64,000 nt of DNA from Candidatus Puniceispirillum sp. (GTDB taxonomy: Bacteria > Pseudomonadota > Alphaproteobacteria > Puniceispirillales > Puniceispirillaceae), in NCBI GenBank assembly GCA_028382965.1, contig JAOEUK010000001.1, forward strand, positions 1 to 64,000, in the 5' to 3' direction. Below, in pieces: positions 1 through 64,000 of the stretch. The first letter of the stretch is position 1; the number at the start of each line of letters is the position of its first letter. The position numbers and the translations under genes were made by a program. The notes beneath the pieces were generated by a model. It was not told where the DNA came from. It did no database searches and saw only the letters and a list, made by a program, of their open reading frames with translations.

Positions 1-2
1 AC

Positions 3-974
3 GCTGACATGATGTCAAACATGCCACCAGAAGCAATGGCTGGTATGGATGCTGACATGATGGGCTCATGCCCACCAGAAGCTATGGCCGGTGCCTACGG
101 TGATATGATGGCAGCAATGCCACCAGGAGCTCTAGAAGGCATGGATATGAGCATGATAACCTCAATTCCTCTTGAAGCTGTTGCTGAAGTTGACTGGGCG
201 AGCGTGCCACCAGAAGCTATGGATGCTGGTTTTGCAGCATTTCAAGATGGTATGGCCAACGGCATGAGCCCTGCAGACGCTTTTGAAGCAGCTGGTGCAG
301 CAGCTGATCCATATATGCCTGCTGACATGGGTGACATGACTGCTGACATGATGAGCGATATGCCTCCAGAAGCTATGGGCGGTATGAATGCTGACATGAT
401 GGGCAACATGCCTCCAGAAGCAATGGCCGGTATGGATACTGCTATGATGGAAGCTATGCCACCACATGCAATGGGCGGTATGAATGCTGACATGATGGGC
501 AACATGCCTCCAGAAGCTATGGGCGGCATGAATGCTGACATGATGGGCAATATGCCTCCAGAAGCCATGGAAGCTATGAGTCCTGCTCAAACAGACATGA
601 TGCCTGGTGACGGCGGTGCCAACCCAGGTATGGGTGGTGACGCAGGTGCTTGGGGTGATGGCGCCGCAGCGGGCGGAAGTCCACTCGATGGCATGGCTGC
701 TATGGGTGACGGCGGTGCCAACCCAGGTATGGGTGGTGATCCAATGGGTGACGCTATGGGCGGCGATGGCATGGGCAACATGGGCAACATGGGCGGCGAT
801 GGCATGGCCCCAATGGGCGGTGAGTTTGACGGAGCCATGGCTGCTATGGATACTGCCGCTTCTGCCAATATGGCTGAAGGCATGGGGGCAGCTAATGACG
901 CTGCTGAAGCTGCTGAAGCTGGTGCAGGCGAGCCAGATCCTTCCGGTGATTCGGGTGCTGACGAAGCCCTTTAA
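3..974 (+). CDS. Met/Pro/Gly-rich tandem repeat protein (5' end outside window)
   Basis: The reading frame is open to the left edge and the repeats already run there (Ala-Asp before the first Met), so this is the C-terminal part of a longer protein. About ten degenerate copies of a roughly 16-residue unit built on MPPEAM-x-GM-[DN]-x-DMMGN fill the first 200 residues. A Gly-Met segment with GDGGANPGMGGD repeats follows, then an acidic tail. There is essentially no hydrophobic core, one Cys and few aromatic residues, and no signal peptide or membrane segment in view. I do not recognise a named family. It is probably extended or disordered and perhaps surface-associated, but that is inference. 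The methionine content is extreme and could bind soft metals or act as an oxidation buffer; nothing in the sequence proves either. A hairpin follows the stop codon. Confidence 0.75.
   Translation, partial: ADMMSNMPPEAMAGMDADMMGSCPPEAMAGAYGDMMAAMPPGALEGMDMSMITSIPLEAVAEVDWASVPPEAMDAGFAAFQDGMANGMSPADAFEAAGAAADPYMPADMGDMTADMMSDMPPEAMGGMNADMMGNMPPEAMAGMDTAMMEAMPPHAMGGMNADMMGNMPPEAMGGMNADMMGNMPPEAMEAMSPAQTDMMPGDGGANPGMGGDAGAWGDGAAAGGSPLDGMAAMGDGGANPGMGGDPMGDAMGGDGMGNMGNMGGDGMAPMGGEFDGAMAAMDTAASANMAEGMGAANDAAEAAEAGAGEPDPSGDSGADEAL
606..739 (+). repeat. 35-nt identical direct repeat inside the Met-rich gene
   Basis: Positions 606-640 and 705-739 are identical over 35 nt and lie in the same frame (99 nt apart). 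They encode GDGGANPGMGG. The gene also has near-identical 48-nt units at about 360-407 and 503-550. Such identity at the DNA level implies recent duplication or gene conversion and makes copy number slippage-prone. Confidence 0.85.
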
Positions 975-983
975 TTAAAAATA

Positions 984-1020
984 TATTCCGGCACCAATTC
1001 ACATTTTTGGTGCCGGAATA
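984..1020 (+). terminator. Inverted repeat after the Met-rich gene, terminator-like
   Basis: A perfect 14-bp stem (984-997 with 1007-1020) encloses a 9-nt loop, 10 nt after the stop codon. No T-run follows on the plus strand, but read from the minus strand an A/T tract follows. Likely a transcription end or mRNA-stabilising hairpin for the upstream gene. Confidence 0.6.
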
Positions 1021-1342
1021 GTATTCAAGATCCTCAAATACACTCCTTGGTACCCTCTCCACACATACGCCGAATATAAATTTCCTTTTTGCAGTGCATC
1101 TGAAGATGATTGTTCTGCATGGTGAAAAAGAGTTTTTACTATCTCATGGCCCATCGTCAAAAACTTATAACGCCAAGTAGCAGCCCTATACTTTGATTCC
1201 AGCTAGTCTAAATTAAATAGAATGCTTGTCCTCAAACAATCTATTTATTTTTCAGCACAACGCAAAGTTTAAGTATGTACCTTGACCTACATCATACCAA
1301 TCTCCAGAGTTGGAGAAGAAATATTGCTTAATTGGTGTATCA
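1021..1342. other. Intergenic stretch, no gene seen
   Basis: AT-rich, without a convincing ORF. Near the right end a loose dyad at 1273-1297 (gtatg ... catac, around ttgacc) could be an operator or promoter element for the flavoprotein gene. This is weak evidence. Confidence 0.3.
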
Positions 1343-3073
1343 ATGGACTTTATGACAACTGATGTTCTGATAGTTGGAGCGGGCGCTGCAGGGATGTATG
1401 CAAGTATTTCTGCTGCAAAATCAGGTGCAAAAGTCATTCTAATTGACAAGAGCTTGATAAGCAGAGGCGGCGCAACCGTTATGGCTCAAATGACAGTTGC
1501 CGCTGCGATAGGTCATCAAGAAGCTGATCACTGGACACATCATTTGGCCGATACAATTAATTCTGGCCGAGGCCTGTGCAATGAAAACCTAAGTTACCTA
1601 CTCTGCAAAGATGCACCAGAAAAAATTTTGGAGATGCGTGACTGGAAAACTGACTGGGCTAATGATGATGGACAAATCCGACAAGTAATGGCGCCTGGAC
1701 ACAATGTTAAACGCTGTTGCTATGTTGATTTTTTAAATACTGGACCTGCAGTTGCCAGAACCCTCCGTGGTGAAGTCGCAAGACAGAGCAATATAAACCG
1801 GGTAAGTGGCGTAACAATAATTGATTTAAAAGTTAGAGATGGCAAAGCAGTTGGAGCGATTGGCTTAAACAATGAGACCGGCGAATTTGTTGCCATTGGG
1901 GCAAAAGCTATTGTGCTGGCAGCAGGAGGCTTAACTCAACTATTTCAGCGAAACTCTGCCTCAAAAAATATGGGTGGCGACTCTCATGCACTTGCCCTGA
2001 GAGCTGGCGCTAATTTGATGGATATGGAGTTTGTACAATTTTTTCCAATTGGCCACCTGGCGCCACGCTTAGTAGGGATGGACCCAATTATGTGGGACCC
2101 TTTCCGTTATAAGCTGGGTGGGCATCTATTAAATAATAAAGGTGAGCACTTTATTGAGTCTTATGGTGGAGCTGACGGTGAGGCTTACACTGTTGGCAGA
2201 GATCTAGCATCTTACGCCATCATAAAAGAATGTGAGGCTGGCAGAGGCTCACCTAACGGAGGAGCTTGGTTAAGCTTTCAACATTTAGCAAGAAATGAGC
2301 TTGAAACAGCATTTGGGCCTATCATTCAAAAACTTTTTGAAAACAATATTGATCTGACAAAACAGGCCATTGAAGTTGCCCCTATCGCCCATTACCATAT
2401 GGGCGGCATAGAAGTTGACAGCACTATGGAGACTAAAATCTCTGGACTTTTTGCTGCTGGAGAATGTGTGGGCGGTGCAAATGGTGCCAACCGGCTTTCA
2501 GGAAATGCCATACCAGAAGCCTTTGTGTTTGGAGACATCGCTGGCCAAAGTGCTGGAAGCCATAAAGACGTAAAGAGAAATTTTACTCCGATAGATGGAG
2601 AAAAAATGCTCTCAACAACTTTTGATCAACTTTATAAGCAATCCTCAAATAAAACTGTTTCATCAGAAATGACATCAAGAAAGCTTCTTTCCAAGTTACA
2701 AAACATTATGTGGACGCAAGTTGGTGTTCTACGAAATAAGGAAGATTTACATGATGCCCTCTTAAATATTCAGGAAATCCAAAATGATATGTTCCCAAAA
2801 ATACAGCCAAGCCCTGGAACCACATTTAACCCAAGTTTAATGGACTGGCTTGACCTCAGAAACAGTCTACTGTCTGCAGAGGCGATCTGCCTTGCGGCAA
2901 ACGGAAGGGAGGAGAGTAGAGGGGCACATCAGATGGAAGACATTCCAACAACCATTGATAGCTTTATGAAAAATCAAATTGTTTCTCTTTCGTCCGGGCA
3001 ACTCACAACGATTTGGAAACCAGTACAACGCATAAAATTAAATTTAGGTGAACGATGTCAGATAAAGTTCTGA
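1343..3073 (+). CDS. Fumarate reductase/succinate dehydrogenase-type FAD flavoprotein
   Basis: An FAD-dependent oxidoreductase of the SdhA/FrdA/AprA superfamily. The N-terminus carries the dinucleotide-binding GAGAAG (about residues 12-17). A capping domain follows, and then the C-terminal FAD motif around FAAGECVGGANGANRLSGN. Catalytic-type residues that remain are His in HYHMGG (about 350), Arg in the GRD motif (about 286) and Arg in ANRLSGN. However, the family's QFHPTG reads QFFPIG (about 232-237), the E-x-x-R-G-E-G segment after it is absent, and the His-Thr used for covalent FAD attachment is not seen, so classical succinate/fumarate chemistry is doubtful. The gene overlaps the next by 19 bp; the two products probably form a complex. 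ATG at 1343 is chosen; TTG 1310 and ATG 1352 are alternatives, none with a strong RBS. Confidence 0.8.
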   Translation: MDFMTTDVLIVGAGAAGMYASISAAKSGAKVILIDKSLISRGGATVMAQMTVAAAIGHQEADHWTHHLADTINSGRGLCNENLSYLLCKDAPEKILEMRDWKTDWANDDGQIRQVMAPGHNVKRCCYVDFLNTGPAVARTLRGEVARQSNINRVSGVTIIDLKVRDGKAVGAIGLNNETGEFVAIGAKAIVLAAGGLTQLFQRNSASKNMGGDSHALALRAGANLMDMEFVQFFPIGHLAPRLVGMDPIMWDPFRYKLGGHLLNNKGEHFIESYGGADGEAYTVGRDLASYAIIKECEAGRGSPNGGAWLSFQHLARNELETAFGPIIQKLFENNIDLTKQAIEVAPIAHYHMGGIEVDSTMETKISGLFAAGECVGGANGANRLSGNAIPEAFVFGDIAGQSAGSHKDVKRNFTPIDGEKMLSTTFDQLYKQSSNKTVSSEMTSRKLLSKLQNIMWTQVGVLRNKEDLHDALLNIQEIQNDMFPKIQPSPGTTFNPSLMDWLDLRNSLLSAEAICLAANGREESRGAHQMEDIPTTIDSFMKNQIVSLSSGQLTTIWKPVQRIKLNLGERCQIKF

Positions 3074-3429
3074 AAAAGAGGGGCAAGCACCAGCCAACAA
3101 CACTACTCAATATCTTTCGTGGCACAGATGCTTCAAACACAAAATTCCAGACTTTTGAGGTACCCTTCCAATCAGGGGCGTCTGTGCTTGATGCCCTTAT
3201 CTGGGCAAATGAAAATCTCGATCAAAGCCTTTCTTTTCGGTATTCCTGTATAAATGCTAATGCCTGCAAAGAGTGTATGATGTTAGTCGATGGTGAGGTT
3301 GAATATGCCTGCCTTAAAAGGCTTGAAAAACAAGTAATGAGACTTGAGCCTCTGCCTAATAAAAAACTGATTGTTGATCTTGTGACCGATATAGTGCCTC
3401 CAAAGGAAAAGTTTTTAACTACGACATAA
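3055..3429 (+). CDS. [2Fe-2S] protein resembling SdhB N-terminal domain
   Basis: A 124-residue protein matching only the plant-type ferredoxin half of succinate dehydrogenase/fumarate reductase iron-sulfur subunits. The cluster cysteines are visible at 65, 71, 74 and 86. Spacing is C-x5-C-x2-C rather than the usual C-x4-C-x2-C. The [3Fe-4S]/[4Fe-4S] C-terminal half of SdhB is absent. It overlaps the flavoprotein gene by 19 bp, so co-translation and electron transfer from the flavoprotein are likely. No membrane anchor subunit is encoded nearby, so the electron acceptor is unknown. Confidence 0.75.
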   Translation: MSDKVLKKRGKHQPTTLLNIFRGTDASNTKFQTFEVPFQSGASVLDALIWANENLDQSLSFRYSCINANACKECMMLVDGEVEYACLKRLEKQVMRLEPLPNKKLIVDLVTDIVPPKEKFLTTT

Positions 3430-3439
3430 TTGGGACAAA

Positions 3440-4255
3440 TCATGCCAGCACACCATATAATAATTGAAATCCAACAAGTCCTAAAATTACGTGCATAAAA
3501 ATATAAAATTGCTGATCAGTTAGCAATCTGCCAATAAGGCGTCCTAGTAAAACCCCAAAAGGTATTGCCGGCAGAAGCGTGAGTGAAATCAAAAATGTTT
3601 CTTTTGATAAAATGTCCAGGTCCCAATATAGAGGGACTTTGGATAGATTAAGTAAAAAGAAAAAAGCACCTGCTGAGCCAAGATACACCGACCGCTTTAG
3701 CCGAAAGGCCAGCAAAAATATTTGTAACGGTATACCTCCCGATACTGATACAAAACTAGCAATTCCTGATAAAGTGCACCAGACTCCACCCCGCAACCAC
3801 AGCCTAGTCAGATTATGTTTTTCGTCCCTTTCTTCTTTCTTAGAACTTAGCCTTTCAGGCCTAAGTTGCCGTTTAAAGAAAAGGAATGCAGTTAAAAGAG
3901 ACATTCCACTGATAAAGAAAATTAGCGCATCATTGGAAATATAATCAAAAAAATACCAACCTACAGCGTGACCAAAAAAACCAAATACAGACATTACCAA
4001 CAACAACAAAAAATCTATTTTATTCTTTGAGAAGAAAACGACCCAAACATCAATTAACAATAAAATTGGTAGCGTTATCCCTAATGCTGTTCGCGGTGTC
4101 ACCACTAATAAAAGGATAGGAATCCCGATAGCAACTGCGCCACCAAACCCAGCTTTTGAAATTGCTGTTGTAAGCACTGCAGATAAGGCTAGCACATAGA
4201 ACAAAACTGGATTTGTAATATTCATCAAAGTAAGAGCTTCAAAAAGTTCGGTCAT
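3440..4255 (-). CDS. TauE/SafE-family membrane permease
   Basis: A polytopic protein of about 271 residues with 7-8 hydrophobic segments and the TauE/SafE (DUF81) pattern near the N-terminus, including SKAGFGGAVAIGIPIL. Members export sulfite, sulfoacetate or other small organic anions, or import them. ATG at 4255 is preferred over 4288 because GGGAG lies 8 nt upstream on the minus strand. It runs convergently to the flavoprotein/[2Fe-2S] pair, only 10 bp apart. The substrate cannot be read from sequence. A second, divergent member lies at 45985-46719. Confidence 0.8.
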   Translation of the reverse strand: MTELFEALTLMNITNPVLFYVLALSAVLTTAISKAGFGGAVAIGIPILLLVVTPRTALGITLPILLLIDVWVVFFSKNKIDFLLLLVMSVFGFFGHAVGWYFFDYISNDALIFFISGMSLLTAFLFFKRQLRPERLSSKKEERDEKHNLTRLWLRGGVWCTLSGIASFVSVSGGIPLQIFLLAFRLKRSVYLGSAGAFFFLLNLSKVPLYWDLDILSKETFLISLTLLPAIPFGVLLGRLIGRLLTDQQFYIFMHVILGLVGFQLLYGVLA

Positions 4256-4518
4256 TGAAACAACTCCCACAAGGTAACACCAATTCAAAAATAAAAATCT
4301 AATTTAGCCCACACATTGGTGGTATCCCGGGAACTGAGCGTAAAAAGGCATTAACTATTTAGTTAAACACTCGTTTTTCAGTGCTAACATAAATTCAGCA
4401 AAGTACAAAATCATAGATAAAAAACTATAAATTGGCCTGTTATAAAAAAGTTTCATGAAGAAATAGAGCATTTGCATTCTAATATAAAATCAGTTTTTTA
4501 TGCTAACTGAATAAACTC

Positions 4519-5778
4519 TTAATTAATATGCATCAATGGGGTCACCCCCACTGGACGTTGCCACACGAATGAAGCAAACTCGCCACAAGCTGGACAAAAT
4601 GCCTGCCATTCTTCTTGCAAGCCTTTGCAGTCATTGCATTGCCACAGAGGCTGATTATCGTCATTGTTAGCTTCGTTTAAAGCCTTGGATTCGTTCAGCA
4701 GGCGTTCAACTTCACCATCCATCCCCGCTGCCTGCGCCTGCTCAGCTACGAGAAGATATGCAAACCCTTTCTGTCTCACGTCAACCTTGACCAATAGCTT
4801 GCCCAGACGGCTGATAAAATGGCCATCGTTGCTTTTACATGCCTGTTTTAACCTTGTAACGATTAATGAGTGCGGTGCCAGCCGAAAGCCAGATTCCAAG
4901 ATTTTTGTGGCCTTTGCATAGGCCTTCTCATCAAGATATATATCAGCCAACATAATTAGCGCTGGCAAAAATCCTGGATTGGTTTTTAATGATTCTAACA
5001 ATGCCTTGATCGCAGCTGAGCGATCTTTGTCCAAAAAGTTACCAGCTTGTAAAAAGTTTAAGGCGCAGCGCTGGCGTAAAAGCGTATCTGGTTGTGTCAA
5101 ATCACCTGCCTTGGTTTTGAGTTTTTTTTGGCCTTTGCTAATCACATCCAGCGCCGGCAGGGCACCTTGCCAGTTAGCCCGATGCGCCTCTAAACGCAAT
5201 AGGTGGCTTGCAGCCAGGACCGATGCAGGCCTGATCTCCAACGCCGCGCGTGCCGCATTGCTCGCCTTGGCAGAGTTCTGATCATCTATTGCCAGCCTCA
5301 TCAATCCGATATGACCCAGAAACGCTGTTTCCCGATCATCAAGCAGTGATGTGAAATAGCGGCATGCAGCCTGATGATCACCAGCCAGGTGTGCAGCTTG
5401 GGCAGCCAGCAGACCGGTTAATTGCGGCGCCTTCAAAAGTCGTTCTGCACGGCTAGCATATTTTCGTGCCTCGGCCGGTTCACCTGCAGAAACAGCCATA
5501 AGACCAAGTGTCAATGCACGGTGGCCAGAATCATCCCGGCGTTGGCGCAACCGCCCCCCAAGCCAGCGTGGCAGTCCACGAATGGCACGTAAGAGACGAT
5601 CAAGGAATACAAGCACCAGTGCAAAGCTAATGACAATAGCCACCGCAAGACTTGTTGGCAATTCCATCCGCCAGCCAAGCCATTCAATTTTCACAGCTCC
5701 GGGCTGATTAGCAAGCCAGCTTGCGCTGGCAGCTGCTACTCCAAGGATAATAAAAAGGATCAGTAACTTTCTAAACAT
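4519..5778 (-). CDS. hemY: HemY-like TPR membrane protein
   Basis: 419 residues. Two N-terminal membrane segments (about 3-22 and 41-62) match the HemY N-terminal domain. TPR-like helical repeats follow, and the end is a zinc-ribbon with Cys pairs (CNDCKG ... CPACGE, about 380-400). It closes the hemC-hemD-COG4223-hemY gene order typical of alphaproteobacteria. The role is poorly defined; it is thought to organise or support tetrapyrrole synthesis at the inner membrane, and it is not the protoporphyrinogen oxidase also called HemY in Gram-positives. The gene follows the upstream one by 24 bp, so it is part of the same operon. Confidence 0.8.
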   Translation of the reverse strand: MFRKLLILFIILGVAAASASWLANQPGAVKIEWLGWRMELPTSLAVAIVISFALVLVFLDRLLRAIRGLPRWLGGRLRQRRDDSGHRALTLGLMAVSAGEPAEARKYASRAERLLKAPQLTGLLAAQAAHLAGDHQAACRYFTSLLDDRETAFLGHIGLMRLAIDDQNSAKASNAARAALEIRPASVLAASHLLRLEAHRANWQGALPALDVISKGQKKLKTKAGDLTQPDTLLRQRCALNFLQAGNFLDKDRSAAIKALLESLKTNPGFLPALIMLADIYLDEKAYAKATKILESGFRLAPHSLIVTRLKQACKSNDGHFISRLGKLLVKVDVRQKGFAYLLVAEQAQAAGMDGEVERLLNESKALNEANNDDNQPLWQCNDCKGLQEEWQAFCPACGEFASFVWQRPVGVTPLMHIN

Positions 5779-5802
5779 AATCTAAACTTAACCCTGCTCC
5801 TG

Positions 5803-6909
5803 CTATAGTTGTCCAGCAATAGCACTGGCAAGGCGGTCTGTTACCAACGCACTTACAGCCTGATCAAGGGACTGTCGACTTTGAGCTGCTACCATCCATT
5901 TTTTTAGGAACGGTACATCTATACCCGACCATTGACCAGCGGCACGAACCGCCCCATCCAGATCCTGGATGGCCAATGCGGCCTCAAAAGCACGCAACGC
6001 AGCTTCATTCCCATTAGCACCAACACCAATTTCACGAAGCTGGACAAGCTGGCCAAGCTTGACGCGGGTTTTTTCCAGAAACCCTGTAGCATCGCTTGAT
6101 AGGCTTAAAGCCTCGATCATTTGCGGCACAAGATCATGAGCAGTGCGGATCAGGTAAAGCGAACGTTTGGGTGTCGGTGTCGCTGCCAAGCGTAATTTGG
6201 CAAGGTCAGGGATGCTAACGCCCTTATTGGCTAGCCCTTGCAGGAGGCCAATCCAGCGATCAAGCGATGCCCCTGCCATATTATCGGCCAAAAGACCGCT
6301 AACGATAAGAATACTTGCCTGATCAGGCGTAATGCTAAGGTCGGAGTCTGCTCCATTGTTGGCAACCTCATCTGCCTCATAGACTGGTTTTACCTTAGTT
6401 GTGGTAGCAAGATCTTTTACCGCCATCTCAAGTGAGGAAAAACGCTGGTCAATTCCAGTCGCTACAGCCTGCATATTATCGATATTACCTAAAGGCTCAA
6501 CAATAAGCCTTTGATCAAGGCGTTCGCCAAAGGCTGCCATTGCTTTCTGTTGGTTTTTTTCATTGGCTACAATCTTGCCTTCCAGTTTCAAAAATCGTTT
6601 TTCTATAGCTTTTGTTAGAGCTGAATCCGCTGATGACCGCGGAGCAATTGCGTCTTTCTGGCTATTTTTCCAGAAAGAAAAACCAGCAAAGCCCAGCGCA
6701 ATTAATGATAAAAAAAGAGCTGCTAATGCGGTAACAAAAATCGACCCTGCCTTTAAAGCTTGCCCTACTTCTCTTGCTGGCCGAGATGTTCCAGTTTGCG
6801 CAGAATCTTTTGCTGATGGGTGGTAGATGCCCGGCTTCGAGGTGTTTTCAACCATATCACCTTCAATCATTTTACCCACCTTAGCAGATGGTTGCTTTGG
6901 TTTTGCCAT
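5803..6909 (-). CDS. COG4223/mitofilin-like inner-membrane protein
   Basis: About 368 residues. A Lys/Pro-rich cytoplasmic N-terminus is followed by one membrane segment (about 57-78), a long coiled-coil region, and a C-terminal helical domain with a repeat-like layout. The position between hemD and hemY is conserved in alphaproteobacteria, where this protein resembles mitochondrial mitofilin (Mic60) in architecture. The ORF extends to 7035, but ATG 6909 starts the usual MAKPKQ N-terminus and has a GAAAG-type RBS. Proposed roles are membrane shaping or heme pathway organisation, inferred from family and context. Confidence 0.75.
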   Translation of the reverse strand: MAKPKQPSAKVGKMIEGDMVENTSKPGIYHPSAKDSAQTGTSRPAREVGQALKAGSIFVTALAALFLSLIALGFAGFSFWKNSQKDAIAPRSSADSALTKAIEKRFLKLEGKIVANEKNQQKAMAAFGERLDQRLIVEPLGNIDNMQAVATGIDQRFSSLEMAVKDLATTTKVKPVYEADEVANNGADSDLSITPDQASILIVSGLLADNMAGASLDRWIGLLQGLANKGVSIPDLAKLRLAATPTPKRSLYLIRTAHDLVPQMIEALSLSSDATGFLEKTRVKLGQLVQLREIGVGANGNEAALRAFEAALAIQDLDGAVRAAGQWSGIDVPFLKKWMVAAQSRQSLDQAVSALVTDRLASAIAGQL

Positions 6910-7043
6910 ATTGGTCTTTCGTTTACCTTGTTTGACTGCGTTGCATGATGCCCAGCCATGAGAATCAGCCAAGATATCTAACTCAATTCCACTCTGAGCA
7001 AAATACACTGTAACAGCTAGGTATGATAGTCGCATGCCATAAT

Positions 7044-7802
7044 TTAATGGCCGCGCTGATACCGCAAAATAGCAATTGCCAAAAGCCGGCTCCGACGCGG
7101 TTGCCGAGCAACATACACCATCTGCCAGCCATCACCAGCCGCCGCCGCAATAGCAGCACTTCCCGCAATCAACGCCATCCTCCCACGGCTAGAACCTTTA
7201 CCAGCAGCATCAAGGTTTTTCTGGAAAATCCTGATGGAGCGCGATGACATCGCAACCACTGCTGCGATTGCCCCTTTGCCAATTTTATCCGTTGTCACCG
7301 CATCCAGCTCATCATTGGCAATCATCTGATAGACTGGCAACCGTTGGACCGCAATTTCATGCGCGGCCAGGGCTGCAACCATATCAAAACTTATTTCAAC
7401 AGCACTTGGCCAGAATAAGGGCAAATTATCAATGTCCTGCGTGCCTTTTCTATCACTGATATAACGACGGATCGATGGCAGCAGACCAGCCCCGCCACCA
7501 GCGCCAATGATAATGTCCAGAAATCCAGCATTACGGGCTGCCGCTGCACTTGCCGCGCCAACAACAAAAATAGGCATTTTAGCCCATGCAGCAGTATGCC
7601 TCGATGTCGCAATTGTATCAACGGCATTCCGGCTGGTCATAATAATGCCAGAAAAATCTGTGGGTTTTGGCAATTTATAATGCAGTTGCATGCCTTTCAT
7701 TGACGGACTGGCAAGCGCTGGAACGCCATATCGCTTTAACAGAGCAACGTCACGATTAGCATCAGGCTGGGGCCGAATGATCAGGATCATTTTTGGCATC
7801 AT
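7044..7802 (-). CDS. hemD: Uroporphyrinogen-III synthase
   Basis: 252 residues, matching the HemD family in length and bilobed pattern: LIIRPQPDANRDVALL at the N-terminus and GIIMTSRNAVDTI for the first domain. It cyclises hydroxymethylbilane to uroporphyrinogen III with inversion of ring D. HemD is weakly conserved in sequence; the identification rests also on its place directly after hemC. Start may be 7802, 7799 or 7790. Confidence 0.85.
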   Translation of the reverse strand: MMPKMILIIRPQPDANRDVALLKRYGVPALASPSMKGMQLHYKLPKPTDFSGIIMTSRNAVDTIATSRHTAAWAKMPIFVVGAASAAAARNAGFLDIIIGAGGGAGLLPSIRRYISDRKGTQDIDNLPLFWPSAVEISFDMVAALAAHEIAVQRLPVYQMIANDELDAVTTDKIGKGAIAAVVAMSSRSIRIFQKNLDAAGKGSSRGRMALIAGSAAIAAAAGDGWQMVYVARQPRRSRLLAIAILRYQRGH

Positions 7803-7883
7803 CTTCTCTTTTTTTATTACCCTCAGGCCATCGTTACCTTCTAGCCGTTGTGTGACTGCGACATCGCAAAAAAATAGACTTCA

Positions 7884-8819
7884 TCAAGCAAGAAAGCCGC
7901 GGCCACCGGCACGGCTCAGTAATTCAGCCCCCAAGGCAGCCCCCAGCACTGCCGCTTGATCCGATGGCGCAGTCATCTGTTGGCGATGCGACTCACTTCC
8001 ATCAGGGCGGAGAATCATCCCATCAAGGGTCAAATTTCCAGTTCTGTCAAGAATCGCACTTGCCGCAATAGGCGTTTGGCAAGACCCATCAAGAAAGGCA
8101 AGGAGGGCGCGTTCCGCTGTCACTTCGGCCAGCGCCTTGAAACAAGTCAGGGCACCAACAAGCTTTTTGACCTCAAGGGCCCGCCTTGTTTTGGGTGCCC
8201 TAATTTGCACCGCAAGCGCACCTTGTGCCACCGCTGATGGCATAATTTCAGCATCAATTGGCGTGAAATCAACATCCACCCCCAAGCGTTTAATGCCAGC
8301 AACTGCTAAAATAATTGCATCATAATCACCCGTCGCCAGCAAACCCAATCTCCGGTTCAAATTCCCACGAATAAGATTTATCTGCAGGTCTGGTCGATAA
8401 TTTAATAGGATTGCCGCACGCCGCACCGATGCTGTGCCAATACGTGCCCCTTTTGGCAAGTTATCAAGGTTGCAATACCGCCCAACAAGCGCGTCACGCC
8501 GGTCTTCACGCGTCAAAACAGCACCAATTTCAGTACTGGGTGCAAAATGCGTTTCCATATCCTTCATCGAATGCACAGCCGCATCCGTTTTCCCCGCTAA
8601 AATGGACCGTTCAAGCTCTTTGATAAACAGTCCCTTACCACCCACCTCAATTAGGGGACGATCCAATATCTGGTCGCCTTTTGTAGTGATAGGCCGCACC
8701 TCTACCGCGGCTGGTTTTAGCGCAGAGCAAACCAATTCTGCCTGCGCCATCGCCAGTTGAGACGCACGGCTAGCCAACCTCATGGGTTCAGCATCAAAAA
8801 ACGAGACATCAAGTTTCAT
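7884..8819 (-). CDS. hemC: Porphobilinogen deaminase (hydroxymethylbilane synthase)
   Basis: 311 residues, full length. Visible are the N-terminal RLASRASQLAMAQAE, the IGTASVRRAAIL substrate-binding arginine motif, IRGNLNRRL, and the dipyrromethane cofactor cysteine in DGSCQTPIAA (about residue 246). It polymerises four porphobilinogen molecules to hydroxymethylbilane, the substrate of the next gene, hemD. First gene of the heme operon, divergent from tsaD. Confidence 0.95.
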   Translation of the reverse strand: MKLDVSFFDAEPMRLASRASQLAMAQAELVCSALKPAAVEVRPITTKGDQILDRPLIEVGGKGLFIKELERSILAGKTDAAVHSMKDMETHFAPSTEIGAVLTREDRRDALVGRYCNLDNLPKGARIGTASVRRAAILLNYRPDLQINLIRGNLNRRLGLLATGDYDAIILAVAGIKRLGVDVDFTPIDAEIMPSAVAQGALAVQIRAPKTRRALEVKKLVGALTCFKALAEVTAERALLAFLDGSCQTPIAASAILDRTGNLTLDGMILRPDGSESHRQQMTAPSDQAAVLGAALGAELLSRAGGRGFLA

Positions 8820-8973
8820 AACAAGCCATATCTAAAGAGCTAACACATAAATGCAAAGCCAAAAAATTCACTTTTTAAAAAAATGTCTGTCCTTAACAGA
8901 TTTGCCAACAAAGCTGGTATCTCTACCCGGCTTCGGATAAGGTAATTTTGTTTTATCTAGAGGAACTTCATTC

Positions 8974-10047
8974 ATGTTGCACCGCTCCGTTATTATGCTT
9001 GGCATTGAGAGCAGCTGTGACGAGACAGCGGCAGCGATTGTTACTGATGACAAGACGATTCTTGCCAATGAAATCGCTTCTCAGATCGGAATCCATGCCA
9101 AACATGGCGGCGTTGTTCCCGAAGTAGCAGCCCGTGCGCATCTTGAAGTTATTGATCAAGTGATTAGCGATGCGCTGGCCAAGGCCAAGCTAAAAATGTC
9201 AGATATTGACGGGGTTGCAGCAACAGCAGGGCCAGGGCTGATTGGCGGTGTTGCAATTGGCACTGTCATCGCCAAAGCTATCGCAGCGGCACGGCATATC
9301 CCCTATTACGCTGTCAATCACCTAGAAGGCCACGCCCTCAGCCCTCGCCTTGCCGATGATGTGCCGTTTCCTTATTTACTTCTTCTGGTCTCGGGTGGAC
9401 ATACGCAGTTGCTGGCAGTCGTTGGTCCCAGGCGCTATCATCGTTATGGCACAACAATGGATGATGCGGCGGGCGAGGCCTTTGATAAATGTGCCAAGGC
9501 AATGGGGCTTGGCTACCCAGGTGGCCCAGCGATTGAGGCTACTGCACTGTCGGGCGATTCCAAAGCCATAGCCCTGCCACGCCCGTTAAAAGGTAGTCCT
9601 GGATGCCATTTTTCCTTTTCCGGTTTGAAAACGGCATTGGCAAATAAACTTCACAATCTTGGAGGGCCAAATAAGGCCCCTTTAGCTGATCTGGCTGCAA
9701 GTCTGCAAGCCGCAATTTCCGATTGCCTTGTCGATCGCACCAAACAGGCGATGGCCCGGTTTCTCAGTGAATTTCCGCCCACAGCCAACCAACGGCCAGT
9801 GCTTGTGATTGCTGGCGGTGTTGCTGCTAATAAACATATATTTTCAACGTTTCAGCAGGTTACAAAAGACACTAATTTCAGACTATCTGTTCCCCCAGCC
9901 ATGCTATGCACCGACAATGCAGCTATGATTGCTTGGGCAGCTCTTGAAAGGCTCCAAGAACCGGACCTTCTTGATTTTGCTCCTCGACCGAGATGGCCAC
10001 TTGATCCAAATGCCAGCCCGCCACCAGGACGAGGAGTGCGCCAATGA
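8974..10047 (+). CDS. tsaD: tRNA N6-threonylcarbamoyladenosine transferase
   Basis: 357 residues of the Kae1/TsaD ASKHA fold. MLGIESSCDETAAAIV opens the protein. The metal-binding histidines sit in NHLEGHALSP, and glycine-rich nucleotide motifs LLLVSGGHTQL and IAGGVAANK follow. It transfers the threonylcarbamoyl group to A37 of ANN-decoding tRNAs with TsaB and TsaE. ATG 8974 has AGAGGA about 8 nt upstream; ATG 8995 is the alternative. It overlaps gpsA by 4 bp (ATGA). Confidence 0.95.
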   Translation: MLHRSVIMLGIESSCDETAAAIVTDDKTILANEIASQIGIHAKHGGVVPEVAARAHLEVIDQVISDALAKAKLKMSDIDGVAATAGPGLIGGVAIGTVIAKAIAAARHIPYYAVNHLEGHALSPRLADDVPFPYLLLLVSGGHTQLLAVVGPRRYHRYGTTMDDAAGEAFDKCAKAMGLGYPGGPAIEATALSGDSKAIALPRPLKGSPGCHFSFSGLKTALANKLHNLGGPNKAPLADLAASLQAAISDCLVDRTKQAMARFLSEFPPTANQRPVLVIAGGVAANKHIFSTFQQVTKDTNFRLSVPPAMLCTDNAAMIAWAALERLQEPDLLDFAPRPRWPLDPNASPPPGRGVRQ

Positions 10048-11051
10048 ACCGTATTGTTGTCATAGGGGCTGGAAGCTGGGGTGCAGCCATTGCCTCAGCC
10101 CTAATGCGTGCCACCCATAAGACCAGCAATCCCCAAAAAATTATTGTTTTAGCTCGCCGTCAAGAAAGCGTTGACTCACTTGCCTTGGGGCACTGTTTAC
10201 ATCTTCCCGATACAACGCTAGCCATGCCCATTGCAGCCACCACTGATCCAGCCTGTATCGACGATGCCGATTTAGTTTTTGTTGCGGTACCTGTTGTGGC
10301 TAATGAAGCAAGTTTTCTGATGATTCGCGACCGGCAAAAAGATCGACATACTGATCGGAAACCAGCTACAATCGTATTATGCGCAAAAGGCATTGGCAAG
10401 GCCGCAGATGGCCGCGCTATGCTGCTTACCGAACTTGCAGCAGATCTTTTGCCCAGCCAACCGCTTGCGGTTTTTTCTGGGCCTAGTTTTGCTGATGAAG
10501 TTTTTGCTGGATTACCCGCTGCATTGGTAACAGCTAGTCTTGATTTAAGCGTAGTAAATGAAATTCAGAATGCGTTTGACGGCAGTAACCTTCGCTTATA
10601 CAGCAATGATGACCCGGTTGGCGTTGCGCTTGCAGGCGCGATGAAAAATGTAATTGCCATTGCCGCAGGTTGCGCTGTTGGAGCTGGATTTGGTGATAAT
10701 GCCAAGGCAGCTATCCTGACACGCGGGCTTGCTGAAATTGCGCGCTTTGCAACATTGATGGAAGCAAAACCTGATACAATTTTTGGCCTTGCTGGAGTTG
10801 GTGATCTTGCACTAACCTGTGCTGGACCACATTCGCGCAATATGGCATTTGGTATAGCGCTTGGCCGCGGGGAAGCACCACCAGCCAAACTTGCTGAGGG
10901 CAGCCAAACCGTCTCGCAATTGGCCGGTCTGGCAAAATCAAAAAATATTGATTTGCCCATCACAAATGCCGTGAATAAACTGGTTAACCATAATTGGGAT
11001 TTACACGAGGTTGTTGCAAGCCTGCTTGCCCGGCGAGCCGGTGCAGAATGA
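10044..11051 (+). CDS. gpsA: Glycerol-3-phosphate dehydrogenase [NAD(P)+]
   Basis: 335 residues. The N-terminal Rossmann motif is VIGAGSWGAAIA. The C-terminal domain includes GAMKNVIAIAAGCAVG with the catalytic Lys and the substrate loop GLAGVGDLALTCAGPHSRN. It reduces dihydroxyacetone phosphate to sn-glycerol 3-phosphate for phospholipid synthesis. Translationally coupled to tsaD by an ATGA overlap. Confidence 0.95.
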   Translation: MNRIVVIGAGSWGAAIASALMRATHKTSNPQKIIVLARRQESVDSLALGHCLHLPDTTLAMPIAATTDPACIDDADLVFVAVPVVANEASFLMIRDRQKDRHTDRKPATIVLCAKGIGKAADGRAMLLTELAADLLPSQPLAVFSGPSFADEVFAGLPAALVTASLDLSVVNEIQNAFDGSNLRLYSNDDPVGVALAGAMKNVIAIAAGCAVGAGFGDNAKAAILTRGLAEIARFATLMEAKPDTIFGLAGVGDLALTCAGPHSRNMAFGIALGRGEAPPAKLAEGSQTVSQLAGLAKSKNIDLPITNAVNKLVNHNWDLHEVVASLLARRAGAE

Positions 11052-11355
11052 AACAACCTCCTAACACCTAAAAATAGGGGCCTTTATGTAGTATTGGCTA
11101 GTGAAATCAAAGTTATAAACGTGGTAATGGAAAAATCATCTTGAGCGCAGCGTTACTGGCAATTTATTGGATAACGATTGCAATTATTAGGCGTCAAACA
11201 ATGCAAGAACCAAAAAAGGATGCCTTTTCTTTTTCTACTACTGAGTAATTTAAAAGATTGAACATGCAAAAGACACTAGTCCAGATAAAGAGTGATTAGC
11301 GGCTTTAAAATTGTATTGGTCCTCCAAGTAGGGTTATTTGTCCCACCAATTCCCC
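11052..11355. other. Intergenic stretch between gpsA and the glycosyl-transfer operon
   Basis: Both flanking units point into this gap, so it must hold two transcription ends. No strong terminator is obvious. A small possible membrane ORF (11141-11248) is listed separately. Confidence 0.4.
11141..11248 (+). CDS. Possible small membrane protein, 35 residues
   Basis: A TTG-initiated frame encodes a hydrophobic stretch (SAALLAIYWITIAII) followed by basic RRQ and a polar tail, the pattern of a single-pass small membrane protein. There is no ATG in frame and no clear RBS, and I recognise no family. It may be chance; it is included because it fills an otherwise empty gap. Confidence 0.25.
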   Translation: MSAALLAIYWITIAIIRRQTMQEPKKDAFSFSTTE

Positions 11356-11724
11356 TCAAGCACTCAATTTACGGGACTTGTGAATCAAGAACAGATTGCG
11401 CAAATAAATAAACAGACCCAGCCCCTGCCCACAAATAATTACTGGATCTTGCCGCCAAATAGCATAAAATAATAGTATCGCGCCTCCGCCAATAGAAAAA
11501 TACCAAAAAGCTATTGGGATTACTGACCGACCCTGCCCTTCCGAAGTTAGCCATTGTACGATGAAGCGCATGGCAAATAATCCCTGTCCAGCAAAGCCAA
11601 TGGTTACCATAATTTGCTCTGGGTGGGTGATAAGACTAGCAGGTAGAAACGGAAAGATAGTTAACAAACCAATGGCAAAAGCACTAACGATACTTTCAAT
11701 TGATTCAGATAGAAATGCGATCAT
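11356..11724 (-). CDS. Lipid A biosynthesis N-terminal domain (LABN) membrane protein
   Basis: 122 residues with three hydrophobic segments and the LABN signature (IGFAGQGLFAMRFIVQWLTSE ... FWYFSIGGG). This domain is found at the N-terminus of some LpxB proteins and as a free small protein next to GT2/GT39 enzymes. It overlaps the GT2 gene by 4 bp. Context suggests a part in moving or presenting lipid-linked sugars for lipid A or envelope modification. Confidence 0.85.
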   Translation of the reverse strand: MIAFLSESIESIVSAFAIGLLTIFPFLPASLITHPEQIMVTIGFAGQGLFAMRFIVQWLTSEGQGRSVIPIAFWYFSIGGGAILLFYAIWRQDPVIICGQGLGLFIYLRNLFLIHKSRKLSA

Positions 11725-12614
11725 TGTGCTTTTCCTCTCGCCGCTTTTAAGGCGCTTTTGCTAGAAACTTTTTTACGATTTCCACGGGCACTTCCGGTGG
11801 TAGATTTTGACTTCACTACCTCACTAACACCCGCTTGTTCTGGTGCCCGGCGCAACAGCCAAATAACACCCAAGACGTCAGAAACTCCAACAAGCAGACG
11901 ATCTAGAATACGGTATTTTGAGACCCCCACTATTCGTGGACGATGTGCTACAGGCACGCCAAGAACCACCCCACCATGGCGGCGAACTAAGCTTGGCATA
12001 AAACGGTGCATATGATTAAAAAATGGTAATTGCATAAATAGCGCCCGTGGCAATATCTTAATACCACAACCAGAATCTGGATGGGTGTCAGCAAGGAGGC
12101 TGACCCGCACCCATTTTGCCACACTCGAGGCTAAAAGGCGCACTGCACTATCATTACGGCTTTGACGAATACCTGCTGCCATGACAAGTGCTCCATCTTT
12201 GCTAGCATCAATAATAACGGCTTCCAGTGCAGGGAAATCTGCTGGTACATTCTGGCCATCGCCATCCAGCACACCTATTAAAGTCCCCTTTGCCTGAAGC
12301 AGGCCCGATCGAATTGCAGCACTTTGTCCAGCGCGTTTAAAATGTCGAAGGACTCTTAATTGAGGTATGTCAGCAAGTGCCGCCACCAGCTCTTCTGCAG
12401 TGGCATCATCACTGGCATCATCAACATAGATGATTTCAAATCTCCGATTTGAAAATGTGGCGCATATCTCGTCAATAAGCGGACGAATATTTCCCGCTTC
12501 ATTCATTACTGGTACCAGAATTGAAATATCAAGCGATTGGATGGCGCAGTTCTTGCCATTAGCCGGTCTGGCTATCGGAGAGTTAACGGTTTCTGACGCT
12601 GCGCTAGATGCCAT
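11721..12614 (-). CDS. Family 2 polyprenyl-phosphate glycosyltransferase
   Basis: GT-A fold enzyme of the dolichyl-phosphate mannose synthase/ArnC type. The core DISILVPVMNEAGNI is followed by DDASDDAT and DGDGQNVPADF (DxD-like metal site), with no large C-terminal membrane domain. A Lys/Ser-rich basic tail of about 30 residues ends the protein. Lying between LABN and GT39 genes, it probably makes the polyprenyl-phosphate sugar donor used by the GT39 protein. Start is either 12614 (ATG) or 12629. Confidence 0.85.
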   Translation of the reverse strand: MASSAASETVNSPIARPANGKNCAIQSLDISILVPVMNEAGNIRPLIDEICATFSNRRFEIIYVDDASDDATAEELVAALADIPQLRVLRHFKRAGQSAAIRSGLLQAKGTLIGVLDGDGQNVPADFPALEAVIIDASKDGALVMAAGIRQSRNDSAVRLLASSVAKWVRVSLLADTHPDSGCGIKILPRALFMQLPFFNHMHRFMPSLVRRHGGVVLGVPVAHRPRIVGVSKYRILDRLLVGVSDVLGVIWLLRRAPEQAGVSEVVKSKSTTGSARGNRKKVSSKSALKAARGKAQ

Positions 12615-12653
12615 TGTTAAGATGATCACATTGATTGTTTACGGTTCAAGCTT

Positions 12654-14327
12654 TTACTCTTTGCTAGCATTCGCGTCAAACATCTCAGAGCGATACAGTA
12701 GAATAATTACGTTTTGGCCTTTTGATATGTTAATTCCTGACAATTGAATCGGTGGAGCAAGGCGAAGGCCCAATTGACCAGCAGCCTGCAAAAACACCGC
12801 TTGCTGCCTTTGCTCGATGATGGCAAGTCCGCCCGGCGCTTCAATCAAGAATAGCGCCGCTTCGGTGGCGCTGAGAAGTAGCAGATCGCGGCTAAGCAGA
12901 AATACCAGTGATGGCTCTTGAAAGCCCGTTGTCGAAATTGCAACTGGTTTGGCAGTTAATGTGGAAATTTTTTCTGCTATAGCCGTTGACACGTGAATGC
13001 GAGACAACGCGGGCAACACACCGGCAAATGCAACTAGATGAAAAAGCATTGCAGCCCCAATCATTTTGAAAAAGGGACGCCATAAAGCCTGTCTTATCCA
13101 CTGGTGACCATACCAAGCAGCAAGGCTAGCCATTACAAGAGCCAACAGAGCAAACAGCACCGCTTGGCGGCTTGTTTCTCCACCAAACTGAACCGCACCC
13201 CAAAGAAAAATCGATGCCAACAAAATCCCAATGCCAACCCCCCCATAGCGGAGCGCAACTCCCAAAAAATAAAACCATCTAATGCGAGCCGTTTTTGGAT
13301 CTGACAATACATCAACTCCACCAATTAATAGAAGGATAATTGCTGGCAATAGGGGTAAGGGGTAATGCGGCAATTTTGTCGGGATAAGTTCAATTAACAG
13401 CCAGAATGGCAAGATCCAAGCCAACAGAAAAAATGTTTTAGTGCAGTTTATCAAAGTTCGAGTGTGGGCAAAGGCCCAAATCAAGAGTGGGCTTGCAGGC
13501 CAGATTAGCATACACAGAAGGATCGCATAAGCACCTGGTGGAGCACCGTGAGATTCCTGACCCGTCTTTAATTTGGCCAGTAAATCGCCCTTTACTGCTG
13601 TTGCCAAAAACTCGCCATTGGTTTCCAATGTTACCAAAACTGTCCAAGGTAGACATAACAAAAAAAGCAATGTTAGGCCGCGGCGGAAACTTAAGATATT
13701 AAGCCATGAAGCCTGCCGGTGCCGAAGACATAACGCGACCAGTGTTAGTCCCGCAAGAACTGGTAAAACAGGCCCTTTGACTAGGATCCCTGCAGCCATG
13801 CAACCCCAGAACCAAAACCAGTTATGACGTGGTGGCTCCAATTCTAACTGCCACGCCATATAAAAGCGCATCAAAGCCCATTGCTGCCCAAGGGCCAAAG
13901 CCATCAATAGGGTATCAGTTTTAGCTAGATGTGCTTCACCAAGGACCAAAAAACAGCTTGAAAATAATGCTGCGGCCCCAAACGCCGCGCGTGAGTCATA
14001 AAAATGCAAAGCCATATGGTAAAGAGTAAAAATAGTGGCCAGTAAAGCCACTAAGTTAACAAATCTATAGGATGAAATTTTATTAGCACCCAGAAAACTG
14101 GCAAACGTGGATTGCAGCCAATAGATGCCAGCCGGCTTTTTAGCTCGCAGCTCATCTTGAAACTGAACTGTGACATAATCGCCAGATTGCAGCATTTGCT
14201 TGCTAGCTTGTGCAAAGCGTGACTCGTCACGATCCATCGGCGGAACAGAGTGGTGGCCAATAAGAACTACGGCCGAGACCACCACCATTAGAGCATATAA
14301 AGCCGAACGTGAATAAAAGAAGAGCAA
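12654..14327 (-). CDS. GT39 (ArnT-like) lipid-linked glycosyltransferase
   Basis: About 557 residues with 10-12 membrane segments. The periplasmic first loop holds the catalytic acidic motif MDRDESRFAQAS, and QSGDYVTVQF follows, as in ArnT and related PMT-type transferases. It transfers a sugar from a polyprenyl carrier to lipid A or another envelope acceptor. The frame extends to TTG 14381, but TTG 14327 has AGAGG 8 nt upstream and starts at the first membrane helix; either is possible. First gene of the operon with GT2 and LABN. The sugar is not determinable here. Confidence 0.8.
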   Translation of the reverse strand: MLFFYSRSALYALMVVVSAVVLIGHHSVPPMDRDESRFAQASKQMLQSGDYVTVQFQDELRAKKPAGIYWLQSTFASFLGANKISSYRFVNLVALLATIFTLYHMALHFYDSRAAFGAAALFSSCFLVLGEAHLAKTDTLLMALALGQQWALMRFYMAWQLELEPPRHNWFWFWGCMAAGILVKGPVLPVLAGLTLVALCLRHRQASWLNILSFRRGLTLLFLLCLPWTVLVTLETNGEFLATAVKGDLLAKLKTGQESHGAPPGAYAILLCMLIWPASPLLIWAFAHTRTLINCTKTFFLLAWILPFWLLIELIPTKLPHYPLPLLPAIILLLIGGVDVLSDPKTARIRWFYFLGVALRYGGVGIGILLASIFLWGAVQFGGETSRQAVLFALLALVMASLAAWYGHQWIRQALWRPFFKMIGAAMLFHLVAFAGVLPALSRIHVSTAIAEKISTLTAKPVAISTTGFQEPSLVFLLSRDLLLLSATEAALFLIEAPGGLAIIEQRQQAVFLQAAGQLGLRLAPPIQLSGINISKGQNVIILLYRSEMFDANASKE

Positions 14328-14682
14328 AATAGAATATCCTCTTATGCCGCGGGTGCAAAACGACTGCGCAAGGCATAACAAGTTTTTCTAGGGTTAGGCA
14401 ATGCGGATCACATAAATATCAAATGGGTGACCTATAATTGCAAGCTTCAAGCCACTAAAAAACAGATAATGCTCTAGGCTGTCATTCTCGTCTATCATAC
14501 TGTTTTGAATATTTTTGCATCTTTTCGTTTTGATTAATTACATCAATAAAATTGAATCGCTGCAAAACACTAGGTAGAACTTTGCTAATAGGTTAAAATA
14601 CGCTTGGTAAATGCTATTATGCACATAATAACGTGTTAGAATCATAACTGACTTAAAAAAACACGAAAAGGGTTTTCGCGTA
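14328..14682. other. Divergent intergenic region of GT39 and pepA
   Basis: AT-rich, with no ORF supported. It must contain promoters for both directions. A short perfect dyad at 14615-14630 is listed separately. Confidence 0.4.
14615..14630. promoter_or_regulatory. 16-bp dyad upstream of pepA, possible operator
   Basis: TATTATG-CA-CATAATA is a perfect inverted repeat with 7-bp arms and a 2-bp centre, 53 nt before the pepA start. This spacing fits a dimeric repressor or activator site overlapping a promoter. No cognate regulator is encoded nearby. Confidence 0.35.
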
Positions 14683-16068
14683 ATGGTTGAAAATTTTGGC
14701 ATTCTTGATGGTGGATTGCATGGCACTAAAATTCATTTTATGTTGGCTGATGAATTTAACAACTGGCTAAAAAAAGCTAGCAGTGCTCAACAAGCATGGG
14801 TCATCGCACAAGGATTTATAGCCAAGCCAGGCAATGCAATATGCTTTGCCGCCAGCGGAGGGCAAATTGATTTTGCTGTCGGTATTTATGGAGATCACGC
14901 CGTATGGAATGGCGCCTCAATTGCAGCCAATTTGCCCACTGGTGAATGGCGGTTCAGTGGCACAAAAAGTGAGCTTCCGGCACATATCTCTGAATCGCTG
15001 ACCCTTGGGTGGGGACTTGCACAGTACCGCTTTCACTCATATCGTTCGATACCGCCAGCCCCCATCAATTGTCTGGTGATTCCAAAAGGAGTTCACACGC
15101 CCCGGCTTCTTGGCCAGATACGCGGTATCTACCTATGCCGTGATCTGATTAATCATCCACCAAACCATATGACACCAGCAACCCTTGAAGCAACAATGGT
15201 ATCACTAGCAAAAACCTACAAGGCTAAGCTAAAAACCCATAGCAGCAAAGCTTTGGAAAGCGGCTTTCCTGCTATTCATACCGTTGGACGTGCGGCCGAA
15301 ATTGCACCACGCCTAATGGACCTTCGCTGGGGCAAAACCGGTCCAAAAATCACTCTTATAGGCAAGGGTATTACTTTTGATTCGGGTGGGCTTGACTTAA
15401 AGCCATCAAAAGCAATGGAAATAATGAAAAAGGATATGGGTGGAGCGGCAACTGTTCTTGGCCTTGCCGTAGCCCTGATGGCGAGTAAAATTGATATCCA
15501 ACTTCGCGTCATTGTTGCCGCTGCAGAAAATGCTGTTTCAGAACGATCAATGCGGCCACTCGATATTATTGATACACGAGCAGGTGTCAAGGTTGAGGTT
15601 GGCAACACGGATGCTGAAGGCCGATTGGTTTTAGCAGATGCAATTACCCATGCGCTGGAAGATAATCCAGATTTCATGATTGATTTTGCCACGCTGACAG
15701 GGGCTGCACGAGTTGCCTTGGGCACCGAGTTACCAGCCCTATTCTGCAATGATGATCAAACAGCTGCTGCCATTCTTGATGCCGCCACAGTGCAGCAAGA
15801 CCCGCTATGGCGACTACCCCTGTTTGATGATTATGAACGTCATTTAGATGCTGGTTATGCTGCCTTGTCCAGTACTGGGCTTTCCGGCTATGGTGGGGCC
15901 ATTACCGCAGCACTGTTTTTGCGCCGGTTTGCCGGCAAGGATAGTAACTGGGCGCATATTGATGTTATGGCATGGAATGTGGCATCACGCCCGGGACGGC
16001 CAAAGGGTGGTGAGGCAATGGGACTTCGAGCGTTGTACAGCTTTATTGAATCCTTTAAGAAACCCTAA
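14683..16068 (+). CDS. pepA: Leucyl aminopeptidase (M17)
   Basis: 461 residues. The C-terminal catalytic domain carries the two-zinc site: GKGITFDSGGLDLKPS, the family signature NTDAEGRLVLADA, and the aspartates between them. It removes N-terminal residues from peptides in the cytoplasm. The N-terminal domain is short and divergent compared with E. coli PepA, so DNA-binding functions of that protein should not be assumed. The stop codon overlaps the convergent downstream gene by 4 bp. Confidence 0.9.
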   Translation: MVENFGILDGGLHGTKIHFMLADEFNNWLKKASSAQQAWVIAQGFIAKPGNAICFAASGGQIDFAVGIYGDHAVWNGASIAANLPTGEWRFSGTKSELPAHISESLTLGWGLAQYRFHSYRSIPPAPINCLVIPKGVHTPRLLGQIRGIYLCRDLINHPPNHMTPATLEATMVSLAKTYKAKLKTHSSKALESGFPAIHTVGRAAEIAPRLMDLRWGKTGPKITLIGKGITFDSGGLDLKPSKAMEIMKKDMGGAATVLGLAVALMASKIDIQLRVIVAAAENAVSERSMRPLDIIDTRAGVKVEVGNTDAEGRLVLADAITHALEDNPDFMIDFATLTGAARVALGTELPALFCNDDQTAAAILDAATVQQDPLWRLPLFDDYERHLDAGYAALSSTGLSGYGGAITAALFLRRFAGKDSNWAHIDVMAWNVASRPGRPKGGEAMGLRALYSFIESFKKP

Positions 16069-16991
16069 TAACCACGCCGCCAGTCAACCCGGTTATCTGG
16101 CTCCTGTCCAGCCATAATGGCAGTGATTGCCGCGGCAACCTGCCGTGCGGCAGTGTCCGGGTTGGTTTGCGCGGCAACATGAGGCCAAATTGTTATGCTG
16201 GGATGCGACCAAAATGGATGACTGGCTGGTAAAGGTTCAGTTGAAAACACATCCAAAGCTGCACCAGCAATTTGCCCACGCTTAATCGCATTAAGCAAAT
16301 CTTTCTCAACCAATTGCTGGCCACGACCACCATTAATAATATAAGCGCCCTTATTAAGCTGGTTAAACATGTTAGTATTCATAATACCCCTTGTTTCTGG
16401 TGTTAACGGCAAAACCGATATCAGAATTTCAAGCCCCTCAAGAAATGGGGCAAGCCCACCACGGCCAGCAAAGACCTCAACTCCGTCAATGTGGCGCGGC
16501 TTACGTGCCCAGCCTCGAACATCAAAACCAAGAGCGGTAAACCGCGCGGCGATCAGACCACCAATTGCGCCAACACCCATTACCCCTACTTTTATTTTAC
16601 TTGTCGGCCGTTGCAGGATCGGGTGCCAATTAGATGCAGCCTGACAAGTGCGATAGTGCGGGGCGTCACGCCAAAAATCCAATACCGCCAAAATTGCCCA
16701 ATGACTTAAGGCGTTTGACATATCCGGGTCCACTAACCGAACCAGCGGAACGTCACGTGGTACAGTTTTGTCTGCCATCATGTAGTCAACACCCTGGCCT
16801 TGCATTATAATGCCACGCAAATTTGGCATTTTTGCAAGCTGGCCTGCCGGCGGTGCCCAAACAAGTGCGATATCAGCTTGCTCACCTTCATTGGAAACCA
16901 GATCAACAACGGTGAAATCATCAAGATATTGCGATAATTTTTTGCGCCAGCCTTCTAATTTGGTAGAGCCATAGAATCCAATAACTGTCAT
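16065..16991 (-). CDS. D-2-hydroxyacid dehydrogenase (GhrA-like)
   Basis: 308 residues. The NAD(P)-binding motif is GVMGVGAIGGLIA with GWARKPRH after it. Catalytic Arg lies in NGGRGQQLVEKDLL, the acidic residue in DVFSTEPLP, and His in WPHVAA. It matches glyoxylate/hydroxypyruvate reductase A in length and order. The substrate (glyoxylate, hydroxypyruvate or another 2-oxoacid) cannot be fixed from sequence. Convergent with pepA. Confidence 0.85.
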   Translation of the reverse strand: MTVIGFYGSTKLEGWRKKLSQYLDDFTVVDLVSNEGEQADIALVWAPPAGQLAKMPNLRGIIMQGQGVDYMMADKTVPRDVPLVRLVDPDMSNALSHWAILAVLDFWRDAPHYRTCQAASNWHPILQRPTSKIKVGVMGVGAIGGLIAARFTALGFDVRGWARKPRHIDGVEVFAGRGGLAPFLEGLEILISVLPLTPETRGIMNTNMFNQLNKGAYIINGGRGQQLVEKDLLNAIKRGQIAGAALDVFSTEPLPASHPFWSHPSITIWPHVAAQTNPDTAARQVAAAITAIMAGQEPDNRVDWRRGY

Positions 16992-17053
16992 GATGTCATC
17001 CTCGTATGGTTAAGGCGCGTTTTAAAAAAACATCCTGATAAAAAAGGGGTGGG

Positions 17054-17896
17054 TTAATTTTTTTCTAAAATCAGCGCCAAAGCCGCATGATGTAATTGCG
17101 GCGTTGCGGCAGCCAGAATCTCTGTTGATTGGCCATTCCTGATCGGACGCCCTGCAAGGTCGGTAACGGTTGCGCCAGCTGCTAGCATCAGCGCGGCCAC
17201 CGCCATAATGTCATGAGCAGCAAGACTATCTTCCATCACAAGATCAATATGGCCAGCAGCAAGGAGCGCATAGTTATGGCAATCCCCGCCGTAATTTGTG
17301 ATTGCAACCTGGTCAGCTAGCCTATTAAAACTAACAAGGTTCGCAGAGCTCAGTGCACGTGGCGATGTAGTCGCGAGCCGCGCATTTGCCAGCTTTGCTT
17401 TGGCATTAGCCGCAATGGAAACGCCATTGAGCTGGGCCATATTTGCCATCCCAAAACTGTTTAGACCGATATAGCATTCGTCCAAAATAGGCATGTCAAC
17501 TAGGCCAGCCACCGGCACATCATAATATAATAACCCAACAAGGGTTCCAAAGGCCGGCTTTCCGCTGATAAATGCCTTGGTCCCGTCAATCGGGTCAATA
17601 ATCCAGCGATAAGGGCTTGCTATTCCCTTTGTGGGGACATTTTCATTATCAGACCCAAATTCTTCGCCGGTGATTTTATCCGCCGGAAATGTTTTTGCGA
17701 TGGTCGCCCGCAAGGAGATTTCCACCATCCGGTCAGCTATTGTCACAGGTGATGTGTCAACCTTGACCTCCATTGACGGGTTTTGCCGGAACCAATTAGC
17801 AATTATGGGCCGGCTAACCAGAGGCAAACTGGCCAGAAATGCAATCAAATCAGCCGGCGCATACTGGCCGGCAGAACCAGACAGGTTCGGCGTCAT
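17054..17896 (-). CDS. hisN: Inositol monophosphatase-family phosphatase, probably histidinol phosphatase
   Basis: 280 residues of the IMPase fold. Metal-binding motifs are GEEFG and DPIDGTKAFISG, with a C-terminal AHDIMA in place of the usual WD-x-A. The DTSPVTIADR motif near residue 50 resembles HisN rather than SuhB or CysQ, so dephosphorylation of histidinol phosphate is the best guess. ATG 17896 is chosen for the AGGAA about 7 nt upstream; the frame extends to 17935 inside the cytochrome gene. It follows the cytochrome gene by 10 bp. Confidence 0.75.
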   Translation of the reverse strand: MTPNLSGSAGQYAPADLIAFLASLPLVSRPIIANWFRQNPSMEVKVDTSPVTIADRMVEISLRATIAKTFPADKITGEEFGSDNENVPTKGIASPYRWIIDPIDGTKAFISGKPAFGTLVGLLYYDVPVAGLVDMPILDECYIGLNSFGMANMAQLNGVSIAANAKAKLANARLATTSPRALSSANLVSFNRLADQVAITNYGGDCHNYALLAAGHIDLVMEDSLAAHDIMAVAALMLAAGATVTDLAGRPIRNGQSTEILAAATPQLHHAALALILEKN

Positions 17897-17906
17897 ATCA
17901 GATTCC

Positions 17907-18476
17907 TTAGTTGGCACCTTCGGCTGCGATATCATCAGCAGTTGGCAGCACAGCTGGACTATCGGCTTTTGTCCGCATCCAAGCGATCAGATTCACCCGA
18001 TCTTTTGACTTCTTTAATCCAGCAAAATTCATTTTTGTTCCGTTGATATAGGCCTTTGGCTTTAGCAAAAATGCGTTCAGTGATTGATAATCCCAATTAC
18101 CACCAAATCCAGCAAGCGCAGTAGAGTAAGAATAACCATCAACAGCACCCATTGGCCGGTTTACAATGTTCCATAGTGCCGGGCCAACCTTGTTTTTACC
18201 ACCGGCATCAAACACATGACAGGCTGAACATTTCTTTGATATTTTTTCACCAGCGCCAAGATCAGCATCAGCAATCATTGCCAAAATTGGCTTGGGACTA
18301 TTCTCAACCGGTGCAGACGCTGAAACTTTGGTTGTTTCCGCAACTTCTATTACGTAAGAATTTTGCGCGAGCTCTTGATGTGGAACCATAACATCGGAAA
18401 TTTTGATACCAGCCATCAATAACAAGCCAGAAAACAAAAATCCTGCAAACACTTTATTTACGCGCAACTCATCCAT
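17907..18476 (-). CDS. Membrane-anchored class I cytochrome c
   Basis: 189 residues. An uncleaved-looking N-terminal helix (about 8-24) anchors a periplasmic domain after a flexible linker. Heme attachment is CSACH at residues 83-87, with GKNKVGPALW after it. The probable axial Met is in GTKMNFAG (about 149). This is the cytochrome c552/CycM layout that carries electrons from the bc1 complex to terminal oxidases. Co-transcription with the downstream phosphatase is likely from the 10-bp spacing, though the functions are unrelated. Confidence 0.9.
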   Translation of the reverse strand: MDELRVNKVFAGFLFSGLLLMAGIKISDVMVPHQELAQNSYVIEVAETTKVSASAPVENSPKPILAMIADADLGAGEKISKKCSACHVFDAGGKNKVGPALWNIVNRPMGAVDGYSYSTALAGFGGNWDYQSLNAFLLKPKAYINGTKMNFAGLKKSKDRVNLIAWMRTKADSPAVLPTADDIAAEGAN

Positions 18477-18683
18477 GCGTCATTCCCGAATCCCGGGCTC
18501 CCAATTTGAACCAGCCCAGATGGGCAAGGCCTGTGGTCTAAGATCATATGGTAAAAGAACCAATTAATCAGTGATTAATTAGCGAAATTCTGGCCACCTC
18601 TCAACCCTTAAACTCATGCAGCATCCAATTATTTCGATAAATTGCTTTGCGCAAAAGTGAAATATGTGATGAATTGCCGGAAG

Positions 18684-19436
18684 ATGGCAAAAAATAACAA
18701 AAAAATCATTATTATTCCTGCACGGTTTTCTGCAAAGCGCTTGCCCGGCAAGCCCCTTGCAGAGATTGGTGGAAAACCTATGATTCAGCTAGTTTGGGAA
18801 CGTGCGATGGAAGCTGATATTGCGCCAGTCTATGTTGCAACAGATCATCACGCCATTGTTGATGTTATAGAATCTGTGGGTGGCAAGGCCGTAATTACGA
18901 GGCCTGATCACCCTTCTGGGTCAGACCGCGTATATGAAGCCATCGAAAACATAGATCCTGACAAAACCATTACACAGATTCTAAATTTGCAAGGCGACCT
19001 TCCAGATTTGACGCCCGATATTCCGCATAAGCTGAGCGCTATTCTTGATCGCGGCACCACAGATCTGGCAACTCTTGTAACGCTGGCAAATCGCGAAGAG
19101 GCAGCCCGCCTCCAGATGGTCAAAGCGGTTGTAAGCTGGGAAGATGACAGCTTTGGAAGCGCACTTTATTTCAGCCGCGCCGCAGTTCCCAATGGCACTA
19201 GTACCCTTTGGCATCACATTGGCGTTTATGGCTGGCGCCGTGATGCGCTTGCCCGCTTTGTAAAACTTCCACCATCACCACTTGAACTGGCAGAGAAGCT
19301 TGAGCAGCTTCGTGCACTTGAAGCAGGTATGAGGATTACTGTTGGCAAAATTACCACTTCACCAGGCGGCATTGATACAATGGAAGATCTTGAAGCTGCG
19401 CGCATTCGGGCCACCGCGGCGCATCACAGCGATTGA
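18684..19436 (+). CDS. kdsB: 3-deoxy-manno-octulosonate cytidylyltransferase
   Basis: 250 residues, the usual KdsB length, from ATG 18684; ATG 18669 and TTG/GTG starts upstream are possible. Motifs include IIPARFSAKRLPGKPL for CTP binding, DHPSGSDRVYEA and NLQGDLPDL. It activates Kdo as CMP-Kdo for the lipopolysaccharide inner core, so the organism makes LPS. Divergent from the cytochrome gene. Confidence 0.9.
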   Translation: MAKNNKKIIIIPARFSAKRLPGKPLAEIGGKPMIQLVWERAMEADIAPVYVATDHHAIVDVIESVGGKAVITRPDHPSGSDRVYEAIENIDPDKTITQILNLQGDLPDLTPDIPHKLSAILDRGTTDLATLVTLANREEAARLQMVKAVVSWEDDSFGSALYFSRAAVPNGTSTLWHHIGVYGWRRDALARFVKLPPSPLELAEKLEQLRALEAGMRITVGKITTSPGGIDTMEDLEAARIRATAAHHSD

Positions 19437-19538
19437 CAGTACAACTAGGCCCCCGTAAAACGGCGCTAAACGCTTGGGTAGCTAAAAATTTTAACGTTTA
19501 GTTATTAGAGTCGCACATTTTTGGTAAAGGGGAACCCA

Positions 19539-20384
19539 ATGTCGGACCCAACTCATAAAATCGCCTTTCAAGGTGTGCCTGGAGCCTATTCACACATGTC
19601 ATGTCAGGCCGTGAAGCCAAATATGGAGGCTGTAGCTTGCGCTTCATTTGAAGACATGTTGACCGAAGTCAAAGAAGGCCGGAGCGGGTTGGCCATGGTA
19701 CCCGTGGAAAATTCTATCGCAGGCCGGGTTGCTGATATCCATCAGCTTTTACCATCTTCTGGTCTTTACATCATTGGCGAATATTTTCACAGAGTAAACC
19801 ACCACATCATGGCGCCCCATGGTGCCAAACTTGATAGCCTGACACATGTTCACAGCCACGCACAAGGCCTAGCACAATGCCGTGACCGTGTGAGACGACT
19901 TGGTTTGATTCCCGTCATACACGCCGATACTGCCGGAGCCGCAATGGATGTAGCCGCATCTGGCAACCTGAAAGTTGGTGCCATCGCATCTCGGTTAGCG
20001 GCCGAAATCTATGGTCTAGATATCTTATTTGAGTCGGCCGAAGATGATGCACACAACACCACTCGCTTTTTAATTATGTCAGCTTACCCTTCAATTCCTA
20101 AGCGCGGTGGCCGCATGATGACAACATTGGTGTTCCAGCTCCGAAGTGTGCCAGCTGCGATATATAAAGCCTTGGGTGGATTTGCAACAAACGGTATAAA
20201 TTTAACTAAACTTGAATCCTATATGCGTGCCGGTGTTTCAGAAAAGGCTCAATTCTATTTGGATGTTGAGGCACACATTGACGATCCGTCAATGCAGAAT
20301 GCATTGGACGAACTTCGATTTTATTGCAGCAAAGATGAGGTCCATGTACTAGGCACCTACCCTGCCAGCCTATCACGACCATAG
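19539..20384 (+). CDS. pheA: Prephenate dehydratase
   Basis: 281 residues, monofunctional (no chorismate mutase domain). KIAFQGVPGAYSH opens the catalytic domain, and NTTRFLIM carries the key Thr-Arg-Phe. The C-terminal ACT domain has NLTKLESYM, which in many alphaproteobacteria replaces ESRP; it would bind phenylalanine for feedback inhibition. ATG 19539 is supported by AAGGGGAA at 7 nt. It converts prephenate to phenylpyruvate. Confidence 0.9.
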   Translation: MSDPTHKIAFQGVPGAYSHMSCQAVKPNMEAVACASFEDMLTEVKEGRSGLAMVPVENSIAGRVADIHQLLPSSGLYIIGEYFHRVNHHIMAPHGAKLDSLTHVHSHAQGLAQCRDRVRRLGLIPVIHADTAGAAMDVAASGNLKVGAIASRLAAEIYGLDILFESAEDDAHNTTRFLIMSAYPSIPKRGGRMMTTLVFQLRSVPAAIYKALGGFATNGINLTKLESYMRAGVSEKAQFYLDVEAHIDDPSMQNALDELRFYCSKDEVHVLGTYPASLSRP

Positions 20385-20452
20385 AAATTCTTGGTAGAGG
20401 CCTGCTAGACTGTTTATTTGGAATAATCAGCCCAACTAATCACATAAAAAAC

Positions 20453-20481
20453 TTGTTCAAACAGCTGCTTTGTTTCATACA
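20453..20481 (+). promoter_or_regulatory. Promoter for SRP RNA
   Basis: TTGTTC, 17 bp, CATACA; the -10 box ends 9 bp before the first paired base of the SRP RNA, which fits a sigma70-type start at about 20488-20490. Confidence 0.5.
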
Positions 20482-20489
20482 GATAGACA

Positions 20490-20579
20490 GGAAGGCTGGA
20501 TGGGCGTTGCTCCTACCAATCCGGTCAGGTCCGAAAGGAAGCAGCCGCAGTAGAATGTTTACGGGTTGTCCAGTCTTCC
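20490..20579 (+). ncRNA. ffs: Signal recognition particle RNA, small bacterial type
   Basis: About 90 nt. The 5' arm (20490-20500) pairs with the 3' arm (20569-20579), with one G-U. The apical domain carries the conserved ggtcaggtccgaaaggaagcagcc-type sequence around 20523-20546, the Ffh-binding symmetric and asymmetric loops. It directs nascent membrane proteins to the translocon with Ffh and FtsY. Position just upstream of dnaX is common in alphaproteobacteria. Confidence 0.92.
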
Positions 20580-20753
20580 GCTAATTATTGGCGTTTATGG
20601 GTTGTACCTTGTTTGGGGTGGGCATTCATTGCTGTCCTCTGTTTTATAAGCAGACTAGAAAAACCATTCAAATGACAAACGCCAAACACACTAACCAGTC
20701 GGGCCTTGATTGTACTTCATGGCCATAAGAAAGAGATAGGTGTTTACCAGCCG

Positions 20754-22529
20754 ATGACTGACTCCGCTAAGGCAGCTTATCGCGTATTTGCACGCAAATA
20801 TCGTCCCAATACTTTTTCTGAATTGATTGGTCAGGATGCGGTTGTTCGCACGCTTAATAACGCTCTGGCGTTGGGGCGGCTAGCGCATGCCTTTGTGTTT
20901 ACTGGTGTGCGTGGTATTGGCAAAACATCGACCGCACGGCTTCTAGCAAAAGGATTGAACTGCATTGGAACTGATGGTTTTGGCACGGCAACACTGGAAC
21001 CATGCGGCGAGTGCGAACCCTGTCAGTCAATTGTAGCCGGACGCCATGTCGATGTATTGGAAATTGATGCAGCTAGCCATACCGGCGTTGATGACGCTCG
21101 TGAGATTATCGAGGGGGTTGGCTATCGTCCAGTTTCTGCGCGTTATAAAATTTACATAATTGATGAAGTTCACATGATGTCAAAAAGCGCATTTAATGCG
21201 CTGCTAAAAACCTTGGAAGAACCGCCAGACTCAGTAAAATTTATTTTTGCTACAACTGAAATTAGAAAAGTACCTGTGACCATTTTATCCCGGTGCCAGC
21301 GCTATGATTTACGGCGTGTTCCTTGTGCAATGTTGACCAAGCACCTTGGTATGGTTTGCGAGAAGGAATCAATTATCTCAGATCCAGATGCCCTTTCAGC
21401 CATTGCACGAGCTGCGGAAGGATCAGTGCGAGATGCCCTATCTTTGCTGGACCAAGCTGCTGCAATGACCGCAGATAAATTAACAAACGATCTAGTGGCT
21501 GATATGCTTGGACGACCGGGCCGTAACGAATCTCAAATCATTCTCACCACCGCATTAGCTGGCGACTGTGTGACCGCACTTGCCACTTTTGAGACGGCTT
21601 ATAACCGCGGTGCCGAGCCAGAAATGGTGATCTCTGATCTTCTTGATTTGATCCATTTGGCAAGCATGCAGGCCGCTGGTGGCAGCAATGAAGACCGCAT
21701 TGAAGCTGAGCATATGATGTTGACAAATCTTGCTGAAATTGGAATTGCGCGTCTTGGACGGGCATGGCAGCTGCTGTTGAAGGGACACACTGAGATAGCA
21801 CAAGCTCCAAACCCTGCAGCCGCTTGCGAAATGCTAATTATACGATTAGCCTATGCAGCTCAAATGCCTTCCCCAGGTGAATTAATTCAAAAATTGTCAA
21901 AAGTAGTTAGTGCGCAACCAGCCACAAAGCAAACTACCCACTCACTTCAAAAGGCGCCTAGCGAACCTTTGCCGCCACTAAACTCAGAAGCCACAAGACA
22001 GACAATTAAGACACTGGACGAACCAAATAGCCCAGCCCAATCAAACACACAACTGCCAGCGCTAGAACCGCAAGATTCAGCTATAGTCAAGCTAAACACG
22101 CTTGAAAAACTCGTTGATCTTGCTGAAACTAATGGTGAAATGCTGCTTGCAGCGCGCATTCGCAGTCATGTACAGCTAGTATCACTAAAACCAGGAAATT
22201 TGCAGATTACCCTTGTTGGAGCAGCACCCGACCAATTAGCTGGCGACATTGCACATTATCTTAGCCAGTGGACGAACCAACGCTGGCTTGTTTCATTGTC
22301 TGAGTTTGGTGGTGAAAAAACCCTTGCTGAACAACAGCTTGATTCTGATGAAAAGCTGCGTAAAACGATTGTCAGCGAGCCCTTGATAGTCCGCATCTTA
22401 GATATATTTCCAGGTGCCAAAATTGATGAAATTAAAAGCCCAGGCAACACAATAGCTTCGGCCGCTGACAGTAGTGACAAAACACTTTTATTAACAGAAA
22501 TAAGTGAGGCGGAGGAAATGTCAGGATAA
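20754..22529 (+). CDS. dnaX: DNA polymerase III subunits gamma/tau
   Basis: 591 residues from ATG 20754 (the frame extends to TTG 20706). AAA+ ATPase of the clamp loader: RVFARKYRPNTFSELIGQ, Walker A GVRGIGKTSTA, a four-Cys zinc module (CGECEPC), DEVHMMSK and the SRC sensor in SRCQRYDLRR. A Pro/Gln-rich linker at about 400-450 precedes a C-terminal tau-like domain. I saw no classical A-AAA-AAG frameshift heptamer, so a separate gamma product is not evident. It overlaps ybaB by one base (TAATG). Confidence 0.95.
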   Translation: MTDSAKAAYRVFARKYRPNTFSELIGQDAVVRTLNNALALGRLAHAFVFTGVRGIGKTSTARLLAKGLNCIGTDGFGTATLEPCGECEPCQSIVAGRHVDVLEIDAASHTGVDDAREIIEGVGYRPVSARYKIYIIDEVHMMSKSAFNALLKTLEEPPDSVKFIFATTEIRKVPVTILSRCQRYDLRRVPCAMLTKHLGMVCEKESIISDPDALSAIARAAEGSVRDALSLLDQAAAMTADKLTNDLVADMLGRPGRNESQIILTTALAGDCVTALATFETAYNRGAEPEMVISDLLDLIHLASMQAAGGSNEDRIEAEHMMLTNLAEIGIARLGRAWQLLLKGHTEIAQAPNPAAACEMLIIRLAYAAQMPSPGELIQKLSKVVSAQPATKQTTHSLQKAPSEPLPPLNSEATRQTIKTLDEPNSPAQSNTQLPALEPQDSAIVKLNTLEKLVDLAETNGEMLLAARIRSHVQLVSLKPGNLQITLVGAAPDQLAGDIAHYLSQWTNQRWLVSLSEFGGEKTLAEQQLDSDEKLRKTIVSEPLIVRILDIFPGAKIDEIKSPGNTIASAADSSDKTLLLTEISEAEEMSG

Positions 22530-22852
22530 TGCGAAACATAGTGGGCATGATGAACAAAGTACAGGAAATGCAAGACCAGCTAAAGGTAATGCAAGGTGAT
22601 CTTGCAGCGATGGAATTTACGGCCCTTGTTGGTAACGGCGTAGTGAGTGCAACTGTCACCGGTAATGGCAAACTGACAAAGTTAAAGCTTGATCCAAATA
22701 CATTAAGATCAGGTGACACCAAAATGCTGGCAGATATGATTTGCCTTGCCACAAACAACGCGCACGATCAAGCCACTGATGAAAAAGCCAGAATGATGAA
22801 ACAAATTACTGGTGACTTGCCTCTGCCGCCAGGAATGAATTTACCTTTTTAA
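22529..22852 (+). CDS. ybaB: YbaB/EbfC nucleoid-associated protein
   Basis: 107 residues, full length. Start overlaps the dnaX stop (TAATG). The N-terminal helix NIVGMMNKVQEMQDQLKVMQ and the central VSATVTGNGKLTKLKLDP strand pattern are typical of the dimeric tweezers-like DNA-binding family. It sits in the conserved dnaX-ybaB-recR operon and is thought to bind and organise DNA. Confidence 0.93.
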   Translation: MRNIVGMMNKVQEMQDQLKVMQGDLAAMEFTALVGNGVVSATVTGNGKLTKLKLDPNTLRSGDTKMLADMICLATNNAHDQATDEKARMMKQITGDLPLPPGMNLPF

Positions 22853-22853
22853 G

Positions 22854-23450
22854 ATGCATAATTTATTAGAAAACCTAATTCGTAAACTTGGCCGTCTTCC
22901 AGGGCTTGGGCCACGTTCAGCGAGGCGAACAGTTCTATTTTTGCTAAAGAACCGTGACCGCTTGATGCTTCCCCTTGCCATGGAATTGCATGATGTAGCT
23001 GGCAGAGTCCGGTCCTGTGTCGATTGCGGCAATCTAGATGTTGTCAACCAATGTAGTATTTGCAGTGATAGCCAGCGTGACCGAAGTCGCATTTGTGTAG
23101 TTGAAGATGTTGGCGATCTATGGGCTATGGAACGCGCAGCGGTTTATCGGGGACTTTATCATGTGCTAGGAGGCACTCTTAGCGCACTAGATGGACGAGG
23201 ACCAGAAGATTTGCATATTGGCCGGCTGCTCCAGCGCGCCAAATCAGCCAATATGCAAGAGGTCATTTTAGCACTGTCCGCAACCGTCGACGGACAAACA
23301 ACCGCGCATTATATTGGCGAAAAACTCGCCAATATGCCACTCGAAATTACCCGTTTGGCACATGGTATGCCAGTTGGGGGTGAGTTAGACTATTTAGATG
23401 ATGGCACTCTAGCCCAGGCTCTAAAAGCCCGCGCCAAATTGGAAATTTGA
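22854..23450 (+). CDS. recR: Recombination mediator RecR
   Basis: 198 residues. A helix-hairpin-helix (KLGRLPGLGPRSARR) leads into a C4 zinc finger (CVDCGNLDVVNQCSIC) and a Toprim domain (ICVVEDVGDLWAME). It works with RecO/RecF to load RecA at gaps. Starts 1 bp after the ybaB stop; last gene of the operon. Confidence 0.95.
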   Translation: MHNLLENLIRKLGRLPGLGPRSARRTVLFLLKNRDRLMLPLAMELHDVAGRVRSCVDCGNLDVVNQCSICSDSQRDRSRICVVEDVGDLWAMERAAVYRGLYHVLGGTLSALDGRGPEDLHIGRLLQRAKSANMQEVILALSATVDGQTTAHYIGEKLANMPLEITRLAHGMPVGGELDYLDDGTLAQALKARAKLEI

Positions 23451-23515
23451 GAGGGAAATTATAACATTTATCTATTTAGCAGATTTTTTGATATGTTTCA
23501 TTTCTGGTTAAATAT

Positions 23516-24583
23516 CTAACTAAGCAGATCAGGTTTTTGCGGAGTAGAGGTGGCCTCTTCAACATCTAAAACGTCAATTTCATCAATTTTTTCACCGCGT
23601 GATATGATCTTGCGCGTTGACGTTTGAATATCAGAAATATCACGTTCCGCTTGGGAAAAGTGCGTAGCAAGCTTTACAACTCGATCCTCAAGGCGTTGCA
23701 CATCCTTCATCATCAGGTCAACCTGATTTTGGATCAATCCTGCAGCCTCATGCATCCGCGCATCGCGCAAAACAGCCCTAACCGTGTGCAGCAGGAGCAT
23801 TAAATTGTCCGGTCCCGCCATGTAAACACAAGCTTTACGGCTTGCTTCCACTAGCTTGGGAAGTTGAATATTGATTTCAGCATATACCGACTCAGACGGC
23901 AAAAATAAAATAGCACTTTCAGCTGTTTCACCAGGGATAATATATTTCTCAGCAATATCTTTGATATGTTTTTTTACATCACTTTCCAGCAACCGGCGGG
24001 CTACTTCCCGTTCAGTTTCATTCGCAGCATCAGTCAATTTTCGAAACGCCTCTAGCGGGAATTTTGAGTCAATACAGATTGGCCCTGGAGGATTCGGTAG
24101 CTGTAATAAACAATCAACCCGTTTTCCATTCCCAAGCGTCACCTGAAAATTAAAAGCATTTTCAGGCAAAGCATCGCGCACAAGATTTTCTAACTGCACT
24201 TCGCCAAAGCTACCACGTGCTTGCTTATTGGACATAATGTTCTGAAGTTGAGTGACTTGACTGGACAAAGCAGAAATATGCTTATTCGCCTCAGTAATCA
24301 CCGCTAGTTTTTCTGCCATGCCTGTAAGTGAGTTAGTAGTGCGCTCGCTCTGATCACGAATCGATTGTTCCAACCGGTTGCTTACCCGGCTCTCACTTTG
24401 TGCCATTTGTTCCGCAATCAGTCGCTGTAGTTCATTCGACTGTGCTGCCATTTGTGATAACTGGCCGCGTAATTCGGCAAAACTTTGGCCATGATCTGAA
24501 ATTTTTTGTCGCCAGAATGTCACCACTGCTATAGTGGTAGCCGCAAGCATCAACGCAATCAGGATCATTTCTAAATTAGTCAT
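23516..24583 (-). CDS. rmuC: RmuC-family DNA recombination protein
   Basis: 355 residues. One N-terminal membrane helix (about 6-24), a coiled coil (about 30-125), then the RmuC nuclease-like domain with IDSKFPLEAF and LFLPSESVYAEI. E. coli RmuC limits inversions between short inverted repeats; the domain is related to restriction-endonuclease folds. Convergent with recR, with a 65-bp gap. Confidence 0.9.
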   Translation of the reverse strand: MTNLEMILIALMLAATTIAVVTFWRQKISDHGQSFAELRGQLSQMAAQSNELQRLIAEQMAQSESRVSNRLEQSIRDQSERTTNSLTGMAEKLAVITEANKHISALSSQVTQLQNIMSNKQARGSFGEVQLENLVRDALPENAFNFQVTLGNGKRVDCLLQLPNPPGPICIDSKFPLEAFRKLTDAANETEREVARRLLESDVKKHIKDIAEKYIIPGETAESAILFLPSESVYAEINIQLPKLVEASRKACVYMAGPDNLMLLLHTVRAVLRDARMHEAAGLIQNQVDLMMKDVQRLEDRVVKLATHFSQAERDISDIQTSTRKIISRGEKIDEIDVLDVEEATSTPQKPDLLS

Positions 24584-24781
24584 TAACGTTACCTTTTAAG
24601 CCTCTTGCTACCCGACACTGTTACTCCACCGGCCTAGTTTTCCACCGTAGCAACTTGACTGCAACGACACCATCTTCTAATTCATGGAAGATTGAGAAAC
24701 GAGGCCATCAGCACAGCGGCAATCAGATACCCATGCCTGAACACTACTGACGGCTAAAATGACATTTAGGGATATGCATTC

Positions 24782-25312
24782 ATGCCAGTCACAGCCAAGC
24801 TTATGCCAATAATTAAAATGCCTGACCCCATCTTGCGGCGGACTGCAATGCCAGTTTCCGAAATCACCGACGGCACACGCCAGTTACTTGATGATATGAC
24901 GGCTACCATGTATGACGCACCCGGAATCGGCCTTGCAGCGCCACAAGTAAATATCAGTCAGCGAATCATTGTCATGGATTGTGGCAAAGATGACGACTCA
25001 AAATTAATTAAGATGGTTAATCCAGAAATTATTGATGTATCAGAAGCTCATACCCTTTTGGAAGAAGGCTGCCTTTCAATTCCCGACCAAACCGCTGATG
25101 TTGAACGCCCAGCCGAAGTAAAAGTGCAATATTTAGACGAAAATGGAGTAAGCCAGTCAATTGTAGCTAACGATCTTCTGGCTGCATGTGTTCAACATGA
25201 AATTGACCATTTGAACGGAGTGCTGTTTATTGATCATATATCCCGATTAAAGCGAGACATGATTTTAAGGCGAATTATGAAAGAAACACGTCAATCAACT
25301 TTAAAAAACTAG
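24782..25312 (+). CDS. def: Peptide deformylase
   Basis: 176 residues with all three signature motifs: GIGLAAPQV, EEGCLSIP (metal Cys) and QHEIDHLNG (metal His and catalytic Glu). It removes the formyl group from nascent N-terminal Met. Directly followed by fmt and truA, one base apart from fmt, forming a formylation/deformylation operon. Confidence 0.96.
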   Translation: MPVTAKLMPIIKMPDPILRRTAMPVSEITDGTRQLLDDMTATMYDAPGIGLAAPQVNISQRIIVMDCGKDDDSKLIKMVNPEIIDVSEAHTLLEEGCLSIPDQTADVERPAEVKVQYLDENGVSQSIVANDLLAACVQHEIDHLNGVLFIDHISRLKRDMILRRIMKETRQSTLKN

Positions 25313-25313
25313 G

Positions 25314-26342
25314 ATGGCTCCAGCAATGTATGCCTCTCATTCAGCCACGATGCTAGACCGAGGCAAAGCGCAAACTCACGGCTCACGACCAAAACTTCGA
25401 ATTGTATTTATGGGCAGCCCAGCATTTGCAATTCCATGCCTCGATCGCTTAATCAGAACCCATAGGGTGTGTGCGGTATACAGTCAGCCAGCAAAAAAAT
25501 CGGGACGTGGCATGAAAATGACACCAGTACCTGTAGCCAGTCATGCCATAAAAATGGGGCTTCCTTTATTTACCCCAGGTAGTCTAAAACCTGAGGATAT
25601 AGAGGCCCAACTTATCAGCCACCGTGCTGACCTGTTTGTTGTGGTAGCCTACGGATTACTACTGCCGGCTGCCATATTGGCAATCCCACATTTTGGCTGT
25701 TTGAATGGTCATGCCTCATTGCTTCCACGCTGGCGTGGGGCCTCGCCAATCCAGCGTGCGATTGAAGCTGGTGATACCGAAACTGGTATATCGGCAATGC
25801 TGATGGAAAAAGGGCTTGATACTGGCCCTTTAGTGGACGTTAGTCGCATTGGAATCACCAAAACCGAAACTGCAGGCAGCCTGCATGACCGCCTTTCTAA
25901 GCTGACCGCATCGTGTCTTGGAACAGTTGTTGATACAGCGCCTGACAGCCTTGCCTCACCAACTCCACAATCTGAAGACAAGGTAACTTATGCGGCCAAG
26001 ATCATACCTGAAGAAACAATGATTGACTGGACCCGCCCTGCCACTAGCCTCGATTATCATATTCGTGCCTTTGCTCCCTATCCTAGTGCATGGTGTAATG
26101 GACCAAAAGGACGGCTCCGCATCCTGCAAGCGCGGCACATTCAACTCCCTAAAAACACTATAAATAAAAAATTTGGTAGGTTCTTGGGCCAACATAGTGA
26201 CGGGTCCATGATAATAAGCTGCGGGATTGATGCCCTGGCAATTAGCCGCCTCCAACCAGCTGGGAAAAAAGCAATGGCAGCAGATGATTTTCTGAATGGG
26301 GCGGGGTTGAAAATTAATGATATTCTCAATCCAGAAGGGTAA
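25314..26342 (+). CDS. fmt: Methionyl-tRNA formyltransferase
   Basis: The formyltransferase domain starts at KLRIVFMGSPAFAIP; the 10-formyl-THF and catalytic motif NGHASLLPRWRGASPIQRAI has the Asn-His pair. A C-terminal OB-like domain follows. An N-terminal extension of about 28 residues precedes the conserved start; ATG 25326, spaced well from AGGA at 25311, may be the true start. It formylates Met-tRNAfMet and acts with the preceding def. Confidence 0.95.
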   Translation: MAPAMYASHSATMLDRGKAQTHGSRPKLRIVFMGSPAFAIPCLDRLIRTHRVCAVYSQPAKKSGRGMKMTPVPVASHAIKMGLPLFTPGSLKPEDIEAQLISHRADLFVVVAYGLLLPAAILAIPHFGCLNGHASLLPRWRGASPIQRAIEAGDTETGISAMLMEKGLDTGPLVDVSRIGITKTETAGSLHDRLSKLTASCLGTVVDTAPDSLASPTPQSEDKVTYAAKIIPEETMIDWTRPATSLDYHIRAFAPYPSAWCNGPKGRLRILQARHIQLPKNTINKKFGRFLGQHSDGSMIISCGIDALAISRLQPAGKKAMAADDFLNGAGLKINDILNPEG

Positions 26343-26353
26343 AAAGAGTATCC

Positions 26354-27118
26354 ATGACACGGCGCATCCTAATTAGAATCGAATATGATGGTGGTCCCTT
26401 TGTTGGGTGGCAACGCCAAATTAATGGTCCAAGCGTGCAGGCTACGATTGAAGATGCTGCTCAAGCTTTTATTCATAAACCAACAATTGTTGCTGGGGCG
26501 GGACGCACTGATGCAGGTGTGCATGCAACAGGTCAAGCAGCCCATCTCGAAGTTCCAAAAAAATTCAACGCAAACCGAGTAATGGAAGCTCTAAATGCGC
26601 ACCTAACATCGGTGCCAATAACAATTCTCAACGCAACTGAGGTGCCCTATGACTTTCATGCACGTTTCAGCGCAACAGGCCGTCGCTACCTCTACCGCAT
26701 TTTGCCAAGACGTCAAGCACCGGCATTGAATTTTGGCCGTGTTTGGCATCACAAGCACCATTTAGACTTAAAACTTATGAAAATTGCTGCCAAACATTTT
26801 CTTGGCCAGCATGATTTTACTAGTTTTCGTGCAAGCAAGTGTCAGGCAGAATCACCAGTCCGTACTCTTAATCAGCTAAACGTTGAATTAATTGGCGATG
26901 AAATCCACATTTATGCTGAAGCACGTTCATTTCTTCACCACCAAATACGCAACATAGCTGGCACACTAACCCTTGTTGGTAGAAAAAAATGGCATCCTGA
27001 CGATGTAAATCTTGCCCTTAAAGCGGCTCACCGCAGTGCAGCTGGTCCCACTGCACCAGCTCATGGCTTATACCTTATTGGCGTCGACTACCCCTCAGTT
27101 TATAAGAGCCGTGACTGA
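26354..27118 (+). CDS. truA: tRNA pseudouridine(38-40) synthase
   Basis: 254 residues. RILIRIEYDGGPFVGWQRQ opens the protein and AGRTDAGVHATGQ holds the catalytic Asp. It converts U38-U40 of the tRNA anticodon arm to pseudouridine. Third gene of def-fmt-truA. Its 3' end overlaps the convergent membrane protein gene by 19 bp. Confidence 0.95.
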   Translation: MTRRILIRIEYDGGPFVGWQRQINGPSVQATIEDAAQAFIHKPTIVAGAGRTDAGVHATGQAAHLEVPKKFNANRVMEALNAHLTSVPITILNATEVPYDFHARFSATGRRYLYRILPRRQAPALNFGRVWHHKHHLDLKLMKIAAKHFLGQHDFTSFRASKCQAESPVRTLNQLNVELIGDEIHIYAEARSFLHHQIRNIAGTLTLVGRKKWHPDDVNLALKAAHRSAAGPTAPAHGLYLIGVDYPSVYKSRD

Positions 27119-27654
27119 AGTGCATAAAGCATCCCTACATCGACCGCAAATGATATGGCAATAAATCCAGCAGCTACCCAGCCACCTTTGCCAACAATGT
27201 CTCGGCCCATTCGCCACAACCAATAGCATGTCCAAATTGCAATCAATAAAATAAGCATCATAACACTCTGATCACCCGTCATTACAACAATATTTTGGAC
27301 GATGCCACCAAGTAACTGTTGCAAATTTTCAATCCATAAGAAAGGAACTACAAAGGGAAGAAGCTTTGTGGGCCGATCAATAGCTTTTAAGAAAAAATCA
27401 AATAATAAAACTAGCAAAATAATGCCAACAAATTGGAGTAGTAACGCAGATGCAAACAATTCAGGAGATGTCTCAAGCGCAGGATAAATTGTTACCAATA
27501 CAGTAAAAATTAACGAGGCTATTATAGCCTGCCATAATCCTTGTGAACTCGCATCATAGCTTCCAATTGCAGGCCTGCGTCCAAGTAAGACAAGAATAGT
27601 TACACGTACCATCGCCAACAATGCCGATGGAGACAGGTTAGGAAATTGTAGCAT
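27100..27654 (-). CDS. Conserved-looking membrane protein of unknown function
   Basis: 184 residues with about five membrane helices, distributed like the Yip1-type domain but without a diagnostic motif. The start directly abuts dapE (shared base at 27654) so it is probably the last gene of the argB-dapD-dapE side. It overlaps truA convergently by 19 bp. I do not recognise a specific family. Confidence 0.75.
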   Translation of the reverse strand: MLQFPNLSPSALLAMVRVTILVLLGRRPAIGSYDASSQGLWQAIIASLIFTVLVTIYPALETSPELFASALLLQFVGIILLVLLFDFFLKAIDRPTKLLPFVVPFLWIENLQQLLGGIVQNIVVMTGDQSVMMLILLIAIWTCYWLWRMGRDIVGKGGWVAAGFIAISFAVDVGMLYALQSRLL

Positions 27655-28799
27655 TAAAAATCATCCTTAAAAAACTGAACCAGCATTTCATGATAGACCA
27701 GAGTCAATTGATCAATATCAGCCACGTCAACATATTCGTTAACCTGATGCATAGTTTTTCCAACAAGGCCAAATTCGGCCACGGGGCAGATCATCGTGAT
27801 AAAGCGGGCGTCTGACGTTCCGCCATTGGTTGATAAAATTGGCTTCTGTCCAGTAACCGATTCGACTGCTATCTGCATTAAATTAGTTAAGGCTCCAACC
27901 GGCGTTACAAAAGGCTGTGCAGATAGATGCCAAGTAGCTTGCCACTGCCCGCCAATGCGGTCAAAATGTTCTTCCATCCATGCGATCAAATCATTTGATT
28001 TATGCTCTGTATTAAATCGGATATTAAACCTTGCCGTCACCACAGCTGGTATCACATTACTAGCAAAATTTCCAGTATCAATGCTGGTTAAATTGGCTGC
28101 AGATGGTTCGAAATAATCGTTGCCACCATCAAGTTTGCATCCATTCACCGGTGCCAGCATTGCAAGAAGCCTTGTGATGGGATTGTCAGCAAGATGTGGA
28201 TATGCGACATGGCCCTGCATTCCGTCAACCTGCAACCTACATGACAAGCTGCCACGGCGGCCATTTTTAATGACATCACCTATCTGCGAGGGATTAGTTG
28301 GCTCCCCAACAACGCAAACGTCAGGAACCTGATGATTGGCCTCCATCCATTCGACCATTTTAACAGTCCCAAAGTTGGCATCACCTTCTTCATCACCAGT
28401 AATGATCAAGCTGATTGACCCTACATTTGACGTATGTTGGATGAAATCAGCTACCGCCGCAACAAAAGCCGCAACCCCACCTTTCATATCCGCAACCCCG
28501 CGACCAAACAACTTTCCATCCTGCAAGGTGCCGCTAAAAGGGTCATGCTGCCATTGTGATAGATCGCCCACCGGTACAACATCAGTATGGCCAGCAAATG
28601 CAAAGTGTGGATTTTTTGTGCCTCGCCTAGCAAACAGGTTGTCAATTCGAGCCGCGCCTTCACCAAAGGGCAATCTTGTGCAATCAAAACCCAACTTACT
28701 AAGCTCTTCCTGCAACAGGTCCAGCGCTCCACCCTCCGCTGGTGTCACCGACGGGCATCGCACTAAATCCTGGGCAAGTTGAATGGCATAAGACGGCAT
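27654..28799 (-). CDS. dapE: Succinyl-diaminopimelate desuccinylase
   Basis: 381 residues, M20 metallopeptidase fold. Metal ligands are in FAGHTDVVP and GRGVADMKGG; the catalytic Glu pair is in ITGDEEGDA. It releases succinate from N-succinyl-LL-diaminopimelate in lysine and peptidoglycan synthesis. Four bases separate it from dapD upstream, which supplies the succinylated pathway. Confidence 0.95.
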   Translation of the reverse strand: MPSYAIQLAQDLVRCPSVTPAEGGALDLLQEELSKLGFDCTRLPFGEGAARIDNLFARRGTKNPHFAFAGHTDVVPVGDLSQWQHDPFSGTLQDGKLFGRGVADMKGGVAAFVAAVADFIQHTSNVGSISLIITGDEEGDANFGTVKMVEWMEANHQVPDVCVVGEPTNPSQIGDVIKNGRRGSLSCRLQVDGMQGHVAYPHLADNPITRLLAMLAPVNGCKLDGGNDYFEPSAANLTSIDTGNFASNVIPAVVTARFNIRFNTEHKSNDLIAWMEEHFDRIGGQWQATWHLSAQPFVTPVGALTNLMQIAVESVTGQKPILSTNGGTSDARFITMICPVAEFGLVGKTMHQVNEYVDVADIDQLTLVYHEMLVQFFKDDF

Positions 28800-28803
28800 A
28801 AAT

Positions 28804-29664
28804 CTAGTCTCTCAAAAGATCATTAACCGATGTTTTTGCTCGAGTCTTTTCATCCACCTTCTTAATAATCACCGCGCAATAAAGTGAGGGTCCTGGAGTC
28901 CCGTCTAAAAGTGGCTTGCCAGGAAGGCTACCTGGAACAACTACCGAATATGCAGGTACGCGGCCAACAAAGACTTCACCTGTAACTCGGTCGATAATCT
29001 TTGTTGATGCACCAATGAATACACCCATTGACAAAACAGCACCACGCTCAACAACAACCCCTTCTACTACCTCAGAGCGTGCACCAATAAAACAATCATC
29101 TTCTATGATGACTGGTCCAGCCTGCAACGGCTCAAGCACACCACCAATTCCAGCACCGCCAGATAAATGAACATTCTTGCCAATTTGTGCACAAGATCCA
29201 ACAGTTGCCCATGTATCAACCATTGTACCACTGCCAACATATGCCCCTAAATTTATAAAACTAGGCATTAATACCGCGTTGGGCGCAATAAAGGCGGAGT
29301 GCCTAACAATACAACCTGGAACAGCCCTAAAACCCGCTGCCTGAAACTTTACATCATCCCAACCACTAAATTTTGGCGCAACCTTATCCCACCAAACAGA
29401 CTCACCAGCACCTTCATAAACAGTTCCACTTGGAATCACTTTCATATCATTTAAGCGAAATGAGAGCAGTACAGCTTTTTTAAGCCATTGATTGACCTTC
29501 CATTGGTGATCACCCATTGGTTCGGCAACACGAGCAGAGCCAGAATCAAGTATTTCAAGGGAATTGGCAACAGCGTCTCGGACCGCTCCTTTGGAGTCAA
29601 CCGTTATAGTATCACGATTATCCCATGAAGCGTTGATTTCAGTTTCAAGTTGCGCCAAGTCCAT
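28804..29664 (-). CDS. dapD: Tetrahydrodipicolinate N-succinyltransferase
   Basis: 286 residues. A helical N-terminus is followed by a left-handed beta-helix of hexapeptide repeats (about 110-240), such as [20 protein letters not shown]. It succinylates tetrahydrodipicolinate using succinyl-CoA. The pairing with dapE shows that this organism uses the succinylase branch. Confidence 0.95.
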
Positions 29665-29747
29665 TCTTTTATCTCCTAGGTTTCACGGGATAATCATCCC
29701 ATTTCTTAGTTATAGCTTTTGCCAACCAATGCGTCCATTGAGAGACC

Positions 29748-30434
29748 TTAGCAATCCACCAAAAGAAGCGATCGCAAAAACTCTTTTAGATCGTCAGCTT
29801 TGTAGTGCACGAAAGATTCATTAGATCCACGCGCAGCCCACTCAATATCACTTGCCAGCCATACTGTCCGCATCCCAAGCGCCGCTGCAGGGCGCAAATT
29901 AGCTGCCATGTCCTCGATCATGACCGCATTGTTTGGGTCTATGCCTGTTTGCCGCAAAAAACAGTCAAATGCATACTGATCAGGTTTTGGAATATAATCT
30001 GCAGCAACAATATCAAAAATTTGATCAAAATGATGGCGCACTCCATAGGCTGATAAAATATTTTCAGCATGTGGCACAGTCCCATTAGTAAAAATATGTT
30101 TCCGGCCTGGTAACGCTGCTAGCATTGAGTTCAGTTCATAGTCACGGTCAAGATCGCTGACATCAATATCATGCACATAATTAAGATAAACTTCAGGTTT
30201 AATATTTTCCTCACTCATCATGCCACGCATTGTTGTGCCATAACGGTGAAACAGGTCTTTTTGAATCACTCGAGCATCAACAGCAGAAACTTTGTAATGT
30301 CTTGAAACAAATTCAGTTATCCTTACTGATACACGGAGAAATAAGTTTGTTTTAGCCGGGTATATAGTATTGTCCAAATCAAAGATCCAGTCACCAATTC
30401 TATTGGTTGGAAAGGCAGCATTAATTGCGGTCAT
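29748..30434 (-). CDS. HAD-family pyrimidine 5'-nucleotidase
   Basis: 228 residues. HAD motif I is DWIFDLDNTIYPAKTNLF, motif II Thr lies in HIFTNGT, and motif III/IV in KPDQYAF and MIEDMAANL. The pattern FDLDNTLYP is typical of the Sdt1/YjjG-like pyrimidine nucleotidase subfamily, conserved beside dapD in alphaproteobacteria. Phosphate release from UMP/CMP or a related substrate is likely, not proven. Confidence 0.85.
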   Translation of the reverse strand: MTAINAAFPTNRIGDWIFDLDNTIYPAKTNLFLRVSVRITEFVSRHYKVSAVDARVIQKDLFHRYGTTMRGMMSEENIKPEVYLNYVHDIDVSDLDRDYELNSMLAALPGRKHIFTNGTVPHAENILSAYGVRHHFDQIFDIVAADYIPKPDQYAFDCFLRQTGIDPNNAVMIEDMAANLRPAAALGMRTVWLASDIEWAARGSNESFVHYKADDLKEFLRSLLLVDC

Positions 30435-30459
30435 AATTATCCCTAATCAAAATGTGAGC

Positions 30460-31368
30460 TTAATCGGCGGTGATTATTGTTCCCATGCCATGTTCCGTGA
30501 ATAATTCTACCAGAAGAGCATGTGGTGCACGTCCATCCATTATTACAGCGCCTTCAGCGCCACCTTGAACCGCCTCAATACAGGTTTCAACCTTTGGAAT
30601 CATTCCACCTGACACTGTTCCATCATTAATCAAGGCTTCAGCTTCTTTAATAGTCAGATTTGAAATCAAATTGCCTTCCTTGTCTAACACACCAACAACA
30701 TCCGTTAACATCAACATGCGCTTTGCATTCAATGCGGCTGCAATGGCACCTGCTGCGGTGTCTGCATTAATATTATAAGTTTTGCCATCCTCACCACACC
30801 CAACAGGAGCCACCACCGGAGTAAAGTTATGCATCATTAAAGCATTTAACACAGTTACATCGATACGTGCGGGCTCACCAACAAAACCGAGGTCAACAGC
30901 TTTTTGAATAGCGCTTTCACCGCTTTTGTGAGCGATCATTAATTTACGGGCAGTAATAAGCCCACCATCCTTGCCAGACACTCCAACAGCGCGACCACCA
31001 GCCGACGCGATAGCTGCAACCAGTGCTTTATTGATGCTCCCAGCAAGAACCATTTCAACAACTGATATTGTAGCTTCATCAGTTACCCGCAATCCATTAA
31101 CAAAACTAGATTCAATTTGTAATTTTCGTAGCATTTCGCCAATTTGTGGCCCACCGCCGTGCACTACAACTGGGCGCGCACCCACCTGGTCCAATAAGGC
31201 TATGTCAGATGCAAAAGCGCTTACGTAATCAGCCTTTCCCATTGCGTGACCACCAAACTTAATAAGGATGGTTTTTCCAGAATAACGCCGCATAAATGGC
31301 AGCGCCTCTACAAGCATTCCAGTTTTGGCTAGCAGATTAATCTGTGCTTGGTTAGCAGTGTTTTCCAT
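30460..31368 (-). CDS. argB: Acetylglutamate kinase
   Basis: 302 residues from ATG 31368, which has AAGGCG upstream; the frame extends to 31413. Amino-acid kinase fold: [20 protein letters not shown], and [11 protein letters not shown]. It phosphorylates N-acetylglutamate in arginine synthesis and is normally feedback-inhibited by arginine in organisms with the cyclic pathway; an N-terminal helix of the inhibited type is present. Confidence 0.95.
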
Positions 31369-31572
31369 CTTTATCGCCTTTACAGCATGGCCCGCTCTAG
31401 GCCAAATCAACAATTATTCGGAGTGCCTTAAGGCCTGCGCATGCCTTAGAGACAAATTATCGGCAATCCGGCCAATTGCGCAATAGCCAGAAGCCATTTA
31501 ATTATGTTTAAGCCATTATATGCGGCACAATACATTATTTGGACGTTACTAGCCTAAGAACGTGCTTATGCA

Positions 31573-32256
31573 TTACTCCGAACGGAATGCACTATTCTCT
31601 TTTGTTAGACCAAATCCGGCAAGATGTGCACGCAATGTTTCAATGCCTGTTCCTTCTTCGGATGAGGTGATAAATAATTCAGGAAAAGCTGCTACATATT
31701 TATTTATTTTATCCTTGGTCTCTTCGCATAATTTAATCAAAGCTTTAGATTTTTCTTTATCAGCCTTGGTTATAACAACCGCCCAAGATACAGCTGATTC
31801 GTCAAGAAGTGTCATGATTTGCTGATCCGAAGTTGCAATACCGCGACGACTATCAATGAGCAAAAACACTCTTTTTAATGAAGGTCTACCAGCAAGATAT
31901 TTACGAGTTAAGTTTGTCCAAGCTTTGATATCTGTTTTTGGGGCGGAAGCATAGCCGTAACCAGGCAAGTCAACCAATTGCAGACGATTTGCTAGATTAA
32001 AAAAGATTAATTGGCGTGTACGTCCAGGTGTTTGCGATGTTCGTGCCAGCATTCGCCGGCCAGTAAGAGCATTAACCAACGACGATTTACCAACATTTGA
32101 CCTGCCTGCAAAACAAATCTCTGGCAAAGTTACCGGCGGCAACGCCTTCATATTATTAGCAGCAGCAATAAAGTCACATTGACCAGCAAATAATAGCCGA
32201 CCAACTTCAGCCGTTTTTTTTAGCTGCTCTTCGCTACTTGTTTCATGATGTACCAT
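31573..32256 (-). CDS. engB: Ribosome biogenesis GTPase EngB/YsxC
   Basis: 227 residues from ATG 32256. G1 is GRSNVGKSSLVNAL, G3 DLPGYGYA, G4 TKADK. It acts in large-subunit assembly. The start lies within the last 37 bp of yidC, so translation is probably coupled; the longer frame to 32352 would be buried in yidC and is unlikely. Confidence 0.93.
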   Translation of the reverse strand: MVHHETSSEEQLKKTAEVGRLLFAGQCDFIAAANNMKALPPVTLPEICFAGRSNVGKSSLVNALTGRRMLARTSQTPGRTRQLIFFNLANRLQLVDLPGYGYASAPKTDIKAWTNLTRKYLAGRPSLKRVFLLIDSRRGIATSDQQIMTLLDESAVSWAVVITKADKEKSKALIKLCEETKDKINKYVAAFPELFITSSEEGTGIETLRAHLAGFGLTKENSAFRSE

Positions 32257-33983
32257 TGCTGCGCCATAGAAAGAAGGTTGTTCCATGTCCAGTAAATAAC
32301 CAAACCAGCCGGGAACGTGGCAAGCAGGAATGTAAAGAAAACTGGCATCCACTGGAAAATTTTGGCCTGTATTGGATCAGGTGGAGCAGGGTTCAAACGC
32401 ATTTGAAAAAACATCGAAGCACCCATAAAGATTGGCCATAAACCGAGTTGGAGGAAAGGTGGAAGAAAATCAACAGAGTAGGGTAGTAAACCAAAAATAT
32501 TGAAAATTGAAGTTGGGTCTGGCGCAGATAAATCTGCAATCCAGCCAAAGAAAGGAGCATGCCGCATTTCGATAGTCACAAACAGTACTTTATAAAGCGC
32601 AAAGAAAACTGGGATTTGCAGGATAACTGGTAAACAGCCCGCTGCCGGGTTAACTTTCTCTTCTTTGTACAAAGCCATCATTTCTTGATTAAGCTTCATC
32701 CTATCTTCGCCAAATCGTTCCCGAAGTGCCTGTAATTTTGGTGTTAAAAGCCGCATTTTTGCCATTGACCTGTAAGACTTATTGGCAAGCGGGAAAAAAG
32801 CTAGCTTTACAACAACAGTAAAGGCCATGGTAGCAACACCGAAGTTACCAAAAAACTGGAACAACCAATTAATCGCGTAGAAAAAAGGCTTTGTTAAGAA
32901 ATAGAACCATCCAAAATCAATCGCCAAATCAAAATTTGGAATTCCAAGTTCGTCCTTGTAATAATCAAGAAGAGCTACTTTCTTGGCGCCAGCAAATAAC
33001 CGCCCTTGGGTGCCAACAGTTCCACCAGCAGCTAACACTTGTCCTTCATTGTCAATATAATCGACTTGATACCGGTCTACCTTACCGGGCAGTGATTGAA
33101 AACTAAAAGTAAACTTTTCTTGCTGAGAAGGAAGCAATGCTGCTAACCAATATTTATCAGTAATTCCTATCCAGCCACCAGGATTAATCGGCTTCACTTT
33201 GATTCCACCTGTTGATGCATCTCTCAGATCTGAATAATCCTCTTCGTTCAGAGTTTCATCAAATACGCCAAGAGGCCCTTCATGCAGAATATAGAGTCCA
33301 CTCATGGGTGGGGTGCCTTGCCGGCGGACTAGGCCATATGGATACATGGTAATTGCACTATCAAGGCTACTGATAACAGAATCATCATAAGTGATTAAGT
33401 AATCATCATTAATTGAAATTTTCCGAGTAAAAATCAAACCATTTTTATTATTCCATTGGAGGCTAACTGGGCGCGATGGCGACAAAAGATCCCTATCAGC
33501 GGTCCAAAGGGTTTTTTCATCTGGCATGGGTTGATTTGCGTCAGAACTTGCCCATCCAAACTCAGCAAAAAACGGCGCCTGAGAATTCATTTTTTGCAAA
33601 AAATGAATATTCTCTGACATTGGATCTAGTTTCTCACGATAACCCGTTAGAATTATATCATCGATGCGAACGCCTTGAAGCGAAAATGATCCCTGAACTA
33701 ACGGAGCATCAATTGTAATGCGCTTAGCTATATCATCTAACGCAATATCTTGTGTTCCAAAACTTGGAGCTGCGCTAGCCGCATTGTCAATTGCACTAAT
33801 CCGGGGCGTGCCCACACCTGTCAAGCTTTCAGGCCCTTTTTGCGCTTCCTGCTGTTCTGCAATTAAAGCTTGCTGCAGTTGCTCTTTTTCCATTTTAGGC
33901 TGGGCAACTAGTAACTGCCAGCCAAAGAGGACAGCCATGGAAAGAGCAACAGCGAGGATCAAATTACGATTTTCGGGTGTCAT
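32220..33983 (-). CDS. yidC: Membrane protein insertase YidC
   Basis: 587 residues. One N-terminal helix (about 8-26), a large periplasmic beta-domain (about 50-340), and a C-terminal bundle of five helices with the conserved arginine in KLAFFPLANKSYRSMAKMR. It inserts and folds inner-membrane proteins alone or with SecYEG. Sits one base after yidD in the rpmH operon. Confidence 0.96.
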   Translation of the reverse strand: MTPENRNLILAVALSMAVLFGWQLLVAQPKMEKEQLQQALIAEQQEAQKGPESLTGVGTPRISAIDNAASAAPSFGTQDIALDDIAKRITIDAPLVQGSFSLQGVRIDDIILTGYREKLDPMSENIHFLQKMNSQAPFFAEFGWASSDANQPMPDEKTLWTADRDLLSPSRPVSLQWNNKNGLIFTRKISINDDYLITYDDSVISSLDSAITMYPYGLVRRQGTPPMSGLYILHEGPLGVFDETLNEEDYSDLRDASTGGIKVKPINPGGWIGITDKYWLAALLPSQQEKFTFSFQSLPGKVDRYQVDYIDNEGQVLAAGGTVGTQGRLFAGAKKVALLDYYKDELGIPNFDLAIDFGWFYFLTKPFFYAINWLFQFFGNFGVATMAFTVVVKLAFFPLANKSYRSMAKMRLLTPKLQALRERFGEDRMKLNQEMMALYKEEKVNPAAGCLPVILQIPVFFALYKVLFVTIEMRHAPFFGWIADLSAPDPTSIFNIFGLLPYSVDFLPPFLQLGLWPIFMGASMFFQMRLNPAPPDPIQAKIFQWMPVFFTFLLATFPAGLVIYWTWNNLLSMAQQWYIMKQVAKSS

Positions 33984-34283
33984 TCACCTAACCTTTGGTT
34001 TTGTATTAACATGTTCGGCGGGTGATCGCCCGTCTAGTATTGGTGACACTGGATCAAGCATTGGCTTGGCCCAAGGGTGACAACGCAGAATACGTTTAAA
34101 AGCATAGTAAGATCCATGCAAGGGGCCATATGCAATAACTGCATCTTTTGCATATTGCGAGCATGTTGGCAAATGACGACAATTTGCACCTAAAAGTGGA
34201 GAAAAAATCAAACGATAGACCTCAAACAATCCTATCAAAAACCAAGTTGCAACACCTTGAATGAATAATAGCGACTTAATCAT
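33984..34283 (-). CDS. yidD: Membrane protein insertion efficiency factor YidD
   Basis: 99 residues. LFEVYRLIFSPLLGANCRHLPTCSQYA gives the family signature (in two parts, with its two cysteines), and a C-terminal basic tail follows. It assists YidC-dependent insertion. Overlaps rnpA by 4 bp. Confidence 0.93.
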   Translation of the reverse strand: MIKSLLFIQGVATWFLIGLFEVYRLIFSPLLGANCRHLPTCSQYAKDAVIAYGPLHGSYYAFKRILRCHPWAKPMLDPVSPILDGRSPAEHVNTKPKVR

Positions 34284-34654
34284 AATGAACTCTTCGAAGG
34301 TACAGATTTTCCTGCCAAAGTGCGATGCAGATAATTAATAGCTTTTTGAAATCCCTGCGCCATGTCCTGCCAATTAGCTGTTATTGTATCATGCCGAGCA
34401 ATCAAAACATAATCAGTGCCTGGCTGCGCGATCGGTAAAAGATAATCATAAGCAAGCGCTCGCATTCTTCGGCGAGCCCGATTCCGCTTGACGGCATTAC
34501 CAATTTTTCTGGTTGCTGTTAATCCAACGCGCCATTCAGTTGATTCAAGTCTTACGGCCTGAATAACCAGCCCTTTTGAAAGGGCTTTGGATCCCTGAGA
34601 ACGCGCGTTCAAAAATCCAGCACGTGTCGGAATGGCTCTCATGATGGGCGCCAT
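34280..34654 (-). CDS. rnpA: Ribonuclease P protein component
   Basis: 124 residues. RVGLTATRKIGNAVKRNRAR includes the RNR motif region that contacts RNase P RNA and pre-tRNA leaders. It lies between rpmH and yidD as in nearly all bacteria. The RNase P RNA gene is not in this window. Confidence 0.95.
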   Translation of the reverse strand: MAPIMRAIPTRAGFLNARSQGSKALSKGLVIQAVRLESTEWRVGLTATRKIGNAVKRNRARRRMRALAYDYLLPIAQPGTDYVLIARHDTITANWQDMAQGFQKAINYLHRTLAGKSVPSKSSL

Positions 34655-34679
34655 AACACTTTAATCTTTTATCAAACGA

Positions 34680-34814
34680 TTACGCAGAGAGACGCGCACG
34701 GCCTTTTGCACGACGAGCCTGAATAACCCGACGACCACCAACGGTGGCCATGCGCGATCTGAAACCGTGACGACGTTTACGTACAATGACACTTGGTTGA
34801 TAGGTGCGTTTCAT
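34680..34814 (-). CDS. rpmH: 50S ribosomal protein L34
   Basis: 44 residues: [20 protein letters not shown], then an Arg/Lys-rich sequence to the stop at 34680. Exactly the usual L34 length. First gene of the rpmH-rnpA-yidD-yidC-engB set; an A/G-rich RBS lies just upstream. Confidence 0.97.
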
Positions 34815-34861
34815 TTGAACGCTCCTTTTTAAAGGTTAATGTGTTATATAACTAGATGGGG

Positions 34862-34890
34862 GATATAGGCTTCAAAGCCTCTTCTGTCAA
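34862..34890 (-). promoter_or_regulatory. Promoter of the rpmH operon
   Basis: On the minus strand TTGACA (34890-34885), 17 bp, TATATC (34867-34862): a close sigma70-type match. The predicted start is about 40 nt before rpmH. Confidence 0.7.
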
Positions 34891-35062
34891 TGATATTTGA
34901 ACATTTCGTCAACTTACATGTTGTCTTTCAATAGTTGCTAAAACGACTTCCACACCCAACTCAACTCAATTTTTATCTATTCAACAGCCAATTTTGATTA
35001 AAATACGGAGCATGCAATCGCGGTTGAAGCACTTTGCCTACCACAAAAAAGGCTCACTATTA

Positions 35063-35539
35063 TCACTGGCCAATAATTGGTGTCGATGGAGTAGGTTCAA
35101 GATCCCAAGGAAAAAAAATCCAAGTATCTTGGGATACTTCAGTCACAAACGTATCCACCAACGGACGTCCAGCAGGTTTAGCATAAACAGTTGCAAAATG
35201 AGCTTTTGGCATCATTACCCTCAATGCTTTGGCCGTTTCACCAGTATCAACCAAATCATCAACAATGAGCCAGCCACGTCCATCTCCAGCAATAACTGAC
35301 GGTTTTAAAACATCGAGCGCACTGCGCTCACTGCCACTGTAGGATGAGATACAAGCAGTATCAATCAGTCTGATCTCCAATTCTCGTGCAACAATAGCAG
35401 CAGGAACAAGGCCTCCACGAGTTACGGCAACGAGGCCCTCAAACGGGCCAATCTCGAGTAACCTCCATGCTAATGCCTTTGATGTCCGGTGGAGCTCTTC
35501 CCATGAAACTGGGAAGGATTTTGTGCGCCGCTCTTCCAT
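35063..35539 (-). CDS. gpt: Xanthine(-guanine) phosphoribosyltransferase
   Basis: 158 residues. The PRPP-binding loop is [16 protein letters not shown], with [13 protein letters not shown] upstream. Length and the C-terminal [12 protein letters not shown] match XGPRT. It salvages xanthine and guanine to XMP and GMP. A single gene with its own upstream region. Confidence 0.92.
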
Positions 35540-35831
35540 CTTATCTATCCTTAAAAAAAACCAATAATTTTTAACCCGTTAACCTCCTATTATATCGGCT
35601 TGGCCCAAGAGCTGTAAAGCCTAAGTAACCATAATGTGAAAGTATTTTTTACATTAAAAAAATTTAACATTCGAATTTATAAAGACAAAAAATAAACTCA
35701 AGAAAAGCTCCACAAAACAGATGAATATTTGCTTGCAAGCACTACTGCCTTGACTTATGTTTCGACGCATTAGTTATCAGGCAGTATAAATTTGTTGATT
35801 TAATAATCAGCTTTTGTCAGAAAACAAAAAA
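35540..35831. other. Divergent intergenic region of gpt and tRNA-Arg(ACG)
   Basis: AT-rich. A possible tRNA promoter element TTGACT at 35750-35755 is followed by only weak -10 matches. No ORF or other structure is supported. Confidence 0.35.
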
Positions 35832-35908
35832 GCGCTCGTAGCTCAGCTGGATAGAGCACTAGACTACGAATCTAGGGGTCGGGAGTTCGAATCTCTCCGA
35901 GCGCACCA
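35832..35908 (+). tRNA. tRNA-Arg (anticodon ACG)
   Basis: 77 nt with encoded CCA. The acceptor gcgctcg pairs with cgagcgc, the D arm is gctcagctggatagagc, the anticodon arm ctaga-ctACGaa-tctag, and the T arm gggag-ttcgaat-ctctc. The ACG anticodon would be edited to ICG by TadA to read CGU/CGC/CGA. Confidence 0.96.
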
Positions 35909-35982
35909 TTTCTCAATAAGATATTATCTCTTTTTGCAATCAATTATGGAATTGATTTTATTGCCAGATAGAAGTGAACATT

Positions 35983-37029
35983 ATGCGTGAATTTACCGTT
36001 ACCACAACAATTTTTGTACTTACTTTTCTAATTTACATATACCCCCTAAATATCCTCACCCATCTTCTTCTTAAAACCAAAATCGTTGAGTATGTAGCCA
36101 TCATCCCCACAGCCATAATTGCTTTAGCTGTTTTTGTTTATTTTAGAACACATGCAAAATCACCCCTATTGCGCGGATTTATCTACTATGGAATGGGCAT
36201 TGGCTTCATAGGTTTCTGCGTGTTCAATATAGGGTTGCTCACTTCACTGATCTTTCCAAAATTAGCCCTTGAAATTGGTTTTATTTGCCTTTTCATCTCT
36301 TCAATTACCTGCGTGAAAAGCATTTCAAATGGACGTAGCATTCACCTTAAGAAGATATGTCTAACATCCCAAAAAATAAATCAGGACATTAACTTAATAT
36401 TCATAAGTGACGTTCACTTAGGATCTAACTCAAAGCAACATTTCGAAAAAATTTGTAATAAAATAGACGGACTAAAGTACGATTGTCTACTAATTGGTGG
36501 TGATCTATTCGATTCAAGCGCCTTTGACGCTGGGGATTTAAACCCTATAAAAGCTATTCAAAAACCCGTACTCTTCGTGACTGGAAACCATGAATATTAC
36601 GTCAAAGATCATCAAGAAAAAATTGCCCGTCTAGCCAATTATAATATAAGGATTTTAGACAACCAGTCCTTGCAACTAGGCGCACTGAATATTATTGGGA
36701 TCAGTGATAATCAAGCACCAAAAATACAATCGGAAATTTCACAAAGCCTTATCAGTCAAGACAAATTCAATTTACTGTTGGTGCATCAACCATCTATGTG
36801 GAAAAGTGCGCCGAAAAACACAGATTTAATGCTCTCCGGGCACACACATAACGGTCAGATATTTCCATTTAACCTTTTGGTAAGGCTCCAGTTTAAAACT
36901 GTTTATGGAATTTACAAACGGCTGAACTCCAGTTTGTATGTCTCATCCGGGAGCGGCACATGGGGGCCAAGAATGAGGCTTGGTACAAAGAATGAAATTA
37001 TTCAAATTTTGATTTCACCCAAAACATAG
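35983..37029 (+). CDS. Membrane-anchored calcineurin-like metallophosphoesterase
   Basis: About 348 residues. Four N-terminal membrane helices (about 1-120) are followed by a YkuE/YaeI-like phosphoesterase domain with every metal motif: ISDVHLGS, GGDLFDS, GNHEYY and SGHTHNGQ. It hydrolyses a phosphoester at the membrane face; lipid-linked substrates such as UDP-diacylglucosamine are possible but unproven. ATG 35983 has GAAGTG upstream; GTG 35974 is also possible. It lies between two tRNA-Arg genes and its base composition is AT-richer than the housekeeping genes. Confidence 0.85.
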   Translation: MREFTVTTTIFVLTFLIYIYPLNILTHLLLKTKIVEYVAIIPTAIIALAVFVYFRTHAKSPLLRGFIYYGMGIGFIGFCVFNIGLLTSLIFPKLALEIGFICLFISSITCVKSISNGRSIHLKKICLTSQKINQDINLIFISDVHLGSNSKQHFEKICNKIDGLKYDCLLIGGDLFDSSAFDAGDLNPIKAIQKPVLFVTGNHEYYVKDHQEKIARLANYNIRILDNQSLQLGALNIIGISDNQAPKIQSEISQSLISQDKFNLLLVHQPSMWKSAPKNTDLMLSGHTHNGQIFPFNLLVRLQFKTVYGIYKRLNSSLYVSSGSGTWGPRMRLGTKNEIIQILISPKT

Positions 37030-37350
37030 CTGAAAGAAAAAACATGGCCTTTTAGATTAAAAGAGATTTGCTAAAGTACGTCTTGAGATTTTCATCTGGA
37101 TATGGCGCCAAGTTACGAATCTAAATATTTTAATAAATATTTTCCAAAATGCGGTGGTTTTTTATTAAAAAATATTATTTTTTGCAACTGTTAAGCGCTC
37201 AGAAAAAGTAGGCAATATTCAAAATATCTAATATACTTCAGAACCTTATTAATACATTTAGAACAGCATCCCAAATGCGAATGATTATTCTGGTTTGACA
37301 TAAGCACCTCAAGAGCTTCATTCTTTAATACAAAATGGGGGAGGTTGGGC
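37030..37350. other. AT-rich intergenic region upstream of the CBS gene
   Basis: Low-GC stretch with no supported ORF. TTGACA occurs near 37297 but has no well-placed -10 box. Confidence 0.35.
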
Positions 37351-37773
37351 ATGACACCATTTATTGCTAAACTTATTGAAAGAGGCTGTATTACAGTAGG
37401 TCCTAATAGTCAGCTTCAAACTGTAACTAATTTGCTCGTGAAATGGCAGATTGGAACTGTTGTAATTATAGACGCCAAAGGCATTGTATTGGGCATTCTG
37501 TCAGAACGTGACATTATAAAACATATTGCACAAGAGCAGTCACTCTTGGAAACAACCGCGGAAGAGCTTATGGCAACAAAAGTTGTAACCGTTGGGGAGG
37601 ATATAAACTCATCAGAACTAATGCATTTAATGACAATAAACAAAATTCGGCATGTTCCAATTATAAAAAATAATAAACTGGTTGGGATTGTGTCAATGGG
37701 TGATGTTGTAAAAAGAATGTTGGAAAAATATGAGCAAGAAACTGAGTTAATTAGAGGGTTTATTAATTCCTAA
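37351..37773 (+). CDS. CBS-pair domain protein
   Basis: 140 residues consisting of two CBS domains in tandem: GTVVIIDAKGIVLGILSERD in the first and RHVPIIKNNKLVGIVSMGDV in the second. Such stand-alone pairs bind AMP, ATP, NADH or SAM-type ligands and sense energy state. ATG 37351 has GGGGGAGG 6 nt upstream, a strong RBS. The partner protein is not evident from context. Confidence 0.88.
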   Translation: MTPFIAKLIERGCITVGPNSQLQTVTNLLVKWQIGTVVIIDAKGIVLGILSERDIIKHIAQEQSLLETTAEELMATKVVTVGEDINSSELMHLMTINKIRHVPIIKNNKLVGIVSMGDVVKRMLEKYEQETELIRGFINS

Positions 37774-37943
37774 GTTCATTTTCTGCCCGTACGATGATAG
37801 CTAATTGCGGGAGGTCTTTCAGCCTGGAATCTGAAAAGTTCCAATTGTAAGCTTCAGTGGTTAATCGTTTTTAGAAAACGTCATCTGATATTATAGTTAG
37901 GTAGTCAAATGCATATTGTAGTAGCGTTTTGTAGAAAGTATTT

Positions 37944-38020
37944 GCGCCCGTAGCTCAGCTGGATAGAGCACTAGACTTCGAATCTAGGGGCCGGGAGTTC
38001 GAATCTTCCCGGGCGCGCCA
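37944..38020 (+). tRNA. tRNA-Arg (anticodon TCG)
   Basis: 77 nt with encoded CCA. The acceptor gcgcccg pairs with cgggcgc; the anticodon loop is ctTCGaa. It differs from the ACG tRNA-Arg at 35832 in only about 7 of 77 positions, including one anticodon base, implying duplication. Its 3' end is repeated at 40621-40642. Confidence 0.96.
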
Positions 38021-38026
38021 TTTCCT
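38005..38026 (+). repeat. Putative attachment site (left copy, in tRNA-Arg 3' end)
   Basis: The 22 nt covering the tRNA T-arm/acceptor end and 6 following bases match 40621-40642 at 20 of 22 positions. Position in a tRNA 3' end is the commonest target for tyrosine integrases. The pair bounds about 2.6 kb. Confidence 0.55.
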
Positions 38027-38127
38027 TAGAGATGCTCTTGGATAACTCATTGATACTCAAGCATACATTTGCAATGTAGCTAATATGGGTAGGTCAAATG
38101 GTATACCAAAACAGTGCCGCTTATCTG

Positions 38128-38182
38128 TCAATAGTTGAATAAAGTTTTGTACAAACCAAAACGTAGTTTATTCAATGGTTGA
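38128..38182. promoter_or_regulatory. Nested inverted repeat upstream of the TPR-methyltransferase gene
   Basis: Arms tcaa/ttga (38128/38179), ttgaataaa/tttattcaa (38135-38143/38167-38175) and gttttg/caaaac (38144-38149/38157-38162) stack into a 19-pair imperfect hairpin, ending 30 nt before the start codon. Could be an operator dyad, a cruciform or an mRNA leader hairpin. Confidence 0.5.
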
Positions 38183-38212
38183 TAAGAAAGCCTTTTCTGT
38201 TAATCATAAAAA

Positions 38213-40357
38213 ATGATGTCGTGTTTATCCGTTGATCAAAAATTGAAAAAAGCCCAATCTTTATCTCGTAAAGGGAAAATAGCTGAGGCCATCGAACAAC
38301 TTCAACAAATTTTAAGTGATTTTCCCAAAAATAACAGAGCTAAAGCCGCCATTGCTAAATTAAATGGGCGTGACGACTCAAAACTGACAGCATTGCCATC
38401 AGATATCACTAAAAGAATTACTTCCATGTACACTAACGGACAATTCATAAAAGCTGCTGAATATGCTGAACAGCTGATAAAAAAGTTTCCGTCCTCTCTT
38501 TTATTATGGAATTTAAGAAGTAGTTCTGAGTTTCGTTTGAATCGATTGGAAAAAGCAGAAGCAGGCTTTAGATTCGTAAATCAGTTAAACCCAAATTATC
38601 CGGACGGATACAATAGTTTAGGGAATGTTTTACGAAGCCTCAGTAGATTTGATGAAGCCATTGAAAATTATAAGAAAACTATTTCATTAAGTCCAAACCA
38701 CTTCCACGCTCTTTATAATCTAGGTTTAACATTTCACAGTATTGGGGACTTTGAGAATGCAATTGAAAATTATCAAAAAACAATAGAGCTAAAACCAGAT
38801 TTTAAAGAGGCTTATTATCGTATTGGGCTTGCCTTCAAAAATGCAAAATTCAAAAACTATAAAGAAGAATTACAACACACGATGGTGAGCTTGCTAGAGA
38901 AAGAAACATTAATTCACCCATCTTCTATCGCTCATGCCGCAGTAACACTCCTAAAACAGAACCCATTAATTCAAAGTACTCTAAAACAAACACCAACTTC
39001 CGAGTGTTTAGAATCAATTATAATAAGTATTAAAACGCTCTCCAAACAACCTCTTTTAATGAAGTTGATGAGCTGTTGTCCAATACCTGACCTTGAATTT
39101 GAGGCAGCTTTGATAAGTATCAGGCGTTCTATTCTGTTCAACATTAATGACCTGTCCAATAATCAAGCCATCGTTCATTTCCAAAATGTTTTAGCCCACC
39201 AGTGTTTTATCAATGAGTATCTATTCATTGAAAAAGAGGAAGAGACTGAGAATATAAAGATACTTGAACGCTCAATTAAAAAAAGTTTTCAAACTGGCTG
39301 TCAGCCATCATCAAATGAAATACTTTGCATAGCTAGTTATAGGCCACTTAATTCCTATGAAATGATTAATCAAACAACTTTCCAAACTGAAAGTCAGACT
39401 GTTATCAAATTACAGGTACTCGATCACGAGGTGGAAAACAGACTTCAGTCCGAAATTCCTACTCTGAAGGAGTTGAGTAACAAAATTTCTTTAAAAGTGC
39501 AGGGCCAATATGAAAAAAATCCTTACCCTAGGTGGGTCATGTTAGGTCTGCCCCTTAAACCAAGTACAATTAAAGAAGTTGTTTCTCAAATAGCGTTAAA
39601 TTTGGACAACAAAGAGATTGAGTCTGTTGTTAAACCTAAAGTTCTTATTGCTGGGTGTGGCACAGGTCAACACTCCATTGGTACAGCATCGCGATTTAAA
39701 AATGCTGATGTCCTTGCAATTGACATAAGCCGGCGAAGTTTAGCGTATGCGAAACGAAAGACGGTGGAGCTTGGCATCGACAATATTAGGTACATGCAGG
39801 CTGATATTTTGAATTTGGAGAAATCTGAAAATAAATTTCATATAATTGAAAGCTCAGGGGTACTCCATCACATGGAAGATCCAATTCTGGGTTTGACTAT
39901 CCTCTCCAGTTGCCTAAATAGGCGAGGCCTCATGAAGATTGGGCTTTACAGCGAGGAAGCAAGGAAGCATATCGTTAAAATTCGTGAAGAAATCAGAGTC
40001 TCGGGTTTAGAGCCAGGAGATAGGCAAATGAAATTATTTAGGGAGCAACTGAAGACTTCAAAAAACCAACACCACAAAATAATTCGGAATACATCTGATT
40101 TTTTTAGCATGAGCGATTTTCGTGATCTTGTATTTCACATTCAAGAGCATCGCTTCACAATACCACAAATAAAACGTCATTTATCCCAGCTTGGTTTATC
40201 GTTTTGTGGATTTGAAGGCACTGAGGTAATATCTAAGTTTAGATCAGTATACCCCTCAAGTGTTGATCTATATGATCTAGATAAATGGCATCGTTTTGAG
40301 CTAAGCAACCCTTGGACTTTTATGGGTATGTATCAGTTTTGGTGTCAAAAAGCGTAA
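38213..40357 (+). CDS. TPR protein fused to a class I SAM methyltransferase
   Basis: 714 residues. The N-terminus holds TPR units (about 5-190) with clear copies such as YNSLGNVLRSLSRFDEAIEN and YNLGLTFHSIGDFENAIEN. A middle region of about 250 residues has no recognised domain. The C-terminus has a Rossmann methyltransferase: motif I VLIAGCGTGQHSIG (about 477), acidic post-I residue in VLAIDISRRSLAYAK, and ESSGVLHHMEDP. Related TPR-methyltransferases occur in marine bacteria with unknown substrates; protein or glycan methylation are possibilities. It is AT-richer than neighbouring housekeeping genes and is bracketed by att-like repeats, so it looks acquired. Confidence 0.85.
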   Translation: MMSCLSVDQKLKKAQSLSRKGKIAEAIEQLQQILSDFPKNNRAKAAIAKLNGRDDSKLTALPSDITKRITSMYTNGQFIKAAEYAEQLIKKFPSSLLLWNLRSSSEFRLNRLEKAEAGFRFVNQLNPNYPDGYNSLGNVLRSLSRFDEAIENYKKTISLSPNHFHALYNLGLTFHSIGDFENAIENYQKTIELKPDFKEAYYRIGLAFKNAKFKNYKEELQHTMVSLLEKETLIHPSSIAHAAVTLLKQNPLIQSTLKQTPTSECLESIIISIKTLSKQPLLMKLMSCCPIPDLEFEAALISIRRSILFNINDLSNNQAIVHFQNVLAHQCFINEYLFIEKEEETENIKILERSIKKSFQTGCQPSSNEILCIASYRPLNSYEMINQTTFQTESQTVIKLQVLDHEVENRLQSEIPTLKELSNKISLKVQGQYEKNPYPRWVMLGLPLKPSTIKEVVSQIALNLDNKEIESVVKPKVLIAGCGTGQHSIGTASRFKNADVLAIDISRRSLAYAKRKTVELGIDNIRYMQADILNLEKSENKFHIIESSGVLHHMEDPILGLTILSSCLNRRGLMKIGLYSEEARKHIVKIREEIRVSGLEPGDRQMKLFREQLKTSKNQHHKIIRNTSDFFSMSDFRDLVFHIQEHRFTIPQIKRHLSQLGLSFCGFEGTEVISKFRSVYPSSVDLYDLDKWHRFELSNPWTFMGMYQFWCQKA

Positions 40358-40455
40358 CCACAGATTTTTGATCTATGCTTTGATATTTTCTCCGTCTGAA
40401 AAATGCTTTCCAATTGTGCCCCAGACACACCAGAGACTCTCTAGAGACCTATAGC

Positions 40456-40528
40456 AGTTCCTTAAGTACCCCTGAGTATCAGGGTGCTCAGAGAGTTCTT
40501 TAAGAGTTGTGTACATACTCGTGTACAT
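40456..40528 (+). repeat. Two pairs of short direct repeats beside the att-like site
   Basis: AGTTCYTTAAG at 40456-40466 and 40494-40504 (38 nt apart), and GTGTACAT at 40509-40516 and 40521-40528 (12 nt apart, about one helical turn). Such spaced direct repeats are usual integrase or excisionase arm sites. Confidence 0.45.
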
Positions 40529-40620
40529 TATGTGCGTGTTGACAGTGACTCACAGTATCCTAAAGTGAATGTATTGCTTATTTAGCAGTGAGATTGGTGC
40601 AGTATTGAAGCGTAGAACTG

Positions 40621-40642
40621 CTCCCCGGGGGCGCCATTTCCT
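40621..40642 (+). repeat. Putative attachment site (right copy, tRNA-Arg 3' end remnant)
   Basis: 22 nt matching the end of tRNA-Arg(TCG) plus its flank at 20/22, in the same orientation. The rest of a tRNA is not present upstream (no T-arm ttcgaat), so it is a fragment, as left by integration at a tRNA gene. Confidence 0.55.
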
Positions 40643-40771
40643 CAAAAAGGGTTGCCAATTTTTATGATCAATGTCTAAGTTCTCCTGTGAAGAAAATCTA
40701 TAGCCCTAATGGCTTAGCTATTAACTTTTTGATGTTGGACAATTTAGGCAGCATAAATATGGTGTTGAATC

Positions 40772-40969
40772 ATGAGTCAAATAATCCGAAATTCGTTGTT
40801 AGCGATCAATTACGGCATTGCGGTTGTGACCTGCTTAATTTTGATAATGTCGCAAAAATTATCAGTCACAGATAAGGCAATATTTGGGTTTAGTGTAATT
40901 GGTGTTGGCATGGTTCTTCGCAAAATTATAAGTTGGATATTACCAGAAAATGAACCACATACTAAATAA
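40772..40969 (+). CDS. Small membrane protein of unknown function
   Basis: 65 residues with two hydrophobic segments (about 8-27 and 36-54) separated by SQKLSVTDK, and a polar C-terminus. Start ATG 40772 has only a weak RBS. No family recognised. It lies just outside the att-like site. Confidence 0.5.
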   Translation: MSQIIRNSLLAINYGIAVVTCLILIMSQKLSVTDKAIFGFSVIGVGMVLRKIISWILPENEPHTK

Positions 40970-41351
40970 ATGCTGTTACTGTAATCATTAGGTTTTATGG
41001 CAGGACTTACAGCTTTTAATTGTTTTATTATAAAGTCATCGCTATAGCTGATGAGGCAGTTTCAACCCAAGATTTGGCTGCTATTTCACTTAAAGTTTAA
41101 ATAACACGTAAGCGATTATTCTTGTAACCCTCATAATTGCGGCAGAATTAGTATTCATGCTGAGTATTGAGACATCATTCAATTTTTAATAAGGTGGTTT
41201 CATTTATGATCAGGGTCAGATGTCTTGATTAATTCATAATCCATGGATGGCAATTGCTAATTGATTCAAACAAAAAATAAAGTCAAAGAGATCGTCTCAA
41301 AATTAATTGATCAATACAAGCCACAATAACTGAGCAGGAAAGTTCAAATGA
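40970..41351. other. Intergenic stretch without a supported gene
   Basis: AT-rich, many stops in all frames, no repeats or terminator noted. It ends with AGGAA, which serves the next gene. Confidence 0.4.
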
Positions 41352-41798
41352 ATGACTGAGGCCAGTGCGTTTCTTGGCATTTTCCTATCTGCATTCCTTG
41401 CTGCCACACTATTGCCAGCACAGTCTGAAATTGGCCTGGGATATTTGATCCTTTACACAGACCATTCATTGGGTCTTTTGATTGTATTCGCTAGTCTTGG
41501 GAACACCCTTGGCGCAGTCGTAAATTGGCTCATAGGATGTGGGCTTGCTAAATCTGTCACAAAGTTAGAAAAAATTCAGGTTTCACCGAGCTACCAAAAA
41601 ATCTCAGGCTTGTATCAAAAATTTGGCCAATGGACTCTTTTATTAAGCTGGCTACCTATTGTTGGCGATCCCATTACTGTAATTGCAGGTATATTTAAAA
41701 TACCTTTTAAAAGATTTTTACTATTTGTGGCGTTAGCAAAAACATCGCGATATCTAGTAGTTGCCTTTCTTGCAGAAAATTTTTCTTTTGTCTCATAG
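41352..41798 (+). CDS. YqaA-family (DedA/SNARE-associated) membrane protein
   Basis: 148 residues with four hydrophobic segments. Signature features are FLSAFLAATLLPAQSE at the N-terminus, NTLGAVVNWLIGCGL, and WLPIVGDPITVIAGIFK with the conserved Pro/Gly-Asp. Members of this superfamily are linked to membrane lipid or envelope homeostasis. AGGAA is 11 nt upstream. Confidence 0.85.
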   Translation: MTEASAFLGIFLSAFLAATLLPAQSEIGLGYLILYTDHSLGLLIVFASLGNTLGAVVNWLIGCGLAKSVTKLEKIQVSPSYQKISGLYQKFGQWTLLLSWLPIVGDPITVIAGIFKIPFKRFLLFVALAKTSRYLVVAFLAENFSFVS

Positions 41799-41897
41799 CC
41801 CAAGGTTGTTAACATAATGAAGAATAATTTTTAACAATATAAAAGAGTTCATCTTCCTAAAAATTTGATCCAGTAAGTCTATAAAAAGGAATTTAGC

Positions 41898-42527
41898 ATG
41901 ATTGACTTTTACACTTGGACAACGCCCAATGGCCGCAAAGTATCTATCCTTCTTGAAGAACTCGGCCTTGATTATGAAGTTCACGCGATTAATATCAATC
42001 AAGGGGAACAAAAAAAACCTGAGTTCCTTAAAATTAGCCCCAATAATAAAATTCCCGCAATAGTTGAACGAGACACAGGACTATCTTTGATGGAGTCAGG
42101 TGCCATTCTCGTTTATCTAGCAGAAAAATATGGAAAATTTTTACCAACAGGTCAAGCTGGGCGTGCTCGGGTAATGGAATGGTTAATGTGGCAGATGGGC
42201 GGCTTTGGACCAATGCTTGGCCAAACCCATCATTTTTTACATTTTAATTCAGGACAATCAAAATATGCTGAAATCCGTTTTAGCGAAGAAACAAAAAGGC
42301 TTTACAGCATTTTAAACAACCGTTTGGAAGGGCGCGACTATATCTGTGATAACTATACAATTGCTGATATGTCATGTTGGCCATGGGTTGCACGCTATGA
42401 ATGGCAAAGGATCGACTTGGCTGATTATCCAAACGTGCGAACTTGGTACAAACGGTTATTAGACCGTAGCGCTGTTCAAAACGGTTATCATATACCGAGA
42501 AATATGGGGGAAATACCGCAAGGTTAA
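41898..42527 (+). CDS. Nu-class glutathione S-transferase (YfcG/YghU-like)
   Basis: 209 residues. The N-terminal thioredoxin fold starts MIDFYTWTTPNGRKVSILLE, with Thr9 and Asn11 at the positions that contact glutathione in YfcG. The NNKIPAI cis-Pro motif and ESGAILVYLAEKYG follow; the C-terminal helical domain includes YTIADMSCWPW. This class acts mainly as a disulfide-bond oxidoreductase. AAAAGGA lies 8-9 nt upstream. Confidence 0.92.
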   Translation: MIDFYTWTTPNGRKVSILLEELGLDYEVHAININQGEQKKPEFLKISPNNKIPAIVERDTGLSLMESGAILVYLAEKYGKFLPTGQAGRARVMEWLMWQMGGFGPMLGQTHHFLHFNSGQSKYAEIRFSEETKRLYSILNNRLEGRDYICDNYTIADMSCWPWVARYEWQRIDLADYPNVRTWYKRLLDRSAVQNGYHIPRNMGEIPQG

Positions 42528-42577
42528 TGCACCTTATATTTTTGCTGCTGTATTTAATTCTGGCATAAAAATTGCGA

Positions 42578-42705
42578 GGTTCTCATCAAGGTCAAACCAC
42601 TAGTTAGATTAGAACTTCCGTATAGGGGTTTTAAAGCTAATTAGGATGAGTCTGGCCTCCGATGAGAACCCTCATTAGCCTTAACGACTAATGAGGGTTT
42701 TTTTT
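42578..42705 (+). ncRNA. Candidate structured RNA ending in an intrinsic terminator
   Basis: A long rod is predicted: outer stem 42578-42587/42661-42670 (10 bp, ggttctcatc with gatgagaacc), an inner stem 42600-42607/42637-42644 (8 bp with one G-U), and an apical G-U-rich hairpin. The 3' arm of the outer stem shares its last four bases with the terminator stem that follows, so the two folds compete. No plus-strand gene begins until 43139, so this may be a small RNA or the GST mRNA 3' end. No known RNA family recognised. Confidence 0.45.
42667..42705 (+). terminator. Intrinsic terminator after the GST gene
   Basis: Perfect 12-bp stem aaccctcattag/ctaatgagggtt (42667-42678/42688-42699) with a 9-nt loop and an eight-T run from 42698. 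A textbook Rho-independent terminator. Confidence 0.9.
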
Positions 42706-42731
42706 AATCTTTATTCCATAAAATTCTATTT

Positions 42732-42896
42732 TTACTTGCCTGAAGGGCCTAAAAACTTATCTTTTGCAAGACGCTTATCATAGTTTTTTTTCATGTAGCT
42801 AAAAATATGGAATGCCAACATCGTCATCAAAAAGTATGAGGCAAATTGATCAACAAGATGTTCTGTCAACGGCTGTTCAGAGTTTTCATCATGCAT
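42732..42896 (-). CDS. Small single-pass membrane protein
   Basis: 54 residues from ATG 42896, which has AGGA 7 nt upstream (the frame continues to 42926). An acidic N-terminus (MHDENSEQPL), one hydrophobic segment (FASYFLMTMLAFHIFSYM) and a basic C-terminus. Family not recognised. It stands alone on the minus strand. Confidence 0.55.
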   Translation of the reverse strand: MHDENSEQPLTEHLVDQFASYFLMTMLAFHIFSYMKKNYDKRLAKDKFLGPSGK

Positions 42897-43138
42897 ATTT
42901 AATCCTGTCAAACTCTTGTAAAACATTACAAATCCAATCTACCTGAACTGCGATATTCATTACCATAAAAACCTTCGCTCTAAATGGCATAAATCCAGCT
43001 TTTTATCACAGCGGCACACGGTCAGCAAAAATGTAGCTTGCAAGTCGTTAACAGACAGCCCAATATTTTGATGTTACGATTTTTTTTTATATTTTTGCCA
43101 ACTAATTTTAATTTTAGCCGCGCAACAGGAAACGATAG

Positions 43139-44353
43139 ATGATTGATAGTCTAACCCGCCCCTTCCGCGCTAAGGCAGTGGATGATATTTATATCAATAT
43201 TAGCCATTTCCTTGATCATTTTATCATGCTTATTTTTGCAAAAGCCGCTTATGATGCTGGCCAGAATTTTGGCTTCAGGTATGATGAAATTATCGTTTAT
43301 GGAGCGGCTGGCTTTGTTCTTTTTGGCGGAATGGCACCCGTTGCAGCGCAACTCGCTGACCGTTTTTCACGCTCTCTTCTGATGGTTATCTTCCATTTTG
43401 GCATTGGTTTTAGCGCCATTTTGGCTGGATTATCACAAAGCATACTTCAACTTACCATCGCCATTGGTGGGATTGGAATTTTTGCAGCCATCTATCACCC
43501 CGTTGGCATTGCCATGCTGCTCAAAAGCAACAAAGTAATAGGCTTTCGGCTGGGAATAAACGGAGTTTTTGGAAACATGGGCGTTGCCGCCGCTCCACTG
43601 ATTACCGGGATACTGCTAACAGTTAGTGACTGGCGGCTTTGTTTTATTATTCCAGGCCTGTTTTGCCTTGCCTATGGTATAGCTTTTGCCAAGGCATTGA
43701 AGGATGATGAGGGTATCACGAACAAAGCCCATGTTAACGCTACTCAATCCTTTGCTCCCAACTGGAAAAGAGCGTTGGCTGCGTTGGCCCTTTCAACGGC
43801 TAGTGGCGGTTTTATTTTTGGGGCGGTGACATTTGTTGTGCCCCGCTATTTTGAAGTTTCGATGACCAACCTATCAACTTCGATTGCCATCACAGGCCTC
43901 CTTGCATCTTTAGTTTATGCGGTTGCATCATTTTCACAGATTGCCATCGGATGGTTAATTGATCGCTATTCACCAAAAAATGTGCTGCTTACCATGGCAG
44001 TTGGGCAAGTGATATTTATCTATCTTGCTGCACAGTTTAATGATTTAGCTCTCTTTGTTGCCATGCTTCTTGCGATGTGCTTTGTATTTGGACAAATCCC
44101 TATCACCGATACAATTCTGGCGCGTTATGTGCCTGATGCATGGCGTGCTAAAGTATTTAGTGTGAAGTTCATGCTAAATCTATCAATTGGGGCCAGTGTC
44201 CTTCCGGTTTGTGGTCTTATTCTGCAAAACGGTTACACGATGGCTACCCTTTTCACTCTTATGAGCGTAATAGCCATTCTTATTGTTGTTGCTGCCATTA
44301 TTTTGCCACAGCAAAAAAGCGACCAACGTCTTGATCATGCTCCAACTGAATAA
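43139..44353 (+). CDS. Major facilitator superfamily transporter
   Basis: 404 residues, 12 predicted membrane helices. The loop 2-3 motif is degenerate (LADRFSRSLLM), and GWLIDRYSPKNVL gives the symmetric motif in the second half. No substrate signature. Convergent with the acyl-CoA ligase, 13 bp away. Confidence 0.88.
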   Translation: MIDSLTRPFRAKAVDDIYINISHFLDHFIMLIFAKAAYDAGQNFGFRYDEIIVYGAAGFVLFGGMAPVAAQLADRFSRSLLMVIFHFGIGFSAILAGLSQSILQLTIAIGGIGIFAAIYHPVGIAMLLKSNKVIGFRLGINGVFGNMGVAAAPLITGILLTVSDWRLCFIIPGLFCLAYGIAFAKALKDDEGITNKAHVNATQSFAPNWKRALAALALSTASGGFIFGAVTFVVPRYFEVSMTNLSTSIAITGLLASLVYAVASFSQIAIGWLIDRYSPKNVLLTMAVGQVIFIYLAAQFNDLALFVAMLLAMCFVFGQIPITDTILARYVPDAWRAKVFSVKFMLNLSIGASVLPVCGLILQNGYTMATLFTLMSVIAILIVVAAIILPQQKSDQRLDHAPTE

Positions 44354-44366
44354 GTATATATGGCAC

Positions 44367-45905
44367 CTAGCTGTTGGAAAATTTTACCTTTGCTTCACGG
44401 CGGAGTATTTTGCCAACTGGGCTACGGGGCAGCTTGTTAGTAATATGAATCCGCTTTGGAGCTTTTACCGAATCAAGCCGTGATTTAACGAAAGCAATCA
44501 ATGCCACCTCGTCAGTATTTGCCTGTTTTACGAGCTCAACAGCCGCGTGAACAGTTTCACCCCATTTATCATCAGGCAAACCAAAGACAACGCATTCAAT
44601 GACATCAGGGTGCTGACCAAGAACCACCTCAACATCATTTGGATAGACATTAAAACCGCCAGTGATGACTACATCACGTATCCGATCCTTAACAAAAACA
44701 AAACCGCGATCATCAATATAACCAATATCACCAGTATGTAACCAGCCATCAATAATAGTTTCAGCGGTTTTATCCGGCATCTCGAAATAGCCCTTCATAA
44801 CCAGATCACCTGCAAGCACGATTTCGCCATCCTGGCCGGCAGGTAGTAAATTACCAGCCATATCCATAATGCCTATTTTTGTCATGCACGTTACGCGACC
44901 TGTCGATGCATAATTTTTTGGATCCTGCCAATCATCAGCGCGCATACAAATGGCTATTTGAGGCACTTCAGTTTGACCAAAACAAGTTTCCATTGAATTG
45001 TTGAAAATGGGCATAGCCAGAGCTACAACGTCCGGTCTGATTGTAGCACCACCAATGATGAAATGACGCAGTGATGATAAATCCGCAACCCCAATTTGGT
45101 CTTCTTCAAGCATCATATAGCAAACGGTTGGTGGCACAAAAATTGCTGTTGCTCTCATACTTTCGATAGCGTCTAAGATAGTCGAAGGACTTGGTTGACC
45201 CATAAACAACTGCGTCCCACCAACAGCAAAGATAGGTAGAATCATCGTATTCGCGCCATGCGTCATTGGAGCTGCCAGCAAATGCCTATCATCACAATCG
45301 AAACCAAATGCTGATAACATTGATGCTATGCAACTGTTGAATACTCGGTAGGTTTGCATCACGCCTTTGGGCGTCCCCGATGAACCACCTGTAAATTTGA
45401 TCGCCTGTAAATCGTCTGCATTGACAGGTTGGCGTAGTGGTATAGACCCTGCATAGTCCTTAATCAGAGTTGCCATATTGCTGTTAGAACGACCGGCTGT
45501 CTTCCCATCTTTACCGGCAAGAAGATGCGCTGATACCAGCCCAAATTTTTTATCACAATCCGCATCAAAAATGATGATGCTTGGTTCTGTCAAATCTATG
45601 ATTCGGTCAAGCTCACTACGCCCGTTACGTGGGTTCAACGGCACCCAGACCTTGCCTGCCGCATAAGTTGCAAGCCAGCCAAGAAGATGTTCAAAGCTGT
45701 TATAGGCACAGATACCAACACGGCTTTGTGGTTCTGGGTCGACTGCTTGAATTGCGGCAGCAAGGGCGTTTACCTGATTGGCAAGATCATAATAGCTGAT
45801 TTTACGCTCTTCATTTTCAGTGCTAATCTCTACTGCGGTCCGCTCAGGCCAGCATGCTGCCGCCCGAAAAAAATTATCGATAGGCAACATTGTCTGTGGC
45901 ATCAC
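44367..45905 (-). CDS. AMP-forming acyl-CoA ligase
   Basis: 512 residues of the ANL superfamily. Motif A3 FTGGSSGTPKGVMQTYR, A5 GQTEVPQIAI, A7/A8 YIDDRGFVFVKDRIRDVVIT and the C-terminal catalytic Lys in RSPVGKILRREAK are all present. It activates a carboxylic acid to its CoA thioester. The substrate is not clear; it looks like medium-chain or aromatic-acid ligases rather than acetyl-CoA synthetase. A TauE-type permease gene lies upstream on the same strand. Confidence 0.88.
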   Translation of the reverse strand: MMPQTMLPIDNFFRAAACWPERTAVEISTENEERKISYYDLANQVNALAAAIQAVDPEPQSRVGICAYNSFEHLLGWLATYAAGKVWVPLNPRNGRSELDRIIDLTEPSIIIFDADCDKKFGLVSAHLLAGKDGKTAGRSNSNMATLIKDYAGSIPLRQPVNADDLQAIKFTGGSSGTPKGVMQTYRVFNSCIASMLSAFGFDCDDRHLLAAPMTHGANTMILPIFAVGGTQLFMGQPSPSTILDAIESMRATAIFVPPTVCYMMLEEDQIGVADLSSLRHFIIGGATIRPDVVALAMPIFNNSMETCFGQTEVPQIAICMRADDWQDPKNYASTGRVTCMTKIGIMDMAGNLLPAGQDGEIVLAGDLVMKGYFEMPDKTAETIIDGWLHTGDIGYIDDRGFVFVKDRIRDVVITGGFNVYPNDVEVVLGQHPDVIECVVFGLPDDKWGETVHAAVELVKQANTDEVALIAFVKSRLDSVKAPKRIHITNKLPRSPVGKILRREAKVKFSNS

Positions 45906-45984
45906 AAATATCCTTAATTAAGAGAGTTTATTATCTCAAGCAGTATGAACAAAAATTCCTAATCAAAAAGCTTACACAAAGCCG

Positions 45985-46719
45985 TTATGTTGCCAAGATA
46001 TAGCTTCCAAGTCCCCCAAGTGCGATTAGAAACAGACGACGAAACAGATCTTGTGACATATGGTTTCTTAACATTTGCCCAAACCACATTCCAATAAGAG
46101 CTGGTGCCAAGGCCGCTGCTGACATTGCTCCCACATTAGGTGACAATAGATCATGTTGATAAAGCGCAAGACCCAATGACGCCGTCAAAGCCGCAAACAA
46201 CATGCCCATTGCCTGGACTAAAACATTCTGGGGCAGGCCTATTGCTTGCAAAAACATCACTCCAGGAACAAACAGGGTTCCGGTCAATCCTGTTAACAGG
46301 CCATTGATTGCACCGCAGACAGGACCAAAAACAGTTTGCTGGCGAAGTGTTAATTCTGGTGATTTTCCAATCAAACCCAAAAGTGCGTAGAGTAGCAAAA
46401 GAGCTCCAAGAACACGCAATAATGATGCAATTTTAAATATTATAAAAAGTTGCGCACCAACATGGACCATCACCACTGCCATCAAAAAGAATAATCCTAG
46501 CCGGCGGAGCAGATAAAAAAAATTTCCACCAACCAAGGCCTGCCAAATGTTTGTTGTTAGTGATGGCACCAAAAGCAACGCCATTGCGGTTGGCAAATCA
46601 ACAATCAAGGTTAAAAGTCCTATGCTAACTGTTGGCAGGCCCAACCCAACCATTCCTTTGATAACTCCGGCAAAGCAAAAAGTGACTGCAACCATGATGA
46701 TCAATTGTGGGTCAAGCAT
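45985..46719 (-). CDS. TauE/SafE-family membrane permease (second copy)
   Basis: 244 residues with about eight membrane segments. The N-terminal FAGVIKGMVGLGLPTVSIG and internal repeat GPVCGAINGLLTGLTGTL show the family's inverted repeat. Probably moves a small organic or sulfur-containing anion. Upstream of the acyl-CoA ligase by 79 bp; a joint role in uptake and activation of one acid is a reasonable guess. Confidence 0.85.
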   Translation of the reverse strand: MLDPQLIIMVAVTFCFAGVIKGMVGLGLPTVSIGLLTLIVDLPTAMALLLVPSLTTNIWQALVGGNFFYLLRRLGLFFLMAVVMVHVGAQLFIIFKIASLLRVLGALLLLYALLGLIGKSPELTLRQQTVFGPVCGAINGLLTGLTGTLFVPGVMFLQAIGLPQNVLVQAMGMLFAALTASLGLALYQHDLLSPNVGAMSAAALAPALIGMWFGQMLRNHMSQDLFRRLFLIALGGLGSYILAT

Positions 46720-46864
46720 AATACTGCGCCAAGCTCAGTTTCTGACCCATATTGTTAAAGTAGCATTGGTATTGAGGGTGAGTTCGACACATTGTCAAAT
46801 AGTGACAAGAAAACTTGCATACGGCAAGTCCCTGATTGTGGCAACCAAGTGCTTCGATAAAACC

Positions 46865-47488
46865 TTATTCAGGTATAAGTCGAATAACAGTACGACGATT
46901 TTTTGCCCAAGATTCTGCTGATGTCCCTAGCGCCACTGGACGTTCCTTTCCAAAGGATCTGGTTTTAATCCGGCTCCGATCAACCCCCATTTTTGTCAGT
47001 TGGACCCTTACCGCGTCAGCGCGTTTTTCACCAAGCGCTAGATTGTAATCCCGTGTCCCTCTCTCATCACAATGCCCCTCAACCAGAATGTGTGTTATCG
47101 GATTGGCTTTTAAATAGTCTGCAACAAATATTAAACCGGCCAGTCCCGGCTTACGTAAGGCGGCACTGTCATAGTCAAAATAATTCAGATAGCCATCAAT
47201 TTCGAACTCAGTTTCAGCTAGCACAATTAGCGCAGCCTTACTACTTGCACTCTTCTCTAGGGCTGCGGATGCGGATGATGAACCAGATTTTATCGACATC
47301 GAATCACCTAATTCAGTTGGTGTTGGTGTCGGTGTCGGTGGGGAGGATGATAAGGCTTGATCAGTCGCAGAAACAGCGCAGGATATTTCTGCCGGGCACG
47401 CTGTGCTGTCCTCAAAAACAACAACACTACAGCCACCAAGCCAAAGCCCGATCAGAACAACCATCATTATACGGCAGATAAACATCAT
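46865..47488 (-). CDS. Pal-like OmpA-domain lipoprotein
   Basis: 207 residues. The signal peptide ends in lipobox LGGC (Cys20). A Ser/Pro/Thr-rich linker of about 80 residues leads to an OmpA C-terminal peptidoglycan-binding domain with YFDYDSAALR, VEGHCDERGTRDYNLALGEKRA and KNRRTVIRL. It ties the outer membrane to peptidoglycan. The sequence is Pal-type, but no tolB or ybgF is adjacent, so it could be an extra paralogue. Confidence 0.88.
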   Translation of the reverse strand: MMFICRIMMVVLIGLWLGGCSVVVFEDSTACPAEISCAVSATDQALSSSPPTPTPTPTELGDSMSIKSGSSSASAALEKSASSKAALIVLAETEFEIDGYLNYFDYDSAALRKPGLAGLIFVADYLKANPITHILVEGHCDERGTRDYNLALGEKRADAVRVQLTKMGVDRSRIKTRSFGKERPVALGTSAESWAKNRRTVIRLIPE

Positions 47489-47853
47489 GCTCAGCCAATT
47501 ACATTCGCGTTATATTTTTTTATTCTTCATGCAATGATATTAACGACCAAAATTCATTTTTTGTAAGCTTCCAGATATATTTTCTTACCTTAACATGTCT
47601 AGGGGATTGTGGCACAAAATCAGGTTCAGTAACCTGAGAACTAATTTCCTTCCAAGCAGCAGTCTTTTGCCCTTCTTTTTGGAGATAAAAGCTCAGCACA
47701 CTGCGGATAAGGCTTCCCAGTCTTGCTCAAAATTGATAACAGCGCTAAAATACATATTGAACAGTGGGGTAAGTGTCCCCGGTCAACCTACGCCCGGCCT
47801 AGGCAATGGTTTGCCCGCTATCTTTAGGCCAATTAGTTTTGAAGGGACTTTCT
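47489..47853. other. Divergent intergenic region of the Pal-like and GlcG-like genes
   Basis: No ORF supported. The segment 47770-47830 is GC-richer, with short complementary runs (gcccggcc, ggccta), and may fold as a leader; no known riboswitch recognised. Confidence 0.35.
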
Positions 47854-48282
47854 ATGTCAATTACATTGGACCAAGCTCGCATTATCGCCGAAGCCAGCCT
47901 CGCCAAAGGACGTGAACTTCGCCTGAAACCACTTAGCGTTATTATTCTTGATCCACGCCTATCAGTAGTTGCCTGCAGTTCAGAAGAGGGCGTTAGTCAG
48001 ATGCGCTGGCGGATTGCGCAAGGAAAAGCAAATGCTGCCCTTCAACTTGGCATGGGCGGACGTGCCCTAATGGCACGTGCTGAACAGCAAACCTATTTTA
48101 TTCAATCAATGAACGGCCTTGCTGGTGGCGAATTTGTTCCCGTTCCAGGCGGCGTTCTAATTCGTGATGCTAATGGAAATCTACTTGGGGCTGTTGGCAT
48201 TTCTGGTGACACATCTGACAATGATGAAGCCGCCGCCCTTGCCGGTATTGCTGCTGCTGGATTAATTGCCGAAGCCGGTTAA
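47854..48282 (+). CDS. GlcG/HbpS-family (DUF336) protein
   Basis: 142 residues. MSITLDQARIIAEASLAKG and the C-terminal GGVLIRDANGNLLGAVGISGD are the family signatures. ATG 47854 has GAAGGGA 9 nt upstream; the frame extends to 47806. Members form octamers and bind heme or corrinoids, or accompany glycolate and diol metabolism genes. The function here is unknown. A long hairpin follows the stop. Confidence 0.88.
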   Translation: MSITLDQARIIAEASLAKGRELRLKPLSVIILDPRLSVVACSSEEGVSQMRWRIAQGKANAALQLGMGGRALMARAEQQTYFIQSMNGLAGGEFVPVPGGVLIRDANGNLLGAVGISGDTSDNDEAAALAGIAAAGLIAEAG

Positions 48283-48296
48283 TTTATACCCCATCC

Positions 48297-48354
48297 TGAT
48301 AAGGGATTTATTTGGCTCAGCCTTGAAAAGTTGAGCCAAATAAATCCCTTATCA
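48297..48354 (+). terminator. 23-bp perfect hairpin terminator overlapping the matB 3' coding end
   Basis: Arms 48297-48319 and 48332-48354 are perfectly complementary over 23 bp with a 12-nt loop, followed by a T-rich run from 48357 on the plus strand. It ends the GlcG-like transcript. The right arm and loop lie inside the last 12 codons of the convergent ligase and the left arm covers its stop codon, so both genes share it. Confidence 0.85.
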
Positions 48355-49825
48355 TATTTTTTTGTACTTTTCCCATCGTGTTGCGCGGCAGGCTATCAAC
48401 CACAAACAGTTTGCGTGGCCGCTTGAACCGCGCCAAATTTTTACCAAGCGCGCCTTCAATGACATCAAGGTCAATAGGCTGGCTTCCATCAGCCACAATA
48501 ACTCCAATAACGCTTTCCCCAAAATCAGGATGTGGTGCACCAATAACTGCACTTTCCAAAATGCCTGGCTGGTCATCCAGAAGCAGTTCAATTTCTTTTG
48601 GGTAGATGTTGTAGCCACCAGAAATAATAAGATCCTTATTGCGGCCAACAATCTGCAAATAACCAAGGTCATCAATAAGGCCAAGGTCACCAGTAATAAA
48701 AAAACCGTTTTCACGCAATTCTTCACGCGTTTTTCCCGGCATATTCCAATAGCCCACAAACACATTAGGGCCACGCACTTCAATTTGCCCAATTTCACCA
48801 TCTGCCAATTTTTTACCTGTATTAGGGTTAGTAATCTTAATATCCACTCCCGGAAGCGCCCTGCCCACAGTTCCAGCACGACGCTCTCCATGATAGGGAT
48901 TAGAGGTATTCATATTAGTTTCAGTCATCCCGTAACGTTCAAGAATTCGATGACCTGTGCGGCTTTCAAACTGAATATGTGTTTCCGCTAGTAAAGGTGC
49001 ACTTCCTGAAATGAACAAACGCATGTGGCTCGTTAAATCTGATGTCAAACGAGGGTCATCCAACAGACGGGTATAAAAAGTAGGCACACCCATCATCGTG
49101 CTTGCCTTTGGCAAGGAATGAATCACCATATCTGTTGAAAAATCCTGTAAAAAAATCATCGACCCTTTGGCCAAAAGAATTGTATTCGTTGCAACAAATA
49201 AACCATGTGTATGAAAAATTGGTAACGCATGGAGCAAAACATCATGCTCATCAAACTCCCATTCATTTACCAGTGTTTCCGCATTCGACAGAAGGTTCTT
49301 ATGCGTTAACATTGCACCTTTTGATCTACCCGTCGTACCAGATGTATAAAGAAAAGCCACTAGGTCGTCGGCGGCTCTTGTCACAGTTTCAAATTTCTCA
49401 CTGGCATTCTGAGAATATTCAACAAAACTCCCGCTACCATCAGTATTCAGGCTTTCAAGCAAAGCCCCATGCTCATGCGCAATATCCTCCAGATTAAAAT
49501 TCTCATCAGCAACAATTAATTTAGCGCCTGAATCACCAACAAAGTATGACACTTCATTAGGAGTGTATGCTTTATTAAGTGGCAAAAAAATGATGCCTGA
49601 TTGAACGCATGCTGCGTAAAGAGCCAGCGCCTCGGGAGATTTTTCAATTTGCGCTGCCAGCCTGTCACCAACAACCAGCCCCAATGATTGTATGACATTA
49701 GCAAAACGAGCTGTTTTTTTCAAAAAGTTATCATAAGATTGTTCGGAACCATCAGCAAAAATTAAGAACGACTTTGTTTCACCTTCATGGCACTTAAATA
49801 AACGATCAAACAACAAATTAGACAT
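48317..49825 (-). CDS. matB: Malonyl-CoA synthetase (MatB type)
   Basis: 502 residues, ANL superfamily. A3 motif LYTSGTTGRSKGAML, the MatB-like signature RYGMTETNMNTSNPYHGE, ISGGYNIYPKEIE, and the catalytic Lys in RNTMGKVQKNMI. The Arg/His-bearing signature after TSNPY is typical of enzymes that use malonate or methylmalonate. It is followed upstream by malonyl-CoA decarboxylase (26 bp gap), so the two together convert malonate to acetyl-CoA and CO2. Confidence 0.88.
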   Translation of the reverse strand: MSNLLFDRLFKCHEGETKSFLIFADGSEQSYDNFLKKTARFANVIQSLGLVVGDRLAAQIEKSPEALALYAACVQSGIIFLPLNKAYTPNEVSYFVGDSGAKLIVADENFNLEDIAHEHGALLESLNTDGSGSFVEYSQNASEKFETVTRAADDLVAFLYTSGTTGRSKGAMLTHKNLLSNAETLVNEWEFDEHDVLLHALPIFHTHGLFVATNTILLAKGSMIFLQDFSTDMVIHSLPKASTMMGVPTFYTRLLDDPRLTSDLTSHMRLFISGSAPLLAETHIQFESRTGHRILERYGMTETNMNTSNPYHGERRAGTVGRALPGVDIKITNPNTGKKLADGEIGQIEVRGPNVFVGYWNMPGKTREELRENGFFITGDLGLIDDLGYLQIVGRNKDLIISGGYNIYPKEIELLLDDQPGILESAVIGAPHPDFGESVIGVIVADGSQPIDLDVIEGALGKNLARFKRPRKLFVVDSLPRNTMGKVQKNMIRDLFGSTFQG

Positions 49826-49851
49826 AAAAACTTCCTGTAATAAAAAACCTG

Positions 49852-51105
49852 CTAAGCATGAGAATTCATAATGTCAATTTCAGCCGCCAATGCCTTGACT
49901 AATTTTTCTGAAATCACAGTCTGCTGATTAGCAAACGCTTCATGGTGTTCACTAATTCGATTAAGATCATATTTATAATTTACCATGACACCACACGATT
50001 GCGCCAAGCCGTTTTTTGATATGTCAGCATTAGCATTTATAGCCGCAACAAGAGCGCCATTGTTTAAATGAAACCTCGCAACTGGGTCACGCGGTTGATC
50101 GCTATGCCCTTTTACATTTAACAAATAATGTGCTGCCAGCTGTCTTTGAGACTCAGCATCAGCATTAGCATCAAACAAATTATTTTCTTTCAGCCATTTA
50201 ACGAGACCTGGGATTGGTGACAATGTCACAAAAGCTTGGATCTGCGGCAACTCTCGGAGTAGATGCTGGACTACGGTCTTGATCAACGAGTTACCAAAAG
50301 AAATCCCAGCAAGGCCAGCCTGACAATTTGAAATTGAATAAAAAGCCGCTGTATCTGCTTTTTCCGAATTTATCACCTCACGACTTTCTAACAAAATTTT
50401 TTGTATTGAATTTGGTGTTCCTTCAGTTAACGCAACCTCTACAAAAATAAGAGGTTCATCAGGCATTGCTGGATGAAAGAAAGCAAAACAACGGCGATCT
50501 TCAGGCTGCAGCCGGCGGCGCAAATCATCCCAATTTTCTATTTCGTGAACAGACTCATAAGTAATAATTTTTTCCAAAATATGAGCTGGGCTAGACCAGC
50601 TGATTGGCCGCAAAACTAAAAAGCCTCGATTAAACCACGACGCAAATAAATGTTTGAAGTCAATATTTACTTTGCCAAGTTGGGGGTGGGTAGGAAGAAA
50701 ACTAATCAGGTCTTCCCGCATTTGCACTAGTTTTGTCGTAGCGTCATGTGTTTGGTTTAGACGACGAATCAACTGTAGCCGAGCGGGCTCAGCCGCCCCC
50801 ATCATAGCCTCATAAGTCTCATTGGAAGGTTCTGTATGATAGGCTTTGATTGCTGCAACAGCAGCCTCAACTGACAAATCCATATTATTCGCCAAAAGTG
50901 AGAACCATGCGAGCTTGCCTCCATTGTCAAGGTCAGCATAGCGGTCAAGAATCAATTGAGCTAGCGACATACCCGAAACATCACCACGGCTAGATAGCAA
51001 AGCCTGACATAACTCATCAATTGGCTTGTTGTCATCTTCAACGCGCCCAACCAAACCAAGCTTGCGCTCAAATAGGCTTGATAGAATATCAGAAAAAAAA
51101 CTCAC
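49852..51105 (-). CDS. Malonyl-CoA decarboxylase
   Basis: 417 residues, matching the MLYCD/MatA family: an N-terminal helical domain and a C-terminal GNAT-fold domain with FFHPAMPDEPLIFVEVALTEG, ISNCQAGLAGISFGN and a Ser/His-containing active region (HYLLNVKG ... DPVARFHLNNGA). It decarboxylates malonyl-CoA to acetyl-CoA. First gene of the matB pair. Confidence 0.9.
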   Translation of the reverse strand: MSFFSDILSSLFERKLGLVGRVEDDNKPIDELCQALLSSRGDVSGMSLAQLILDRYADLDNGGKLAWFSLLANNMDLSVEAAVAAIKAYHTEPSNETYEAMMGAAEPARLQLIRRLNQTHDATTKLVQMREDLISFLPTHPQLGKVNIDFKHLFASWFNRGFLVLRPISWSSPAHILEKIITYESVHEIENWDDLRRRLQPEDRRCFAFFHPAMPDEPLIFVEVALTEGTPNSIQKILLESREVINSEKADTAAFYSISNCQAGLAGISFGNSLIKTVVQHLLRELPQIQAFVTLSPIPGLVKWLKENNLFDANADAESQRQLAAHYLLNVKGHSDQPRDPVARFHLNNGALVAAINANADISKNGLAQSCGVMVNYKYDLNRISEHHEAFANQQTVISEKLVKALAAEIDIMNSHA

Positions 51106-51252
51106 CTATTTTGTCCTTTCCGGATGAAATTTAACGCTTTAGTGTAGCTTTAACGGCTTGCATACCAATGAATAAAAAATTTACCATTATGCCATTCATC
51201 ACAGTCACCACATTGAGAAAATCTAAGGGTTTAATCTGAAGTTAAGATAAGG

Positions 51253-51795
51253 TCAATCGCGTGGGGCATGTTTGCTTAAAATACGTTGTAAAGTACGACG
51301 ATGCATCCTCAAACGCCGCGCTGTTTCAGATACATTTCGACTGCATTGCTCATAAACCCTTTGAATATGTTCCCACCGCACTCGATCAGCGCTCATTGGA
51401 TCTTGTGGCGGCGGCGGCATTCCGTCACCGGACTGCATCAAAGCTGCGCTAATTTGATCTGGGTCTGCCGGCTTTGGAAGATAATCCAACGCCCCAGCTT
51501 TCACAGCTGCTACGGCCGTTGCAATATTACCAAAGCCCGTTAAAATCACAATCCGACAATCAATCCGTTTTTTACGCAACTCTTGGACAAGTGATAGACC
51601 GGTACCATCTTCCAGCTTCATATCAAGAATTGCAAATGCCGGAGGTTTTTCGCGGACCATATCTATACCGTCCTTAACACTTCCCGCATCCATAACCTTA
51701 AATCCACGCACTTCCATTGCCCTGCAAAGTCTTCCTCGAAAAGGGGCATCATCGTCAAGAATAAGTAAACTTTTATCCACCACAGTCATTTCCAC
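51253..51795 (-). CDS. regA: Redox response regulator RegA/PrrA/ActR
   Basis: 180 residues. The receiver domain has the acidic pocket DDD (14-16), phospho-acceptor Asp58 (AILDMKLEDG) and Lys in LPKPAD. A four-proline hinge (MPPPPQD) leads to a Fis-type helix-turn-helix ending HRRTLQRILSKHAPRD. This is the compact RegA plan. It regulates respiration, photosynthesis and fixation genes in response to redox state. The sensor gene lies just upstream in the same direction. Confidence 0.93.
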   Translation of the reverse strand: MEMTVVDKSLLILDDDAPFRGRLCRAMEVRGFKVMDAGSVKDGIDMVREKPPAFAILDMKLEDGTGLSLVQELRKKRIDCRIVILTGFGNIATAVAAVKAGALDYLPKPADPDQISAALMQSGDGMPPPPQDPMSADRVRWEHIQRVYEQCSRNVSETARRLRMHRRTLQRILSKHAPRD

Positions 51796-51864
51796 CTAAA
51801 AAGATACTTGTTAAGTTATAGCCATTAATAGCTTAACACAGCTATCAACATTCTTATTGCAGGG

Positions 51865-53148
51865 CTAAAAAGCCAGCGCAATTTGAGGCACTTTTAGTTC
51901 CACCCTAGCACCACCCTCGTCAAAATTTCCAAAATGAACCGACCCACCAATTGACTCTATAAGAGTCCGTGCAATAAATAATCCAAGGCCACGATGTCCC
52001 TCTTGATCAATTCTGCTGCTATTCCAAGGCTGCCCAGCCTGGGCTAAAATTCCTGGTGAAAAACCAGCACCATCATCACGGATCACTATTTTGATATTAT
52101 CACCTTCCCATGCAATATGGATATGCACTTGCTTTAATGCAAATTGCTTTGCATTTTGTAGCAGGTTTTCTAATGCATGCACCCACTCAGGCCGTCTTGT
52201 TACTTTTGGAACATCCTGATCACTTTTGGCATCATGTGTAATTATAAAGTTGATGCCATCATCGCTCACCCGCTGGTAAATCACCTCATCAATAATTAGC
52301 GTAATTGGCACTGGCGGTTCATCAGCAATTGCTCGCCTACCCTGCACAACGTCAAGTTCACTCAAAATAACACGGCACCGTTCAATTTCTGCACGCAAAA
52401 GTTGAATGTCTTCATAAATTGGATCGTCAGGAGTAATATCGCGCAGAAGTTCATGGCTGATCACTGTGATTGTGTTCAGTGGTGACCCAAGCTTATGAGC
52501 AGCTGCAGTCGCTAATGATCCAAGAGCACGCACCTGTTGTTCTTCAATCACCGCTAGCTTAGCATCCGCGAGTGTTGCAGATAGACGGCGCGCGCTTGAA
52601 GCCACCCACCAAACATACCCCCCCAGAAAACAAGTTGACAACGTTAGTGCCATCCAAACACCAGCCAAATAATAAGGGGGTAACTGAACTGGCTTTTGCC
52701 AATTAATTGGGTGGTTGAAGAGTGCTAAAAAACTAACCGATGCCGCAACTAGGCCGATCAAAATTAAGGTTGATTTTCGACGCAATACTGCTGCTGAGAC
52801 AACTACAGGTGCTAGAATCATTACCGAAAAAGGATTGAGTAATCCGCCAGTTAAATAGAGAAGTCCGGCTAATTGAACCACATCGAAGCCAAGAGCCATA
52901 GAATTATGACGATGCTGATGATGGCTAATTTTGACATTTAGATTTTGCCAAAGATTCACAAAAACAGATAAACTGATGACAACAAGTGCTGGAAGAAGTG
53001 GTAATTCAAGCTGTAAAAAAAATGTGGCGCAAGCAATAGCAGTTACTTGACCAAAAATCGCAACCCAGCGAATATTAAGAATGACTCGTGCTTCAATTGG
53101 GCTGTGAAAATCAGATTCAACAACTTTGTCAGAACGCAGAAACGGCAT
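51865..53148 (-). CDS. regB: Redox sensor histidine kinase RegB/PrrB
   Basis: 427 residues. Six N-terminal membrane helices contain the quinone-binding heptapeptide GGLLNPF (101-107). The H-box is AAAHKLGSPLNTI with His218, and Cys258 lies exactly 40 residues later, as the redox cysteine Cys265 follows His225 in Rhodobacter capsulatus RegB. ATPase motifs are present, including DDGAGFSPGIL and GHRGLGLFIA. It senses the ubiquinone pool and phosphorylates RegA. Confidence 0.93.
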   Translation of the reverse strand: MPFLRSDKVVESDFHSPIEARVILNIRWVAIFGQVTAIACATFFLQLELPLLPALVVISLSVFVNLWQNLNVKISHHQHRHNSMALGFDVVQLAGLLYLTGGLLNPFSVMILAPVVVSAAVLRRKSTLILIGLVAASVSFLALFNHPINWQKPVQLPPYYLAGVWMALTLSTCFLGGYVWWVASSARRLSATLADAKLAVIEEQQVRALGSLATAAAHKLGSPLNTITVISHELLRDITPDDPIYEDIQLLRAEIERCRVILSELDVVQGRRAIADEPPVPITLIIDEVIYQRVSDDGINFIITHDAKSDQDVPKVTRRPEWVHALENLLQNAKQFALKQVHIHIAWEGDNIKIVIRDDGAGFSPGILAQAGQPWNSSRIDQEGHRGLGLFIARTLIESIGGSVHFGNFDEGGARVELKVPQIALAF

Positions 53149-53185
53149 AGTCTAACCTTTTTATTTGAACCGCTCTTTATTCAGA

Positions 53186-56881
<3,696 letters not shown>

Positions 56882-56889
<8 letters not shown>

Positions 56890-57985
56890 GCATTGGCATC
56901 AAAACAAACAGACTAGCCTCATCACCCGGTGCGCGCACCAAAGTTGGCGAACCTTGGTCAGCAAGCGCAAATTCAACCACGTCACTATTTACCTGACCTG
57001 CAATATCCAGTAAATAACGAGCGTTGAAGCCAATTTCCATTTCAGCCCCATCATAATTAACTTCCAACTCTTCGGTTGCGCTTGAAGCGTCTGTATTACT
57101 TGCAGACAAAGTAAGCACACCTGGCTTAAGCCCCATTTTGATTGATCGCGATTTTTCCGATGCAATAGTTGACACCCGATCAACCGCTGCGGAAAATGTA
57201 GATACGTCCACTTGCATTATTCGATCATTACCAATGGGAATTACCCGAGTATAGTCTGGAAAAGTTCCATCAATTAATTTGCTGGTCAACCGCACAACAC
57301 CAAAACGAAATTCAGCACGAGTTTCAGACAAGCCAAAAAGAACCTCCCCCTCAAAATCATCAAGCAACTTGCGTAATTCACTAACAGCTTTTCGCGGCAG
57401 AATAATTGAAGGCATCTGATTTGCGCCTGACGGTAAAGTCTGACGTGTCAAGGCCAACCGGTGCCCGTCAGTAGCCACTGCGCATAATTCGCCTGAATCA
57501 GCTTTATGTATGTAAATACCGTTCAGGTAGTAACGGGTTTCTTCAGTTGAAATTGCAAAGCGCGTTGAATCAATTAAATCACGAAAATCTGCAGCAGTTA
57601 ATGAGAAATTAACTGGCAACTCACTACTGCTAATAGCAGGAAAGTCCTCAACTGGCAGTATCGGCAATCTAAAGCTAGACCTTCCAGCGCTAACCATTGC
57701 GTGACCATCACCAACCGTAATTTCAACTTCTGAACCATCAGGTAATTTTCGCGTAATATCATACAAAAGGTGCGCTGACATGGTGATTGTGCCTGGGGCC
57801 ATTACTGAACAACCAACCTCAGTGGCGATATCCATATCCATATCAGTAGCAATTAATGATAGTTTACCATCTTCTGCACTAAGCACTACATTTGCTAAAA
57901 TAGGGATTGTATTACGTTTTTCAACAACAGACTGCACCTGCGCCAAGGGCCGCAAAAGGCTCATACGATCAATGGTTAGTTTCAT
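56882..57985 (-). CDS. dnaN: DNA polymerase III sliding clamp
   Basis: 367 residues, three topologically repeated domains. The start MKLTIDRMSLLRPLAQVQ and the C-terminal VLMPMRV match the family. It encircles DNA and holds polymerases. Second gene of the dnaA cluster. Confidence 0.96.
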
Positions 57986-58163
57986 CAGCTTTCTCTTCCT
58001 TCTGAGGCTCTTGACGCATACTTTTTATAAAAATGAATCATCCACTAATAATATACACAAAATATAGCATGAGATTAACAAACAAACATCAAAATATTGA
58101 ATTTTTGCCGATTCGCGTTAATTGTCAGGGAAGACTTCAGCTAACCCGTCAAAATCAAAGGGG

Positions 58164-59633
58164 CTAACCTGCTAATATCGACTTCAGTAACTGCACATCT
58201 TCAGCAAGTTGCCCATCGCTTTTTGATAGAGAATCTATAGTTTTTACAGCGTGCATTACGGTTGTGTGGTCACGGCCACCAAACTGTCTCCCAATATCTG
58301 GATAAGATAACGAGGTTAAATTTTTTGCCAAATACATCGCCACTTGGCGAGGACGTGCAATATTCCTTGCTCGACGCGCCGAAAACATTTCAGACACCCT
58401 TACATCATAGTGGGCTGCAACTCGTTTTTGAATTGAGTCCACACTCACTTGACGACTGCTCGCCCTAAGAAGATCAGCAAGAAGTTCAGCTGCACTTTCA
58501 ATAGTAATTTCTCTCCCAATAAGCATCGCATGAGCTAAAATGCGGTTTAATGCTCCTTCCAATTCACGAACATTACTGACAATGCGGTGCGCCATGAACT
58601 CTAGTACTTTGTCAGCAATTTTTACTGGTGCATGCTCTGCCTTTGATTGCAAAATGCCAAGTCGCAGCTCATAGTCTGCAGGGTGTATATCAGCCACCAT
58701 ACCCCACCCTAAGCGTGAACGGAGACGCTCTTCCATTCCCTCAAGGTCAGTTGGTGATTTATCTGCCGATATAATTACCTGTCGGCCACCTTCAACAAGC
58801 GCATTAAAAGTGTGAAAAAATTCCTCTTGAGTTGAATCTTTTCCACTGATGAACTGAACATCATCTATCATCAAAACATCAACTGAACGAAACTGCTCTT
58901 TAAAAGACATTGTGTCACGAAACCTCAAGGCACGAACGAATCGGTACATAAATTTTTCAGCCGATAAATATAAGACTTTACGCGATGGTGATTGTTGCCG
59001 GATATGCCACGCAATTGCATGCATTAGGTGAGTTTTACCAAGGCCAACCCCACCATAAAGAAATAGTGGGTTAAAGGCGACTTTTTCGCTTTCAGCTGTT
59101 CTACGCGCAACTGCAAATGCTAGCTCATTCGGTTTGCCCACAATGAAGTTCGCAAATGTATAGCGCGGGTCGAGGCCTGCCATTAGATCACTACTTTCCT
59201 GAGAAGCTGAAAACTCAGTCTTTGGCGCAGTGCTCTGATCACTTAATCTATGGGGCTTATTAGGAACAGCCTGTTGACCATTAACAAGCCGTACCTCAAT
59301 ACGGCGAATAACTGGCAAAACATCACTAAACTCAGCTGATGAAATAACACGCAACCGATCAGCATACTGGCTGCTCACTCGTTCGCGCGCTAAAGTTGAG
59401 TCTGCCTCAAGTGTTAAGGTGCCATCCTCAAGCCGACTTACCCGAAGCGGCTTAATCCAATGACGCCATGCAGCATCACCAATATCTTTCCGCATCCGCT
59501 GATTCACCCTACCCCAGCAGGCCTGCATCAACGAATTATCTTCAACACCCAGCCGATCATTGCCATGGCTCTGAGGTTTTTGTGAAGAATTTGCGACAAC
59601 TTCATCAGGGTTATTCAACATATCACCAGACAT
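58164..59633 (-). CDS. dnaA: Chromosomal replication initiator DnaA
   Basis: 489 residues from ATG 59633, which has GGAG 8 nt upstream; the frame extends to TTG 59648. Domain I is about 40-110, followed by a linker. The AAA+ domain has GGVGLGKTHLMHA and IDDVQFISGKD, and the C-terminal helix-turn-helix has GRDHTTVMHAVKTID for DnaA-box binding. The gene is followed by dnaN, recF and gyrB. Confidence 0.96.
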   Translation of the reverse strand: MSGDMLNNPDEVVANSSQKPQSHGNDRLGVEDNSLMQACWGRVNQRMRKDIGDAAWRHWIKPLRVSRLEDGTLTLEADSTLARERVSSQYADRLRVISSAEFSDVLPVIRRIEVRLVNGQQAVPNKPHRLSDQSTAPKTEFSASQESSDLMAGLDPRYTFANFIVGKPNELAFAVARRTAESEKVAFNPLFLYGGVGLGKTHLMHAIAWHIRQQSPSRKVLYLSAEKFMYRFVRALRFRDTMSFKEQFRSVDVLMIDDVQFISGKDSTQEEFFHTFNALVEGGRQVIISADKSPTDLEGMEERLRSRLGWGMVADIHPADYELRLGILQSKAEHAPVKIADKVLEFMAHRIVSNVRELEGALNRILAHAMLIGREITIESAAELLADLLRASSRQVSVDSIQKRVAAHYDVRVSEMFSARRARNIARPRQVAMYLAKNLTSLSYPDIGRQFGGRDHTTVMHAVKTIDSLSKSDGQLAEDVQLLKSILAG

Positions 59634-60079
59634 GAGTCGCTCCAGCAAGAGGGTTTCTAATATTTTTTACCTTATTGGTGGATAGGTCTTTTACAAGTAA
59701 AGCGCCCTGAGCCCTTTTAAGGTTGGAGATACATTAGCTATTTTTTAGCCTTGCTTGCAAGATGCCAACACCCCATAAATGTAAAATAAACTTTTTTAAA
59801 TGTGGGTTATTTTTGTTGACACAAACCTTGGGCATAAACCACCTATTTTGTGAAAAGTTGAACACAATCAAACACCGAATCGTCAAAAGATAACACAGCA
59901 CACGAATGTCTTCGACTAAATGCCTTATATGTTTTGATGGCTAAATCAAACCGGTTGCGAAACTCTCAACTGTTACGAGTCTCAAAAACAGGTACATCAA
60001 AACATTAAAATTATTTTAATTTAAATATTAGGATAATTCGTGGGGCGCGACAGCGAATCGCCACTTAACCCACTAGTTC
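59634..60079. other. dnaA upstream region
   Basis: 446 bp between dnaA and the rpsT stop. It contains an AT-rich run (about 60002-60032, attaaaattattttaattta-like) that could help DNA melting, and the dnaA promoter must lie here. No consensus DnaA boxes (TTATCCACA) were found, so an origin is not called. Confidence 0.4.
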
Positions 60080-60346
60080 CTATGCGGCCAGAGCTTTAAC
60101 CCTTGCAGCGAGGCGAGAGATTTTACGCGAAACAGTGTTTTTATGTAAAATGCCACGTGAAACGCCGCGTTGCATCTCTGGTTGGGCTTGACGCAAAGCC
60201 TCAAGAGCTGCTTTAGCATCACCTGCAACTATTGCTATTTCAACTTTTTTTACAAAAGTGCGAATGCGGCTTGTGCGAGCACCATTAATTAACGCACGGT
60301 TTGCGTTACGTAGTATCCGCTTCTTCGAAGACTTGTGATTTGCCAT
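60080..60346 (-). CDS. rpsT: 30S ribosomal protein S20
   Basis: 88 residues, the usual length. [19 protein letters not shown] start and the basic helical sequence throughout. It binds 16S rRNA early in small-subunit assembly. Adjacent to dnaA as in many alphaproteobacteria. Confidence 0.97.
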
Positions 60347-60392
60347 CAGGTTTTAACGTCCATTTATCTTAAAAAATACTTAATTAATGCGG

Positions 60393-60422
60393 CATATAAG
60401 CTTTTTTCGCCATCAACGTCAA
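60393..60422 (-). promoter_or_regulatory. Promoter of rpsT
   Basis: On the minus strand TTGACG (60422-60417), 18 bp, TATATG (60398-60393), about 45 bp ahead of the rpsT start. Confidence 0.55.
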
Positions 60423-60504
60423 GAGCTTTTGCTATCAACACGCTCTATCGTTTTCAAGGTTAAGCCCTTCAAGGACTTCCATTATGATGTCATCACGTAA
60501 GAGA

Positions 60505-60906
60505 TCAAAAAGGTTGCAGCATAATTCGCCATAAAGGCCCACGAGCCGTTTGCACCGTCCCAATCATTAGTTTTTCTGCTTCACGTGACCAGCTTCCACC
60601 ACCACCAATCCAACCAAGTTGGGCTAAAGTCACATCGTAAAACGTTAAAATTTCAGTTAAAGGCTCTTTTGTCGATGCAAAAATCATCACGATACGACCG
60701 TTTGGCGAATCAAATGCAAAGCCAAGCTCTGGTTCAACTTTTAAGCCATGCATAATAGGAATGTCACCAACCCAACGATGTTGGAGCGAATCGGCGTTAA
60801 CCCTATGGCTAACAATCAACATTCCACATAACACCGCGCTAAAGCAGCAAGCAAGTTTAAGAAATCTAATGAACATTGTAATTGAACTTTGATCTAACAT
60901 TTTCAT
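60505..60906 (-). CDS. Secreted or periplasmic protein of unknown function
   Basis: 133 residues. A hydrophobic signal-like segment (about 12-33) ending near HRVNADS is followed by a compact domain of about 95 residues with FAFDSPNGRIVMIFAS and LAQLGWIGGGGSWSR. No family recognised. Start could be Met1, Met3 or Met11. It lies 41 bp downstream of mutM, so the two may be cotranscribed. Confidence 0.7.
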   Translation of the reverse strand: MKMLDQSSITMFIRFLKLACCFSAVLCGMLIVSHRVNADSLQHRWVGDIPIMHGLKVEPELGFAFDSPNGRIVMIFASTKEPLTEILTFYDVTLAQLGWIGGGGSWSREAEKLMIGTVQTARGPLWRIMLQPF

Positions 60907-60947
60907 ATTTTCATAACACTTTTCATTATTTAATACATCAATAAATA

Positions 60948-61787
60948 CTAACGTTGGCAGCGGGAACAGTAAAAACTAGATCGGCCTGACTGGATAATAA
61001 TTTTTATGGTTGAACTGCACTTTGAACAGGGCTTACCTGCCCGGCCATAAACTGCAAGGCGCTGGACAAAATAACCAATTTCACCACCAGGCTGAACATG
61101 GTCCCGAAGTGATGTACCCCCGTCCTCAATGGCCGCGCGCAGGGTTTTCACAATAGCTGCTGTTAGTCGTTCAGCGCGCCTTCCTGCAATGTTTTCTGCT
61201 TTACGACGAGGAGAAATACCAGCAAGAAACAATATCTCACTAGCATATATATTGCCAATGCCTGCCACCAGCGCTTGGTTCAACAGCGCATTTTTGATAG
61301 GACCTGAACGACCGTTTAATGCCTCTTGCAGGTGCATTACTGAAAATTTATTACCAAGTGGCTCGGGGCCCATTTTTGCCAAAAGTTTATGACTATCAAT
61401 TGCTGATTCGGCAAAAAGATCAATCCATCCAAAACGACGGGGGTCATTTAACACCACATAAGAAAGTTTGCCGTCACCTTTGGCCGCCAACATTTCAAGC
61501 ATGAAATGGTCATGTTTTCCGAGATTAGGTTTTTGCTGATGTATTCTCACCGAACCTGACATACCAAGGTGCAGCAATAAAACCTCATCGCTATCCATAA
61601 ACATCAGTATATATTTTCCACGCCGCGTAAGGTGAGTAAAATATCTGCTAGTCAACCGTTTGGCCAAGTCTTTGGGTAATGGCCAGCGCAAATTTTCACG
61701 GCCAACAAAAGCCGAGTTCACCTGGCAGTTTTGTAATACGGGAATCAAAGCCCGTTTGATAGTTTCAACTTCAGGTAACTCTGGCAT
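60948..61787 (-). CDS. mutM: Formamidopyrimidine-DNA glycosylase
   Basis: 279 residues from ATG 61787. Pro2-Glu3 must directly follow Met as catalytic N-terminus (MPELPEVETIKRAL), so the longer frame to 61796 is not used. A C-terminal zinc finger has CSKCSSTIKI ... YCSRCQR, and the Lys motif is present. It removes 8-oxoguanine and ring-opened purines. Confidence 0.95.
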   Translation of the reverse strand: MPELPEVETIKRALIPVLQNCQVNSAFVGRENLRWPLPKDLAKRLTSRYFTHLTRRGKYILMFMDSDEVLLLHLGMSGSVRIHQQKPNLGKHDHFMLEMLAAKGDGKLSYVVLNDPRRFGWIDLFAESAIDSHKLLAKMGPEPLGNKFSVMHLQEALNGRSGPIKNALLNQALVAGIGNIYASEILFLAGISPRRKAENIAGRRAERLTAAIVKTLRAAIEDGGTSLRDHVQPGGEIGYFVQRLAVYGRAGKPCSKCSSTIKIIIQSGRSSFYCSRCQR

Positions 61788-61939
61788 TAACAGCAAACCC
61801 CTCGAGTTTAGTATTTACCCTTTCCAACAGAGTATCTCGTTTTGGAGAAATTCAATGAATTGGTCAACACCGTTTCGTATTTGTCATTAGACTGATATAG
61901 ATAGTATGGCTTTTGCTAATCTTATTAAGGGCTTTAATT

Positions 61940-62752
61940 ATGAAAGAAGCAGCTTTTAACGAAGCGGACGTTCGCATTTCATCCAGCCAGGACATAGCTG
62001 GACAGAAAACACATAAAGATACTATAGATTTTGGCTTTCGCACTGTCCAGAGAACCGACAAAGCTCGTCTTGTACGAGGTGTATTTGATACGGTTGCAAG
62101 CCGCTACGATGTCATGAACGATTTGATGAGTGGCGGTGTTCACCGGCTTTGGAAAGAGACTATGATTAACTGGATGGCGCCACAGGCCCATCAAAAGTTA
62201 TTTGATCTTGCTGGTGGGACTGGTGATATTAGCGTAAGATTTTTGCGAAGCGGAGGTGGAGAGGCCTGTATTACCGATATTAACCAAGCCATGTTACAAG
62301 CAGGGCGCAACCGGCGCGAATTAAAACGCCTGGCAAACCAGCTAAGCTGGTGCGTGGGCAACGCAGAATCACTACCAATTGATGATGAAACTGCTGATTT
62401 TGTTACTATTGCTTTTGGCCTTCGGAATATAACTGACCGACAAGCTGCATTAAATGAAGCATATCGCATTCTAAAACCAGGTGGGCGATTTCTATGCCTG
62501 GAATTCTCACATGTCCAAAATCAAGCGCTGGCATTGCTTTATGACAGTTGGTCATTTAATGTGCTGCCGGTAATGGGCCAGGTCATTGCGGGTGATTCTG
62601 AGAGCTATCGCTATCTTGCCGAATCAATTCGCACCTTCCCAAGTAAGGAAATTCTTTCTGACATGTTTGCTCAAGCTGGCTTTGTGCAAATTCGAGTCCG
62701 AAGCTTGTCTGCAGGAATTGCTTGCATTCATTCGGGCTGGAAGCTCGATTGA
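61940..62752 (+). CDS. ubiE: Ubiquinone/menaquinone C-methyltransferase
   Basis: 270 residues from ATG 61940 (AAGGG about 9 nt upstream; the frame extends to 61913). SAM motif I is FDLAGGTGDIS; the family signature YDVMNDLMSGGVHRLWK and the C-terminal GIACIHSGWKLD are present. It methylates the C2 position of the demethoxy-ubiquinol ring. Overlaps ubiB by one base (TGATG). Confidence 0.95.
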   Translation: MKEAAFNEADVRISSSQDIAGQKTHKDTIDFGFRTVQRTDKARLVRGVFDTVASRYDVMNDLMSGGVHRLWKETMINWMAPQAHQKLFDLAGGTGDISVRFLRSGGGEACITDINQAMLQAGRNRRELKRLANQLSWCVGNAESLPIDDETADFVTIAFGLRNITDRQAALNEAYRILKPGGRFLCLEFSHVQNQALALLYDSWSFNVLPVMGQVIAGDSESYRYLAESIRTFPSKEILSDMFAQAGFVQIRVRSLSAGIACIHSGWKLD

Positions 62753-64000
62753 TGGTGTTCGGCTGGCTGCCCATGATTCGCGCCCTATCACGACTGCCAA
62801 ATATTGCTTGGCATCTAGGCCGCGCCGGCGTTCTGGGGCATATGGCAAATATCAGTATGTTACCAAGCTGGCTGAGACAAACTTGTAGGCTACTTGATAG
62901 AGCTGTGCGCTCGCGGCGTGCGGTCAAGGATGCCGGCGATGCATTATGTCAGGCTCTTGTCCGGCTTGGACCAGGCTTTATTAAATTTGGACAGGCACTA
63001 TCAACCCGTTCAGATTTAATTGGTCCTGAACTCGGCCGGTCATTAGCAATGCTGCAAGACAGGTTACCTCCATTTGCTGCAGCACACGCACGCCAGATTG
63101 TAGTCAACCAAACAGGGCAGTCAATTGAGAATCTGTTTAAACAATTTAATGATGAAGCCGTTGCTGCCGCCTCAATTGCCCAGGTGCACCGCGCCACACT
63201 GGTTGATGGGCGGGCGGTTGCTGTGAAATTATTACGACCAAATATTGAGAAACGCATGCAGGCCGACACTGCCCTTTTCTATTCACTTGCACAGATTATT
63301 GAATGGCTAGCGCCAGGTATCCAACGGCTCCATCTAGTGACAGCTGTTCGCCAATTTCGCCAATTATCCGAAATGGAGCTGGATTTGCGCCTTGAAGCAG
63401 CGGCGGCAGGGCGTTTGGCCGACAATATGCAAAATGATGAGGGCATTTATATTCCATGGGTTGATCTTGAAAATAGTACCAGACAAATGCTGATTATTGA
63501 ATGGGTGGATGGCATTCGCATTGATGATGTCGCCAGCCTTACTAAAGCTTCACATGATGTTGAAAAAATCACTGAGTATGCGGCACGCAGCTTTTTTAAT
63601 CAGGTGTTTCGTGATGGCTATTTCCATGCCGATATGCACCCAGGCAATATTTTTGTTCGGCCTGATGGCACCCTTGTACCAATTGACTTTGGAATAATGG
63701 GCTATCTCGATTTCCATGACCGACTATTTCTGGCACGTCTTCTTAGTGCCATGCTTGACCGCGATTATGATATGGTTGCTTCTCTTCATAAGGATGCGGG
63801 CATGCTTGGCGAAGCTGTGTCAATTCATCAATTCTCACAATCAGTGCGGGCTGTGGCTGATCCAGTTATGGGCAAAGCACTTGGTGATGTGTCACTTGGC
63901 CTTGTTCTTGGGCAAATTTTTCAGCTAGCTACCCGATTTGAAATCGAAGTTCAGCCTCAGTTCAACTTGTTGCAAAAAACTATGGTGATGGCCGAAGGTG
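62752..64000 (+). CDS. ubiB: UbiB-family atypical kinase/ATPase (3' end outside window)
   Basis: The frame opens at ATG 62752, overlapping the ubiE stop, and remains open to the window edge (about 416 residues visible). The KxGQ motif is FIKFGQALSTR, the A-rich loop is AAASIAQVHRA, and catalytic residues lie in YFHADMHPGNIF and PIDFG. It supports ubiquinone synthesis, probably by extracting precursors from the membrane. With ubiE it forms the standard ubiE-ubiB pair. Confidence 0.95.
   Translation, partial: MVFGWLPMIRALSRLPNIAWHLGRAGVLGHMANISMLPSWLRQTCRLLDRAVRSRRAVKDAGDALCQALVRLGPGFIKFGQALSTRSDLIGPELGRSLAMLQDRLPPFAAAHARQIVVNQTGQSIENLFKQFNDEAVAAASIAQVHRATLVDGRAVAVKLLRPNIEKRMQADTALFYSLAQIIEWLAPGIQRLHLVTAVRQFRQLSEMELDLRLEAAAAGRLADNMQNDEGIYIPWVDLENSTRQMLIIEWVDGIRIDDVASLTKASHDVEKITEYAARSFFNQVFRDGYFHADMHPGNIFVRPDGTLVPIDFGIMGYLDFHDRLFLARLLSAMLDRDYDMVASLHKDAGMLGEAVSIHQFSQSVRAVADPVMGKALGDVSLGLVLGQIFQLATRFEIEVQPQFNLLQKTMVMAEG

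Follow-up and report, generated by a model that had tools for sequence, protein, structure and literature searches.

A very likely remnant of a small integrative element at a tRNA-Arg gene of Candidatus Puniceispirillum, with relatives that carry an inverted internal attP

Surface seawater commonly harbours bacteria of the SAR116 group. Several systems are known in which recombination sites occur in inverted orientation. In the yeast 2-micron plasmid (Flp/FRT) and in shufflons (Rci), a tyrosine recombinase gene is accompanied by inverted copies of its own sites, an arrangement that permits inversion. In integrons and at the attP of CTX-phi, cargo comes in small units, from one to a few genes, and inverted sites can pair on one strand. 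Recombinase-in-trio (RIT) elements combine tyrosine recombinases with inverted terminal repeats. As far as the available portions of the published accounts go, three systems can be compared in their described features: the tRNA-integrated islands of the Islander database, which were mapped via repeats of the tRNA 3′ end (PMC4383910); the tycheposons of Prochlorococcus, elements of 4-200 kb that are described second-hand (PMC10872708); and the RIT elements, with three recombinases each (PMC8138268).

The locus compared with these systems here lies in a stretch of 64,000 nucleotides from Candidatus Puniceispirillum sp. (GCA_028382965.1, contig JAOEUK010000001.1, positions 1 to 64,000), hereafter the window. 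Its interval 38005-40642 is very probably what remains of a small integrative element, presumably a circular one that a DUF6538-type tyrosine integrase inserted at the 3′ end of a tRNA-Arg gene. Among the matches listed in a literature search that left most subscription papers and all bioRxiv preprints outside, no title or abstract opening described the layout reported below for the relatives of this element, and DUF6538 occurred in 0 papers of the literature searched.

The tRNA-Arg locus and its relatives within the genus

The following features were identified at the locus, all on the forward strand, with tRNA genes as called by ARAGORN:

35832..35908, +, tRNA-Arg(ACG), a neighbouring gene
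37944..38020, +, tRNA-Arg(TCG), intact, at the left end of the element
38005..38026, +, attL core: the last 16 bases of tRNA-Arg(TCG) and 6 more
38027..38097, +, left arm (L), upstream of the integrase start, with similarity to contigs C13 and C26 of the same genome (G000) and to genus genome G010
38098..38142, +, integrase remnant of 14 codons between a start and a stop, the rest missing
38213..40357, +, cargo gene of 714 aa: N-terminal TPR repeats and a class I SAM-dependent methyltransferase domain
40421..40620, +, right arm (R), 195/200 identical to its counterpart in the element of G010
40621..40642, +, attR core, a displaced tRNA 3′-end fragment with 20/22 identity to the attL core

A direct repeat of the tRNA 3′ end thus bounds the interval, with an intact tRNA-Arg(TCG) at one end. 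The two 22-mers lie in the same orientation and differ at 2 positions. With up to 3 mismatches allowed, the window contains 2 matches, compared with 0 in 100 shuffles, and these are the only 2 sites in the whole genome (2,377,654 bases). A third, weaker copy (16/22) at 35893-35914 is the 3′ end of tRNA-Arg(ACG), a gene that is 70/77 identical to tRNA-Arg(TCG) and adjoins xgprt-rnpA-yidD, as the tRNA-Arg(ACG) of genus relatives does.

Sequence similarity at both ends points to an integrated element. On the left, positions 38023-38128 are 87% identical over 106 nt to G000:C13:16162-16267, and the last 94 nt of this stretch are 88% identical to G000:C26:4049-4142; both matching regions are integrase 5′ ends, the ORF on C26 being truncated (249 aa). 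Additionally, the first 26 nt of the left arm are 25/26 identical to the left arm of G010. About the first ten codons of the integrase remnant can be aligned to relatives, which have 382-397 aa when intact, and the DNA alignment stops at 38128. Because the integrase gene is reduced to about ten codons, the interval is classed as a remnant. On the right, the G010 match is placed in the same way with respect to an att core. The arm is also 95% identical to an R arm in G005 over the 116 nt available, and it carries the direct repeat GTGTACAT at 40509-40516 and 40521-40528.

Comparison with the original prediction, which had proposed the remnant of an element integrated at tRNA-Arg, is favourable in most respects. 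The repeat of the tRNA-Arg(TCG) 3′ end is as predicted and is a unique pair genome-wide, and the proposed element is supported by both arms together with the integrase remnant. The integrase was described as absent; there is indeed no functional gene, but its start survives just inside the left repeat. The recommended search for integrase fragments thus succeeded next to attL, and at the opposite end of the interval a right arm was found to match. The family of relatives, with its inverted internal attachment site, lay beyond what the original prediction could show. The TPR-methyltransferase is, as expected, the sole long ORF between the two repeats, but the AT-richness ascribed to it does not set the interval apart, since the GC content of 36.8% does not fall below the values on its left (35909-37943, 35.3%) and on its right (40643-43100, 36.6%). 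Similarly, a tetranucleotide deviation at least equal to that of the interval is reached in 6 of 308 sliding windows, all of which start at 36.4-37.6 kb; the interval is deviant, but no more so than its surroundings. Composition was therefore dropped as evidence for the element, the whole of 35.9-43.1 kb being about equally AT-rich. As a separate observation, the AT-richness runs past both repeats, and more acquired DNA may thus adjoin the interval.

None of eight proteins of the window is a phage structural or packaging protein. The cargo TPR-methyltransferase has a paralogue in its own genome, on contig G000:C13, and is absent from most genomes of the genus: a close relative (E up to 1e-30) was found in 2 of 16, namely its own and G006. 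In nine readable genus relatives, the 22-mer of tRNA-Arg(ACG) beside xgprt matches that of the window at 19-21 of 22 positions, and in several of them this tRNA is followed by an element left arm or by another integrase. In G006, tRNA-Arg(ACG) is followed by an apparent transporter operon with no element left arm visible by eye, and none of the 9 right-arm matches listed for this genome is on that contig. G013 and G014 have additional DNA with integrase sequence separating the tRNA from this operon: in G014 the integrase is of another type, and in G013 only a fragment of one is present and the operon is reversed. No relative has the exact two flanks of the window joined, and gene order to the right of the site varies between genomes. 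An empty site of the kind that the original prediction led one to look for thus appears at the tRNA of G006, but not at the exact junction of the window. Neither of the outcomes that would have spoken against the original prediction was obtained: the interval is not conserved in relatives, nor is the 22-mer common in the genome.

Distribution of the integrase and competing readings of the locus

Of 265 pattern matches obtained in genome contigs with an alignment of three genus integrases, 188 were confirmed as relatives, and the best 80 of these were analysed. By manual count, 41 of these 80 are titled SAR116 or Puniceispirillum; the remainder belong to other Alphaproteobacteria, in some cases to Gammaproteobacteria, or are unclassified. 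Some of the 80 loci depend on one another: several come from a single genome, and L120 is part of the contig of L097, as the L120 stretch (JAOEVD010000041.1, Candidatus Puniceispirillum sp. AH-135-E14) is contained without any difference in contig C36 of G005, a genome of the same genus as the window. The integrase of G004 consists of DUF6538 and Phage_integrase domains (Pfam), and open-frame integrases stand beside att cores in G004 (L059) and G005 (L097, L098). The tRNA targets among the family loci include Leu, Thr, Arg, Gly, Phe, Asn and SeC. The genome of the window retains one integrase whose frame is open throughout, on contig C5; it points toward tRNA-Arg(CCG), and its two left arms share the att core only.

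A tyrosine integrase next to a tRNA gene is a typical trait of prophages and satellites, and the integrases of this family match PHROG integrase families. The locus could on these grounds be a classical phage- or satellite-type island that has lost its other genes. This is improbable, however, in view of where the relatives occur. Of 36 pattern matches in viral contigs, 0 were confirmed, and a viral origin was rejected on this result; relatives are similarly rare in phage records (3 of 50,697, none covering 80%) and plasmid records (14 of 72,556, 1 covering 80%). The cargo of the family also speaks against such an island. Among 17 cargo proteins compared with Pfam, 8 had matches above the cut-off, 4 had weak matches only and 5 had none, and the scan found no structural or packaging gene. 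The 8 belong to enzyme or binding families: two methyltransferases, a fatty-acid hydroxylase, SOUL, GNAT, an amidohydrolase, an alpha/beta hydrolase and a guanylate cyclase.

An even less probable reading is that the second 22-mer is no att site at all, being the leftover of a decayed duplicate of tRNA-Arg, and that the TPR-methyltransferase arrived by another route. A duplication of tRNA-Arg did occur at the locus, as the similarity of the ACG and TCG genes attests. However, the copy at 40621 spans solely the last 16 tRNA bases and 6 beyond, and the sequence that precedes it is not that of a tRNA but a 200-bp right arm known beside att cores in other genomes. The integrase 5′ end that sits inside the left copy likewise argues against a decayed tRNA and for the remnant of an integrated element.

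The inverted internal attP of complete relatives

The region upstream of the integrase recurs in inverted orientation downstream of it at most of the testable loci. In the 6 kb examined, an inverted copy was found within about 5 kb in 30 of 44 testable loci, defined by at least 120 nt upstream and at least 1500 nt downstream (36 of the 80 loci fall short), while the remaining 14 had none; controls gave 3/96 and 4/172, and direct copies occurred in 0 of 44. When 80 nt upstream suffices, 53 of 77 loci have the inverted copy. The likely artefact L128 is kept in the 30 of 44 and in the orientation counts given below; when it is left out, the proportion is 29 of 43. Single-cell whole-genome amplification makes inverted chimeras. 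That the inverted copies are assembly or amplification artefacts of this kind, and the family architecture unreal, is the least credible reading: many loci do come from single-cell genomes, and L128 (302 bp including the tRNA, 99%) resembles a chimera, but the inverted copy is present in 16 of 21 testable loci judged non-single-cell by title, in the single-contig genome G004 and in loci whose titles name strains and carry no single-cell label (BAL199 L121, IMCC1909 L166 and HIMB30 L172), and in most of the non-single-cell loci the inverted stretch starts at the tRNA 3′ end.

Full copies have the order tRNA-att-L-int-L′-att′-R′-cargo-R-att. A complete second attP is thus present, inverted, inside the full relatives, so that the integrase module is flanked by inverted left arms and the cargo module by inverted right arms. 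In several elements an extra cargo gene, convergent with int, stands between it and L′. The five copies whose two ends were both found (L172, L166, L137 and two in G004) measure 3.7-8.4 kb, compared with 2.6 kb for the copy in the window. The single-contig genome G004 has two tandem complete elements after tRNA-Thr (L211):

L211, copy 1: int 2667-3833; R′ 3888-4018; cargo; R 6819-6950
L211, copy 2: int 7170-8171; R′ 8845-8979; cargo; R 12583-12718

The inverted repeats of G004 are 100% identical over 197 nt for R and 95% identical over 97 nt for L. A weak match of the R-arm profile described below (20.3 bits) covers tRNA-Thr and the start of the first integrase in L211, and was taken as chance.

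Alignment identifies the conserved right arm as the outer flank of the inverted att. The alignment holds 33 of 37 internal R flanks, the window and four others, with L149, L162, L181 and L187 omitted; L127, L128, L150, L170 and loci with less than 120 nt of flank had been left out of the set of internal flanks. At E up to 0.01, the profile of these 38 sequences, window included, has matches in 14 of 16 genus genomes, with at least 19 in the genome of the window and at least 15 in G004, counts that are lower bounds, as an initial pass scored at most 150 candidates per genome. Across loci, where 47 chosen sources were searched, R arms outside the training set were found, for example, at the terminal positions L130:10148, L133:14129 and L166:13437, and also in L127. 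Internal and terminal R arms are 99.4% identical over 172 bases in L137, 100% over 233 in L172 and 92% over 113 in G005; in L166 they are 94% identical over 294 bases that are located away from att. Among 57 loci that have an inverted copy, 6 showed a direct att copy further on, 4 with an adjacent R arm (L137, L166, L172 and G005) and 2 without (L133 and L178); the available sequence beyond the inverted att is shorter than 700 nt in 23 of 53 loci.

Two simpler accounts of the inverted copies were set aside. Plain terminal inverted repeats of a transposon were rejected because the inverted att is flanked on its outside by the conserved R arm, and also because a direct attR has an R arm of its own (L137, L172 and G005). 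Inverted insertion caused by a palindromic att core (GCGCGC centre) was dropped, as inspection of a set of flanks by eye revealed no hybrid half-sites.

The integrase module has one prevailing orientation. For the 53 loci with an inverted copy, a filter placed the tRNA on the left in 33, on the right in 1 and on neither side in 19, although it missed tRNAs slightly further left (for instance, in L162, L181 and L187), and C5 is outside this count. The integrase reads away from the tRNA in 33 of 34 tRNA-anchored loci, and this single orientation weakens the idea of frequent switching of the integrase module. The integrases of L170 and L172 are 96.1% identical, and their modules have opposite orientations relative to tRNA-Phe.

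In common with this family, the window has a left and a right arm at att cores. The R-arm profile matches the window solely at 40505-40643, which is its best match in this genome (the window being one of the 38 training sequences); by this search, a second complete attP, inverted inside the element, is absent from the window. Because the second attP is missing, the window copy is regarded as a stripped relative by its ends and not as a full member of the family. We infer a deletion in this copy and do not observe it directly, because there is no recognisable R′ arm between the integrase remnant and the start of the cargo.

Proposed history and comparison with known systems

Integration by tyrosine integrases at tRNA 3′ ends is established for such elements and fits the window. 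Here, a DUF6538-type tyrosine integrase would have recombined the attP of a circular element with the 3′ end of a tRNA-Arg gene; as to which of the tRNA-Arg genes was the original target, we can only infer it. The incoming att sequence would have restored the tRNA on the left and displaced the old 3′ end to the right, as a fragment of 22 bp. The window copy may then have lost its integrase, except for about ten codons, and its internal inverted attP, the deletion and its place in this order being the presumed part of the scheme. Such losses would leave attL, the left arm, the TPR-methyltransferase cargo, the right arm and attR. Since it has neither integrase nor inverted attP, any movement of this copy would require an integrase acting in trans, and the intact integrase on C5 may be able to provide this.

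The inverted attP of the complete relatives may allow inversion with amplification, as in the 2-micron plasmid, may permit the cargo module to be exchanged, or may let both sites pair within one strand, as in CTX-phi. A bolder reading, which we consider possible but rather unlikely, takes the complete relatives as bacterial, tRNA-seated counterparts of the 2-micron/Flp system. The integrase would invert, amplify or exchange modules between the inverted attP sites, or would use the pair, folded in single-stranded form, as the substrate of integration; the element in the window would be one of many cargo units moved in trans, and alternating arrays of inverted att sites would form a cargo-shuffling system of SAR116. 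A family of small elements that combine a single integrase and one or a few cargo genes with inverted attP sites in pairs would offer SAR116 a concrete route for acquiring single metabolic genes; its right arm occurs in 14 of 16 genus genomes. The paired inverted sites also pose a mechanistic question, in which inversion, amplification, cassette exchange and single-strand entry are the candidate answers.

Unlike the 2-micron plasmid and shufflons, the elements described here sit integrated at bacterial tRNA genes, and they differ from integrons and CTX-phi in that their integrase is of the DUF6538 phage type. The comparisons that follow refer to the available portions of the sources cited. The copies of the family examined in detail carry one integrase beside tRNA genes and thus lack the three adjacent recombinases of RIT elements (PMC8138268). 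With tycheposons they have in common a seat at tRNA genes, a tyrosine recombinase, metabolic cargo and hosts that are streamlined aquatic bacteria, but the remnant in the window, at 2.6 kb and with no recombinase, falls outside elements of 4-200 kb that carry one, and the available part of the tycheposon description mentions no inverted internal attP (PMC10872708). Islands of the Islander type are alike in having a tyrosine integrase, a target at the tRNA 3′ end, a regenerated tRNA and a displaced fragment at the opposite end (PMC4383910). The present family differs from them in its size (3.7-8.4 kb in five copies), its one integrase, its one or few cargo genes and its inverted second attP.

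The paired tRNA-Arg genes and the segment between them

Two tRNA-Arg genes lie 2.1 kb apart in the window, separated by protein-coding genes:

35832-35908: tRNA-Arg(ACG)
35909-37943: intervening metallophosphoesterase and CBS-domain genes
37944-38020: tRNA-Arg(TCG)

Among ten genus relatives compared, tRNA-Arg(ACG) has the same sequence in eight, and the other two differ at 2 positions. Relative to this genus tRNA, the window tRNA-Arg(ACG) carries three differences, all within its last 15 bases, and tRNA-Arg(TCG) carries four, which include the anticodon and an apparent paired change in the acceptor stem. The pair represents a duplicated tRNA whose anticodon has shifted, and the duplication was possibly carried in by an element. 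When the segment was set against 14 further loci, a number of them cut off at the tRNA, the window metallophosphoesterase matched nothing in them; CBS-domain relatives (at 49-55%) are located elsewhere. The segment is perhaps a second acquired one.

A second integrase type and repeats in the R arms

At the same tRNA-Arg att core, genus genome G005 has a second type of tyrosine integrase, present at two loci (L097, 4100-5092; L098, 13864-14802) and lacking a DUF6538 match; the L098 copy is broken. Separately, inspection by eye of the R-arm alignment revealed a short direct repeat of the GTAGACAAA type in many R arms (the right arms). Also by eye, the two copies agree inside one element and vary from element to element. 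Such repeats are possible candidates for integrase arm sites.

Element debris in the same genome and cargo of a related element

Elsewhere in the window's own genome, decayed R-att-L junctions lie between single cargo genes at locus L063 (G000:C39:50000-68000; 7900-11500). Their core is a different one that resembles a tRNA 3' end, and there is no tRNA within the 18 kb examined. On another contig, a truncated stretch resembling a flagellin N-terminus, recognized by eye, adjoins element and integrase fragments (locus L004, G000:C13, about 6690-6843). In L137, a family locus with both ends seen, the cargo includes a 456-aa protein (14064-15434) that had no match in a Pfam scan and matches phrog_4756, a PHROG family of unknown function (5.8e-36).
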